Assembly (NCBI GenBank): GCA_014729505.1
Contig: WJJS01000002.1
Span: forward strand, 1-44,073
DNA from: Candidatus Woesearchaeota archaeon
GTDB lineage: Archaea > Nanobdellota > Nanobdellia > Woesearchaeales > ARS49
DNA length: 44,073 nt
Direction of reading: 5' to 3'
The first letter of the stretch is position 1. Each line of letters begins with the position of its first letter. A program made the translations under genes and the position numbers. The notes below the pieces were generated by a model. The model made no database searches. It was not told the origin of the DNA and saw only the letters and a list, made by a program, of their open reading frames with translations. Positions 1-44,073 of this stretch are shown here, piece by piece.

Positions 1-140
1 ACTGTTTGCGGCTTTTTGCCGACAATCTGGGAAATCTCAGACAAATACAACGGCTTGTCGCGAAGAGCTAACAAAATTTGACGGCGTACTTCGCTTGCCA
101 GAGCTTTGTGTAATACCTGGCGATACATGTGTGGCGGCAT
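1..140 (-). CDS. ArsR-like winged-helix transcriptional regulator (partial, C-terminus off window)
   Basis: The gene enters from the left edge; about 46 N-terminal residues are visible, beginning MPPHMYRQVLHKALASEVRR. The stretch RRQILLALRDKPLYLSEISQ followed by IVGKKPQTV reads as the first helices and recognition helix of an ArsR/ArnR-type winged helix-turn-helix, a family that usually represses its own or a neighbouring promoter. I chose the ATG at 140 because a TATATA box at 163-168 lies about 26 bases upstream, the spacing seen for leaderless archaeal genes; an in-frame ATG at 128 is the alternative. The promoter sits inside a repeated operator-like motif (154-236), which suggests autoregulation. 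The sensing domain is outside the window, so the ligand cannot be guessed. Confidence 0.7.
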   Translation of the reverse strand, partial: MPPHMYRQVLHKALASEVRRQILLALRDKPLYLSEISQIVGKKPQT

Positions 141-153
141 AGCATAAGATAAT

Positions 154-236
154 CGATCTTTCTATATAACTCTATTGTTTCGAATTATATAGAAATATCG
201 AAACTATTATATACTAGTTTTCCATATTTCTAGTAA
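154..236. promoter_or_regulatory. Divergent promoter with three copies of a TAGAAATAT operator-like motif
   Basis: Three copies of a motif near TAGAAATATsGAAA alternate in orientation: inverted at 154-169, direct at 185-204 and inverted at 217-236. The first two form a 16-bp inverted repeat with one mismatch and a 15-base loop. The copy at 154-169 covers the TATA of the leftward regulator; the other two flank the TATTATATA box at 205-213 of the rightward small ORF. The placement fits operators for the regulator at 1-140, which is inference. Confidence 0.55.
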
Positions 237-256
237 AACCGAAATGGAGGGAGATT

Positions 257-364
257 ATGCCACCACATGTCACACAACGATGGCGTTGTCACGAACCCAC
301 ACATACAGAAATCGTGGAACGCTTAAAACGAATAGAAGAACTCCTGCGCGCACTCACACAGTAG
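257..364 (+). CDS. Small 35-residue protein with strong Shine-Dalgarno
   Basis: This short ORF starts at ATG 257, six bases after a GGAGG at 246-250, and stops at TAG 362-364. A TATTATATA box at 205-213 gives a predicted start of transcription near 235. The peptide begins MPPHVTQRWRCHEPTH and ends with an amphipathic helix rich in Glu, Arg and Leu (IVERLKRIEELLRALTQ), so it could dimerise or bind a partner. It is divergent from the winged-helix regulator and ends four bases before the aIF2-gamma stop, convergent to it. Its first residues MPPH match those of the regulator, possibly a trace of an inverted duplication of the start region. I recognise no family; a real but tiny gene is likely given the ribosome site. 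Confidence 0.45.
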   Translation: MPPHVTQRWRCHEPTHTEIVERLKRIEELLRALTQ

Positions 365-368
365 CGCG

Positions 369-1625
369 CTATTTTTTCTTTTTCTTTTCCACAATAATGC
401 CATAACCAATAAGACGCCAGCGTTGTGCCATACGACGAGAAATAGTTACACGAGCTTGAAGTTGCGCACAAACAGGGCGCTTCAAGACAAGATCAACGTG
501 CTTCTTACTAATACCTCTCACGATACCGACAGTCGCAGCACTATTCACATTCAACATAAACACTTCGCCCTTCTTAATCTGGTCGACAAGAAGCTTGTCC
601 TTTGTACCCACAGCCCGATCCAATAAATGCGTTTCAAGCAAAAGCTCGTTCCAGACTGGAGGAAGTTTTCCAACACTGCCAACAACAGAGCCGACCAATT
701 GGTCAGACTTCACAATAGAGGGATCAAGACCTGTTAAAATCGCAAAACTACCGCCAGGACCGACCTGCTTTACCTGCTGATTACCGGCGTGAATCGACAC
801 TATCTTTGTCTTCAAAGGCCTCCAATCAACCTTCTGCTTACCACCAACGTTAACACCTGGCAGGACTTCAATTTCTTGCCCGGATTTCAACATGCCTTGA
901 CGAAGCATGCCGCCAAGTACACCACCAAGCATCTTCTGCGGATCAGAACCAGGCTTGTTAATATCAAAACTACGCGCAACAAGCATACTAGGATCGGCCT
1001 TGACTTCGCGTTTTGGCGTCGGGACCAATTCTTCAATTACTGATAAGAGTACGTCAAGATTAATGCCATGTGTTGCACTCATAGGAATAATCGGCGCATC
1101 CGCATATGACGAGTTTGACAAAAACTCCTTGATCTGCTTGTAATTCTTCTCAGCCTGTTCTTCAGTCACCAAATCAACCTTATTTTGAACTACAATAAGC
1201 TTTTCGATACCAACAATCTCAAGAGCCTGCAAATGCTCAAGAGTCTGCGGTTGAGGACATTTCTCATTTGCAGCAATCATAAGCAAAGCACCATCCATAA
1301 TATTAGCACCGCACAACATCGTCGCCATCAAACTCTCATGGCCAGGAGCATCAACCAAAGAAATAGCACGCACTAACTTTGCAGGACCGCCACAAGACAC
1401 ACATTTGTCCGTCACAGAAAACGCTTCAGGCTCCTTGCATTTCGCACATTTATACACAGAAATATCTGCGTACCCAAGACGGATGGTAATACCGCGCTTA
1501 ATCTCTTCACTGTGCGTATCAGCCCATTTACCAGACAAAGCCTTTACCAAACTCGTCTTACCATGATCAACATGACCTATCAGGCCGATGCTAATCTCTG
1601 GCTGCACAGTAGCTTTCTTCCCCAT
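369..1625 (-). CDS. eif2g: Translation initiation factor aIF2 subunit gamma
   Basis: This 418-residue GTPase is the core subunit of archaeal initiation factor 2, which carries Met-tRNAi to the small ribosomal subunit. The G domain shows GHVDHGKT (P-loop, residues 17-24), DAPGHE (G3) and NKVD (G4). The C-x2-C...C-x2-C zinc knuckle typical of aIF2-gamma (CAKCKE...CVSCGG) follows switch 1. The two beta-barrel domains follow (VARSFDINKPG...GGVLGG) and the chain ends in a lysine run. Length is normal for the family. The ATG at 1625 has a TTTATAAA box at 1648-1655, 26 bases upstream, so the mRNA is probably leaderless. It is monocistronic and convergent with the 35-residue ORF. Confidence 0.97.
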   Translation of the reverse strand: MGKKATVQPEISIGLIGHVDHGKTSLVKALSGKWADTHSEEIKRGITIRLGYADISVYKCAKCKEPEAFSVTDKCVSCGGPAKLVRAISLVDAPGHESLMATMLCGANIMDGALLMIAANEKCPQPQTLEHLQALEIVGIEKLIVVQNKVDLVTEEQAEKNYKQIKEFLSNSSYADAPIIPMSATHGINLDVLLSVIEELVPTPKREVKADPSMLVARSFDINKPGSDPQKMLGGVLGGMLRQGMLKSGQEIEVLPGVNVGGKQKVDWRPLKTKIVSIHAGNQQVKQVGPGGSFAILTGLDPSIVKSDQLVGSVVGSVGKLPPVWNELLLETHLLDRAVGTKDKLLVDQIKKGEVFMLNVNSAATVGIVRGISKKHVDLVLKRPVCAQLQARVTISRRMAQRWRLIGYGIIVEKKKKK

Positions 1626-1647
1626 ACTTACGCAAAAAAGACGGCCC

Positions 1648-1655
1648 TTTATAAA
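1648..1655 (-). promoter_or_regulatory. TATA box of aIF2-gamma
   Basis: TTTATAAA is centred 26-27 bases before the aIF2-gamma ATG, the spacing expected for a leaderless archaeal transcript. Being palindromic, it could also serve the rightward gene at 1707 with a leader of roughly 29 bases. Confidence 0.7.
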
Positions 1656-1706
1656 TCTTGTTCAAGCACAACATTCAAAAAGATACACTGCTTCCTTCAA
1701 AAAACA

Positions 1707-2102
1707 ATGAACATTTACGATATTGAAAAAGAAGTGCATCTGCTCAAAGAAAAAAACGATGCACTCGTCTCATACGTTCAAGGACTAACTGCAGAAAAAA
1801 CAGTCCGCCATGCGTTTTCAGTCGATGTAGAAAACGCCCATACCTCAGTATACATGGCACTCGACATAGCCAAACGATACATTAAAGGAACAGCTACGCA
1901 ACAAGCACTGCTCAGCGCAATAGATATCATTGACTCACAACTCAACGATTGGAAGTTTACAGGAGCACAACTCGAAAGCCATCTCAACACACAACAATTA
2001 ATACGATTAGAACAACTCAATGACGACTTTCTCGAACAATTTCGCGTGTGCGTTGCACAACTGCGCACACTTGCTATGCGGCACGATTACTCTTCGTTCT
2101 AA
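1707..2102 (+). CDS. Hypothetical helical protein (131 residues)
   Basis: I start this gene at ATG 1707 (MNIYDIEKEVHLLKEKNDAL) because the longer upstream reading would overlap the aIF2-gamma coding sequence on the other strand. The product is soluble and almost wholly helical: residues 5-35 look like a short coiled coil, followed by VDVENAHTSVYMALDIAKRY, a helical hairpin, and a C-terminal helix with QLIRLEQLNDDFLEQFRVCV. No catalytic motif, cysteine cluster or membrane segment is visible. The 3' end overlaps the convergent kinase gene by 29 bases. I do not recognise the family. A small adaptor or helical-bundle protein is all that can be said. Confidence 0.65.
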   Translation: MNIYDIEKEVHLLKEKNDALVSYVQGLTAEKTVRHAFSVDVENAHTSVYMALDIAKRYIKGTATQQALLSAIDIIDSQLNDWKFTGAQLESHLNTQQLIRLEQLNDDFLEQFRVCVAQLRTLAMRHDYSSF

Positions 2103-2892
2103 AACGCTGCAAATCCTCATAGACACGGTGAGCAGACTCATAACGATGCTCTGGTTCGCGCTCCAACAAATGAAGAGCAATGTCAGATAATCTCGTCGGC
2201 ACGTCATCATACAGATCAGACGGAGCATCAGGCACCTGATAGAGCTGACGCAAACGCAGACTCTCAACAGAATCTGCAACAAAAGGATACTCGCCCGTCA
2301 AACAGCGATACAAGGACACGCCAAGACTATACAAATCACAACGCGCAGTACCGCGCAACACCCATAACTCAGGAGCCATATACAACGGAGAACCATACAC
2401 CACTCCCTCTTCATCCAAGGACTCCACGTCAGGATTACAAGACAAACCAAAATCAATAAGTACTGCCTTCTTACCAGTTATCATAATATTATCCGGCTTG
2501 ACATCACGATGCCACACCTCAGAGTCATGACATGCCCGCAGCGCAGAAGAAAGATCTGAAAAAATAGCAGCCGTACGATCAGGAGAAATCCTCGTAGCAC
2601 TTTTCAGCATGCGTCCAAGTGAACGACCACCCACATGCGGAAACACCAAACAAGGCATCTGATCACACTCACTGCGATAATCCAACAAAGAAATTATCGA
2701 TTCATGACGCACACGCTGCAAAGAAGTTTTTTCCCGCACATACGAATGAGTCCCATCGCCAGGAAACTTAATAACAACCAACCCCTGAGGAGAAGTACCT
2801 AAATACACCGGTTGAAAAGAATCATCGATCGGACTAATCGTGCGATAAGGACCTTTTCCAAGAGCGCCGCGAAACCACAAAGACTGACCCAT
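2074..2892 (-). CDS. Eukaryotic-like Ser/Thr protein kinase (second of tandem pair)
   Basis: This 272-residue protein is a stand-alone kinase domain with nearly all Hanks motifs: VVIKF with Lys42, an alpha-C Glu54, HRDVKPDN with Asp130 and Asn135, DFG with Asp147, GSPLYMAPE (167-175) and CDLYSLG with Asp186. It should therefore be an active ATP-dependent protein kinase. The glycine-rich loop is degenerate. No sensor, membrane helix or extra domain is attached, so substrate choice must come from partners. I start at ATG 2892, two bases after the stop of the upstream kinase, with a GGAG upstream; a start at 2943 would add 17 unconserved residues and overlap the neighbour by 50 bases. The pair is surely co-transcribed. 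Confidence 0.9.
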   Translation of the reverse strand: MGQSLWFRGALGKGPYRTISPIDDSFQPVYLGTSPQGLVVIKFPGDGTHSYVREKTSLQRVRHESIISLLDYRSECDQMPCLVFPHVGGRSLGRMLKSATRISPDRTAAIFSDLSSALRACHDSEVWHRDVKPDNIMITGKKAVLIDFGLSCNPDVESLDEEGVVYGSPLYMAPELWVLRGTARCDLYSLGVSLYRCLTGEYPFVADSVESLRLRQLYQVPDAPSDLYDDVPTRLSDIALHLLEREPEHRYESAHRVYEDLQRFRTKSNRAA

Positions 2893-2893
2893 A

Positions 2894-3937
2894 CTATGCT
2901 GCTCTCCGCGGCCGAGAAATAACCGGCTTGTTCTGCTCTTCAATCAGTCTACGAGCTTCTTCAAACGTCGGATATTGTGAAAGATCGCGATCAGGCAATA
3001 ACTGAACCGTTTCCGCCTTTGCAAGAGCGCCCTTGTTCACCGCGATATAAGCTTTACGCTCTCGAGGAACCGCGCGCAACGTAGTAACAAATTCCTGTGC
3101 ACTAGACAAACGATCCTCAGGTTTAGTTTGCAAAGCATGCAAGACTACATCAGATAACTCGACAGGAATTGAAGGATCAATATCGGTTAGCGGCGTTGCC
3201 TTTCCATGAAGACGCGTGCGAATAGTATTAGACATACTTTGCATGGCCAAATCAACATATGCCGAACCATCAGGCCCGTCAAGAAATGCAGGATCAATAC
3301 CTCTTGAAGGATTCCTGCGCACCATCTCACGCAATTGTTCTCGAAACCATCCCCTATACGGATCTTGACCAGTAAACAATCCATGAGCAAGCACGCCAAG
3401 CGAATACACATCGCTTCTGGCATCCGCATTACCAGCAAAAGCCTCAGAGCTCATATAGAGAGGGGTGCCAAAAACCGAATCATCTTGAGGTGTCATCCAG
3501 GAAGGAAAATCAGGATGATCGCACAAACCATAATCGAGGAGCACGACATCATCGCCAGTGCGCATCACATTTGCAGGCTTCACATCGCGATGAACAAAAC
3601 CGTGCGCGTGCGTATCAACCAAACCTTCAGCGATCTTTTGGACAATCGAGATACCCTCAAACAAGGGCAAGGGATCTGAAGATTCATACAATGTTTTCCC
3701 AGAAATGAAAGGAAACACAATATATTCAGGACCTGCATCGAGCACCTTGACAACCCTCTCACTATCAATAGTAGTTAACGCACGGCGCTCACGCTCAAGA
3801 GGAAACACATCATGCACTTCATCGCCCTGCATTTTGATAACGCACCGAGCGTTGGTCTTCTTATCATAGGCCAGGTACGCGCCCTGAGCAGTGCCGCCAA
3901 GCCTGTCCCGTATTTCGTATCGCAGAGGTAATGTCAT
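2894..3937 (-). CDS. Eukaryotic-like Ser/Thr protein kinase (first of tandem pair)
   Basis: This 347-residue kinase opens with a canonical lobe (YEIRDRLGG...VIKM with Lys35, Glu50), then HRDVKPAN (Asp118, Asn123), a DYG in place of DFG (Asp135) and GTPLYMSSE where APE is usual. Catalytic residues are kept, so activity is plausible despite the variant activation segment. The domain ends near residue 290; about 55 further residues contain a basic segment and a C-terminal RPRR. ATG 3937 is preferred: AAGGTG lies just upstream and a TTTATAAA box at 3975-3982 would give a leader of about 16 bases. An upstream in-frame ATG at 3967 is too close to that TATA. It leads the two-kinase operon. Confidence 0.9.
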   Translation of the reverse strand: MTLPLRYEIRDRLGGTAQGAYLAYDKKTNARCVIKMQGDEVHDVFPLERERRALTTIDSERVVKVLDAGPEYIVFPFISGKTLYESSDPLPLFEGISIVQKIAEGLVDTHAHGFVHRDVKPANVMRTGDDVVLLDYGLCDHPDFPSWMTPQDDSVFGTPLYMSSEAFAGNADARSDVYSLGVLAHGLFTGQDPYRGWFREQLREMVRRNPSRGIDPAFLDGPDGSAYVDLAMQSMSNTIRTRLHGKATPLTDIDPSIPVELSDVVLHALQTKPEDRLSSAQEFVTTLRAVPRERKAYIAVNKGALAKAETVQLLPDRDLSQYPTFEEARRLIEEQNKPVISRPRRAA

Positions 3938-3974
3938 ACTGCACCTTTTTGCAGTACACTCAGGCAATTCAGCC

Positions 3975-3982
3975 TTTATAAA
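3975..3982 (-). promoter_or_regulatory. TATA box of the tandem kinase operon
   Basis: TTTATAAA lies 42 bases before the ATG at 3937, so transcription should start near 3953 and include an AAGGTG ribosome site. This differs from the leaderless pattern of most genes here. Confidence 0.55.
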
Positions 3983-4021
3983 TCTTACTGATTATTATCA
4001 CTAATTAGTGGTAAATCTTTG

Positions 4022-4064
4022 TTTTGTGGGTGTGCTTTCACCTCACAAACAACATCCCACAAAA
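4022..4064 (-). terminator. Inverted repeat after the MoxR operon
   Basis: TTTTGTGGG at 4022-4030 pairs with CCCACAAAA at 4056-4064 around a 25-base interior that can form a further short stem. It lies 15 bases beyond the DUF58 stop and before the kinase promoter. A transcript-end structure is likely, though it could also be a regulatory site. Confidence 0.4.
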
Positions 4065-4078
4065 TCCGAGACTCAAGA

Positions 4079-4936
4079 TCACTTCGCACTCAGCACCTCA
4101 TAAAAAGCATCATAAATAGGCGTTTCAGTCGACACGGTGTAAAACGAAGAATTCGTCTCTTCACACAGCTGCTTAATCGCAGCATTATGCTTGGAGAGTA
4201 AACGCAAATACTTCTTACGCAGCGCAGGAGAAATATACGTGCGTAACACATCAGAGGTTTCCAAATCCTTCAACTTATACGAGCCTTCAAGCATCAATTT
4301 CAATTCCACAGGATCCAACACCTGCACAAATTTTACCTGATTCTTGCGCAACTTCAACAATACATTCTTAATCTCGTCAAGATCATACAAGAAATCAGAG
4401 ATGACAATCACCAAACTCTTAGAATCAATCAAACGCTTGTAACTAGAAATCGAACTTTCAAACGAGGTCTTACCCTTTGGCTTACGATTATTCAACACAT
4501 CAAACATCTGCGCAAGTTGACGACGACCTCGCTTAGGACGATACGTAAGCAAACGTTCATCAAAAGTCGACAAGACAAAACGTTCATTGTTACGAAGAGC
4601 AATATACGCAAAACCAATAGCCATCATCGCAGCATACGTCGACTTCAACATCTTATGAGAACCAAAACCCATACTACCACTAAAATCAACAAGGACATGC
4701 ACCGTCAAATTACGCTCTTCTTCAAACCGCTTGATAAACAGTTTGTCAGTGCGACCAAAGACTTTCCAATCAACATGACGAATATCATCACCCTCAGTAT
4801 AAATCGTGTGATCTGCAAACAACAAACCCTGACCAATCTCCTTAGACCGTCGCTCACCAGAATAGTTCGACGTGAGATTCTTACGAATAATCAACGTGAG
4901 CTTATCCAACTTTTGCAAAAACGAAAGATCAATCAT
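4079..4936 (-). CDS. DUF58 domain protein (vWA-like), MoxR partner
   Basis: This 285-residue soluble protein matches the DUF58 family: the segment SGERRSKEIGQGLLFADHT, then EGDDIRHVDWKVFGRTDKLF and FEEERNLTVHVLVDFSGSMG, where DFSGS is the metal-site motif of a von Willebrand A-like fold. DUF58 proteins are almost always encoded next to MoxR AAA+ ATPases and act in assembling or maturing surface or metal-containing complexes. Here its ATG overlaps the MoxR stop codon (4936), so translation is coupled. It is the last gene of a six-gene operon and is followed by an inverted repeat. Length is typical of the family. Confidence 0.93.
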   Translation of the reverse strand: MIDLSFLQKLDKLTLIIRKNLTSNYSGERRSKEIGQGLLFADHTIYTEGDDIRHVDWKVFGRTDKLFIKRFEEERNLTVHVLVDFSGSMGFGSHKMLKSTYAAMMAIGFAYIALRNNERFVLSTFDERLLTYRPKRGRRQLAQMFDVLNNRKPKGKTSFESSISSYKRLIDSKSLVIVISDFLYDLDEIKNVLLKLRKNQVKFVQVLDPVELKLMLEGSYKLKDLETSDVLRTYISPALRKKYLRLLSKHNAAIKQLCEETNSSFYTVSTETPIYDAFYEVLSAK

Positions 4937-5868
4937 TAGAACAGTTTCTTGATCAGATCATCATGCGACAAACCCTCACGCTCCGCTTCAAACGTCGGAA
5001 TAATACGATGACGAAGCACAGGAAACGCCATTTCCTTAATATCTTCAGTACTCACATATTTACGACCCTGCAACAACGCACGAGCCTTTGCAGCAAGCGT
5101 CAAACCAATAGACGCACGAGGAGACGCACCATACTCAATCAAGTCCTTCATATTACGAGACTTATTAACTATCTTCACGATATACTGCTGCAAATCATTC
5201 TTAATCGGCACCTGCCGCGTCAAACGCTGCAATGCAGCAAGATCAGTTTTACGAAGCACTTTACGCAAAGTCGGAATCCTCGTATCACCACCATACATGT
5301 CAACAATACCCAACTCCTCCTCAACAGTCGGATACTCAACAAGAACCTTTAACAAAAAACGATCAGTCTGCGCTTCAGGCAAAGGATACGTACCCTCCTG
5401 TTCAATAGGGTTCTGCGTTGCCAACACAAAAAAAGGCGCATCAAGCTCATACGTCTCATTACCAACAGTAACCTGACGCTCCTGCATCGCCTCTAACATC
5501 GCCGCCTGCGTTTTAGGCGTTGCACGATTAATCTCATCAGCAAGCACGATATTGGCAAAAACAGGACCTTTTCGAAACTTAAAACTCCTTCTCCCAGACG
5601 AAGACTCCTCAATAATAGTCGTACCAGTAATATCCGAAGGCATTAAATCCGGCGTGTTTTGAATACGGGAAAAAGACAAATCCAGAACCTGCGCCAAGGT
5701 TTTAATTGCCAAGGTCTTGGCAAGACCAGGATACCCCTCCATTAACACATGCGAATTCGTCATTAAACCAGTAAGCAATTGCTGCACCATATCCTGCTGG
5801 CCAACAATCACCTTACTCATTTCATTAAAGAGCGCGTCGACGGTGCGTTTAACATCCTTGACTTCCAT
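4936..5868 (-). CDS. moxR: MoxR-family AAA+ ATPase
   Basis: A 310-residue MoxR ATPase. Motifs in order: Walker A GYPGLAKT (about 45-52), the conserved RIQNTPDLMPSDITGT block, Walker B VLADEINR with the MoxR signature ATPKTQAAMLEAMQE, sensor ATQNPIEQEGTYPLPEAQTDRF (in two pieces here) and a C-terminal helical lid with GASPRAS. MoxR proteins are chaperone-like remodellers that work with vWA-domain partners. It sits between a membrane protein (5871-6695) and DUF58, with a GGAGG-like ribosome site just before ATG 5868. All catalytic residues are present. Confidence 0.96.
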   Translation of the reverse strand: MEVKDVKRTVDALFNEMSKVIVGQQDMVQQLLTGLMTNSHVLMEGYPGLAKTLAIKTLAQVLDLSFSRIQNTPDLMPSDITGTTIIEESSSGRRSFKFRKGPVFANIVLADEINRATPKTQAAMLEAMQERQVTVGNETYELDAPFFVLATQNPIEQEGTYPLPEAQTDRFLLKVLVEYPTVEEELGIVDMYGGDTRIPTLRKVLRKTDLAALQRLTRQVPIKNDLQQYIVKIVNKSRNMKDLIEYGASPRASIGLTLAAKARALLQGRKYVSTEDIKEMAFPVLRHRIIPTFEAEREGLSHDDLIKKLF

Positions 5869-5870
5869 AA

Positions 5871-6695
5871 TTAACCTCCTTTAGTAATCTCGTTAAAATA
5901 GAATTTAACTATTTTACGATACTCCTTTGGTATATTTTCTTCATATGACGCATCATTACTTGCGACAATCTCGCGAGCAGCACGTTCCTGAGCAAAAGAA
6001 CGCCTTTCTGCATCCTGAATATCACTAATATCAATCTCACTCTCAACAGGTGATAAGGTAATCGCAAGTTCCTCTAAACCCAATTCTGCAAGTGATTCAT
6101 TACCATAAATATCGCCAGATTCATTTTCCTCATACTGAAGCAAAGAATCATCAAGTACATACGTGCCAAAAAAACGAGAATCCTTCAATTCCTCAACTGT
6201 CTGAGTAAAATCAAGAAAACGAACATCAAAAGCGGCAAGACCAACAATCAGTACGGACAACACCATCACCACAACAATTTTTCCAGCCATATTGCCAAAA
6301 CGAATAAAGTAAGAATTCTTAATGCGTCTCAATTGTCCAAGCGTTTCACGATGCAGTTCACGAACAACCTCATTATCAATCCTCATAGTATCATGAATAG
6401 TCGTCAGCACATGACGGAAGCCAGAAACTTGTTCCTGGTCAAGAATACTCTCTATCTCGTCGAGCGTTGCCCGACGCAATGTCTTAATTATCACGACCAT
6501 CATGAAGGGAAGGGCAGGAACAAAAGCGTAATACCATTTGAGCGAGACCAACTGCATAATCAACAAACTCACAAGAAAAATAATACTACACGTTAACACC
6601 GCACGGACAAGAGCAACCACACTAATCGCAGTCTTCAATTCCGCGAGCGCTCGACGCACCTGCCTTTTCAATGTAGGTTTTACGGGTTTAGGCAT
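5871..6695 (-). CDS. Membrane protein of the MoxR operon
   Basis: This 274-residue protein has a basic N-terminus, two adjoining membrane helices (about 31-50 and 54-71), a helical cytoplasmic-looking stretch (75-135) and a third helix (139-156), followed by an acidic tail of about 115 residues with DISDIQDAERRSFAQERA. I know no precise family; operons of this type often carry membrane proteins of variable sequence. Its stop is two bases before the MoxR start and its own start overlaps the coiled-coil gene by 16 bases, so it belongs to the same transcript. It may anchor the MoxR-DUF58 pair to the membrane, which is inference from context. Confidence 0.8.
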   Translation of the reverse strand: MPKPVKPTLKRQVRRALAELKTAISVVALVRAVLTCSIIFLVSLLIMQLVSLKWYYAFVPALPFMMVVIIKTLRRATLDEIESILDQEQVSGFRHVLTTIHDTMRIDNEVVRELHRETLGQLRRIKNSYFIRFGNMAGKIVVVMVLSVLIVGLAAFDVRFLDFTQTVEELKDSRFFGTYVLDDSLLQYEENESGDIYGNESLAELGLEELAITLSPVESEIDISDIQDAERRSFAQERAAREIVASNDASYEENIPKEYRKIVKFYFNEITKGG

Positions 6696-7180
6696 ACATC
6701 CAAATCTTCTTCACACTCATCCAACTCATTATCACAATTATTATACCTGCTCTGCCATAACGAGACATCATCCTCAAGATCTTCAACAGTCAACTCCAAC
6801 TCCGTCTTTTGTGCCTGAAGCGATGCCACATCCCGCTCCAACTGCGTCTTTTGCATCTCCAAACGATCGCGCTCATCCTTCGTATCGGCCAATTCATCCT
6901 CAGTATCTTCTAACTGTTGTTCCTTTTCAACAAATTTCTCAGTTAATTGTTCCTCACGAGTCTCCTTTAAACTGACATCAGCAGCAAGTTTTTCCAATTG
7001 CGCTTTACGTTCCTGCAAATCCTGCTCTGTCTGCTGCAACTGAGCATTCTTCTTATCAAATTCATAATTAATACCATCCAGACGGTCCTGAAAATACACC
7101 GTAGAACCAACAAGACCAACACTGGCAAGCAAGATCAGCAGTAACAAAACCATATTCGCATTTTTTGTAATCAGACTCAT
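6680..7180 (-). CDS. Membrane-anchored coiled-coil protein of the MoxR operon
   Basis: This 166-residue protein has an N-terminal membrane helix (about residues 10-29, MVLLLLILLASVGLVGSTVY) and then an unbroken coiled coil from about 30 to 145, very rich in Glu, Gln, Leu and Lys. It ends in an acidic, cysteine-containing segment (NNCDNELDECEEDLDVCLNP) with three Cys spaced for possible disulfides if exported. It sits between the large vWA gene and the three-helix membrane protein. It is probably a single-pass rod on the outer face of the membrane that oligomerises and scaffolds the vWA proteins. Coiled coils give unreliable matches, so no family name is offered. Confidence 0.8.
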   Translation of the reverse strand: MSLITKNANMVLLLLILLASVGLVGSTVYFQDRLDGINYEFDKKNAQLQQTEQDLQERKAQLEKLAADVSLKETREEQLTEKFVEKEQQLEDTEDELADTKDERDRLEMQKTQLERDVASLQAQKTELELTVEDLEDDVSLWQSRYNNCDNELDECEEDLDVCLNP

Positions 7181-7205
7181 AAGTGTACCTCAAATGTTTA
7201 CGTAT

Positions 7206-9602
7206 TTATTCTTTTCTTAACAATCGACGAACCGCAATCTCCAACAAGAAGAGCAGCATCGCTGCAATAATAAATGGAGCGCGAACAGGCTCCTTATTTC
7301 GCACCGTGCGCCGGGCATGCGCCCGAGTATCTTCTACTATATCATCAACTTGCAATACCTCATACAACTTGCCGCCAGTACTGGCAACAACCTTATCAAG
7401 ATCCTCATTAACCCCTAAAAACTGCAATTCAGCAGGATAATTCGTCGCAAACCTCGCACCAAGAACATCAGCATACCCCACTTGTTCAGGCACTACAGTC
7501 GCACTATACGTAGTATCATCAACTCTGTAAAACGTATACTCTCGGGCCACAGGAGGAGCATCAGCCCTCACCAACAACTCAGTAGGTTCATTGATGCGCG
7601 CATCAAACACGTCAACAGAGTTCTCCGCCAGACGATCAGGATCACCAATCAAGTAGTTCATCGTGCGCAGCAAAAGTTTGGAGTTAGTCGCAGACAGCAA
7701 TTCGCCAGCCCACTGCAAGCCGTCATCAGTGCTGAGGGCCGCGACACGACCAAGACCAAAACGCCAAATCGTAATCAAAGGATCGCCAGCAGAGGTCGTC
7801 ACCAGCATGTTAGCAGTGGTCTTTGGAGCCACCTGATTAAATCCTGCGATCTTAGCACTAACGTCATTCAAATTTTGTGTGATAAAATGATTAGAATTAA
7901 GGATGACTACGTCGAGCAAATCCTTGTTTCGCTCAGACTCGATGTCACCAAACAAAATACGCAACTTCGACAACTCCGTAGCCTTGAAATAAATACCTGT
8001 CGTCAATTCCGCAATACTCTCCATCATTTCATCATCAGTAGAGGAACCAACCCCAATAGTATAAATCCTGATACCTTCGTTTGAAGCCAGCTTTGCAAAT
8101 TCCAAAGCTTGCGCCTCATTTTGCGTCTTACCGTCACTAATCAAAATAATGTTCTTACTGCCGGACTGAGAAAGCAGCATGTCAATCGCTTTTCCAAGAC
8201 CGGCATGAATATTCGTGCCGCCACCATCCTGTAGACGGGCAACACGATCCTCCACATCAATCTTTTCATACTTGAAAGAGATAGGAGACACCAGGTGCGC
8301 CTCAGTATTAAAGGCAACAATACCCAGACGATGATTAGGATCAAGATCGGCAAGAACATTGAGCGCAAGCGCTTTTTCCACATCAACAGCCGCAGAATCA
8401 CCAAATGAAGAACCGGTACTGCCACTAATGTCTATGACAACGACAACATTCACATCACCCTCCTGTTTACCGGGTTTTCCCGTCTGAACAGGAAGTAAAG
8501 TCTCAAACTCAGAAAATTTGTATCCACCATAATTAAAGGAATTTCGACCGCCAACAGCAAGCAGACCATTACCTTCAGCAATATAATTCGTTAAACCATC
8601 AACATGAGCATCCAACGTTTCAGCAGCAATATTATTGACAACAAGAGCATAATAGGGCGTTAATTGCGATTGGACATCAGACAATGATGAAAGCGTATCA
8701 ACTTGATATTGCTGCTTAAACAAAGTAATCAAGGGAGAAGCAGGATCTTCACTATAGATCGCGATTTTAGGACGAGGAACAGACCTGACCGCTTTGTAAA
8801 ACACATTATTTTCACCAAAGAAATCATCCTGTACGACCCGAGCAGTAATCTGGTGATTTCCAGTAACAAACGCTTCAGAAATCTTAATAATCTCATCAGC
8901 AGTTACTTCATTATACACCTCCTCACCATCAACCTCGATAATGACCCTGACCTTATCAATAGCTCCGACACGCTTAACGCTTGCAAAAAAATCATTAGGA
9001 ATACCGTCAAGAACCTTTCGAGGACCTATGAGCGATATAGAAACATCTGTATGCGCCTCCTCGAGCTCCACAGCATTAATCGTCGCATTCAAACTCGAAG
9101 CATACAAACCAATATCACCAAGCTCACTACCACTATTTGCCTGACCATCACTAATCATCACCACACTTTCAAAAGGACGCAACTGCGAGAGCACCGCATG
9201 ACCAATATTAGAAGAATCACGCTCATCGATCTCAGTTACTTCAACATCAACACGTTCCTTGAGTTGTGCAATAAGATCGTCAGCGACAGGAGAAAACACA
9301 TCCATACTCCTTGTTCTATCAACAACAACATGCACGACGGGATCCCCTTGAAACAAATTCTCCTGATGCACAAAAGGAGTTGCTAAAGCAAGCAGTAACA
9401 GTCCAAAAATAATAATGCGAGTAATCAGCGTAAACCATTGCAAATGCTTTCTGCGCTTACGAGTACCTTCTTCCTCTTTAATCTTCACAAAATCATGACG
9501 CAAAAGCCAAAAGAGCAGAAACACAAGCGGTACAAGAACCATAAGATATTCGGGCGACTCAATGCCGTCCATACGCAGCATTGCGAGAAGAGATTCAAAC
9601 AT
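7206..9602 (-). CDS. Large membrane protein with two von Willebrand A domains
   Basis: A 798-residue BatA/BatB-like protein. Two helices near the N-terminus (about 20-37 and 57-75) precede a first vWA-like domain starting VHVVVDRTRSMDVF, whose metal site is altered (DRTRS). A middle beta-rich segment leads to a second vWA domain, VVVVIDISGSTGSSFG, with an intact DxSxS, GGTN and ISDGKT set, so one site should bind divalent metal. A third helix lies near the C-terminus. Such proteins partner MoxR ATPases. ATG 9602 overlaps the stop of the preceding gene as TGATG. The long SD-free coupling fits co-translation with the 602-residue neighbour. Confidence 0.92.
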   Translation of the reverse strand: MFESLLAMLRMDGIESPEYLMVLVPLVFLLFWLLRHDFVKIKEEEGTRKRRKHLQWFTLITRIIIFGLLLLALATPFVHQENLFQGDPVVHVVVDRTRSMDVFSPVADDLIAQLKERVDVEVTEIDERDSSNIGHAVLSQLRPFESVVMISDGQANSGSELGDIGLYASSLNATINAVELEEAHTDVSISLIGPRKVLDGIPNDFFASVKRVGAIDKVRVIIEVDGEEVYNEVTADEIIKISEAFVTGNHQITARVVQDDFFGENNVFYKAVRSVPRPKIAIYSEDPASPLITLFKQQYQVDTLSSLSDVQSQLTPYYALVVNNIAAETLDAHVDGLTNYIAEGNGLLAVGGRNSFNYGGYKFSEFETLLPVQTGKPGKQEGDVNVVVVIDISGSTGSSFGDSAAVDVEKALALNVLADLDPNHRLGIVAFNTEAHLVSPISFKYEKIDVEDRVARLQDGGGTNIHAGLGKAIDMLLSQSGSKNIILISDGKTQNEAQALEFAKLASNEGIRIYTIGVGSSTDDEMMESIAELTTGIYFKATELSKLRILFGDIESERNKDLLDVVILNSNHFITQNLNDVSAKIAGFNQVAPKTTANMLVTTSAGDPLITIWRFGLGRVAALSTDDGLQWAGELLSATNSKLLLRTMNYLIGDPDRLAENSVDVFDARINEPTELLVRADAPPVAREYTFYRVDDTTYSATVVPEQVGYADVLGARFATNYPAELQFLGVNEDLDKVVASTGGKLYEVLQVDDIVEDTRAHARRTVRNKEPVRAPFIIAAMLLFLLEIAVRRLLRKE

Positions 9603-11410
9603 CAGACATCACCCCGCAATTTAATAAACAACAATTCAAAAAACAAAACAGCAAAAGCGACCATAATCAATTTTGTCTCCAGATCATACTTTCGACGTTC
9701 AGTCACAGGCTGCAAAGAATACTTAGAAGCCTGCTCACCAGTAATTTCACGAGGGGACACATCACTTTCAGCTTCGCTTAAAAGATTAGCCACATACACG
9801 CGATCTCCAACCTTATACTCGCCCTGCTCCTCTAAGAGCATGGTAGCACGTCTTAGCGTCTCCACAGGAGTCACAATAGTCTTAACCTCGTCGAATAAAA
9901 GCGTTTTGTCAGTGCGAAAATTAAGTTGAGCAACATCAACTTGTCCCGTTAAAGATTTCAACAATTCATTCCAAAAAATAGGATAAGACGGGCTTAAACG
10001 GAAATCCGACTCGGATTCAAGAATACCAAAATAAACAAGAGAACCCTCGCCCTTGTCCTGCAACGTAAGTACAGGACTGCCAGCAACACTCATAAACGAC
10101 GTGGCCGCACCCACAGAAACATTATACGCACCATTAACCACGCCGAAATCCGCATTCTTTGTAAACTGTGTGGTCTGCTCAACAATTACCGGAGCGGCGC
10201 CCACAAAACCCTCAAGACCATGCGTAAACAATCCAGCGTACTTAATATCAACCATACCATTCTGTGCATGAACAATAGCAACAGCACCATTTTCGACATG
10301 GCGAGCGATTTGTTCAAGCGTTCCCGGCAACACATCAACAGGATCAAGATTGTGCAACACAAACACATCAAAGTACTCCTTTGGCACAATAGGAGGAACC
10401 GCAACCGTTACATCAACAAAAGGAGTAGCGCGAAGAGCATTAAGAAGAAACACCGAACGATTATTTGTAACCAACAATGCTTTTGTACGCTCAGCAGCAG
10501 GTCCGGAGATAATAACCTCATTATCAAGAGGAAAATCATCAGTGGGAGACAAACGCAGCTTCACAATACCGGTAGGCGTTTGAAACGCAACCAACTCCTT
10601 ACTGTCCGGCTCCAAATACAACTCCTTTTCCACAGGCCCACTCATCGACACGGTCACAGGCGACGATCCAAAATTTTGAACATATGCAATCGTCGAGTCA
10701 GGACCAACAGACAACTCAACAAAACCCACGTTATCATGAGAGGAGCCCGTATTCACAAAATCAACAACAATACCTTTTGATTCCAAAACCAACTTTGCAG
10801 TTTCAGGATTCTGCCCGCCAGTATTAACAAAATCAGAAAACACGACCACACGACCTTCCTTACCAGCCAAAGTCTCACCTGCAAGAATAATAGCGTCACC
10901 AAGTCTTGTTGTCGTATCACGAGGAACAATATCATCGAGATACTCCAAAGCCTGGGAAGAAGATACATCCTTAACACCAATCAAAGGCACTTCCTTGGCA
11001 AGAATGATCGTATTACGCTGACCAAGACTCTCTTTAGCTTTACTCACCGCAATGTCAAACCTTGTTGAAGAACCCTCCTTTACTTGAGCACTGGCACTCG
11101 CATCAATAACAATAACAGTATTTTGCGCAGTAATATCATGATCATAATAAAAAAACGGTGACAAGAGAATACCAATCAATGCAAGCAAACCAATCAGTTG
11201 AATAAGAAACAACCAGTCCTTGACAAAATTTCTCAAAAAAGAAGTAAAACGAGTAATCCCTGATTGTTTCATCAAAAACATCAATGATGGTACATTCAGC
11301 TGCTTTGGTCGCGGACGAATAAGATAAATGATAAAAAAAGGAATAAGTGCAAGAAATGCGTAGAGTCCAAGCTCGTTACCCACAATAATCGAGCCAAGTT
11401 GAACAACCAT
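9602..11410 (-). CDS. BatA-like membrane vWA protein, first gene of MoxR operon
   Basis: This 602-residue protein begins with the BatA N-terminal domain: a helix at about 12-30, the RPRPKQLNVPSLMFL block, and a second helix at about 65-87. A vWA-like domain follows with VIVIDASASAQ, a DxSxS metal motif, and VVVFSDFVNTGG. The middle region is beta-rich and the chain ends with a third helix (IMVAFAVLFFELLFIKL). It resembles its downstream neighbour in plan, so the two may pair in the membrane. The ATG at 11410 has a TATATAAA box at 11433-11440, centred 26-27 bases away, so the six-gene transcript should be leaderless. Confidence 0.92.
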   Translation of the reverse strand: MVVQLGSIIVGNELGLYAFLALIPFFIIYLIRPRPKQLNVPSLMFLMKQSGITRFTSFLRNFVKDWLFLIQLIGLLALIGILLSPFFYYDHDITAQNTVIVIDASASAQVKEGSSTRFDIAVSKAKESLGQRNTIILAKEVPLIGVKDVSSSQALEYLDDIVPRDTTTRLGDAIILAGETLAGKEGRVVVFSDFVNTGGQNPETAKLVLESKGIVVDFVNTGSSHDNVGFVELSVGPDSTIAYVQNFGSSPVTVSMSGPVEKELYLEPDSKELVAFQTPTGIVKLRLSPTDDFPLDNEVIISGPAAERTKALLVTNNRSVFLLNALRATPFVDVTVAVPPIVPKEYFDVFVLHNLDPVDVLPGTLEQIARHVENGAVAIVHAQNGMVDIKYAGLFTHGLEGFVGAAPVIVEQTTQFTKNADFGVVNGAYNVSVGAATSFMSVAGSPVLTLQDKGEGSLVYFGILESESDFRLSPSYPIFWNELLKSLTGQVDVAQLNFRTDKTLLFDEVKTIVTPVETLRRATMLLEEQGEYKVGDRVYVANLLSEAESDVSPREITGEQASKYSLQPVTERRKYDLETKLIMVAFAVLFFELLFIKLRGDV

Positions 11411-11432
11411 ACTACAGAGAAGAAGGAGACGG

Positions 11433-11440
11433 TATATAAA
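11433..11440 (-). promoter_or_regulatory. TATA box of the MoxR/vWA operon
   Basis: The box reads TTTATATA on the coding strand and is centred about 27 bases before the ATG at 11410. No other promoter-like box was evident within the six genes. Confidence 0.65.
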
Positions 11441-11480
11441 ACTTATTTACTACTATAGTACTGCATCAAAAACTATATTA

Positions 11481-12443
11481 TCACACATGATACGTATCAG
11501 TTGGTCGACGAAACACTTTTTCAACCGTCACCGCCTTACCCTTCTGCGCTTGCATAACAGCCGCAGACGATAGTGCAGCAGAACCAAGAGCAAGCAGGCG
11601 ACCACTAGCAGTCATTACAGCAACAAGCATACCTTCTGCAATGTCAGAATCAAGACGAAGAACGCCGGGAACAAACAGGTCAACACCATTCATCACAGGC
11701 GTGATCGCTTCATCACCAAGCACAACCTTTGGCAAATGACGCACACCAGCCTCAATAGGATGAAGACATTTCGCAAGAAGACGATCATCACCTTCCTTAA
11801 ACAAGGCAAGACCATCCTCAAGATCCTGCAAAGTCACCCACTGCTCATCAGAAAAAGGACCGGCCTTTGTGCGCACCAATTGCTGCATATGAGCATTCGT
11901 TCCCAACGCCTTACCAATCTGTTCACAGAGTTTACGAATATACGTTCCTGCCTGACAACCAACACGAAACAACACAAAGCGATCCTCAATCTCAAGAATC
12001 TCGAGATAATAAATCTCCCGTTCGCGTTGCACGCGCTTCACTGCAGACTTGACAGGAGGCTTTTGTGTAATCACACCCACAAACGATGCACACACGCGAC
12101 GAATCTCAGCATCGTTTCTATCATCATGCAACCGCATAAGACACACATACTCTTTGCCGGCAGGAAGCAAGGCCTGAACAATACGCGTCGCAGAACCAAG
12201 AGCAACAGGAAGCACACCAGTCACACCAGGATCAAGCGTACCACCATGACCTGCCTTTTTCAGAGCGAGAATCCTCTGCACATACTCACTAACCATATGA
12301 GATGTCGGACCCTTCGGTTTATTGACTACAATAATACCATAATGGAGAAGAGTCGACAAAGAATCCCTGACAACAGGCACTGTTTTCACTTCGTGTTTTA
12401 CAAGCACTTCAAACGTTCTGCGCTCAAAAGGTAATTGACCCAT
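11481..12443 (-). CDS. cbf5: tRNA/rRNA pseudouridine synthase Cbf5 (TruB family)
   Basis: This 320-residue enzyme isomerises uridine to pseudouridine; archaeal Cbf5 works both on tRNA position 55 and, with H/ACA guide RNAs, on rRNA. It shows the TruB core GIIVVNKPKGPTSHMVSE, KKAGHGGTLDPGVTGVLPVA with the catalytic Asp of GTLDP, KEYVCLMRLH, and a C-terminal PUA domain from LPKVVLGDEAI onward. An N-terminal tail before the core is typical of Cbf5 and not of bacterial TruB. I use ATG 12443: a TATA at 12465-12472 lies 26 bases upstream, whereas a start at 12491 would lie upstream of that promoter. It is divergent from eL15. Confidence 0.95.
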   Translation of the reverse strand: MGQLPFERRTFEVLVKHEVKTVPVVRDSLSTLLHYGIIVVNKPKGPTSHMVSEYVQRILALKKAGHGGTLDPGVTGVLPVALGSATRIVQALLPAGKEYVCLMRLHDDRNDAEIRRVCASFVGVITQKPPVKSAVKRVQREREIYYLEILEIEDRFVLFRVGCQAGTYIRKLCEQIGKALGTNAHMQQLVRTKAGPFSDEQWVTLQDLEDGLALFKEGDDRLLAKCLHPIEAGVRHLPKVVLGDEAITPVMNGVDLFVPGVLRLDSDIAEGMLVAVMTASGRLLALGSAALSSAAVMQAQKGKAVTVEKVFRRPTDTYHV

Positions 12444-12464
12444 ACTCCCTGTGCAGAACCCAGG

Positions 12465-12503
12465 TATAAATAAGCTTCGAGGAAAATCCAAAGCTTTTTA
12501 AAT
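12465..12503. promoter_or_regulatory. Divergent cbf5 / eL15 promoters
   Basis: TATAAATA at 12465-12472 serves cbf5 leftward, and CTTTTTAAAT at 12494-12503 serves eL15 rightward. Their spacing to ATG 12443 and ATG 12526 (26 and 28 bases) decides both start codons. Confidence 0.6.
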
Positions 12504-12525
12504 GGCATGGCGTTTCGCGTCAATC

Positions 12526-13086
12526 ATGGGAATCGCATCCTATTTACAACAATTGTGGAAAAAACCCAAAGACCATCCACTGTGGAAAACAAGACTCATG
12601 GCCTACCGCAGGGATCCGGCAACTCTCAAAGTAGAACGACCAACACGACTTGATCGTGCACGAGCATTAGGATATACCTCAAAAAAAGGCGTCTTTGTCG
12701 TACGCCAACGCGTCAAGCGAGGAGGACACACAAGACAGCGCACGAAAGGAAAACGTTCAAAACGACAAAGCATCAAACTCATTTTACAAAAAAATTACCA
12801 GCACATAGCTGAAGAACGAGCAAACAAAAAGTTCACGAACGCCGAAGTCCTTGGCTCCTACTGGGTTGCAAAGGACGGAAAGCACGTGTGGTACGAAGTA
12901 CTACTCGTTGACCGGGATCATCCGCAAGTCAAAGCGGACAAATCTCTTTCTTGGGTGAAGGCACAACGTGGCAGGGTCTATCGCGGCAAAACCTCGGCAG
13001 GAAGAAAAAGCCGAGCCTTACATAGAAAAGGAAAAGGTGTCGAAAAGGCCAGGCCAAGTCGAAGAGCAAACAAACGAACATTGTAA
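12526..13086 (+). CDS. rpl15e: 50S ribosomal protein eL15
   Basis: This 186-residue basic protein is eL15 of the large subunit: MGIASYLQQLWKKPKDHPLW, RDPATLKVERPTRLDRARAL, GYTSKKGVFVVRQRVKRGG and the lysine-rich tail with YRGKTSAGRKSRALHRKGKG. I set the start at ATG 12526, not the upstream in-frame ATG 12502: all eL15 proteins begin near MGxYxY-WKKP, the extra MAWRFASI is not part of the family, and the TATA-like box at 12494-12503 overlaps ATG 12502 while lying 28 bases before 12526. A small acidic ORF follows 12 bases after the stop and probably shares the transcript. Confidence 0.96.
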   Translation: MGIASYLQQLWKKPKDHPLWKTRLMAYRRDPATLKVERPTRLDRARALGYTSKKGVFVVRQRVKRGGHTRQRTKGKRSKRQSIKLILQKNYQHIAEERANKKFTNAEVLGSYWVAKDGKHVWYEVLLVDRDHPQVKADKSLSWVKAQRGRVYRGKTSAGRKSRALHRKGKGVEKARPSRRANKRTL

Positions 13087-13098
13087 GAGGTGATAGCC

Positions 13099-13266
13099 GT
13101 GCCTAAACGCGCAGCAGACGTCGAAATTGAAGAAGACGTACGATTCGACGATGAACCAGAAGATGACGAAGAATATGGAGTGGCCGATTTAACCATCAAA
13201 GACGAAGATGAAGATTATGATGAAGTCAAAGAAAACAATGACGAAGATTTCTGGGACGACTACTGA
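13099..13266 (+). CDS. Small acidic protein downstream of eL15 (GTG start)
   Basis: This 55-residue ORF starts at GTG 13099, five bases after GAGGTGA (13087-13093), and ends at TGA 13264-13266. It begins VPKRAADVEIEEDV and is about half Asp and Glu (for example EDDEEYGVADL and DEDEDYDEV), ending DEDFWDDY, so it is strongly acidic and probably disordered. It lies 12 bases after eL15, one of the most basic ribosomal proteins, and overlaps the convergent CBS gene by 7 bases. Co-expression with eL15 invites the idea of an acidic chaperone for a basic protein, but that is inference. No family is recognised; the ribosome site makes translation likely. Confidence 0.6.
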   Translation: MPKRAADVEIEEDVRFDDEPEDDEEYGVADLTIKDEDEDYDEVKENNDEDFWDDY

Positions 13267-13799
13267 CAATCAGGACAGGTAAGTACGCCTTCAACCATTT
13301 TTAGTTGAGGGCTGTACTTGCCACAAATCTTACACACACCATCCTTGCCGACAGGATTATTAATAGGCTTGCGGGACGCTTCAGCAATCTCAAATTTCTC
13401 CACCAGAATATCAAACAGATCAGGTTCTATTTTGAGAATATCCTTAACAGTCACCAGACCGAGAAGACGACCATTATCAACGACTGGCAAGTGCCGCACA
13501 TCATAATCTCGCATAATATTCATCGCCTGAACAATATCCATATTAGGATGTGCAAGAACAACATCAGTGGTCATCACTTTTTCCACTTCTGTTTTTTCGG
13601 GATTAAGATTATGAGCGATAGCACGACGAACCATATCCTGCTCAGTAATGATACCAGCAAAACGATCGCCATCCTTAACAATAAGCGATCCAATATGGCG
13701 AGCGGCCATGAGCTTTGCACAATGAACAAGATTCTTTTTTGGTTCAACCACCACAGGACGCATCGTCATCGCGTCATACACTTTAATTCCCGTTTCCAT
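13260..13799 (-). CDS. CBS-pair protein with C-terminal zinc ribbon
   Basis: This 179-residue soluble protein has two CBS motifs: MRPVVVEPKKNLVHCAKLM...GSLIVKDGDRFAGIITEQD, then MTTDVVLAHPNMDIVQAMN...RHLPVVDNGRLLGLVTVKD. A C-x2-C...C-x2-C ribbon follows (CKICGKY...CPDC). CBS pairs bind adenosyl ligands such as ATP, AMP or SAM and act as sensors, and the ribbon may contact nucleic acid or protein; both roles are general family knowledge. ATG 13799 is used because TTATAA at 13823-13828 is 27 bases upstream; the longer reading from 13859 would begin with an implausible aromatic stretch and lie before the promoter. It is convergent with the acidic ORF. Confidence 0.9.
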   Translation of the reverse strand: METGIKVYDAMTMRPVVVEPKKNLVHCAKLMAARHIGSLIVKDGDRFAGIITEQDMVRRAIAHNLNPEKTEVEKVMTTDVVLAHPNMDIVQAMNIMRDYDVRHLPVVDNGRLLGLVTVKDILKIEPDLFDILVEKFEIAEASRKPINNPVGKDGVCKICGKYSPQLKMVEGVLTCPDCQ

Positions 13800-13822
13800 G
13801 CAAAAAACAAAGTCAAAGAACG

Positions 13823-13828
13823 TTATAA
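13823..13828 (-). promoter_or_regulatory. TATA box of the CBS/zinc-ribbon gene
   Basis: TTATAA is centred about 27 bases before ATG 13799. It lies just past the 3' end of the preceding gene in the same direction (stop at 13832), so this gene has its own promoter. Confidence 0.5.
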
Positions 13829-13831
13829 GGT

Positions 13832-14659
13832 TTATGTATCTCCAGAAGCAGAATACCACAAAGTAGTATACCTGCCAAAACCTTGAGGGGCGATGAGCAA
13901 CAAGTACGATCCAGGTCTAAGAAAAACCAACTCTGAACCATTAACACCACCCTGATTAACAGACAACTGCGAGGTCAAAGCAAACGTGACATCTTGGAAC
14001 TCTTCGTTAAAGATATGCAGCGACACATCAAAATCCTCTGGAGTAACGTTGACAAAGCTGTCTTCTTCAACAATAAGCGAATAAAAATCAGCATCATCAC
14101 CATAGCCCAAAAAATTATCATCAAAAGATAAAAAGGGTACGGCAGTCTCGATAGTGTCGCCCGCATCAGCCGCACTATCCGCATCATTCTGCCTGCGAGT
14201 AGAAATACTCAAACTATACTCTCCTGCACCACGCTCAGAACGGACAGCCATAACAAATACCGTTCTGTTTTCACGACTACCAAAAGCATAAGGAGCCACT
14301 TCAGGCCCGCCTATACCTTCCTCATCAATAGTATCACGATCAAAAAACTCAGAGGTTAACGGCACAGCATCAAAAGAAAAGAATTCTAGCGACACATCAA
14401 GAGATTCATTAGGAAAAACAGACACAATCCACGAACTGCCATTATCAAGATGGAAACGCACATAATCAACAGTATCATTTTGTGATAACACACCAGTATA
14501 TTCTTTATCAGTCAAAATATACACCGCGCCATTCAACAAGTCATCATCGGCAGAACCGATCCGACGATCATCACCGACAAACGATTGAAGAATACCAATA
14601 ACAATCACAGTAACAATGATAAGAACAACAACAGTCCAGACAGCCTGTCCTCTTTTCAT
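13832..14659 (-). CDS. Membrane-anchored extracellular protein with PPC-like domains
   Basis: The 275-residue chain starts MKRGQAVWTVVVLIIVTVIV, a short basic tip and one membrane helix (about residues 8-24), resembling pilin-like or N-anchored archaeal surface proteins. The remainder is beta-rich and acidic. Two segments resemble the bacterial pre-peptidase C-terminal (PPC) beta-sandwich: one around YTGVLSQNDTVDYVRFHLDN and a clearer one around DAGDTIETAVPF...GYGDDADFYSLIVEED. PPC domains usually aid secretion or binding at the cell surface. Several N-x-S/T sites (NDT, NES, NRT, NVT, NGS) could be glycosylated. No peptidase domain is attached. The ligand is unknown. Confidence 0.75.
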   Translation of the reverse strand: MKRGQAVWTVVVLIIVTVIVIGILQSFVGDDRRIGSADDDLLNGAVYILTDKEYTGVLSQNDTVDYVRFHLDNGSSWIVSVFPNESLDVSLEFFSFDAVPLTSEFFDRDTIDEEGIGGPEVAPYAFGSRENRTVFVMAVRSERGAGEYSLSISTRRQNDADSAADAGDTIETAVPFLSFDDNFLGYGDDADFYSLIVEEDSFVNVTPEDFDVSLHIFNEEFQDVTFALTSQLSVNQGGVNGSELVFLRPGSYLLLIAPQGFGRYTTLWYSASGDT

Positions 14660-14705
14660 ACAATAACAAAAACAAACAAAAAAATAAAAACGTTTGTATT
14701 GCGAA

Positions 14706-16568
14706 CTACATAGTCAATAAAACTTCAACATCCCTGCCAAAGATACGCTTGAGACTATCAAATACCGCTTCTTTGACATACACCTGCTGAGGAACCGCAA
14801 CAGAAGCAAGAGCCTTCTCGTACTCTTCAAGCGATGCGTCCTTGATAGGACCAAGACTGCCATCCTTTTTTATGGCAGCCTTTTGCATCTTACGATCCTT
14901 TGCATCAAGATCCATCGTGATAAACGCGACAGTATCCAACATTAAAATCTCACCATACGTATCGCCGGCCTTTACACGGATCTTTGCACGCTCCAAACTT
15001 TTTCCTCGAGAACGCTGCAAGTACTCAACCAGGTAACGCAATAACTCCCCAGAGTTCTTACGCACACGATCAACTTCGCTTTTCTTCAACTTGTCCTGAT
15101 CGTAATGCGCTTTTGCAGCAACGATCTCATTAATCGTGCGCAAATACTTTGCAGGAATCTTACCTGAAGAGATCATCTCATCTTCAAAAAGACGAACAAT
15201 GTCAGACTCCGGCATCTTCTCAAGACCTTGCTGCACAAGAATATCGCGCAAGACCGTGATAAGAGAATCATACGTATGCACAATAGATTCCTTATCCTTA
15301 ATGGACTCGATCTTTTCAAACAAGATACGAATCTTCTTAAGATACTTTTCAGAATCTGCAAGCAAATCATCGACCTCCTTGCCAGTAATCTTTGCTTCAC
15401 GACTATGCTCAAGCTCCTTTCTCGTCGTGATAATCTTGTCAAGAATATCCACATCCGCATCAGTCATGAGTTTTTGCTTCTTAACAAACACTTCACGCAT
15501 AACTTCAGCAGCTTCCTTAGGAGTCGGGGGAGGCACACCAATCATCATGAGTGCAGCCTGACTTGGAGTCAAGGTCGCCCAGAAGAAATCCTCCATACCC
15601 ATTTCACGGATTTTAAACTTCGCACGATCAATCCATTGCTCGCCACTTTTCATATACATATCAATGGCTTCCTGACTTGGTTTGATGCGACCCATACGAA
15701 GCAAGTTCTTCCACGGCATGAACACACCCCGATCATAGAAGGGCACACCGTCACGCAAGAACGTAAAAATCACAGGATGCGCTTCCTTTAAACTCTCCCA
15801 AAAGTCCGAGAGCAAATACGGTTGAATATTGAGCTTGTTACGAATGCCTGTTCGATCACCGGCATCAAGACCAAGACCAATGATAATGGAGCGGAGCTTA
15901 TCCTTTAGCTCTGCTCTTGTCATTTTCTTCACGTCAGTGTCATCGATGACAACAAACACATCAATATCAGATTCTGCAGTCGCCTTTCCCTGCACAAGAG
16001 ACCCGGCAAGCACATAACTGACAATGTATTTTTCAAACTTCTGCAAAACCATGTTCTTGTGTAATTCAGCAATGCGAATCGCAGCAAGCATACCGGTGTC
16101 ATAAAACACTTGAGACGTTGCAACAAGTTGAAGTAAATCGTACTTACCGTCATAACAGTTCTGCCATAAGCTCGACAACAGCATAATCTCAGGATAAATC
16201 CTGGGATCAAGATCAACAGCCATTTTGTCAATAATCTGCAACAGCTTGTTATGCAATTCCTGCTTGCTCATCTTCGAAGGTTCAGAATCATCAATCAACA
16301 CCAGAATGCTGATACGTTGCTTAATTTTTTCAATATCTTCCGGCTTAAGATTTGGAGGAAAATTCTTAGGAGGAGGAAGCAGAGAAAATCCGACAACATA
16401 CTTGTCAAACTTCTCCATCACCTGATGCATAAACGTGTCGATCTTATCCTCATACTTTACAAGATCATCCATAATTTCCTTTGGAAGTTGTAATTCACTC
16501 ACTTTCTTGAACGTAAGTTTTTCCTTCTTCTTTGATTTCTTAGATGTTTTTTTCTTTGATTTTGCCAT
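14706..16568 (-). CDS. Tandem nucleotidyltransferase-fold protein
   Basis: This 620-residue protein contains a Pol-beta/MNT-type nucleotidyltransferase at about 176-286: VLAGSLVQGKATAESDIDVF gives the GS motif (189-190) and metal-binding Asp201 and Asp203. Residues 52-163 repeat the same pattern without the active-site motifs (FDKYVVGFSLLPPP...ISILVLIDDSEPSKMSKQELHNKL matches YIVSYVLAGS...VFVVIDDTDVKKMTRAELKDKL), so the first copy looks like an inactive duplicate. The C-terminal 330 residues are mostly helical. The N-terminus is lysine-rich. It is the last gene of a four-gene operon and starts four bases after the metalloprotease stop. The substrate (nucleotide transfer to RNA, protein or drug) cannot be read from sequence. 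Confidence 0.85.
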   Translation of the reverse strand: MAKSKKKTSKKSKKKEKLTFKKVSELQLPKEIMDDLVKYEDKIDTFMHQVMEKFDKYVVGFSLLPPPKNFPPNLKPEDIEKIKQRISILVLIDDSEPSKMSKQELHNKLLQIIDKMAVDLDPRIYPEIMLLSSLWQNCYDGKYDLLQLVATSQVFYDTGMLAAIRIAELHKNMVLQKFEKYIVSYVLAGSLVQGKATAESDIDVFVVIDDTDVKKMTRAELKDKLRSIIIGLGLDAGDRTGIRNKLNIQPYLLSDFWESLKEAHPVIFTFLRDGVPFYDRGVFMPWKNLLRMGRIKPSQEAIDMYMKSGEQWIDRAKFKIREMGMEDFFWATLTPSQAALMMIGVPPPTPKEAAEVMREVFVKKQKLMTDADVDILDKIITTRKELEHSREAKITGKEVDDLLADSEKYLKKIRILFEKIESIKDKESIVHTYDSLITVLRDILVQQGLEKMPESDIVRLFEDEMISSGKIPAKYLRTINEIVAAKAHYDQDKLKKSEVDRVRKNSGELLRYLVEYLQRSRGKSLERAKIRVKAGDTYGEILMLDTVAFITMDLDAKDRKMQKAAIKKDGSLGPIKDASLEEYEKALASVAVPQQVYVKEAVFDSLKRIFGRDVEVLLTM

Positions 16569-16572
16569 TAGT

Positions 16573-17538
16573 CTACCTCACCAACCTCTCCAGTTTTCTT
16601 GTTATTGTCGATCTTCCACAGACCAAATCACTAAAGACTTGCAGCGCTGTTCGACCGGACTCCATTAAGTACTGCACAAAGCCAAACGCGACATCGTGCA
16701 ATCCATTTTTTGCAGGACTGGGTGTAAAACTCTGCGACAATCCTGCAATATTATGCTTAGCAATCGTTTGTAGCCATGCAATCTCAAACGCAAAAGCTTT
16801 TGCTTCCTCGTCGTGAGGATCGGATAGCGTCGGACTCATCACATGACCGATCTCGTGACCGATCGTAAGCATGAGCACATCAAGATTGTTCTTCTTTACG
16901 TAAATCTCATTAACACCACGACCCTGTCTGTTCAGCGAAAAACCAAGCATGCCCTCACTCCACTGTCCGGAGTGTCTTGCTGTAAGCTCCTCTTTTGAAC
17001 AGATCACGATCTTAATGTTCTTTGGAAACGCTTGCTTTGTTATCTTCTTGAATGCTTTATGCACATGTTCTTCCACTTCCTTTGTCGTGCCAACAAATTG
17101 CGTTGACGGACGACCTGGCGAGAGAAACGCGTGACGAACCTCGACGTGCTGAGTCGGTACGTTCGTCAAATAGAGCCCGACAGTGTAAGGCGTGGAGCGA
17201 TAGACTGCAGGCGCGGCAGCTCTTGAAGCGAACACACTATTACTCGCCTGCAAATGACTAAAGACATCCTTAGCGTCCATAGCTTGCTGTGCAACCGGAC
17301 GAGCCATTTCCATCTGATTAGGCAAGTGAGCATACAGACTGTTTCGTGACCAACCAGGACCCTCATCTGCAGTGTAGGACATAATCGTCGACAAACGATT
17401 CGTATCAGTGTAACTCATGGTCGTCTGATTTGACAAGCCAGACCGCAGATAAGGCTGAGCAATGTTTCGCAACACGTAGGAACCGCCGCTACTTTGCGTC
17501 CCGCTCGTCCCATATCCAGCACTCTGTTGTTCATACAT
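16573..17538 (-). CDS. HExxH zinc metalloprotease-like protein
   Basis: This 321-residue protein has a low-complexity Ser/Gly/Gln/Tyr-rich first 60 residues with no signal peptide or membrane helix, then a catalytic region with TIGHEIGHVM: His228, Glu229 and His232. Glutamates at 244-245 (DPHDEEAKAFAFE) could provide the third zinc ligand, as in gluzincins. NIKIVICSKEEL and GMLGFSLNRQGRGVNEIYVK form the expected preceding beta-strands. It is probably a cytoplasmic zinc peptidase. Its ATG overlaps the stop of the upstream coiled-coil gene as TAATG, so the two are coupled. The substrate is unknown; the neighbouring nucleotidyltransferase and small proteins are candidate partners. Confidence 0.8.
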   Translation of the reverse strand: MYEQQSAGYGTSGTQSSGGSYVLRNIAQPYLRSGLSNQTTMSYTDTNRLSTIMSYTADEGPGWSRNSLYAHLPNQMEMARPVAQQAMDAKDVFSHLQASNSVFASRAAAPAVYRSTPYTVGLYLTNVPTQHVEVRHAFLSPGRPSTQFVGTTKEVEEHVHKAFKKITKQAFPKNIKIVICSKEELTARHSGQWSEGMLGFSLNRQGRGVNEIYVKKNNLDVLMLTIGHEIGHVMSPTLSDPHDEEAKAFAFEIAWLQTIAKHNIAGLSQSFTPSPAKNGLHDVAFGFVQYLMESGRTALQVFSDLVCGRSTITRKLERLVR

Positions 17539-17777
17539 TACAAGAGATCGTCTTCAAGCGATTTTTTTGGTTCTTTCTTGGCTTTCTTTGCTTCTTCCAT
17601 TTGCTTTTTGGCTTCAGCTTCCAAATCAACACCAAGATCCTTAAGCTCCTTGACATGCATTTGCATGAGCTGTTCGACAATGCCAATCATACGCGCCAAT
17701 TCCTGGCGCTCTTTAGCCAGCGTCGTCAGGCTTCCCTCGTGAAAGCCAATCGAATACTCTTTACTTTTCTTTGCCAT
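17538..17777 (-). CDS. Small coiled-coil protein
   Basis: This 79-residue protein begins MAKKSKEYSIGFHEGSLTTL and continues as a helix rich in Glu, Lys, Met and Leu to the C-terminus, with a charged tail (KKAKKEPKKSLEDDLL). It has no cysteine and no membrane segment and probably forms a dimeric coiled coil. TAATG overlap couples it to the metalloprotease gene, and it follows the 176-residue gene by 11 bases. An adaptor or substrate-delivery role for the protease is a reasonable guess only. Confidence 0.75.
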   Translation of the reverse strand: MAKKSKEYSIGFHEGSLTTLAKERQELARMIGIVEQLMQMHVKELKDLGVDLEAEAKKQMEEAKKAKKEPKKSLEDDLL

Positions 17778-17788
17778 TTTTTACCTCA

Positions 17789-18319
17789 TTAGTCCTCGTA
17801 ACTAGTACTTTTTTGTGAGTGTCGCGACCCTTCATATCCGAAACGTTCCTGCAATTTACGACCAACCATTCCTGCAATCATGTCGCCAAGTCCGCCAGAC
17901 TCATACAGGTTATCTAAAGAACCACCGTCCCTCGACTGTCTGGCTGCTTCATACGGCCTGTCAGGTCTGCGCGGAGACTCTGATTGAGGAGGTATCGGAA
18001 AATACTCGTCATGAAGATCAAGTCCTGCTTGTCGGGCATAATGACATACTAGTTCGCCAACAATACGATCCGCTAATTTTTTTTGACCCATATTCACGGC
18101 CAAACCGTAGGCTACAGCCGCGTTTGCTATCATTTGCTGATCTTTCTCGAGAATATCAAGAACACGATAGCCCACAGTGTTCAACAATCTACTACCTTCG
18201 CGACCGAAGGATCGCTCAGTGTTAGCGTACGGCGTTTGTTCTTGACCGCCGCGATTATTGGCGCATGCGCCACTTTGACAGCTTTTGTATCCGGCTTTTT
18301 CTACTGATTCTTCACTCAT
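17789..18319 (-). CDS. Hypothetical protein, first gene of metalloprotease/nucleotidyltransferase operon
   Basis: A 176-residue soluble protein. A cysteine pair lies near the N-terminus (CQSGACANN), followed by a helical core (GSRLLNTVGYRVLDILEKDQ...QKKLADRIVGELVCHYARQA), then a Pro/Arg/Ser-rich linker and a glycine-containing tail (GGLGDMIAGMVGRKLQERFG). I recognise no family. ATG 18319 has GGGGGT eight bases upstream. It heads four tightly spaced genes (unknown, coiled coil, metalloprotease, tandem nucleotidyltransferase), so it should act in the same process. Confidence 0.75.
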   Translation of the reverse strand: MSEESVEKAGYKSCQSGACANNRGGQEQTPYANTERSFGREGSRLLNTVGYRVLDILEKDQQMIANAAVAYGLAVNMGQKKLADRIVGELVCHYARQAGLDLHDEYFPIPPQSESPRRPDRPYEAARQSRDGGSLDNLYESGGLGDMIAGMVGRKLQERFGYEGSRHSQKSTSYED

Positions 18320-18454
18320 TGGTATAACCCCCTAGTCATATATGCACAGAGGAGGTATTTGGAGCATTTAATAATTTCTCATAATTTGTGACAAAAAAGT
18401 CATATTTTGTGGTGGTGAGAAGCGTTTATAAAGAACGCACACTACCTGCGTAGC
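18320..18454. promoter_or_regulatory. Divergent promoter region 18319/18455
   Basis: TTTATAAA at 18425-18432 is centred 27 bases before the rightward ATG 18455. Leftward, CATATATG near 18340 and TTATTAAAT near 18370 are candidate boxes. The repeated GTCATAT (about 18336 and 18392) and a TGAC-A6-GTCA inverted pair suggest a regulator site, weakly. Confidence 0.4.
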
Positions 18455-19015
18455 ATGACCATCGTTAAAGAGGTGTTACAGGTCTGGGCAGATATTGGAC
18501 TGTTAGACGTGATACTGCCCTTTGCAGTCGTTTTTACCATCGTATGGAGCGTTCTTGAAAAGACCAAAGTACTCGGACCTAAAAGTCAGCAGTACAATAC
18601 AGTCGTGGCATTTGTTCTCGGATTTCTCGTGATAGCAGCACTGCATTTAATAGACATCATCACTACCGTTATGCAATGGAGCGCGTTTGCAGTCGTCGCG
18701 TTTACCTTCATATTGATTCTAGGCAAGTTCATGGGAGGATTTGCCAGCGATCCAACAAAAACAAACTATCCAAAATGGCTCGCCTTGATTGCAATAGCCA
18801 TCATTGCCGCGTATGCACTCGGATTTAGCGGCGTGTTTAACATTGACATTGTTGAAAGATGGATACTTCCGCTTGGAGTTGCTTTTGGTTTTGTAGCACT
18901 CGTAGTATGGGCAGTCATACGTCCGGGAGGCCCAGTACCTACAAAGAAAAAACCGTCATCAAAACGCGTACAGCACGTCGGCAGCTTCAAACCGGAAGGA
19001 GAGAAAAAACTCTAA
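18455..19015 (+). CDS. Five-helix integral membrane protein
   Basis: This 186-residue protein has five predicted membrane helices at about 15-33, 48-68, 72-93, 107-127 and 136-155, followed by a basic cytoplasmic tail (PTKKKPSSKRVQHVGSFKPE). The first helix is preceded by VLQVWADIGLLDVILPF. No transporter signature or conserved charged residue within the helices is obvious. A TTTATAAA box at 18425-18432 is 27 bases from ATG 18455, so it is leaderless. It converges with the metallophosphoesterase gene, overlapping by four bases. I do not recognise the family. Confidence 0.85.
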   Translation: MTIVKEVLQVWADIGLLDVILPFAVVFTIVWSVLEKTKVLGPKSQQYNTVVAFVLGFLVIAALHLIDIITTVMQWSAFAVVAFTFILILGKFMGGFASDPTKTNYPKWLALIAIAIIAAYALGFSGVFNIDIVERWILPLGVAFGFVALVVWAVIRPGGPVPTKKKPSSKRVQHVGSFKPEGEKKL

Positions 19016-20238
19016 TTATACTGCGGATCCGCAGCGTCAGTCTCAAGAATTCTATACACATCAATAAGATTGATCTTTTTCGTTTCCTCGTCGAGATCGA
19101 TGACGCAAAAAGTACGATCAGTGGTGTGAACGCCCTGGTACTGATAGCCAAACGTAGGATCGTTCTCGTCGAAATCACCTTTCTCGCCATGAATATGACC
19201 CCACCCAATAACTGAGGGTTGCTTCTCACGAATTATCTGGTCAACAGCATAGCTATAGTCAATAAAACTACGCTTTTTCTTTCCCGACCCATCGTCTACC
19301 ATGGCGTACGCGTGACGACCAACAGGATTGTGCAGCAATAACACATCGATGTCATCAATATTTGCTAGACGATTATAGACCGGCAGATCGTTTAGCACTT
19401 TACGACGGAACTCTCCAGCATTCGCATCAGGACCTGCTTGTTCAAGATGATTCTCCACTGCACGCTGCATCTGACTCGTCGCAATATCATTAAGCATACT
19501 ATCAAGACCTTCATAAAATGCATTAGGCGTTCCAACAGTCTCGCGAGTATTCGGTTCAAAGGCGAACACAACACCGTTAATAGTCACGCCACCAAGCTCT
19601 TGAATCTGCTTTGCGTTTTGAATGCCTCGCAGCAATTGCCCGTCGTGATTGCCGTCACCAACGTAGAGACGACCATCTTCACCCATGACTGCATTGGAGT
19701 ACTTACACTGCGCAAGTATTGCTTCGAATTCTCGTCGTTGCCCATCTTGCTTTGCAGCGATCATATCTGCGACTCTTTCATCGAGCTCTTGTGCTTCTTC
19801 TTGTAATTTATCCTGTTCTGCTTGAAACTCATCATCATCTTGCAATTCTTGCAAACGGTTGAGTGCTGCATCCATATCATCGCCAAAACTGTGATACTCG
19901 CCGAGCAATTGTCTCCACGCTTTTCGCATTTTTGGATCAGATTCAGTAGCAGCGTTTTGCTCAATCTGCTCAATTCCTCCATAGCGCTGCGTATCCATGT
20001 GAAGGAACACTGCTTGTCGCTGTCGTTCTGAGAGACCTTCAAGCGCAACCGAATCAAGTTGTTTCGCACGTTCCTGGAATTTCGCGACCTCTCCTTGAGT
20101 GATCTCATGATATTCACGACCTTCTACAAAGTCGCCAAGCAAAAACATCGCATCTAAGTCGAGATCATTAGCAGTCTCAACAATCGCTTCTAACGCATCA
20201 AAATTGTGAATGTCACTTGCTTGAAGATATTTTACCAT
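19012..20238 (-). CDS. Calcineurin-like metallophosphoesterase with large helical insert
   Basis: This 408-residue protein holds the metallophosphoesterase motifs in order: SDIHN (Asp9, His11), GDF (35-37), GDGNHDG (194-200), LLLHNP (a metal-binding His) and GWGHIHG. It should hydrolyse phosphoesters using two divalent metals. Between GD and GNHD lies an insert of about 135 residues (40-175), helical and coiled-coil rich (for example NRLQELQDDDEFQAEQDKLQ), where most relatives have a short loop. The insert could dimerise the enzyme or bind a substrate polymer. Its start lies three bases after the stop of the zinc-finger membrane gene, so they form a two-gene operon. Confidence 0.87.
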   Translation of the reverse strand: MVKYLQASDIHNFDALEAIVETANDLDLDAMFLLGDFVEGREYHEITQGEVAKFQERAKQLDSVALEGLSERQRQAVFLHMDTQRYGGIEQIEQNAATESDPKMRKAWRQLLGEYHSFGDDMDAALNRLQELQDDDEFQAEQDKLQEEAQELDERVADMIAAKQDGQRREFEAILAQCKYSNAVMGEDGRLYVGDGNHDGQLLRGIQNAKQIQELGGVTINGVVFAFEPNTRETVGTPNAFYEGLDSMLNDIATSQMQRAVENHLEQAGPDANAGEFRRKVLNDLPVYNRLANIDDIDVLLLHNPVGRHAYAMVDDGSGKKKRSFIDYSYAVDQIIREKQPSVIGWGHIHGEKGDFDENDPTFGYQYQGVHTTDRTFCVIDLDEETKKINLIDVYRILETDAADPQYN

Positions 20239-20241
20239 CGT

Positions 20242-21036
20242 CTACATCGTTTTTTCAGTAAGCTTACTTGATAAATCTTGTTGCGGTTGAAAATGCGCAA
20301 CAACGTTGCGTTTTTTTTGTAATAGCAAGCAGAGAGCCTTTTTTCGCAGTTCTTCTTCTTTTTCTAGTTCTTGGTTTTCTTGATCGTCAGCAATGATCGG
20401 ACCCGCGAACAATTGTGTAAGGAACACGCCAGCTCCGCACACCACACTTCCAATATCACTCATAGGCACCCTATCGGCATGGTTAAGCCATTCTGCGAGT
20501 TCATACGCGCCAAACGCATAGCCAACTGCTGCAAGAGCTCCTAGTCCTGCGACAGCACCGCATTTAGCCGGGTGAGAAGCGTCGTACGATTCTCGAGACA
20601 TACCATCGCCTTTCGCGATAATGTATGCTGGCAAAAATAAGGCATGCATTACTCCACGTACTGCCATATTCGATAGGCGATGTCGTAATGATTCTTGAGG
20701 CCCTTTCACACCTTCCTGTGCCAACATATCAGCAATTATGCGCTCTCTGCCACCAAGAGGAACGATTTCTCCGTCATAGGTCAAACTGAAACCCGGCTCA
20801 TCGACCCCCTGCGCTTCCTTACTTAAAAGCCAATACGCCGTACAACCATCACGATGCATTCTTGCTCCCGGATTCTCGAGAATGCCGTGAAGATCTTGAG
20901 ATTCCACAGGTTCGCGGCACACATAGCAATGTTTTTGCCCGGTAGGCTCACCGATAGACTTTAAGACTAAGGGATCTTTGTGGTGACATTCCGTATCCTG
21001 CGAGGTAAGTCTTCTTTCATAACGCTCTTTTTGCAT
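20242..21036 (-). CDS. Membrane protein with N-terminal Cys/His zinc-binding motif
   Basis: This 264-residue protein carries C-x2-C...H-x3-C (Cys37, Cys40, His61, Cys65), a likely treble-clef type zinc site, in its first 70 residues. Hydrophobic stretches at about 123-140, 158-178 and 193-215 look like membrane helices, and the tail is charged and helical (ENQELEKEEELRKKALCLLL). No known family is recognised. A TTTATAAA box at 21059-21066 is 27 bases before ATG 21036. It is co-transcribed with the metallophosphoesterase that follows and may recruit that enzyme to the membrane, which is inference. Confidence 0.75.
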   Translation of the reverse strand: MQKERYERRLTSQDTECHHKDPLVLKSIGEPTGQKHCYVCREPVESQDLHGILENPGARMHRDGCTAYWLLSKEAQGVDEPGFSLTYDGEIVPLGGRERIIADMLAQEGVKGPQESLRHRLSNMAVRGVMHALFLPAYIIAKGDGMSRESYDASHPAKCGAVAGLGALAAVGYAFGAYELAEWLNHADRVPMSDIGSVVCGAGVFLTQLFAGPIIADDQENQELEKEEELRKKALCLLLQKKRNVVAHFQPQQDLSSKLTEKTM

Positions 21037-21058
21037 GACGTAGAAAGCACGATTTCCC

Positions 21059-21080
21059 TTTATAAACCTTTCTATATTAT
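21059..21080. promoter_or_regulatory. Back-to-back TATA boxes
   Basis: TTTATAAA at 21059-21066 serves the leftward gene at 21036. CTATATTAT at 21072-21080 has the right spacing for rightward transcription beginning near 21102, exactly where a structured GC-rich segment begins. Confidence 0.45.
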
Positions 21081-21101
21081 TTACTAAGAAGTGGTAAAAA
21101 T

Positions 21102-21164
21102 GGCCGAGGGGCCGTTTGCGGGAAAAGAGGTGAAACCCTGGCCCCTCAGAACATTTTCTGTGGC
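21102..21164 (+). ncRNA. Candidate structured small RNA
   Basis: A GC-rich island lies in an AT-rich gap. GAGGGGCC (21106-21113) pairs perfectly with GGCCCCTC (21140-21147), with an inner CGGG/CCCT possibility. CAGAA/TTCTG (21147-21160) forms a second hairpin and GCC/GGC (21103-21105, 21162-21164) could close both as a three-way junction. A TATA-like CTATATTAT lies about 26 bases upstream of 21102. ACA after the first stem recalls H/ACA guides, but the pocket spacing does not fit well. No protein reading frame explains it. The type of RNA is unknown and the call rests on structure and promoter only. Confidence 0.35.
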
Positions 21165-21224
21165 TCTACAACTGTTAGGAAGAACACTTTATTAATGCCT
21201 TAGCAACCATTTTTCACAAGGGTT

Positions 21225-21250
21225 AAAAGACATGTCACAACATAGTGACA
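21225..21250 (-). terminator. Hairpin downstream of CTP synthase
   Basis: Reading leftward after the pyrG stop, TGTCAC (21245-21250) pairs with GTGACA (21233-21238) around a six-base loop and is followed by TGTCTTTT. It lies 68 bases past the stop and fits a transcript terminator, though an operator is possible. Confidence 0.4.
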
Positions 21251-21317
21251 GGACATTAAAAAATACCTACTTATTCTCGGGTTTTGCCGACACAAAAACG
21301 CATTTTAACGAACGCAC

Positions 21318-22934
21318 CTATTTACCCTTCAAAGATTCCTCTTCGCTTGCGGCCTTTATAAAGCCAAAAAACAGAGGGTTTGGTTTTTCAAGTCTTGAAG
21401 TAAGCTCATTATGAGCTTGAGAAGCGATAAAATACGGATGACCTTTAAGCTCAATGCATTCGACCAATCTACCATTCTTGGACATGCCACTTAATACCAT
21501 GCCATGCTCGCGCAGCACATCGTGATACACAGGATTGACCTCATAACGATGACGATGGCGCTCCTTTGCAATCGGCGTATCATAGAGAGACTTGACCTGA
21601 GAAGGCTCCTCAAGCACCGCTTCGTACGCGCCAAGACGCATCGTCGCGCCCTTGATCACGTGACCGCGCTGTTCAGGCAACAAATCAATGACTGGATACA
21701 CAGTACTTGGATCGATCTCTGTCGTATGCGCACCTTGCAAACCACACACGTTACGACAAAACTCTACGACTGCTAACTGAAGCCCGTAACAAATACCAAG
21801 ATAAGGAACACGTTGCTCACGAGCGGCTTTGACAAGAGCGATTTTACCCTCAATACCTCGACCACCAAAACCGCCAGGAACTAAAATACCATGCACGCCG
21901 TCAAGAGCTTGCTGCACAGATAACGCGCCAGTTTCAATATCAGTAGTTTCGATCCATTTCAATTGCACCCCAACACCATTGTGTGCTCCCGCATGATGCA
22001 ACGCTTCGATCACACTCGCATACGAATCCTGCAAGTCCGTGTACTTTCCACATAATGCAATCGTCACTTTACGAGAAGGCCTTTTAATGTTCTGCGTCAG
22101 CTGTTGCCATTTAGTCAGCTCAACTTGATGAGCAAGACGGAGTTTGTGGCTTAACGTATCGGCCAACCCTTCACGATAATAAATAATGGGCAAGTCGTAA
22201 ATAGTGTCCACGTCATGACCGCTGATAATATTGCTCGGATCAATATTACCAAACAATGCAAGTTTCTCCTTTATTTTCTTCGTCAAAGGATCCTTTCCAC
22301 GACAGATAACAACGTCAGGCGTAATACCAACCTCGTGAAGAAGAGCAATGTCGCGCTGAGCAGGTTTAGTCTTGAGTTCGCCGACAGAATCTAGAAACGG
22401 AATATAAGTCAAATGCACGTACGCCGTGTTATGCTTTCCAACAATCTTCTTCAATTGACGGACAGCTTCAACAAACCAGCGATTCTCAATATCGCCCACC
22501 GTACCACCAATTTCAATGAGCACGATATCAGGTTGTTCTTGATCAACAAGTTCAAAAATCCACTCCTTAATCTCGTCAATCACATGAGGAAAAATTTGAA
22601 TCGTTTTACCCAAATATTTTCCCTTGCGCTCATTTGAAATAACGCGATTAAAAATCTTTCCCGACGTGATACTCCACGACGACTTACAATCTACGTCGAG
22701 GAAACGCTCATAATGACCAAAATCCATATCCACTTCGCCGCCATCATCAAGGACAAACACTTCGCCATGCTCGAGAGGATTCATCGTGCCAGGATCGACA
22801 TTAAGATATCCGTCACACTTAATGGGCATAATCTTATTGCCATTGAGAAACAAACGACCAATAGAAGCAGCAGCGGTACCTTTACCTAGACCAGAAAGAA
22901 CACCGCCAGTCACAATAATGAATTTTGGCTGCAT
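21318..22934 (-). CDS. pyrG: CTP synthase
   Basis: This 538-residue enzyme makes CTP from UTP with ATP and glutamine. The N-terminal synthetase domain has MQPKFIIVTGGVLSGLGKGT (P-loop) and KCDGYLNVDPGTMNPLEHGE, VDMDFGHYERFLD, IEIGGTVGDIE and VHLTYIP. The glutaminase domain has GILVPGGFGGRGIEGK, the nucleophile in GICYGLQLA (CYGLQ instead of the common CLGMQ) and His/Glu of SQAHNELTS where most have HPEF. Length is normal. ATG 22934 is chosen because TATAAAT at 22956-22962 is centred 25 bases upstream; the longer reading from 23024 would precede the promoter. It is monocistronic. Confidence 0.97.
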   Translation of the reverse strand: MQPKFIIVTGGVLSGLGKGTAAASIGRLFLNGNKIMPIKCDGYLNVDPGTMNPLEHGEVFVLDDGGEVDMDFGHYERFLDVDCKSSWSITSGKIFNRVISNERKGKYLGKTIQIFPHVIDEIKEWIFELVDQEQPDIVLIEIGGTVGDIENRWFVEAVRQLKKIVGKHNTAYVHLTYIPFLDSVGELKTKPAQRDIALLHEVGITPDVVICRGKDPLTKKIKEKLALFGNIDPSNIISGHDVDTIYDLPIIYYREGLADTLSHKLRLAHQVELTKWQQLTQNIKRPSRKVTIALCGKYTDLQDSYASVIEALHHAGAHNGVGVQLKWIETTDIETGALSVQQALDGVHGILVPGGFGGRGIEGKIALVKAAREQRVPYLGICYGLQLAVVEFCRNVCGLQGAHTTEIDPSTVYPVIDLLPEQRGHVIKGATMRLGAYEAVLEEPSQVKSLYDTPIAKERHRHRYEVNPVYHDVLREHGMVLSGMSKNGRLVECIELKGHPYFIASQAHNELTSRLEKPNPLFFGFIKAASEEESLKGK

Positions 22935-22955
22935 ACCGTAAGAAAGATGCAGTAG

Positions 22956-22962
22956 TATAAAT
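22956..22962 (-). promoter_or_regulatory. TATA box of pyrG
   Basis: The box is centred 25 bases before ATG 22934, which fixes the start codon and implies a leaderless mRNA. Confidence 0.55.
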
Positions 22963-22984
22963 GAATTATTGCAGTGCGATGTAA

Positions 22985-23341
22985 CTACTCGCAAAGGTAC
23001 TCGAGGAAGCGATGCGTTTGACAATGCAATGCACCAATTGTTTTTTGCTGTGTTTGAAAAGAAGCGCCTTCATAACGATCACAGAGAAACCGTTGATGAA
23101 ACCGCATGTCCTCTACCACTTCATGTAATTTATCTTTTTTATCAGAGCCTCGCAATTCAAGGAGAAGACTTGTGCCAAGAAAAAACATGCCTGCCCTACT
23201 ACGTCGCTCAATAGGATCGGAGGGATCGCGTTGGTCCAACAACGAATAAAGCGTCCGGACTACGCGACGAGCATCTACGCGATTACTTCGCGGAAACTGC
23301 TCATAGTTCACCTCTTTTGTAGCCTCCAATACTGCTTGCAT
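22985..23341 (-). CDS. Hypothetical helical protein (118 residues)
   Basis: ATG 23341 is used because TATATA at 23365-23370 is 26 bases upstream. The product begins MQAVLEATKEVNYEQFPRSN and is mainly helical, with a basic, arginine-rich first half (VDARRVVRTLYSLL, IERRSRAGMFFLG) and a C-terminal helix (CQTHRFLEYLCE). There is no membrane segment or enzyme motif. It lies just upstream of pyrG in the same direction but with a separate promoter. No family is recognised. Confidence 0.65.
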   Translation of the reverse strand: MQAVLEATKEVNYEQFPRSNRVDARRVVRTLYSLLDQRDPSDPIERRSRAGMFFLGTSLLLELRGSDKKDKLHEVVEDMRFHQRFLCDRYEGASFQTQQKTIGALHCQTHRFLEYLCE

Positions 23342-23425
23342 AACCAAGAAGGAAAAAAAGGTAGTATATAACACTTCGTAAATCGCTTACAATAGCGGAC
23401 AAAAGAACTACAACTGTGCTGCTGA

Positions 23426-23469
23426 CGACCACAGGGAGGAAGCGCACCGCCCGAGGCATTGTGTGGTCG
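23426..23469. other. Inverted repeat in the 23342-23570 gap
   Basis: CGACCACA at 23426-23433 pairs with TGTGGTCG at 23462-23469, and the interior can fold further (GGGAGG...CCGCCC). No translated frame with a ribosome site is seen in this gap. It could be part of a small RNA or a boundary of the palindrome-rich island to its right. Confidence 0.25.
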
Positions 23470-23527
23470 AGGACAAGCGCAAAGAATTGTGCGAGAAGAA
23501 TATCCGTATTTGTTTGAGTGCCGCACC

Positions 23528-23568
23528 TCGCCGCAGGCGAAAAGAAACGAAAACGCGAAGCGTTTCCG
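23528..23568. repeat. Two tri-loop mini-hairpins beside tRNA-Pro(CGG)
   Basis: TCGCC-GCA-GGCGA (23528-23540) and a 9-3-9 hairpin at 23548-23568 (stem CGAAAACGC/GCGTTTCCG, one mismatch, loop GAA) lie directly next to the 3' end of the tRNA. Loop size and flanking CCGAT match the hairpins inside the insert at 23702-23753. Confidence 0.5.
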
Positions 23569-23569
23569 A

Positions 23570-23642
23570 TGGGACTGCCAGGATTCGAACCCGGGTCAGG
23601 CGGCCCCGAACCACCAAGGATACCAAACTACCCCACAGTCCC
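23570..23642 (-). tRNA. tRNA-Pro (anticodon CGG)
   Basis: The reverse strand folds as a complete cloverleaf: acceptor GGGACTG/CAGTCCC with A73, D arm GGGT...ATCC, anticodon stem GGTGG/CCGCC with loop TTCGGGG (anticodon CGG) and T arm CCGGG-TTCGAAT-CCTGG. CCA is not encoded. A TTTAAA box near 23671-23676 lies about 30 bases upstream. It reads CCG codons. A second gene-like copy of its first 46 bases lies upstream (23687-23790). Confidence 0.93.
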
Positions 23643-23686
23643 AATACTGCACAGCAGGATGGTTCGAGAATTTAAACATTATGCCA

Positions 23687-23790
23687 CAGGCGGCCCCGAA
23701 CTGTCGGAAATCGAAGATTTCCGATCATGATCGTCAAGCTTTGCTTGACGACACACCAAGGATACCAAACTACCCCACAGTCCCAATACT
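23687..23790 (-). pseudogene. Partial second tRNA-Pro(CGG) copy interrupted by a palindromic insert
   Basis: The six-base leader and the first 46 bases of tRNA-Pro(CGG) are repeated exactly: 23754-23790 equals 23612-23648, and 23687-23701 equals 23597-23611. A 52-bp palindromic sequence separates the two parts within the 5' strand of the anticodon stem. After CCGCCTG the copy diverges and has no T arm or 3' acceptor strand, so it cannot make a normal tRNA alone. A TTTAAA box at 23813-23818 lies at the same distance as in the intact gene, so transcription is likely. It could be a decayed duplicate, an intron-bearing fragment or a regulatory RNA. Confidence 0.75.
23702..23753. repeat. 52-bp fully palindromic insert in the tRNA copy
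   Basis: Every base can pair. One reading is two 9-bp stems with three-base loops (TCGGAAATC-GAA-GATTTCCGA at 23704-23724 and TCGTCAAGC-TTT-GCTTGACGA at 23731-23751) joined by TCATGA and bounded by TG/CA. Another is a four-stem clover closed by TGTCG/CGACA. The borders are exact against the intact tRNA copy, so this is a clean insertion of a mobile-like palindrome or a noncanonical intron. Confidence 0.7.
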
Positions 23791-23832
23791 TTTAGAGATC
23801 TCTTCCAGCCATTTTAAATCTTTTCACAAGGT

Positions 23833-25356
23833 TTAGAGAACCGCAAGCAAAAGCATGCCCACAACACCTGCAAGCAGGGCATAGACAACTGCAGGCACAA
23901 GATTGTGCTGGATGACCCGTCCTACTTTTCCTGTCAAACCAACAGTTGCTGAAGCTGCAAGAATGTTATGCGTAGCCAACATGTTTCCTATCGCACCGCC
24001 GACGTTTTGCAACGCAAGAATCACTATTGTCGATATGCCAAGCGCTGCAGCAGTGTCTTGTTGAAACACGCCAAATAACAAGTTAGAGACAGTATTGCTA
24101 CCTGTGATAAAACTACCAAACGCTCCAATAAACGGAGAAAATACCACAAACGCATTACCAACAAGGGAAGCAAAACTCTGAGCAAGAACCAACGGCATCG
24201 ACGCCAAACCCGAAGCATTCATTCCAGAATTAATGAAGACCTGCACAAGAGCTACTGTAAAAGATAACGCAACAAACGCCGTCACACCCTTATGTAACGT
24301 TGCACCAGCAGCATCAAAGACTCTTTTGCGATTCAACGACAAAATAAGTACCGTCAAAATACCGGCAATAAGAAATATTACTCCTGGCGAGACAAGAGGT
24401 AAAAAAGAATAACTGATAGTTGTACCGAATAAATTAGATACGTCAAGGGACACTTCGCGCAACCACCTATTAACAAACGGGATGCGGGAAACGACAAGCA
24501 ACAAAGCAGCCAACGCATAAGGCCACAACGTTTTCATCTCGGACAATCGCACCTTAGATTTTCCATAAAACCTGGAAGCCGCAATTACCAGCCCAAAACC
24601 GATAAGACCGCCGAGAAGCGAAGGAAATTCAGGACCAAGCAACCACGCGATAAGAACATAAGGAACGGCAAAAGCTGCACCTGCAAATAAACAAAACTTC
24701 CATAGCTCAAGACCCCTCCAAAAGGATTGTTTAAGCGAAAACTTCGAAACCACACATGAAATCAGCAAAGGAAGAAATAAAGCTATAACACCATGAATGA
24801 GAGCAGAAAAAACACCGACGGAATGCAACAATTGTGGCGTACTCTCAACGGAAGTACCAATTCCAATAAGAATCGGCGTGCCAATGGCGCCAAAACTGAC
24901 AGGAGCAGAATTAGCGATAAGCGCAACAATAACAGCAGCAAAAGGAGTAAAACCAAGACCTACCAGCAAGGGCGCTGCAAGAGCAGCGGGCGTACCAAAA
25001 CCTGCAGCTCCTTCAATAAACGCGCCAAAAGACCACGCAATAATCACCGCCTGCACGCGTTTATCCGGAGAAATTTTTCTCATAAATGAACGAATTAACG
25101 GTAACAGTCTGCCGCTTTTCATCACTTCAAGCAAAAAAATAGCGCCAAGTACAATAAGAAAAATCTCAGCAGCAACGAATACTCCCTTGATCGACGCTGC
25201 ACCGACAACAAGAGCAGTCACCTTCCAGACCACCACAGCAAGAAAAACGGTAACAACATACGTTATCGACATCGATGTGATCGCCGGCATCTTAAGAATT
25301 ACGAGAAGCAAAAGCAACACCACTATTGGAATCAGTGCAACAATCACCTCTAACAT
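23833..25356 (-). CDS. lctP: L-lactate permease (LctP family)
   Basis: This 507-residue polytopic membrane protein has the LctP hallmarks: about twelve hydrophobic helices, [40 protein letters not shown], and [20 protein letters not shown] near the C-terminus. LctP proteins carry lactate or glycolate with protons across the cell membrane. With the lactate dehydrogenase at 39044 it suggests lactate excretion as an end product, or uptake. ATG 25356 is used because TTTAAA at 25382-25387 is 28 bases upstream; a start at 25398 would lie before it. The family is mainly bacterial, so ancient transfer is possible. It is monocistronic. Confidence 0.95.
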
Positions 25357-25381
25357 ATCATGCGCAAATGACGAAAGGCTA

Positions 25382-25387
25382 TTTAAA
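25382..25387 (-). promoter_or_regulatory. TATA-like box of lctP
   Basis: TTTAAA is centred 28 bases before ATG 25356, in the 80-base gap to the divergent 113-residue gene. Confidence 0.5.
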
Positions 25388-25436
25388 CTTTCTCGCAAAG
25401 AAAAACAAATAAAAAGGCGAACAAATCACACTAGTC

Positions 25437-25778
25437 ATGCAAGTACAAAAAATAATCTACATCGTGGAAGCACCGCACAGTTATGCAAAAGTAACCATCA
25501 CACCAAATACAACAACATACGAGCACCGCGATATGCTCAATGAACAAGAAGGAACAGAAACAAAAGCAACAAAGAATTTTGAAGAAATTGCCAAGAGTCT
25601 TGGTACTTTTGAGAACAAAAAAATAGAAAACAACGTGCCAAAGGACGCGAGTACCAAAAAATTATACATTTACACCGCTCAAAAGGATTTCAGTTTCAAA
25701 TGGCAAGGCGACGCGTTTGAAGCATTTGTGAGGACACTGGAAAAGACAACCGGCCCCATACTAGAGATAGGACAATAA
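25437..25778 (+). CDS. Hypothetical protein (113 residues)
   Basis: The gene starts at ATG 25437 with an AT-rich ATAAAAAGG near 25410 as possible promoter. The product MQVQKIIYIVEAPHSYAKVT... alternates strand-like and charged segments: an N-terminal beta pair, a helical middle (NFEEIAKSLGTFENKKIENN), then KKLYIYTAQKDFSFKWQGDA and a final helix. It is small, soluble and lysine-rich. No motif or family is recognised. It is divergent from lctP and followed by the 58-residue membrane gene, which has its own TATA. Confidence 0.65.
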   Translation: MQVQKIIYIVEAPHSYAKVTITPNTTTYEHRDMLNEQEGTETKATKNFEEIAKSLGTFENKKIENNVPKDASTKKLYIYTAQKDFSFKWQGDAFEAFVRTLEKTTGPILEIGQ

Positions 25779-25790
25779 TACGAGAAAGAA

Positions 25791-25797
25791 TATAAAA
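25791..25797 (+). promoter_or_regulatory. TATA box of the 58-residue membrane gene
   Basis: TATAAAA predicts a start near 25820, just before the GAGGTGA ribosome site at 25819-25825. Confidence 0.5.
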
Positions 25798-25829
25798 TCC
25801 CGCAACAATCTCAACAACGAGGTGATACC

Positions 25830-26006
25830 ATGGTATGTGCAAACATTCTGTTAACAATAGCTGCTCTACTCTGTTTTCTTGCAGTCGTATGGCCAGGATT
25901 TGGCGCAGCAACAATATGGGTCGTAGGCATTAGCGCAGCAGTAATCGTCATCGTCGCATGGATAGGAACTGAATGCGGCTGGTGCAAGACAGCCAAGAAA
26001 AAATAA
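25830..26006 (+). CDS. Small two-helix membrane protein (58 residues)
   Basis: ATG 25830 follows GAGGTGA (25819-25825) by four bases and the frame ends at TAA 26004-26006. Almost the whole chain is two membrane helices: ANILLTIAALLCFLAVVW (about 4-21) and IWVVGISAAVIVIVAWIG (about 29-46), joined by a Pro-Gly turn. The end is TECGWCKTAKKK, with a Cys-x2-Cys and a lysine cluster on the cytoplasmic side by the positive-inside rule. No family is recognised. Two-helix proteins of this kind are often regulators or subunits of larger membrane complexes; that is a general remark and not shown here. Confidence 0.7.
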   Translation: MVCANILLTIAALLCFLAVVWPGFGAATIWVVGISAAVIVIVAWIGTECGWCKTAKKK

Positions 26007-26016
26007 TCTTATGGTT

Positions 26017-26607
26017 TCATTTGTTTTCTTCTTTTCCCAACTCACACTCATAAGCCAATTTCGCAGCCTCATAGAATCTCATCGTACGAAGAGACGCTTC
26101 ATGAACATAGGGCTTCAATTGTCGCACGACTGGCAATAATTTCCCTTGCCCATTCTCAATATACAATTCGATCAGCAAAGACATTTCTTCACTGTCTCTT
26201 ATCATACTGAGACTCGTACCAAGAGTCTCGCGCAAAATGTGTAGACTCTGTTCTTTAAACGATTGTCCGTCAAGCATGCTACACGCAAAACCGGAAGCAT
26301 CAACAGCCCAGCGTATTTTTTCATCAAGACTATTTTCAAGATCAGCGCCTAATGACTCACCTTTTGCGACGCGAGATTCATACGGCCGTCGTTGTTCAGC
26401 AAGCTCCAATTCTTGACGAAGTGTGACAAATCTCTCCTCATATACTGTTCTTTGTTCCTCAATAGCGAAATACAAGTCTGGCAAGTGCTCACGCACCAGA
26501 TCACACAGCATTAACAACTCGACAAGCGTAGCGTACCTATCAAGATCTAAAGTGCGATCTACGCGATCAGCACTTTCTTCAATTCGTCGTAAAAAATCAA
26601 TCGCCAT
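26017..26607 (-). CDS. Hypothetical helical protein (196 residues)
   Basis: ATG 26607 is used (MAIDFLRRIEESADRVDRTL) because TTTTTAAT near 26633-26640 is 28 bases upstream. The protein is helical throughout: an N-terminal helix pair, a charged coiled coil (EEQRTVYEERFVTLRQELEL), a short low-charge middle with DASGFACSMLDGQ, and further helices to LAYECELGKEENK. There is no membrane segment or enzyme motif. Its helical-repeat look resembles the N-terminal halves of the large kinase-like paralogues that follow, but I see no clear alignment. Function unknown. Confidence 0.7.
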   Translation of the reverse strand: MAIDFLRRIEESADRVDRTLDLDRYATLVELLMLCDLVREHLPDLYFAIEEQRTVYEERFVTLRQELELAEQRRPYESRVAKGESLGADLENSLDEKIRWAVDASGFACSMLDGQSFKEQSLHILRETLGTSLSMIRDSEEMSLLIELYIENGQGKLLPVVRQLKPYVHEASLRTMRFYEAAKLAYECELGKEENK

Positions 26608-26680
26608 GGAAAAAACCTCGCAAATCACTCATTAAAAACATTGCGCTAAATCGACGAGATCAATCATGCGCAAGGAAAGA

Positions 26681-26708
26681 AAAAAAAAACCACGGGAACA
26701 CCGTTCCC
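26681..26708 (-). terminator. Hairpin plus T-tract terminator of tRNA-Pro(UGG)
   Basis: In the direction of tRNA transcription, GGGAAC-GGT-GTTCCC (26708 to 26694) is followed by GTGG and a run of nine T (26689 to 26681). This is the form of an intrinsic terminator, 23 bases after the tRNA end. Archaeal termination depends mainly on the T-run. Confidence 0.6.
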
Positions 26709-26730
26709 AGAGTGCTGTGAAGACACCATA

Positions 26731-26804
26731 TGGGGTTACCCGGATTCGAACCGGGGTCTTTTGGTCCCAAACCAAAAAGTATAGCCAAGCTAACCCATAA
26801 CCCC
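26731..26804 (-). tRNA. tRNA-Pro (anticodon UGG)
   Basis: The reverse strand folds as a cloverleaf: acceptor GGGGTTA/TAACCCC with A73, D arm with GGTTAGC...GGCTATACT, anticodon stem TTTGG/CCAAA and loop TTTGGGA (anticodon UGG), and T arm ending CCGG-TTCGAAT-CCGG. CCA is not encoded and no intron is seen. TTATAA at 26835-26840 lies about 34 bases upstream. Confidence 0.94.
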
Positions 26805-26834
26805 ATGAGTATTCCACTCAGCCATCGCAAGCGA

Positions 26835-26840
26835 TTATAA
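26835..26840 (-). promoter_or_regulatory. TATA box of tRNA-Pro(UGG)
   Basis: TTATAA lies between the stop of the kinase-like gene at 26850 and the tRNA, so the tRNA has its own promoter with a leader of a few bases. Confidence 0.5.
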
Positions 26841-26849
26841 AGGTTTTGG

Positions 26850-28865
26850 TCAGTCAGTATATTGCAGACAAGTGTCGCAAATGAGGTTTAGCGCATCATG
26901 TTCTGGCACCGCGGCATACATGTCTGACAATAATTTACAGACATAAGCACCTCGTACCATCCATCGTCTTTTATCCTCGGCAAACTCTTGATGCGCGTAG
27001 TTTCTATCGTGAAACGATTTGAGAGCGAAGTCAACTACGTACCACAAGTAAGTCTGAAAGAACTCCTCCCTGTCCTCGATAGGCTCATGACGATATCTCG
27101 ACCCGACAGCAGTGTTAAACTCTGTAACTGCTTTATTGTAAGATTCTATATATCGATCAAGCAAGCGCGTCAGCGTACCACTCTCTATGGGATTTTTCTC
27201 TCCCTGAAAACGGAATCGAAAGAGAACTCCGTCGGACATATCCGTGCTATGTTCGAACAATTTTACCAAATCATACTGCGGACCGTCAAGTTGTGTGGAT
27301 TCAAAATCTATTGGCACCGTTACCCCCTGTTTTTCAATCCAGTTTAGCGGATTTGCATCTTTGACAAACACATTGCTTTTCCGTTGACCAATACGCTGTG
27401 CAACAGTGCGATACGCTTGAAGTACAGATTCTCGATCCTCCTCGACAAAACCATGACCTTCTGCCATGCGATCAGTCAGACTCCTCACGAAATCCTCATC
27501 CTGGCGAGGGCAAATGAAAGGTACTTTATGCAAAAGATGAGATGGACCTACTGCATGAATAATCGCCAACTGATCAACAGCATCCTCGAGCAAAGACGCC
27601 GGATCCGGATCTTCCTTTAAGGCCTGACGAAGCGTCACACCTGGAAGAGCACCGTACGCATTTACCACATTTCCTTGACCCACCAGTTCTTCAACATAGG
27701 ACGGGATCCGTTCCAAATGCATTGATTCAAGAGGCAAACGCAAAGACCTTGCAGATTCCAGCTGTCGATGAACAGGAGCGTGATTTTGAGAATAACCCCG
27801 CAAGGTATCAGTCCAGCCGCGAACAGCAATTCTTCCACTGCGTATGCTTGCAAAATAGTTTAGAATCCAACTCTCATCACGACTAACTCTGGGAGCAGCA
27901 GCTTTGTACACATAAGGACCAATACGAAAAACCGTGTGCGTCGACATACCAGGAAGCAAAGGTTGAGCTTGATGAACCCTGCCAAGAAGTACTGTTGCGG
28001 CCCGAAGACCGTCGACAAAATACAAGCTGGGCGTTTGCGCCGCTTGAGGAAACTGCGCAATAGACGCCTGTGTAACATTGAGAACCTCATCAATGAGATC
28101 GGCAGCTTCATCACGATTGTCAGTATCATAATGCGATTCTACATACGAAAAATACGTGTGCGCAACCAGGGAACGCGCGGCAAAGCCATTACCAGCGTCT
28201 GCAATAGACCCATGAGCGTCATCAAGACAGCGAACAAACTCTTCAGGATCAGTCGTAGGAATGGCACAGGCAAATAACTGCCGGCTCTCCTCATAACGTC
28301 GCTGATTGGTCCTCACTATGCCTGCACATAATGTTGCCGCACGACGAAAACCGAGCTCTTGAGACCGTGGCGCCAAAAAGTGGTAGACCCGATATGCGCT
28401 ATCGGACAGTCCTGCTTCATAGAGATTTTGTCCGATAGAGTACAAGGACCGTTCTACTTGGTCTCGGATCACTCTGCGTGAGGCCAGAGGAATAGTTGAT
28501 TGAATCTCGCCAAACAAATCTATAGCAAGATCCTCGAGGTTGATTCCTGGATCTTGAGCTACGCGCACCATACCGCGAAGAGCAAGAGCGCTTGTATGTT
28601 GGGAAGCTTGACGTTCATTTCTTACTCTGCTTGGAAACAACATGCTAACAGCTCTTCTGGCAGTTGACCAGTCCTGCTCACGTACGGCATCAAAAACCTT
28701 GTTTGTTCGTCTAACAGTAGAACTCTGTTGGAACGTCGTTGCAAAAAATTCGGAAAGACTCGTTAGCTCTACAGGTTGCGGATCTCGAATTATCTCAATA
28801 GGCCTTGACGATCTGCTGCGACGCTTTTGAGCACGATTCTTTTGTCTGCGGGTTTTGCGCGCCAT
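26850..28865 (-). CDS. Helical-repeat / APH-like kinase paralogue 1
   Basis: This 671-residue protein has a basic tail (residues 1-22, nearly half Arg and Lys), a helical, TPR-like half to about 300, and a kinase-like C-terminal half. Motifs: THTVFRIGPYVYK (Lys321), RDESW (Glu331), hinge VNAYGALPGVTL (401-412), DQLAIIHAVGPSHLL, catalytic loop VKDANPLNWI (Asp503, Asn508) and PIDFES (Asp520), then GPQYDLVKLFEH. This layout follows aminoglycoside phosphotransferase-fold kinases, with VKD in place of HGD. The last 70 residues (YVVDFALKSFHDRNYAHQEF) are conserved in all four paralogues. TTATAAAA at 28889-28896 is 27 bases before ATG 28865. Substrate unknown. It stands apart from the other three paralogues. 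Confidence 0.85.
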   Translation of the reverse strand: MARKTRRQKNRAQKRRSRSSRPIEIIRDPQPVELTSLSEFFATTFQQSSTVRRTNKVFDAVREQDWSTARRAVSMLFPSRVRNERQASQHTSALALRGMVRVAQDPGINLEDLAIDLFGEIQSTIPLASRRVIRDQVERSLYSIGQNLYEAGLSDSAYRVYHFLAPRSQELGFRRAATLCAGIVRTNQRRYEESRQLFACAIPTTDPEEFVRCLDDAHGSIADAGNGFAARSLVAHTYFSYVESHYDTDNRDEAADLIDEVLNVTQASIAQFPQAAQTPSLYFVDGLRAATVLLGRVHQAQPLLPGMSTHTVFRIGPYVYKAAAPRVSRDESWILNYFASIRSGRIAVRGWTDTLRGYSQNHAPVHRQLESARSLRLPLESMHLERIPSYVEELVGQGNVVNAYGALPGVTLRQALKEDPDPASLLEDAVDQLAIIHAVGPSHLLHKVPFICPRQDEDFVRSLTDRMAEGHGFVEEDRESVLQAYRTVAQRIGQRKSNVFVKDANPLNWIEKQGVTVPIDFESTQLDGPQYDLVKLFEHSTDMSDGVLFRFRFQGEKNPIESGTLTRLLDRYIESYNKAVTEFNTAVGSRYRHEPIEDREEFFQTYLWYVVDFALKSFHDRNYAHQEFAEDKRRWMVRGAYVCKLLSDMYAAVPEHDALNLICDTCLQYTD

Positions 28866-28888
28866 GACTCATTTGCGCCACCCACACC

Positions 28889-28896
28889 TTATAAAA
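28889..28896 (-). promoter_or_regulatory. TATA box of kinase-like paralogue 1
   Basis: TTATAAAA is centred 27 bases before ATG 28865. It lies just beyond the 3' end of the small membrane gene (stop at 28901). Confidence 0.5.
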
Positions 28897-28900
28897 TTTA

Positions 28901-29146
28901 CTACTCTTTAGTGAAATTATTCTTGGTTTTTGGCCATAAGGTGCCGCAGAAAACCATAAACACCCCGCCCATAAAGAGCAAAGTCATTATCGCCGTTGTC
29001 TCACTGACCGTTTTGGAAGCGTCGGCAACAGCCATGCCCGTAATACTCGGCGCGTCAAGCAACCAAAACGTAACGCTGTGAGCACCACCAGCAACAAGCC
29101 ATACGGCTACTACCATAGCGCCAACCACTATTAACTTCGTATTCAT
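28901..29146 (-). CDS. Small two-helix membrane protein (81 residues)
   Basis: ATG 29146 has a TATATAA box at 29169-29175, 26 bases upstream. The 81-residue product has an N-terminal helix (KLIVVGAMVVAVWLVAGG), an outer loop with SVTFWLLDAPSITGMAVADA, and a second helix (TTAIMTLLFMGGVFMVFCGT) before a short basic tail. The second and first helices are of normal membrane length. No family is recognised. It runs in the same direction as kinase-like paralogue 1 but each has its own promoter. Confidence 0.75.
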   Translation of the reverse strand: MNTKLIVVGAMVVAVWLVAGGAHSVTFWLLDAPSITGMAVADASKTVSETTAIMTLLFMGGVFMVFCGTLWPKTKNNFTKE

Positions 29147-29176
29147 ATCTTTTGTTAAGGACTTCTCCTATATAAC

Positions 29177-29551
29177 CTATTCGTCGTTCAAATCACGCAC
29201 GTGCTCGACTAGCAAATCAACGAGGACCGGTCGCGGACTTCTTAACCTGCGCATAGAGATACGTCGCGTATTAAGTACAATTCCTTCATCCACTCGCACA
29301 GCATACCGCGAACCCGCCCGATGGCGCATCATCGCAACGAGCAAAACATTCTCATTCTTTTTGAGGGCTGTCCGAGCAGAAGGCGTCACCCACACATACT
29401 CTTTGCCCGACTGATAACGCAAACCCAGCAGTCCCGCCTCAGTAGGCACTAGCTCAAAAGACACTTCTGGCAGGCCCCGCCATACCTCGTAGAAAATCTG
29501 ACCCTGTTTTACCCGCCCAGGATCTGGCGTATACACGACGTGATGCAACAT
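29177..29551 (-). CDS. Hypothetical beta-rich protein (124 residues)
   Basis: I start at ATG 29551, seven bases after GGAGG (29559-29563); a longer in-frame reading would run back through the neighbour gene. The product MLHHVVYTPDPGRVKQGQIF is rich in beta-strand-like segments (SFELVPTEAGLLGLRYQSG, KEYVWVTPSARTALKKNENV) and basic residues (RRISMRRLRSPRP), ending VDLLVEHVRDLNDE. It is soluble and small and may bind nucleic acid, judging only by charge. It follows the 112-residue gene, separated by a T-rich stretch that may partly terminate transcription. Confidence 0.65.
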   Translation of the reverse strand: MLHHVVYTPDPGRVKQGQIFYEVWRGLPEVSFELVPTEAGLLGLRYQSGKEYVWVTPSARTALKKNENVLLVAMMRHRAGSRYAVRVDEGIVLNTRRISMRRLRSPRPVLVDLLVEHVRDLNDE

Positions 29552-29564
29552 ATTTCCGCCTCCA

Positions 29565-29592
29565 GAAAAGAAAAAAAGAAAAAAAAAGGCCT
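29565..29592 (-). terminator. T-tract between 29592 and 29551 genes
   Basis: After the stop near 29592 the coding strand reads AAGGCC followed by T9, C, T7, C, T4. Such T-runs terminate archaeal transcription, so the downstream gene may be expressed at a lower level. Confidence 0.45.
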
Positions 29593-29930
29593 TAGGAAGC
29601 CATGCGGTACTTGACGCCGAGGTCAACGCGAGCATTTGCCGGATGTCGTCCGACATCGTCTTGGAGCCGTTCGACAAGCGCATATGCTCTGCGCTCCTTT
29701 TTAGGCAGTCCAGGACGCATTTCTCGCACCATGACAGGTAACACATACAAGTCTCCACCCGCTTGCAGTGCGACCGTTTTATACATTCTAGCGGTCATAC
29801 CCGTCAAACCTCCAAGAGGTTCAACCGTACGGCTAATATCCCCAGCACAATCTTCTGGAGAGTATTTGCGGTCTCGTTCAAATCGTACGCCAATGCGGCG
29901 CAATTCTTTTTGTATGTGTTCGTTTTTCAT
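29592..29930 (-). CDS. Hypothetical basic protein (112 residues)
   Basis: ATG 29930 follows CGGAGGAAAACC, a strong ribosome site. The 112-residue product MKNEHIQKELRRIGVRFERD is basic, with a middle of mixed strands (GGLTGMTARMYKTVALQAGG, DLYVLPVMVREMRPGLPKKE) and a C-terminal helix plus VGRHPANARVDLGVKYRMAS. It has no cysteine cluster beyond a single Cys and no membrane segment. The leader from the TATAAA at 30000-30005 contains a GC-rich palindrome and an eight-codon upstream ORF that ends across the start codon. No family is recognised. Confidence 0.7.
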   Translation of the reverse strand: MKNEHIQKELRRIGVRFERDRKYSPEDCAGDISRTVEPLGGLTGMTARMYKTVALQAGGDLYVLPVMVREMRPGLPKKERRAYALVERLQDDVGRHPANARVDLGVKYRMAS

Positions 29931-29966
29931 GGTTTTCCTCCGCCGCCTTTCATCGCTTCACTGCGG

Positions 29967-30005
29967 CCTCGCGAGGGGGGACCTCGCTTGTAACATTCAT
30001 ATAAA
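29967..30005 (-). promoter_or_regulatory. Promoter with GC-rich palindrome before the 112-residue gene
   Basis: TATAAA at 30000-30005 predicts initiation near 29976, inside the perfect palindrome CCTCGCGAGG (29967-29976). A further CCTCGC at 29982-29987 pairs with GCGAGG at 29971-29976. Placement at the start of transcription fits an operator. Confidence 0.4.
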
Positions 30006-30014
30006 CACAGAAAC

Positions 30015-30084
30015 ATTAGTATTTGACCCAGAATGTATTATTATGCATTATAACATACTAATTTAGCGACAAATATTTATATTA
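30015..30084 (+). promoter_or_regulatory. Promoter and inverted repeats before the AbrB-PhoU gene
   Basis: ATTAGTAT (30015-30022) pairs with ATACTAAT (30055-30062), and a near-palindrome AATGTATTATTATGCATT lies between them. ATTTATATTA at 30075-30084 is the likely TATA; transcription would start near 30104, followed by GGGTGA (30111-30116). The repeats may be an operator for the downstream DNA-binding PhoU protein. Confidence 0.4.
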
Positions 30085-30120
30085 TGATTATCTGTAAGAA
30101 AAAATAATACGGGTGAAATC

Positions 30121-31044
30121 ATGAAAAGAAAAGTCTCTCGCATAGGACCTGCAACACTCATGGTCAGTCTGCCCTCACAATGGGTGAAAGAAAACAAAGT
30201 CGAAAAAGGACAGGAAATCGACGTAGTCCCACGAGGCAACAAACTACTCATACAAACAGATACAGCGGCAAAAACATACAAAACAACACTGGATCTGCGC
30301 ACACCAACAACAGCAACACAAAACTACATAGGACACCAAGCACGAACAGTAAAACAACTGTACCGCTTCGGCGTCGATGAAATCACCATACAATACAATG
30401 ACAAACGAGTAATCAGACAAATACAACACGAAATACAACGACAACTCCTAGGATTTGAAATCGTCAGCCAGGGCGACAAAGTCTGCACAATCAAAAATAT
30501 AGCTGCAGGACTTGACTCGGAATTCAACGCTGTTCTACGACGACTCTTCTTTCTTACTATGTCAATGGCAGATGACGCCCTTGACGCGATGAAGAAAAAA
30601 GACAAAGAACGACTTGAAGAAATGCCATCCATGGAAATGACACAAAACAAACTGCACAACCTCTGTGAAAGAATGCTCAACAAACACGGCTTTGAAGACA
30701 ACAAATGCACGACACTCATTTACGCACTCGTACGCCAACTCGAAGAAGTTGGAGACGCACTACGAGACGTAAGTCTGTACGCACTTGAAAGAAATCTCAA
30801 CATGCCAAAACCATTCCTTGAAAAATTCGCATCAATAAACAAAGAACTGCGAGCATTTCACGACGTGTTCTACAGTTACGACATCGACAAAGCAAGCAGT
30901 CACAAAGAACGACACAATGCGCTTCGAAAAGAATGTATCGAATTGCTCACCAAAGCAAAACCAGGAGACGGGCGATACTACCATTATCTCGTCGTGCTTC
31001 TGCTCAAAATAAACGATATGGGCGCAAGCTTTCGTCTAGTGTAA
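30121..31044 (+). CDS. AbrB/SpoVT-PhoU phosphate uptake regulator
   Basis: This 307-residue protein joins an N-terminal SpoVT/AbrB-type swapped-hairpin DNA-binding domain (MKRKVSRIGPATLMVSLPSQ, residues 1-45) to PhoU-like helical bundles (about 100-305; MADDALDAMKKKDKERLEEM and RQLEEVGDALRDVSLYALER). In archaea such proteins are linked to control of phosphate transport. The Pst transporter genes are not in this window, so the regulon is not visible. ATG 30121 is preceded by GGGTGA. Inverted repeats before its TATA suggest autoregulation. It converges with the PHP gene, overlapping by nine bases. Confidence 0.92.
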   Translation: MKRKVSRIGPATLMVSLPSQWVKENKVEKGQEIDVVPRGNKLLIQTDTAAKTYKTTLDLRTPTTATQNYIGHQARTVKQLYRFGVDEITIQYNDKRVIRQIQHEIQRQLLGFEIVSQGDKVCTIKNIAAGLDSEFNAVLRRLFFLTMSMADDALDAMKKKDKERLEEMPSMEMTQNKLHNLCERMLNKHGFEDNKCTTLIYALVRQLEEVGDALRDVSLYALERNLNMPKPFLEKFASINKELRAFHDVFYSYDIDKASSHKERHNALRKECIELLTKAKPGDGRYYHYLVVLLLKINDMGASFRLV

Positions 31045-31851
31045 GAAATGAAAAAAATCATCTCTTGAAACACCTGCATCACCTAATTGAATGCGAAAGC
31101 GACTGCCGTGATAATCAGAACCTCCAGTAATCGGAAGGCCAAGACCCCACGCCATATTGCAGGCCTTTCTCACAATATCCAAGTCCTTTTTCTTACTGCG
31201 ACACTCAATACCATCAATGTCCTGCTCGTCTAATTCGACAATGAGATCTTCAACATTACCATACTCACCAGGATGAGCAAGAGACACTCTGCCCCCTCCT
31301 TCATGAATCGCATCAATGACTTCCTTAGTGGAATGAGGAATAGGTTCCGCAGGCACTGCTGCAAAACCTCCGACACCACCATACTTGTCAGAACGGGAAT
31401 GCATGTCAACAACAGGGACAGGAGTATCGATCCTTTTCGCAACGAATTGAGCGATTTGAAAACGAGCCAAATATCCTTTGTGAGGAATATCTTCAAAACA
31501 GAAATCAAAACCTCGTTTCTTGTACCTTTCAATTATCTGACGAGCACGTCTATTATGCTGATCACATTGTTCTTTACAAATCCTGGCCAACTCCGGCGTG
31601 TGCTTCATCCCATACCCTAAGAGATGAACTTCCTGAGTTGACGCTCTTGCATATAATTCAATACCGGTCGTCGAAATCAATTGGAATCGTTTTGCATAAA
31701 ACAATGACTCATCCCAGTGATCCATCACACTATGATCAGTGATCACAACACCTGCAAGACCACGATGCGAGGCATGTCTCATCAACTCCTCAGGACTGTC
31801 AGTACCATCAGAGTACCAACTGTGAGTCTGCATATCAACCAGATTATACAT
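31036..31851 (-). CDS. PHP-domain phosphoesterase
   Basis: This 271-residue protein has the four PHP metal motifs: DMQTHSWYSDGTDSPEELM (motif I), VVITDHSVMD (II), STTGIELYAR (the metal-binding Glu), VSLAHPGEYGN (III) and ITGGSDYHGS (IV). It resembles the YciV/TrpH group, which act as 5'-3' RNA exonucleases or 3',5'-nucleotide bisphosphatases. ATG 31851 overlaps the end of kinase-like paralogue 2 by eight bases, so it is the last gene of a four-gene operon with three kinase-like proteins. A phosphatase paired with three predicted kinases hints at a shared phosphorylated substrate; this is inference. Confidence 0.9.
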   Translation of the reverse strand: MYNLVDMQTHSWYSDGTDSPEELMRHASHRGLAGVVITDHSVMDHWDESLFYAKRFQLISTTGIELYARASTQEVHLLGYGMKHTPELARICKEQCDQHNRRARQIIERYKKRGFDFCFEDIPHKGYLARFQIAQFVAKRIDTPVPVVDMHSRSDKYGGVGGFAAVPAEPIPHSTKEVIDAIHEGGGRVSLAHPGEYGNVEDLIVELDEQDIDGIECRSKKKDLDIVRKACNMAWGLGLPITGGSDYHGSRFRIQLGDAGVSRDDFFHFLH

Positions 31852-33949
31852 TATTACCCTCGTCAAATCGCCGATAATACCGTTCAAACACTGTTGCCAG
31901 AACTGCAAGCGATGCCTTATCTGCAATTCTTACTGTTTCTTGTCCCATCAACTGTCTAGTCGCCTCGACACCTCGCTTCATCCAATCGCGCTTTTGACTT
32001 TGAAACTCAGGATGTGCATAATTGGGATCGTGAACCGATTTAATTACAAAATCAATCACATATGCCTCATAGGTTAAAAAGAATTCCTTAAGGTCATCTA
32101 TAGTCTGCTTGTGACAACGCCCAGGAACCTGCGCATTAAAACGTCGTACCGCGTCATTGTACGTTCCACGATACTGCGCTATCAATACACTCTTAGTTGT
32201 CTGATCAAGATGTTGAACATGCTCTAAGAATTTGACCAAATCATACTGAGGTCCGGCCAATTGTGCAGACTCAAAATCAACTGCCGTCATCAAACGAGGA
32301 TCATTATCGCGCACAATCCAATTCAACGGATTAGCATCCTTAACATACGTAGTCACCTTGCGATTATCCAACATCCTAGCGACTGAAGAGAACGCGTCGC
32401 GAACACGATCCTTGTCAGCTGAAGTAAATCCTTCGCCCTCATCCATCTTTTTCATAGTGGAGCTCTGATAATACTTTCCGTCGTGAACAACAGCAAAAGG
32501 CACGGATTCCAACAAATGCTGAGGACCAAACGCATGAATATTTGCAAGCTGATAAAGACCATGACGATACGCCTCTTCAATGCGCCCAGCACTTTGATCA
32601 TCAAGCAAAAAATCACGGAAATGAGGTCCTGGCAGGCGACCATAACACAGGATCACCTCTTCGTCTTGAAAGAACTCTGCGACATGAGGAGGGATCCACT
32701 CATGGGCCAGACGCAAAATATTTTCACCAATTTCAATACGAGGAGGGTCATTCATCAGATCAGTCAGTCCCTCAGTGCGTTCAAGAGTTCCCGTACCATT
32801 ATCAAACATACCTTTAGTATCAATAACACCCCGACGAACGAACATAAAATATCTGTTCATGAAATGCTCGTTTTCGATCATCCGATTTTCACCAAGTTTA
32901 TACACATGATCGCCAAGACTAAACACTTTGTGACGAGTTCTTCCTTCAAGTATTCGAGACAATTGATGGACATGTTCTGCCAATGGTCGAACTGCATTAA
33001 GACAACGAACAGACAATTCAGAACGCCCACCAATTGCAACCAGTTGGGGAATCAGTACTTCGTCACGAAAATGAAGATACGGCGCTCGCTCTTGTTCAGA
33101 AGCATCAGCATAGACCGCATCCAGCGCGATAAAAAGTTTTGAGAGAAAAGTAACAGATTCACTGGCACTTGCTGACATCGCATCATCGCGATCCTGAGTT
33201 AATGCACGACAAGAATAACGCAATAGCCATGCCTCGTGCATTACTTCCCCAAGAATATCAGCGCACACCTCGGGTTGATCAAACTGCAAAATATTTGCAA
33301 ACTGTTTTCGGGCAAGAACATAATTACCAGTACCATACCAGGATAAAGTGTTCTCCAACATAAAATACCACGCAGAAGGATCGGGCGCCTTTCTCTGTGC
33401 TGCCCGTGCAAGAACTGTCGTCGATAACCACGTCAATCCATACTTATCCGCATCCTTGGCAAGTTCCATGACAAAACGATCCAGTGCCTTCTCATCATAG
33501 CCTTCAGCATGTAAATCGTAACGAGATAACTCCCGATCCAAAGTAGTCCTATACCACCCAAACATTCGCTCCTCTTCCCACAACACACCCTCACGCTGCT
33601 GGGCAACAAGTTCTCCCATCAAACTCCAATGCAAGAGCGAATCACGAATAGCGCAAGGAAAACGCTGGGCCCTTGCCTGCCGATACAATCTTTTGGCCGT
33701 CACAGATTGTCCTTTTCGCAAAGCATCATCAGCAAATACCAGTTGTTTGGCAATAGTTTCCAAACCTTCTGCCCGGGTACCAAGATGAAGAAATCGAAAA
33801 TAATCAGAAAAAGTCCGAAAATGATCTTTAGCACAACAAGTCGCAGACCCATTATTGCCAGAATTATTGCGCTTTTTTGCAGTACTCCTTTTCTTTTTCT
33901 CCTGTCGCTTCCTGCGACGTTTTCTTTTTTGCTCAGCACGATTAGCCAT
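31844..33949 (-). CDS. Helical-repeat / APH-like kinase paralogue 2
   Basis: This 701-residue protein begins with a very basic tail (MANRAEQKRKRRRKRQEKKK, to about residue 30), then a TPR-like helical half (for example GNYVLARKQFANILQFDQPE) and the kinase-like half: RHKVFSLGDHVYK (Lys351), IENEHF (Glu361), LCYGRLPGPHFRDFL, YVKDANPLNWI (Asp538, Asn543), AVDFES (Asp558), GPQYDLVKFLEH and the shared tail YVIDFVIKSVHDPNYAHPEF. The catalytic residues expected for phosphotransfer are kept. ATG 33949 follows GAGG and overlaps paralogue 3 by eight bases; a start at 33970 is possible but less likely. It is the third gene of the operon. Confidence 0.85.
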   Translation of the reverse strand: MANRAEQKRKRRRKRQEKKKRSTAKKRNNSGNNGSATCCAKDHFRTFSDYFRFLHLGTRAEGLETIAKQLVFADDALRKGQSVTAKRLYRQARAQRFPCAIRDSLLHWSLMGELVAQQREGVLWEEERMFGWYRTTLDRELSRYDLHAEGYDEKALDRFVMELAKDADKYGLTWLSTTVLARAAQRKAPDPSAWYFMLENTLSWYGTGNYVLARKQFANILQFDQPEVCADILGEVMHEAWLLRYSCRALTQDRDDAMSASASESVTFLSKLFIALDAVYADASEQERAPYLHFRDEVLIPQLVAIGGRSELSVRCLNAVRPLAEHVHQLSRILEGRTRHKVFSLGDHVYKLGENRMIENEHFMNRYFMFVRRGVIDTKGMFDNGTGTLERTEGLTDLMNDPPRIEIGENILRLAHEWIPPHVAEFFQDEEVILCYGRLPGPHFRDFLLDDQSAGRIEEAYRHGLYQLANIHAFGPQHLLESVPFAVVHDGKYYQSSTMKKMDEGEGFTSADKDRVRDAFSSVARMLDNRKVTTYVKDANPLNWIVRDNDPRLMTAVDFESAQLAGPQYDLVKFLEHVQHLDQTTKSVLIAQYRGTYNDAVRRFNAQVPGRCHKQTIDDLKEFFLTYEAYVIDFVIKSVHDPNYAHPEFQSQKRDWMKRGVEATRQLMGQETVRIADKASLAVLATVFERYYRRFDEGNNV

Positions 33950-35864
33950 GAGAACCTCTGTAGGAATCACATATTTTTGCTAAACGTTGCAGAGCGCTAC
34001 GCTCATCATCACTAAAGTCAGGCATTTCCAGCATTGCAGAAACAACTTCAGCGCCGCGACGCATCCATTGTCGACGAGCTTCGGCAAATTCCTCAAAACG
34101 ATAATGAGGATCATGAATGGATTTTACACAAAAATCGACAACATATGCCAGATAATCACGACGAAAAGCAGCAAGATCTGTAATCAAAGGCTTTGCAGCT
34201 TTTGGAGCTTGAGAATTAAAGGCGAGCGCAGCAGCATTATATTCATTGTAGTAACGATCAAGCAAACATTCTTTTGTCTCTTCGGACAATACAGGAACAT
34301 GCTCAAGAAGTTTTGCAAGATCATAACCAGGCCCTGCGATCTGTACCGATTCAAAATCCACAGGCATAATGCATTCCGGCTGATGCGGAAGAATAATCCA
34401 ATTCAGCGGATGTGCATCCTTTACCCACGAATCAATCGATCGCCGTTCAAGACAGCGAGCAAGAACCTCATATCCCGGACGGGCGAATTCCCACTCTCCT
34501 CTCGTCCATCCATGGCCTCTTTCAATACGCCCGTCCATAGATTCAACATAAAACTGCGCGTTGTGAGGTTCGTTACCTTCCACCACCTCAAGCAAATGTT
34601 TTGGTCCGACAGCATGAAGACGCGCGAGCTGATCAATAGCAGGACCACAAACCTGTTCATGATCCACACCAGGTTGTTGCAAATACTCAAAAAGCAACTG
34701 TCCAGGAATCAATCCATAACCAATAACCACTTCGTTTGGAGGAAAAACATGTTGCAAATGCGGAGGAATACCGGTACCCGAAAGACGAAATGCAATCGAG
34801 GGAGTTCTAGTCGGACCAATGGCAGAAAGATCAATAGACACCCCATCAGCAACATGCTGCGAATGCTCATCGTCACACATCACACTCAAAGGCACTCTAC
34901 CATCACCCAATGATTTAAAATAACTCAACACCCACGCCTCATTGGAAATAGCGTCACTCGTACCCCCCTTAAATGCATACTCATTGAGACGAAAAACCCG
35001 GTGAGTTGTTCTCTTCTCAAACATTTGGGAAAGCTCATCGTGATGAGCATAAAGGGTCTGCATTGCAGCAAAGCCTTCGCTAATAGACTGAAAAGAACGT
35101 GCATCAAACCGTTCCTTCAATGCTGACTGCACCTCACCAAACCATTTATGAAAAACAATACGTTCATTAGTGCAGGGCCCAGTAGAATACAACGCAAGCA
35201 ATCCATGCAACACATGCATCACTTTGTGAATCGACAGCGTTGTCGTTGACCAGTTGTGATCTCTTGTTTCCTGTTCTCCCCGCTCATAAAAAAAAATCGC
35301 TCGAGGATCTGCACTTTTTGAAAAACCAAAGAGCTTGCCAAACAGCTCACGGGCTTTTTGATACTCCCCGGCATGATATTCTTCAACAGCACTCCTCACC
35401 AGATTAGTGAACTGGCGAAGAGGTTCGCGAGAATAACAGGCAGCATGAGCATGATATTTTGCAGACAAGGAGTACTGTTCCCAATTGCTCAAACAATCTG
35501 CAATACCTGTTGAATGCGCTTCATGATTTGAGCGAAGTCCATGCATCATAATAAAACCATGAGGCAAAGTCTCATCAACAGCAGCTTCAACAATGCGCTG
35601 TACCAACTCTCTAGGATCAGGATCAGACACAAGAGCTTCAAGAGCACCTTCTGCATCCAATGAACTATTCACCATCAAGACATATTCTTCATGCGGCAAC
35701 TCTATTTCACGGGCTCGCCTAAAACACTGCCTCGCCTCGTCATAATTGCCGCGATACATCTCTTCTTCACCCACTATCATCTGTCTCGTCGCTTCAATAA
35801 ATGGTCCTTCCTTTACAACATCCCGATAACGAAAGAAATGATTAATCTGCGGTTTCTCTTTCAT
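33942..35864 (-). CDS. Helical-repeat / APH-like kinase paralogue 3
   Basis: This 640-residue paralogue lacks the basic tail of the others and starts MKEKPQINHFFRYRDVVKEG. Its helical half contains TPR-like units (EEEMYRGNYDEARQCFRRAR, EEYHAGEYQKARELFGKLFG). Kinase-like motifs are THRVFRLNEYAFK (Lys299), ISNEAW (Glu309), IGYGLIPGQLLFEYL, WVKDAHPLNWI (Asp483, Asn488; His replaces the first Asn of relatives), PVDFES (Asp503), GPGYDLAKLLEH and YVVDFCVKSIHDPHYRFEEF. ATG 35864 overlaps the stop of paralogue 4 by four bases (ATGA), so translation is coupled. Second gene of the operon. Substrate unknown. Confidence 0.85.
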   Translation of the reverse strand: MKEKPQINHFFRYRDVVKEGPFIEATRQMIVGEEEMYRGNYDEARQCFRRAREIELPHEEYVLMVNSSLDAEGALEALVSDPDPRELVQRIVEAAVDETLPHGFIMMHGLRSNHEAHSTGIADCLSNWEQYSLSAKYHAHAACYSREPLRQFTNLVRSAVEEYHAGEYQKARELFGKLFGFSKSADPRAIFFYERGEQETRDHNWSTTTLSIHKVMHVLHGLLALYSTGPCTNERIVFHKWFGEVQSALKERFDARSFQSISEGFAAMQTLYAHHDELSQMFEKRTTHRVFRLNEYAFKGGTSDAISNEAWVLSYFKSLGDGRVPLSVMCDDEHSQHVADGVSIDLSAIGPTRTPSIAFRLSGTGIPPHLQHVFPPNEVVIGYGLIPGQLLFEYLQQPGVDHEQVCGPAIDQLARLHAVGPKHLLEVVEGNEPHNAQFYVESMDGRIERGHGWTRGEWEFARPGYEVLARCLERRSIDSWVKDAHPLNWIILPHQPECIMPVDFESVQIAGPGYDLAKLLEHVPVLSEETKECLLDRYYNEYNAAALAFNSQAPKAAKPLITDLAAFRRDYLAYVVDFCVKSIHDPHYRFEEFAEARRQWMRRGAEVVSAMLEMPDFSDDERSALQRLAKICDSYRGSHG

Positions 35865-37873
35865 AACACCGCCCCAACAGTATTAGCAAACACCTCTTGC
35901 ATTGCACGAAGTCTTTTCACTTCAGTTTCGTCATACTGATGATTTTGTATCAACCAATCAACTGCATCAACACCCCGACGCAACCATCCCCGCTTTAGTC
36001 CATCAAATTCCGGCAATATGTAGTTTGGATTGTTGACACACTTCACGACGTGATCAACAACATAGTTCTCGTAAGTAACCAGGAACCTATCACTATCTTC
36101 AATTTTTTGACGAGCATATGCGGATGGTACTGCAACAGTGAAATCATCACAAATAGCATTGAAATCACGAATATATTCACCCATCAATCCTTCGCGCTGT
36201 TCTCGTGACAAGTGCTGTCGATGCTCCAAAAGCTTTACCAGATCATAGCCCGGACCTGCAAGTTTTGCCGATTCAAAATCAATAGGAATAATATGAGGAA
36301 AAGTGTCTTCAACAACCATCCAATTGAAATGATTTGCATCCTTGACGTACGTTGTTATTGCGCGATTGCCAAGAGCAGAAGCAATAACGTCATATCCTCG
36401 ACGTACAAGTTCCTGCTGGGCAGCAGAAAAAAATCCTGATCGACGCATAAGAGTGCTTACATGACGCCGGTAAGAGCGTGCATCATCAGCATGAATGAAC
36501 GGCACCTGTTCAAGTAAATGCTGAGGACCAAATCCATGAAAACATGCTATCTGTCGCACAACTTCCTGATAGATCGGTACTGGATCTTCAACGTTTTCGA
36601 AGTACTGATGCAAAGTCATCCCTCCAATCACGTCATAGGCTGCAACAGCCTCGATTTTTGGACTGTTCATTACACAACGACTTTGATGACCATTAAGCAT
36701 CCACAAATGACTTGGAAGCGCAAAAAGACTGCCAAAAGACGAGGAATGCACCACCGTTTCTCCTTCAACAAAAGTTCCTTCACCAGTTCTGCCAACACCC
36801 TGCAATTGAATAATTCCGTCGCGAACGGCAAGAAAATACCGGTGAAAAAAACTTTCATTTACGACTGTTTTTGACTTACTGACCTTGTAGACATAAGGCC
36901 CTGCCTGCACGACACGATGAGTATTTCGACCCTTATTTAATTCAGCAGCAGCATCATAATCACGACACAAACAGACAAGCGCATCAATGGTTTGCTTTCC
37001 GCGCTCAAATAAAACTCCCTGAGCTTGCATTATAGTAGCAGCAGCTTCTTGCGCAAGAGATATCCTTTTATCATCGTGATCGAGTGCAAAGGCGATAATT
37101 ATATCCTGAACAGCCGCCTGCACTTTGGCACCAGCAAAAGTAATATTTTCAGCATCATAAGATCCTCTAAGCAAACCATCGTGATACCACCCAATAATAC
37201 TCTGGGAAAAGGACTCTTCAGATGCAAAATCAACAGCGGCGCAAAACTTCCTTCGCGCATCTGCCACACGTCCAGAACGAAGTAACACTGTTCCACTACG
37301 CATAGCAACATCCTGCTTTGAAGCGTCATCATATGAGAACATATCGGCGAGATCAAGACATCTTGCGGCGAGATCATAGCGATGCGCGAAGATTAACTTG
37401 TCCTGCAAGGCAAGAAACACCATCTGCATAGAGGCTTTCTCCAAAAGGTTCGCGTTAACAATGGCGTTAGCGTAATTACGATATCCAACAGCAGAATCTA
37501 AAGGACAGCCAGCAGCAAGAAAAAAATCTGCAATTGTCGGATCGGATTTCTCCATCAGGCGAATCGCGTTACGCCAGTAAGTGGCCTGAAATCGAGCGTT
37601 ATCAAGTCGTCTCGATTTTGATTCAATTATCCGCGTAAACAACGACCTTGCAGTCTCAAAATCTCCTCGACGCACCGATCGTTCTGCTCGACGATGCACC
37701 ATACGGGCCCTGTCCTGTATATGTTGCGTTTCCAAGACACGATCAACAAAGAAATCATTGAGAGGAATAGGAATAAGCAGTTCCTCCAAAGGAGGCTTGA
37801 CATTTGAAAACTCCTGTACTGGAGTGTTTTTTTCTCGACGATTGCCTTTCCTTTTGTGTTTTCTGCGCCCCAT
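35861..37873 (-). CDS. Helical-repeat / APH-like kinase paralogue 4, operon leader
   Basis: This 670-residue protein starts with a basic tail (MGRRKHKRKGNRREK), then helical repeats (RSVRRGDFETARSLFTRIIE, RSGRVADARRKFCAAVDFAS) and the kinase-like half: THRVVQAGPYVYK (Lys330), VVNESF (Glu340), AAYDVIGGMTLHQYF, YVKDANHFNWM (Asp512, Asn517), PIDFES (Asp532), GPGYDLVKLLEH, and YVVDHVVKCVNNPNYILPEF. A long insert (about 360-405) lies between the alpha-C and hinge regions. It opens an operon of paralogues 4, 3 and 2 and then the PHP gene. No clear TATA sits at 27 bases; TTATAACAATATT near 37918-37930 would give a longer leader. Confidence 0.85.
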   Translation of the reverse strand: MGRRKHKRKGNRREKNTPVQEFSNVKPPLEELLIPIPLNDFFVDRVLETQHIQDRARMVHRRAERSVRRGDFETARSLFTRIIESKSRRLDNARFQATYWRNAIRLMEKSDPTIADFFLAAGCPLDSAVGYRNYANAIVNANLLEKASMQMVFLALQDKLIFAHRYDLAARCLDLADMFSYDDASKQDVAMRSGTVLLRSGRVADARRKFCAAVDFASEESFSQSIIGWYHDGLLRGSYDAENITFAGAKVQAAVQDIIIAFALDHDDKRISLAQEAAATIMQAQGVLFERGKQTIDALVCLCRDYDAAAELNKGRNTHRVVQAGPYVYKVSKSKTVVNESFFHRYFLAVRDGIIQLQGVGRTGEGTFVEGETVVHSSSFGSLFALPSHLWMLNGHQSRCVMNSPKIEAVAAYDVIGGMTLHQYFENVEDPVPIYQEVVRQIACFHGFGPQHLLEQVPFIHADDARSYRRHVSTLMRRSGFFSAAQQELVRRGYDVIASALGNRAITTYVKDANHFNWMVVEDTFPHIIPIDFESAKLAGPGYDLVKLLEHRQHLSREQREGLMGEYIRDFNAICDDFTVAVPSAYARQKIEDSDRFLVTYENYVVDHVVKCVNNPNYILPEFDGLKRGWLRRGVDAVDWLIQNHQYDETEVKRLRAMQEVFANTVGAVL

Positions 37874-38015
37874 AACTGTGACATGTGCATTACTAGACTC
37901 TAATGACTATCTTAATATTGTTATAATATTAGAAAACACACCGCGCACTACATATATAAGTTTTACTACTAATAAGGAGTTTATTTGGCGGCCGAACTTT
38001 CTACACTTCATAGTT
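37874..38015. promoter_or_regulatory. Promoter region of the kinase-like/PHP operon
   Basis: AT-rich region with TAATATTGTTATAATATTA (about 37912-37930), which is nearly palindromic and holds the best TATA candidate for the leftward operon. There is no small ORF with a ribosome site. The upstream gene in the same direction ends at 38016. Confidence 0.35.
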
Positions 38016-39008
38016 CTACTCTTCATCCTCTTCTGGAGGCTGCGGATCGTAAAGCAAGGGAACAAGACCAACTGCGCTAAAACCATCATGCGCTGCAGCA
38101 TCATACAACCCTTCAGCATCATGCATCCAGAAATCAACACATGCAATGGCGACTGGAATACCACAGGAACGATCGCTCAAAAAATGACGAATACGACGAG
38201 TAAAACCCTGATTTGCACGTTCAAGCGAAGGTAATTCAGCGCGCACAAACCATTCAACATCACCCATCGCCTCATCCAAAGAACACATACGACGACGCTT
38301 CTTTCGTCGAGGACCGCCCGGTCGCGAATACTCCCTTACAACCTTCCACGGTTCAACCAGCTGATCAAGAATACCATACACTTTACACACATCGGGCGAG
38401 CCAACAACATACACACTGCGCTGATCACTAGCCTGTTCACGCACAAAACGCAATACCGGATCAGCATCAACTTGCGATCGGGCAAACACATGACTGCCAA
38501 GAGACAACCATGCATCAGCAGCGCAGCGAGGGCCCTTTGGAGTACCAAGAAGTTCACTGTATTCTCGAGGAGTAGGCACATACGCATAACCGCTCCACTG
38601 AGGCGTTCCTTGTACAAAAAGCCTGACCACATACTCCTGTTCTTGAGCATCACACAGGTGACGAATACCTTCGACTATCCTCGCATACTGCTCTCCAACA
38701 GAACTGCCCTTTTCCATCAAGCCATTCCTAGGCCAAAAACCAGAAATCACAAACAATTGCGGATCAAAAAAACCGTCAGGAACATCAGTATACTCAACAC
38801 GACAATGCGCGCGATCAACCAACGCATCTATCTCAAGACCAAGACCCTGCACAATATACTTCTTTTCACCAATCGCATCGCGAACCGACGAGAAACCAAC
38901 TCTATTTACAAGATCAACATCAGACAAATTCTGCATTATTGTTCGTCGACGGGAGGGAATGCCCGCATACAACCCAACACAATCTCGCTGCTCTTTAGTA
39001 ATCTTCAT
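38016..39008 (-). CDS. Hypothetical protein (330 residues)
   Basis: I use ATG 39008 (MKITKEQRDCVGLYAGIPSR); TTATAAAA at 39037-39044 lies 32 bases upstream, and a TTG at 39017 would fall at or before the start of transcription. The protein alternates strand and helix segments (VRDAIGEKKYIVQGLGLEID, ARSQVDADPVLRFVREQASD), has a basic loop (GGPRRKKRRRM) and an acidic end (DPQPPEEDEE). YVVRLFVQGTPQWSGYAYVP and IPVAIACVDFWMHDAEGLYD look like core strands of an alpha/beta fold. I see no catalytic signature and recognise no family. It could be nucleic-acid related given the basic loop. Confidence 0.7.
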   Translation of the reverse strand: MKITKEQRDCVGLYAGIPSRRRTIMQNLSDVDLVNRVGFSSVRDAIGEKKYIVQGLGLEIDALVDRAHCRVEYTDVPDGFFDPQLFVISGFWPRNGLMEKGSSVGEQYARIVEGIRHLCDAQEQEYVVRLFVQGTPQWSGYAYVPTPREYSELLGTPKGPRCAADAWLSLGSHVFARSQVDADPVLRFVREQASDQRSVYVVGSPDVCKVYGILDQLVEPWKVVREYSRPGGPRRKKRRRMCSLDEAMGDVEWFVRAELPSLERANQGFTRRIRHFLSDRSCGIPVAIACVDFWMHDAEGLYDAAAHDGFSAVGLVPLLYDPQPPEEDEE

Positions 39009-39043
39009 CTCAAGCAACGTCGCAAAAAGACCTGCTTATAAAA

Positions 39044-39964
39044 TTACCTGTAAGGCGCGAGCGCTTCGCGAAGAATTTGAGCACTCACATGCAACTTTTC
39101 CTGCTCTTCCTCATTCAAAGGCGGTTGGAAACGACGCTGAATACCTCCCTTGCCGACGACACAAGGCACACTCAAACACAGATCGCCCTCATCGTAATAA
39201 TTGTGAATAAGATTGGAAACCGGATACACGCGCTGTTCATTATTCAACACTGCACGACACAATTTAGAGATCACAAGACCAATAGCGTAATACGTTGCTC
39301 CCTTACGATTAATCACTTCGTACGCCGCATTTTTCGTCTTTTTGAAACACTCATCCAATTTTCCCGGAGCATAACCCTCGCAATGCTCAATATGAATGCC
39401 GCCAATAGTTGTCAGACTAAACGCAGGAAATTCTGAATCACCGTGCTCGCCGAGAATATACCCGTGCACACTCTTAGGACTGACACCAAACTCATCACCA
39501 ATATAATGACGAAAACGGGCAGTGTCGAGCGTCGTGCCAGAACCAAACACTCGCGACGCCGGAAATCCAGAATACTTGATTGCAAGATACGTCAAGACAT
39601 CAACAGGATTGGTAATAATGAGCATCACCGTATTTGGTGCGGCCTTGGCAATTTTTGGAATAATATCCTTGAAAATATTCGCGTTTTTCTCGATCAATTC
39701 CAATCTCGTCTCGCCAGGCTTTTGCCCAACACCCGCCGTGACCACGACAATATCAGCATTAGCACAAAGATCGTACGAATCACCAAAATAAATCTGAGAC
39801 TCAGGAGTAAACTGCATACCATGTTCAAGGTCAAGAGCCTCACCTTCAGCTTTTTCTTTATGAATGTCTATAAGAGCGATTTCGGCAGCAATGCCCTGAA
39901 TCATTAACGCATACGCTGCAGTGGAACCAACAAAACCAGCTCCGACAATGGCAACTTTTTCCAT
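39044..39964 (-). CDS. ldh: L-lactate dehydrogenase
   Basis: This 306-residue NAD-dependent enzyme reduces pyruvate to L-lactate. It has the dinucleotide site VAIVGAGFVGSTAAYAL, the loop GVGQKPGETR in which Gln (not Arg) favours lactate over malate, substrate Arg in the same loop, NPVDVLTYLA, SGTTLDTARFRHYI with Asp and Arg, and GEHGDSE with the catalytic His. ATG 39964 follows AGAGGTG; the longer reading to 40075 has no family support. TTATTAATG near 40000 may be the TATA. With the lactate permease at 23833 it gives a complete route for fermentative NADH disposal and lactate exit. Family features are close to bacterial-type LDH. Confidence 0.95.
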   Translation of the reverse strand: MEKVAIVGAGFVGSTAAYALMIQGIAAEIALIDIHKEKAEGEALDLEHGMQFTPESQIYFGDSYDLCANADIVVVTAGVGQKPGETRLELIEKNANIFKDIIPKIAKAAPNTVMLIITNPVDVLTYLAIKYSGFPASRVFGSGTTLDTARFRHYIGDEFGVSPKSVHGYILGEHGDSEFPAFSLTTIGGIHIEHCEGYAPGKLDECFKKTKNAAYEVINRKGATYYAIGLVISKLCRAVLNNEQRVYPVSNLIHNYYDEGDLCLSVPCVVGKGGIQRRFQPPLNEEEQEKLHVSAQILREALAPYR

Positions 39965-40044
39965 ACAACACCTCTTTTGATTAACAAATGAAAGCAGCAT
40001 TAATAAGCTTTGCGACTCTTCATTACTAAACGTTGACAAAAAAT

Positions 40045-40053
40045 CTTTAATAA
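40045..40053 (+). promoter_or_regulatory. TATA box of the 193-residue gene
   Basis: The TTTAATAAC-like box is centred about 27 bases before ATG 40076 and implies a leaderless transcript. Confidence 0.45.
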
Positions 40054-40075
40054 CACAGGCTAGGCGCAACAGCAT

Positions 40076-40657
40076 ATGATTGATGACGAACTACGCGAGA
40101 ATCTGGTTTTTGTCGAAGGAAGCATTCATTTCCTCGATCACACCTCAAGAACAGAAACAGCACACCGGTTCCGCCATAACAGTGTCAATGCAACATACCG
40201 TGCACTGCGAAACGAAGGCATCACTGCGTACGAACACCGCAACGAATGGATAGGATTTAGCACGATAGACAAACCAACAGACTTTGAGAAAAAACCATTT
40301 GTACAGTACCATCGCGATCCACGACGCTGGAACTATGGACATGATCGCACAGTCGATGTTGACGAAGAAGCAACGTATGAACCACACCCCTCAAAAGGAG
40401 GGCTGCTTGCACCGTTACCAAATATAGGCATACACTGGAAAAAAGGCGACGACATCATCGATGCAAAATGGTTTCGATGGGACCATCCAGAACGTCGATA
40501 CTCATTTGTCGCAGTCGCAGTACCAATGTATGCACCCATACTCATACGAAAACTAGGTTCCCTTACGAGTACACTATGCACATACCTGAATAGTCAAAAC
40601 CGCTCAGTACGAGGCGTGCTATCAGTTGACGGCGCCATAACAAAAGAATACGTGTAA
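40076..40657 (+). CDS. Hypothetical protein (193 residues)
   Basis: The product begins MIDDELRENLVFVEGSIHFL and is rich in His, Arg, Trp and Tyr, with many aromatic-charged motifs (AYEHRNEWIGFSTIDKPTDF, YHRDPRRWNYGHDRTVDVDE, GIHWKKGDDIIDAKWFRWDH). The C-terminal half has a hydrophobic strand-helix unit (YSFVAVAVPMYAPILIRKLG). It looks like a compact soluble alpha/beta enzyme-like protein, but I cannot name a family; several histidines could bind metal. It is divergent from ldh and followed by argS, which has its own promoter. Confidence 0.7.
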   Translation: MIDDELRENLVFVEGSIHFLDHTSRTETAHRFRHNSVNATYRALRNEGITAYEHRNEWIGFSTIDKPTDFEKKPFVQYHRDPRRWNYGHDRTVDVDEEATYEPHPSKGGLLAPLPNIGIHWKKGDDIIDAKWFRWDHPERRYSFVAVAVPMYAPILIRKLGSLTSTLCTYLNSQNRSVRGVLSVDGAITKEYV

Positions 40658-40679
40658 CACATACTTCTAACCGCAACTG

Positions 40680-40685
40680 TTTTAA
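40680..40685 (+). promoter_or_regulatory. TATA box of argS
   Basis: TTTTAA is centred 27 bases before ATG 40710, in line with the other leaderless genes. Confidence 0.45.
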
Positions 40686-40709
40686 GCATACCCATATCTT
40701 CTCGATTCC

Positions 40710-42428
40710 ATGTACAAGGAACAATTACAACAACACTTGCAAAAAATTCTGGGCCTCGACGTCACCGTAGAAATACCTCCAGACAATACACTGGGAGATT
40801 ATTCATTGCCCTGCTTTGCCTTTGCAAAACAGAGAAAACAATCTCCAGCACAGATAGCCACCGCATTTCTCGGCTTACTCAGTGACAATAAACCGCCCTA
40901 CATCAGCACCATTGAAACAAAAGGACCATATCTCAACTTCACACTCAACAAAACAATGGTAGCACAACAACTCATACCACGCATTCTACAAGCAGGTAAA
41001 ACGTACGGACATAGTTTGATAGGAAAAGGAAAAACAGTCGTCATAGAGTACGCAAGCCCAAACACAAACAAACCACTGCATCTTGGACATCTGAGAAACA
41101 TCGCACTAGGATCATCACTATCAACCATCTACGCAAGTCAAGGCTACAGCGTTGTACGAGCAAACATCGTAAACGACAGAGGAATACATATCTGCAAAGC
41201 AATGCTTGCCTACGCACTTGAAGGACACAACGCCACGCCAGAACAAAAAGGACGAAAACCAGATCATTTTGTCGGCGATTATTACGTCAAATTCGGACAA
41301 CTAGAAAAAGAGGATCCTTCACTCATACAACAAGCACAGGACATGCTGCAAAAATGGGAACAAGGCGATAAAGAAATACGAAAACTGTGGAAACTCCTAA
41401 GAAACTGGTGTCAGGAAGGTTTTGAAGAAACATACGAGCAACTCGAAACGGGCTTTGATCGCATTGATTATGAAAGCGACATCTGGAAAGAAGGAAAAGA
41501 TATTGTCATAAAAGGTCTTGACAAAGGCGTCTTTATCAAAGATGAAACAGGTGCAGTCATTGCACCACTCGAAGATCTGGAAATCGAGGGAAAAAAAGGA
41601 GTGCTGCCAAACAAAGTACTTCTTCGTAGCGACGGGACCACACTATACATGACTCAGGATATGTATCTCGCAGTGAAAAGAGAAGCAGACCTGCACTTCG
41701 ACGAACTTATCTATGTCGTTGGAAGCGAACAGATTCTTCATTTCAAAGAACTCTTTGCCATACTGCAATTGCTGGGCTATGATTGGGTACATGGATGCAC
41801 GCATCTCGCTCACGGCATGGTCTATCTTCCAGAAGGAAAAATGAAAAGCCGCGAAGGAATAGTAGTGGACGCTGATGACATGATCCTTCAAATGACAGAC
41901 CTCGCACGAGAAGAAATCGTCTCACGCGATAACACAATGCGAGAAGAACAAGTCCACGAACGAGCGCACAGCGTTGGACTTGCAGCACTCAAATTCATGC
42001 TGCTCAAAATCGATGCGCATAAAGATACGACGTTTGATCCGCAGCAAAGCATCTCGTTTGAAGGAGATACCGGACCGTACCTTCAGTACACTTATGCGAG
42101 AGCAGCATCAATACTAAGAAATCTTGAAGACAAACACCTAAATGCAACGTTTGAACAATTGGAAGATCTGGAAGAAGAGCTCGTCATGCAGTTACTGCGA
42201 TTTTCCCAATACATCAATGAAGCCTTAACACACAAGAAACCTCACTTGATTATCCACTACCTACTGGACCTCTGCCAACTGTTTAATGAATTCTATCATC
42301 GACACCACGTCCTCAACGAAGCAGACGAAGAGAAAAGAGCAAACAGAATCGCTCTTGTACAAGCAACAAAACAAGTTATAGGCAACGGACTGCAACTCGT
42401 CGGCATACGACCGATAGAACGAATGTAA
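40710..42428 (+). CDS. argS: Arginyl-tRNA synthetase
   Basis: This 572-residue class I enzyme charges tRNA-Arg. The N-terminal Add-1 domain (LGDYSLPCFAFAK) precedes the catalytic Rossmann fold with IEYASPNTNKPLHLGHLRNI (HLGH signature), VNDRGIHICKAML, the KMSKS-equivalent GKMKSREGIVVDADD, and a DALR-type anticodon domain (SFEGDTGPYLQYTYARAASI onward). Length is normal. TTTTAA at 40680-40685 is 27 bases upstream. A ureohydrolase starts one base after its stop, so the two share a transcript; the link may be arginine. Confidence 0.97.
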   Translation: MYKEQLQQHLQKILGLDVTVEIPPDNTLGDYSLPCFAFAKQRKQSPAQIATAFLGLLSDNKPPYISTIETKGPYLNFTLNKTMVAQQLIPRILQAGKTYGHSLIGKGKTVVIEYASPNTNKPLHLGHLRNIALGSSLSTIYASQGYSVVRANIVNDRGIHICKAMLAYALEGHNATPEQKGRKPDHFVGDYYVKFGQLEKEDPSLIQQAQDMLQKWEQGDKEIRKLWKLLRNWCQEGFEETYEQLETGFDRIDYESDIWKEGKDIVIKGLDKGVFIKDETGAVIAPLEDLEIEGKKGVLPNKVLLRSDGTTLYMTQDMYLAVKREADLHFDELIYVVGSEQILHFKELFAILQLLGYDWVHGCTHLAHGMVYLPEGKMKSREGIVVDADDMILQMTDLAREEIVSRDNTMREEQVHERAHSVGLAALKFMLLKIDAHKDTTFDPQQSISFEGDTGPYLQYTYARAASILRNLEDKHLNATFEQLEDLEEELVMQLLRFSQYINEALTHKKPHLIIHYLLDLCQLFNEFYHRHHVLNEADEEKRANRIALVQATKQVIGNGLQLVGIRPIERM

Positions 42429-42429
42429 G

Positions 42430-43203
42430 ATGATACTCGGCGTGCCGTTTGGACGAGGAGGACTGGGAAAAACAGAAGGAACAGAAAAAGCTCCACAAGC
42501 AGTGTTTGACGTTCTCAAAGACGGCATCAACGAATCAGGAACATTTCGACATTACGAAAAGAAACTGCTCACACTACCCGGTCACGACATTGAAGAGTCA
42601 CTGCAAAAAATAGAAGAAGCAGTGAAAAGTAAACAACCAACGTGTATTGTCGGCGGCGACCATACCATAACGTACGCGGCATTTCGCGCATTTGCGAACA
42701 TGCACGACAACACAGGACTACTCGTTTTTGACGCACATCCAGACCTCATGCAATCGTTTAGTGTACCAACACACGATAATTATCTGCGACAACTCATCGA
42801 AGAACACATCATCACACCACAACACATCATTCTTGTCGGAGTCCGACAATGGGACAAAGAAGAAGCCGCATTTCTGTCAAAGCACAACATATTGAAGTTT
42901 ACCATGCAAGAAATTGCAACAGAAGGCATTCACAACAGTTGCGATGCGATCATGGCAGCAGCACGACAAGTAGGACAATTGTATATCTCTGTGGACATTG
43001 ACGCTGTTGATCCTGCTTTTGCGCCGGGAACAGGCTACCTTGAACCTGGAGGCCTGAGCTCACGAGAACTACTCTACATGCTTACGCGTCTACGATTACT
43101 AAAAAATCTCTCCATGTGCGACATTGTAGAAATCAACCCTGCAAAAGATTCAACTAACCGAACAACAGCACTGGGTGCAAAAATCATCGAAACTCTTTAC
43201 TAA
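42430..43203 (+). CDS. Ureohydrolase (arginase/agmatinase family)
   Basis: This 257-residue enzyme belongs to the binuclear manganese ureohydrolases. Metal ligands are visible: GGDH (His78), DAHPD (Asp101, His103, Asp105) and SVDIDAVDP (Asp189, Asp191), followed by PGTGYLEPGG and VEINP. It should release urea from arginine, agmatine or a related guanidino compound; the sequence alone does not settle which. It is somewhat shorter than most arginases (about 300) and has a short N-terminus. It starts one base after argS, so it is translationally coupled. Since argS uses arginine, arginase activity would compete for the same pool unless expression is tuned. Confidence 0.9.
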   Translation: MILGVPFGRGGLGKTEGTEKAPQAVFDVLKDGINESGTFRHYEKKLLTLPGHDIEESLQKIEEAVKSKQPTCIVGGDHTITYAAFRAFANMHDNTGLLVFDAHPDLMQSFSVPTHDNYLRQLIEEHIITPQHIILVGVRQWDKEEAAFLSKHNILKFTMQEIATEGIHNSCDAIMAAARQVGQLYISVDIDAVDPAFAPGTGYLEPGGLSSRELLYMLTRLRLLKNLSMCDIVEINPAKDSTNRTTALGAKIIETLY

Positions 43204-43245
43204 CTGGTGATTAAATACTGCTTTTTTTCACGTCGAAAGGAGAAG

Positions 43246-43253
43246 CTTTAAAT
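43246..43253 (+). promoter_or_regulatory. TATA box of the 209-residue gene
   Basis: CTTTAAAT predicts a start near 43276, which makes GTG 43278 nearly leaderless. Confidence 0.45.
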
Positions 43254-43277
43254 GCAATGAGTGCATGTTACTGAACA

Positions 43278-43907
43278 GTGGGGGATATCGTGAATTATTC
43301 AAATTTTTTACCTTTTTGGGATCAATCATCAACACCAGACGTGCCATCATTTTCAGCCTTTCCGGAGGGCGAACCCGACTGGTTTGCACTCAGCATGCCC
43401 GAACAAGAACCGCTCATCATGGACGGGGACAATCTCACTTCTCGAGAACTCATGCATGCACTACCACGACTTGGAAGTGTAACGCGCCCACTACGACGCT
43501 GGACAACAGAAGACATACAACAGCACTACGAAGCACTCATTGAAGCACATAACGAGTATTGCAGACTACACAGACATGAACAACAAAGCACCTTTAGACA
43601 GTACCGGGCACAAGCTGTTCACGGACTGCATACCGCCGAGAACCGCGCCACGTGGATGGTACTTGCCCAACGATTGCAACCAGCACAAATTCTTAGCATG
43701 GATCGCTATGAACGACGACAACATTTTCTTGGCCATGTTGAACAACAAGCATTCGCATCAACGAGAACGTGCTGCCTTAGACTATTATCACACGCAGGTA
43801 TGATCGAGGAATTACCGTACCAAAAAGTGCCGGAAATAGCGTTTCGAACATCGAGATTGCAGAATCATTTATATATACGTGAGTCATTTCTACACAGAAA
43901 CCTTTAA
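43278..43907 (+). CDS. Hypothetical protein (209 residues, GTG start)
   Basis: The frame has no good ATG; GTG 43278 lies 28 bases after the TATA centre, while GTG 43290 has a G-rich stretch (GGGGGAT) five bases upstream. Either is possible and the difference is four residues. The product has an acidic, aromatic N-terminus (FLPFWDQSSTPDVPSFSAFP), then helices rich in Arg, His and Gln (DIQQHYEALIEAHNEYCRLH, QYRAQAVHGLHTAENRATWM, YERRQHFLGHVEQQAFASTR). There is no membrane segment or recognised motif. The stop overlaps the promoter of the eS17 gene. Confidence 0.65.
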   Translation: MGDIVNYSNFLPFWDQSSTPDVPSFSAFPEGEPDWFALSMPEQEPLIMDGDNLTSRELMHALPRLGSVTRPLRRWTTEDIQQHYEALIEAHNEYCRLHRHEQQSTFRQYRAQAVHGLHTAENRATWMVLAQRLQPAQILSMDRYERRQHFLGHVEQQAFASTRTCCLRLLSHAGMIEELPYQKVPEIAFRTSRLQNHLYIRESFLHRNL

Positions 43908-43911
43908 ATAC
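43904..43911 (+). promoter_or_regulatory. TATA box of the eS17 gene
   Basis: TTTAAATA is centred 25 bases before ATG 43933 and overlaps the stop codon of the preceding gene. Confidence 0.55.
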
Positions 43912-43932
43912 TAAACTCGCCCTGGCTGTGCT

Positions 43933-44073
43933 ATGGGGAGAATTAAGACTAAACTTGTCAAACGCATCACATTCGACCTACTGCAAAGTCACGAAGATCA
44001 CTTGTCTGACGATTTCGAACACAATAAAGCGTTTATCAACGATCTACTCGATAGACCGAACAAGAAACTACGC
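43933..44073 (+). CDS. rps17e: 30S ribosomal protein eS17 (partial, runs off window)
   Basis: The first 47 residues are visible: MGRIKTKLVKRITFDLLQSH, then a segment with SDDFEHNKAFINDLLDRPNK. This matches the start of archaeal eS17, a small (60-70 residue) helical protein of the small ribosomal subunit, where MGRIKTxxIKR and the DFExNK block are conserved. It probably lacks only 15-20 residues. It is leaderless with its own TATA at 43904-43911. Confidence 0.93.
   Translation, partial: MGRIKTKLVKRITFDLLQSHEDHLSDDFEHNKAFINDLLDRPNKKLR

Follow-up and report, generated by a model that had tools for sequence, protein, structure and literature searches.

A stretch of 44,073 nucleotides from a Candidatus Woesearchaeota archaeon, hereafter the window, devotes about 8 kb to four kinases grouped around a single regulator. 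Little is known of sensing and regulation in DPANN archaea whose genomes are close to 1 Mb in size. The initial annotation of the window described a local expansion of four paralogues in a small archaeal genome, which the host genome size of 1.05 Mb bears out, and regarded them as a four-member family that points to a dedicated, apparently undescribed pathway. Here we examine the kinases, their relatives and their genetic context (Table 1).

Table 1. Features of the kinase locus in the window
Feature	Position	Strand	Remarks
Kinase paralogue 1	26850..28865	-	671 aa; outside the operon, across the AbrB-PhoU gene from it
AbrB(MazE-like)-PhoU fusion regulator	30121..31044	+	307 aa; faces the operon tail-to-tail, with 9 bp of overlap
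PHP-domain phosphoesterase	31036..31851	-	271 aa; ATG overlaps the paralogue 2 stop by 8 bp
Kinase paralogue 2	31844..33949	-	701 aa; modelled; start overlaps preceding stop by 8 bp
Kinase paralogue 3	33942..35864	-	640 aa; VKDAHPLNW, VDFES; start overlaps preceding stop by 4 bp
Kinase paralogue 4	35861..37873	-	670 aa; opens the operon; VKDANHFNW, IDFES
Candidate archaeal BRE/TATA-like element aaaacTTATATATg	37951..37965	-	upstream of the first start codon of the operon by about 80 bp; by eye only

The four paralogues are present as first described, all on the minus strand, and form one clade (SH-aLRT 99) in a tree of 79 family domains, although the family extends beyond them. Paralogues 2-4 are 26-29% identical to paralogue 1 over their full length, the best pairwise identity of the kinase domains reaches 36-41%, and the invariant columns in the alignment of the four cluster in the C-terminal half. 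The kinase motifs reported initially are confirmed: Lys321, Glu331, VKD (503), Asn508 and D520-F-E-S (paralogue 1 numbering) are invariant in all four. The tail given as YVxDxxxKxxxxPxY is correct in general but not at its P, where paralogue 1 has R (Y-V-x-D-x3-K-x4-[PR]-x-Y).

In the AF2 model of paralogue 2 (pTM 0.74), residues 61-325 are helical and an APH fold spans about 330-690, with pLDDT mostly above 90 in the kinase half. The predicted fold is two-lobed with an APH-type C-lobe, and the catalytic Asp, Asn and metal-binding Asp of the APH/choline-kinase superfamily are present. In the PDB, Foldseek matches the model to APH and choline kinases (3dxp, E 2.6e-5; 1j7l, E 5.9e-5; target-normalised TM up to 0.62), and a profile compared with PDB sequences matches 3csv (2e-4) and LicA 4r77 (0.008); the fold search in viral structures returned nothing below 1e-3. 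All four proteins miss the Pfam APH (PF01636) gathering cut-off of 23.2 bits, scoring 14.7-18.8, and their relatives L014, L015 and L112 exceed it with 44.6, 40.6 and 48.7 bits. These relatives and the Foldseek matches uphold the prediction of an APH-like kinase fold; the view that no named family fits the four is likewise supported, and NCBIfam gave no useful match for them.

The description of the N-terminal half as TPR-like is supported for its helices and depends on few matches for TPR itself. This half is all-helical, at moderate confidence, in the paralogue 2 model, and poorly resolved when modelled separately (pLDDT 43). No TPR match exceeds the cut-off in any of the four, the one sub-threshold match being to TPR_2 at residues 33-54 of paralogue 3 (22.9 bits against 27, E 8e-5), and a few relatives have TPR matches (TPR_14 in 4/48, TPR_2 in 4/48). 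Paralogue 4 combines a basic N-terminus with the helical N-terminal half and the APH-fold C-terminal half. The family excludes the 736-aa TPR protein of L113, whose gene converges with another AbrB-PhoU gene and which was not retrieved among the kinases.

The notion of an isolated four-member family does not survive comparison with other genomes. A tblastn search of genome contigs with alignment A1 returned no named relatives of the four, and none were found in viral contigs. The kinase family occurs in at least 59 of the 353 genomes of its order (Candidatus Woesearchaeota), and related orders have it too; the host genome carries two more members, one at C13 and the other at C3. Among 48 full-length members the catalytic Asp is kept in 47 and the metal Asp in all, the active-site Asn being present in 40 and replaced by Gln in 8. 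The usual family motif is NKD[AS]HPENW, HGD being rare; VKD, correctly read in the four, is a local variant, and a departure from HGD is nothing unusual within the family. The N-terminal halves of the family are large, variable and rich in repeats or TM segments, 33 of 77 members having a TM-like segment. The divergent family is thus widely distributed in Woesearchaeota, and the four paralogues represent a local expansion of it.

The strongest result concerns a regulator gene that recurs beside these kinases. The window regulator, which was absent from the initial finding, carries a PhoU domain above the cut-off (28.5 bits against 23.5) and a putative AbrB/MazE DNA-binding N-terminal domain that matches MazE_antitoxin at 21.9 bits against a cut-off of 24.7 and is conserved at its N-terminus across relatives. 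It is the counterpart of a regulator found tail-to-tail with a kinase gene across the order. Of 72 loci collected with a kinase-only bait, 41 have an AbrB-PhoU gene that converges with the kinase gene at a distance of no more than 400 bp, against a chance expectation under 1% (binomial tail <1e-60 at p = 0.005-0.01), the 3' ends mostly lying at most 80 bp apart or overlapping; within the fetched DNA, no AbrB-PhoU gene was found in 17 of the 72. The reverse bait, AbrB-PhoU, recovers a kinase in 23 of 41 loci, and an Lrp/AsnC gene is divergent from AbrB-PhoU in 35 of 68. Pilin-like clusters lie beside relatives and, as a first guess, may be among the targets of AbrB-PhoU. Since convergent neighbours are not co-transcribed, this linkage implies a shared function, but not which. 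The frequency of AbrB-PhoU genes could suggest an unrelated expansion beside accidental neighbours, their proximity arising from that frequency or from frozen synteny. We give this reading the slightest chance of those considered, as the pairing holds across many families despite varied outer neighbours and very low kinase identity, recurs in other orders (convergent in four of eight genomes, tandem in one) and occurs at three separate places in the host genome, from different lineages.

The second partner is the PHP gene, also missed in the initial annotation. Its ATG lies within the end of the paralogue 2 gene, which gives the operon order kinase-kinase-kinase-PHP, with overlaps of 4, 8 and 8 bp. 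The PHP domain scores 41 bits (cut-off 26.4), retains the metal-binding H/D motifs and is nearest to the RNase RNM / 3',5'-nucleoside bisphosphate phosphatase type. Outside the window, the order kinase-PHP-(convergent) AbrB-PhoU is found in three loci in two other families, one in G035 and two in G261, and the best matches of the window AbrB-PhoU are those of G035 and G261 C7. We rejected a single conserved group of four PHP genes: three of these belonged to the search profile itself, and in single-sequence comparison the window PHP matches that of G035 at 4e-11 and PHPs elsewhere at 1e-26. It thus shows no special closeness to the PHPs at the other loci, and we limit the claim to the common gene order; the PHP slot of the window may have been filled independently.

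These observations are best explained by a signalling module in which a kinase gene stands tail-to-tail with AbrB-PhoU, often with Lrp/AsnC and in some genomes with PHP in the kinase operon; the four paralogues would be a lineage-specific expansion within it. The analysis shows the predicted fold, the conserved catalytic residues, the operon structure and the linkage and spread of the genes, and we infer catalysis, its substrate, the direction of signalling, which protein senses what, and regulation. The N-terminal half would bind a ligand or protein and thereby control the kinase, which would transfer phosphate either to the regulator or to a small molecule or protein that the regulator's PhoU domain reads; the PHP enzyme, where present, would strip the phosphate, and the AbrB domain would convert the resulting state into an output at the level of transcription. 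With four kinases grouped about a single regulator, several inputs could converge. We consider the chances about even for this explanation as a whole, in which the four are enzymatically competent APH-fold kinases and their variable N-terminal halves, acting as sensors or scaffolds, control a kinase activity that ultimately reaches AbrB-PhoU. More tentatively, by analogy with a two-component system, the locus might represent an undescribed archaeal signal-transduction system, widespread in Woesearchaeota, in which AbrB-PhoU transcription factors are under the control of APH-fold kinases whose sensor halves are interchangeable, some genomes add PHP as a phosphatase arm, and the window has four kinases acting on one regulator. 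The individual protein classes are all known, but their architecture and pairing appear undescribed, and our literature searches returned no description of the kinase/AbrB-PhoU pair. The initial interpretation is in part supported, and has to be widened from an isolated family to a kinase-regulator pair that recurs across the order. Pairing across an order at very low identity makes a concrete, testable signalling hypothesis; if true, APH-fold enzymes would join the archaeal regulatory kinases and the abundant AbrB-PhoU proteins would gain a function.

APH-fold enzymes are mostly metabolite kinases, and the substrate of the four might instead be a metabolite such as a sugar or nucleoside, in a surface glycan or salvage pathway, with PHP dephosphorylating a related metabolite and AbrB-PhoU merely regulating pathway genes. 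The window clade branches closest to L180 and L181 (support 90, not starred), free-standing kinases of about 390 aa in apparent surface-sugar loci. By eye, the genes there include glycosyltransferase-, GHMP kinase- and SIS-like ones, and in one locus PHP lies upstream; these loci are consistent with a small-molecule substrate, and the C3 member resembles AmgK besides the protein kinase SrkA. We nonetheless consider a purely metabolic role unlikely, if well short of negligible, given the sensor-like N-terminal halves and a linkage to regulators rather than to a constant metabolic gene set. Improbable, in turn, are pseudokinase scaffolds whose C-terminal domain keeps the fold as a binding platform: the His of HGD/HRD is replaced by V or N and the beta-3 Lys is not alignable across the wider family, but nearly all 48 members keep the catalytic Asp, Asn/Gln and metal Asp, and the four window proteins all have the Lys and the Glu. 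The sub-threshold MazE_antitoxin match and the close linkage of kinase and DNA-binding partner would also suit a kinase toxin under an AbrB/MazE-type antitoxin, in outline like HipA-HipB. This we hold to be very improbable: the genes are convergent rather than in a HipA-type antitoxin-first co-directional operon, AbrB-PhoU outnumbers the kinase (321/353 genomes, often in several copies), the kinases are large with sensor-like domains, and PADLOC models matched neither the four kinases nor AbrB-PhoU nor PHP.

Comparison with known systems places the signalling module proposed here among familiar components. The four share their fold and Lys-Glu-D-N-D order with the APH family (APH(3')-IIIa, APH(2'')-IVa, LicA choline kinase), as well as a P-x-x-D-L segment after the metal-binding motif, but differ in VKDA[NH]xxNW (NKD in the family) in place of the aminoglycoside phosphotransferase motif HGDxxxxN, in the long helical N-terminal half and in their own C-terminal tail; their sequences bear no apparent mark of resistance genes. 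SrkA/YihE, the stress-response protein kinase, is an APH-fold enzyme that acts on proteins, and the C3 member matches it (PRK11768) at E 7e-9, far below the cut-off; SrkA is a single-domain bacterial enzyme that is not known to have a helical N-terminal half or an AbrB-PhoU partner. In bacterial PhoU-PhoR phosphate signalling a PhoU domain is likewise linked with a sensor kinase, but PhoR is a histidine kinase, whereas the window kinases are APH-fold and their PhoU partner carries a predicted DNA-binding domain in the same protein; next to the window locus no Pst transporter was noticed. The AbrB and PhoU architecture recurs in archaeal SpoVT/AbrB-PhoU regulators such as T. kodakarensis TK2245, listed among chromosome-associated proteins (PMC7325993), and in P. 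furiosus PhoU-like proteins count as transcription factors (PMC6316755); unlike the case of the window regulator, the passages on these proteins mention no kinase partner.

A scan for bacterial-type promoters gave no more matches than chance, and a candidate archaeal BRE/TATA-like element lies upstream of the operon (Table 1).

The four kinase genes proposed in the initial annotation are present on the minus strand (see the table). Their alignment spans the full length of the proteins, with invariant columns chiefly in the C-terminal half, and the kinase motifs claimed for them (Lys321, Glu331, V-K-D503, Asn508 and D520-F-E-S, in the numbering of paralogue 1) are invariant in all four. A tree built from 79 related kinase domains groups them in a single clade (SH-aLRT 99); their terminal branches, 0.7-0.9 long, point to ancient or rapidly diverging duplications and not to copies created in assembly. 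Because overlaps of 4, 8 and 8 bp join three of the kinases and the next gene, the kinase-kinase-kinase-PHP phosphoesterase series reads as one putative operon. Paralogue 1 is separate from it, on the far side of a gene for an AbrB-PhoU fusion regulator, which is convergent with the operon (9-bp overlap of 3' ends). Two tRNA-Pro genes lie nearby, the second directly 3' of paralogue 1.

Coordinates of features in the window and in two comparison loci
Feature	Coordinates	Strand	Remarks
Kinase paralogue 1	26850-28865	-	671 aa
Kinase paralogue 2	31844-33949	-	701 aa
Kinase paralogue 3	33942-35864	-	640 aa
Kinase paralogue 4	35861-37873	-	670 aa
PHP phosphoesterase	31036-31851	-	
Putative operon	37873 down to 31036	-	
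AbrB-PhoU	30121-31044	+	
tRNA-Pro (CGG)	23568-23643	-	
tRNA-Pro (TGG)	26730-26805	-	
Eukaryotic-type kinase	2074-2943	-	Pkinase, 115 bits
Eukaryotic-type kinase	2894-3967	-	Pkinase, 77 bits
MoxR ATPase and DUF58 gene pair	4079-5868		
Locus L119	877-2903		genome G141
Locus L113	943-5279		own genome, contig C3

Structure prediction bears out the kinase assignment. The AlphaFold2 model of paralogue 2, computed with 48 family members (pTM 0.74), places most of the kinase half at pLDDT >90, and within the PDB it matches APH and choline kinases best, in concordance with a sequence-profile search of the PDB (3csv, LicA). All four window kinases match Pfam APH only under the curated cut-off of 23.2 bits, which is clearly exceeded by their relatives L014 (44.6), L015 (40.6) and L112 (48.7). 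Since the catalytic Asp (47/48 members), the metal-binding Asp (48/48) and the Asn position (Asn in 40, Gln in 8) are kept across the family, the domain is most likely active. The VKD noted as replacing HGD is indeed seen, but as a local form of the family motif NKD[AS]HPENW; HGD occurs in few members. The N-terminal half, initially described as TPR-like, is all-helical in the model at moderate confidence, but the TPR label remains weak because a separate N-terminal model was too poor (pLDDT 43). TM-like segments occur in this half in 33 of 77 family members, the window four being helical.

A kinase-domain profile search (E <= 1e-5) over 353 genomes of the order recovered family members in 59, and eight sampled genomes from other orders of the class also hold them, so that what had been presented as a four-member family is local only in its fourfold expansion. 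With at most three matches in every other genome searched, this expansion appears peculiar to the lineage at this search sensitivity. Two further members in the same genome, on contigs C13 (L049, 650 aa) and C3 (L112, 792 aa, canonical HGD), sit on other branches; a search of viral contigs found no relatives.

Loci chosen solely for holding the kinase reveal a recurrent partner. Among the 72 with at least 700 bp past the kinase 3' end, 41 carry a convergent AbrB-PhoU gene (~305 aa), a putative DNA-binding regulator, within 400 bp, the 3' ends mostly overlapping or <=80 bp apart. As genomes hold one to about six AbrB-PhoU genes among roughly 1,000-1,500, chance adjacency is estimated at ~0.5-1%, giving a binomial tail <1e-60. 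With AbrB-PhoU as bait, the kinase is present in 23/41 loci; the genomes being largely the same, this changes the bait but does not provide an independent sample. Outside the order, the pair is convergent in four of eight genomes and tandem in one. A Lrp/AsnC-type gene is divergent from AbrB-PhoU in 35/68 cases; in L115-L118 (family f37 genomes) the two stand head to head with no adjoining kinase, which suggests that this regulator pair can exist without it.

The order kinase, PHP, convergent AbrB-PhoU recurs in the single-contig genome G035 and at two loci of genome G261 (contigs C7 and C4). The window AbrB-PhoU finds its best matches in G035 and G261 C7, and in the regulator tree is sister to that of G035 (support 86). 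The PHP slot is shared, but its occupants may not be orthologues: the PHPs of G035 and G261 C7 are close (1e-87), whereas the window PHP matches PHPs elsewhere at 1e-26 and that of G035 at 4e-11. The window enzyme shows similarity, in both cases under cut-off, to RNase RNM and to 3',5'-nucleoside bisphosphate phosphatase. In L217, L210 and L215, PHP genes of another subgroup are divergent from AbrB-PhoU, within ~200 bp. In L119 a calcineurin-like phosphoesterase gene immediately follows AbrB-PhoU. In L113 a PHP-like gene is followed by the gene of a 736-aa protein, which converges on another AbrB-PhoU gene; this protein has TPR repeats (Pfam) and, by eye, a receiver-like N-terminus, and was not recovered by the kinase-profile search.

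APH-fold kinases, AbrB-PhoU regulators and PHP enzymes are already known kinds; the literature covers the AbrB-PhoU regulator TK2245 (PMC7325993) and PhoU-type transcription factors (PMC6316755). Open-access texts yielded no account of APH kinases with a helical half that pair with AbrB-PhoU; should the module be confirmed, it would constitute a novel regulatory system. Most likely, the N-terminal halves would sense or scaffold, the kinase would phosphorylate AbrB-PhoU or something read by its PhoU domain, PHP, where present, would undo this, and AbrB would set transcription. The main rival holds that the window kinases are metabolite kinases, a reading favoured by the apparent surface-sugar neighbourhoods in which the sister branch of their clade sits. 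Pseudokinases, with the catalytic residues conserved, and chance neighbours, with linkage this recurrent, are less likely, as is a toxin-antitoxin pair, with the genes convergent.

Under the regulatory reading, a possible regulon is the cluster of small pilin-like proteins with a large Cys-rich secreted protein that adjoins the kinase/AbrB-PhoU pair in, e.g., L014, L015 and L018; pilin-like membrane-protein clusters, their nature read by eye, occur in 12-18 kinase loci. Elsewhere in the window, two adjacent, overlapping eukaryotic-type protein kinase genes near the MoxR-DUF58 pair form a second kinase cluster.
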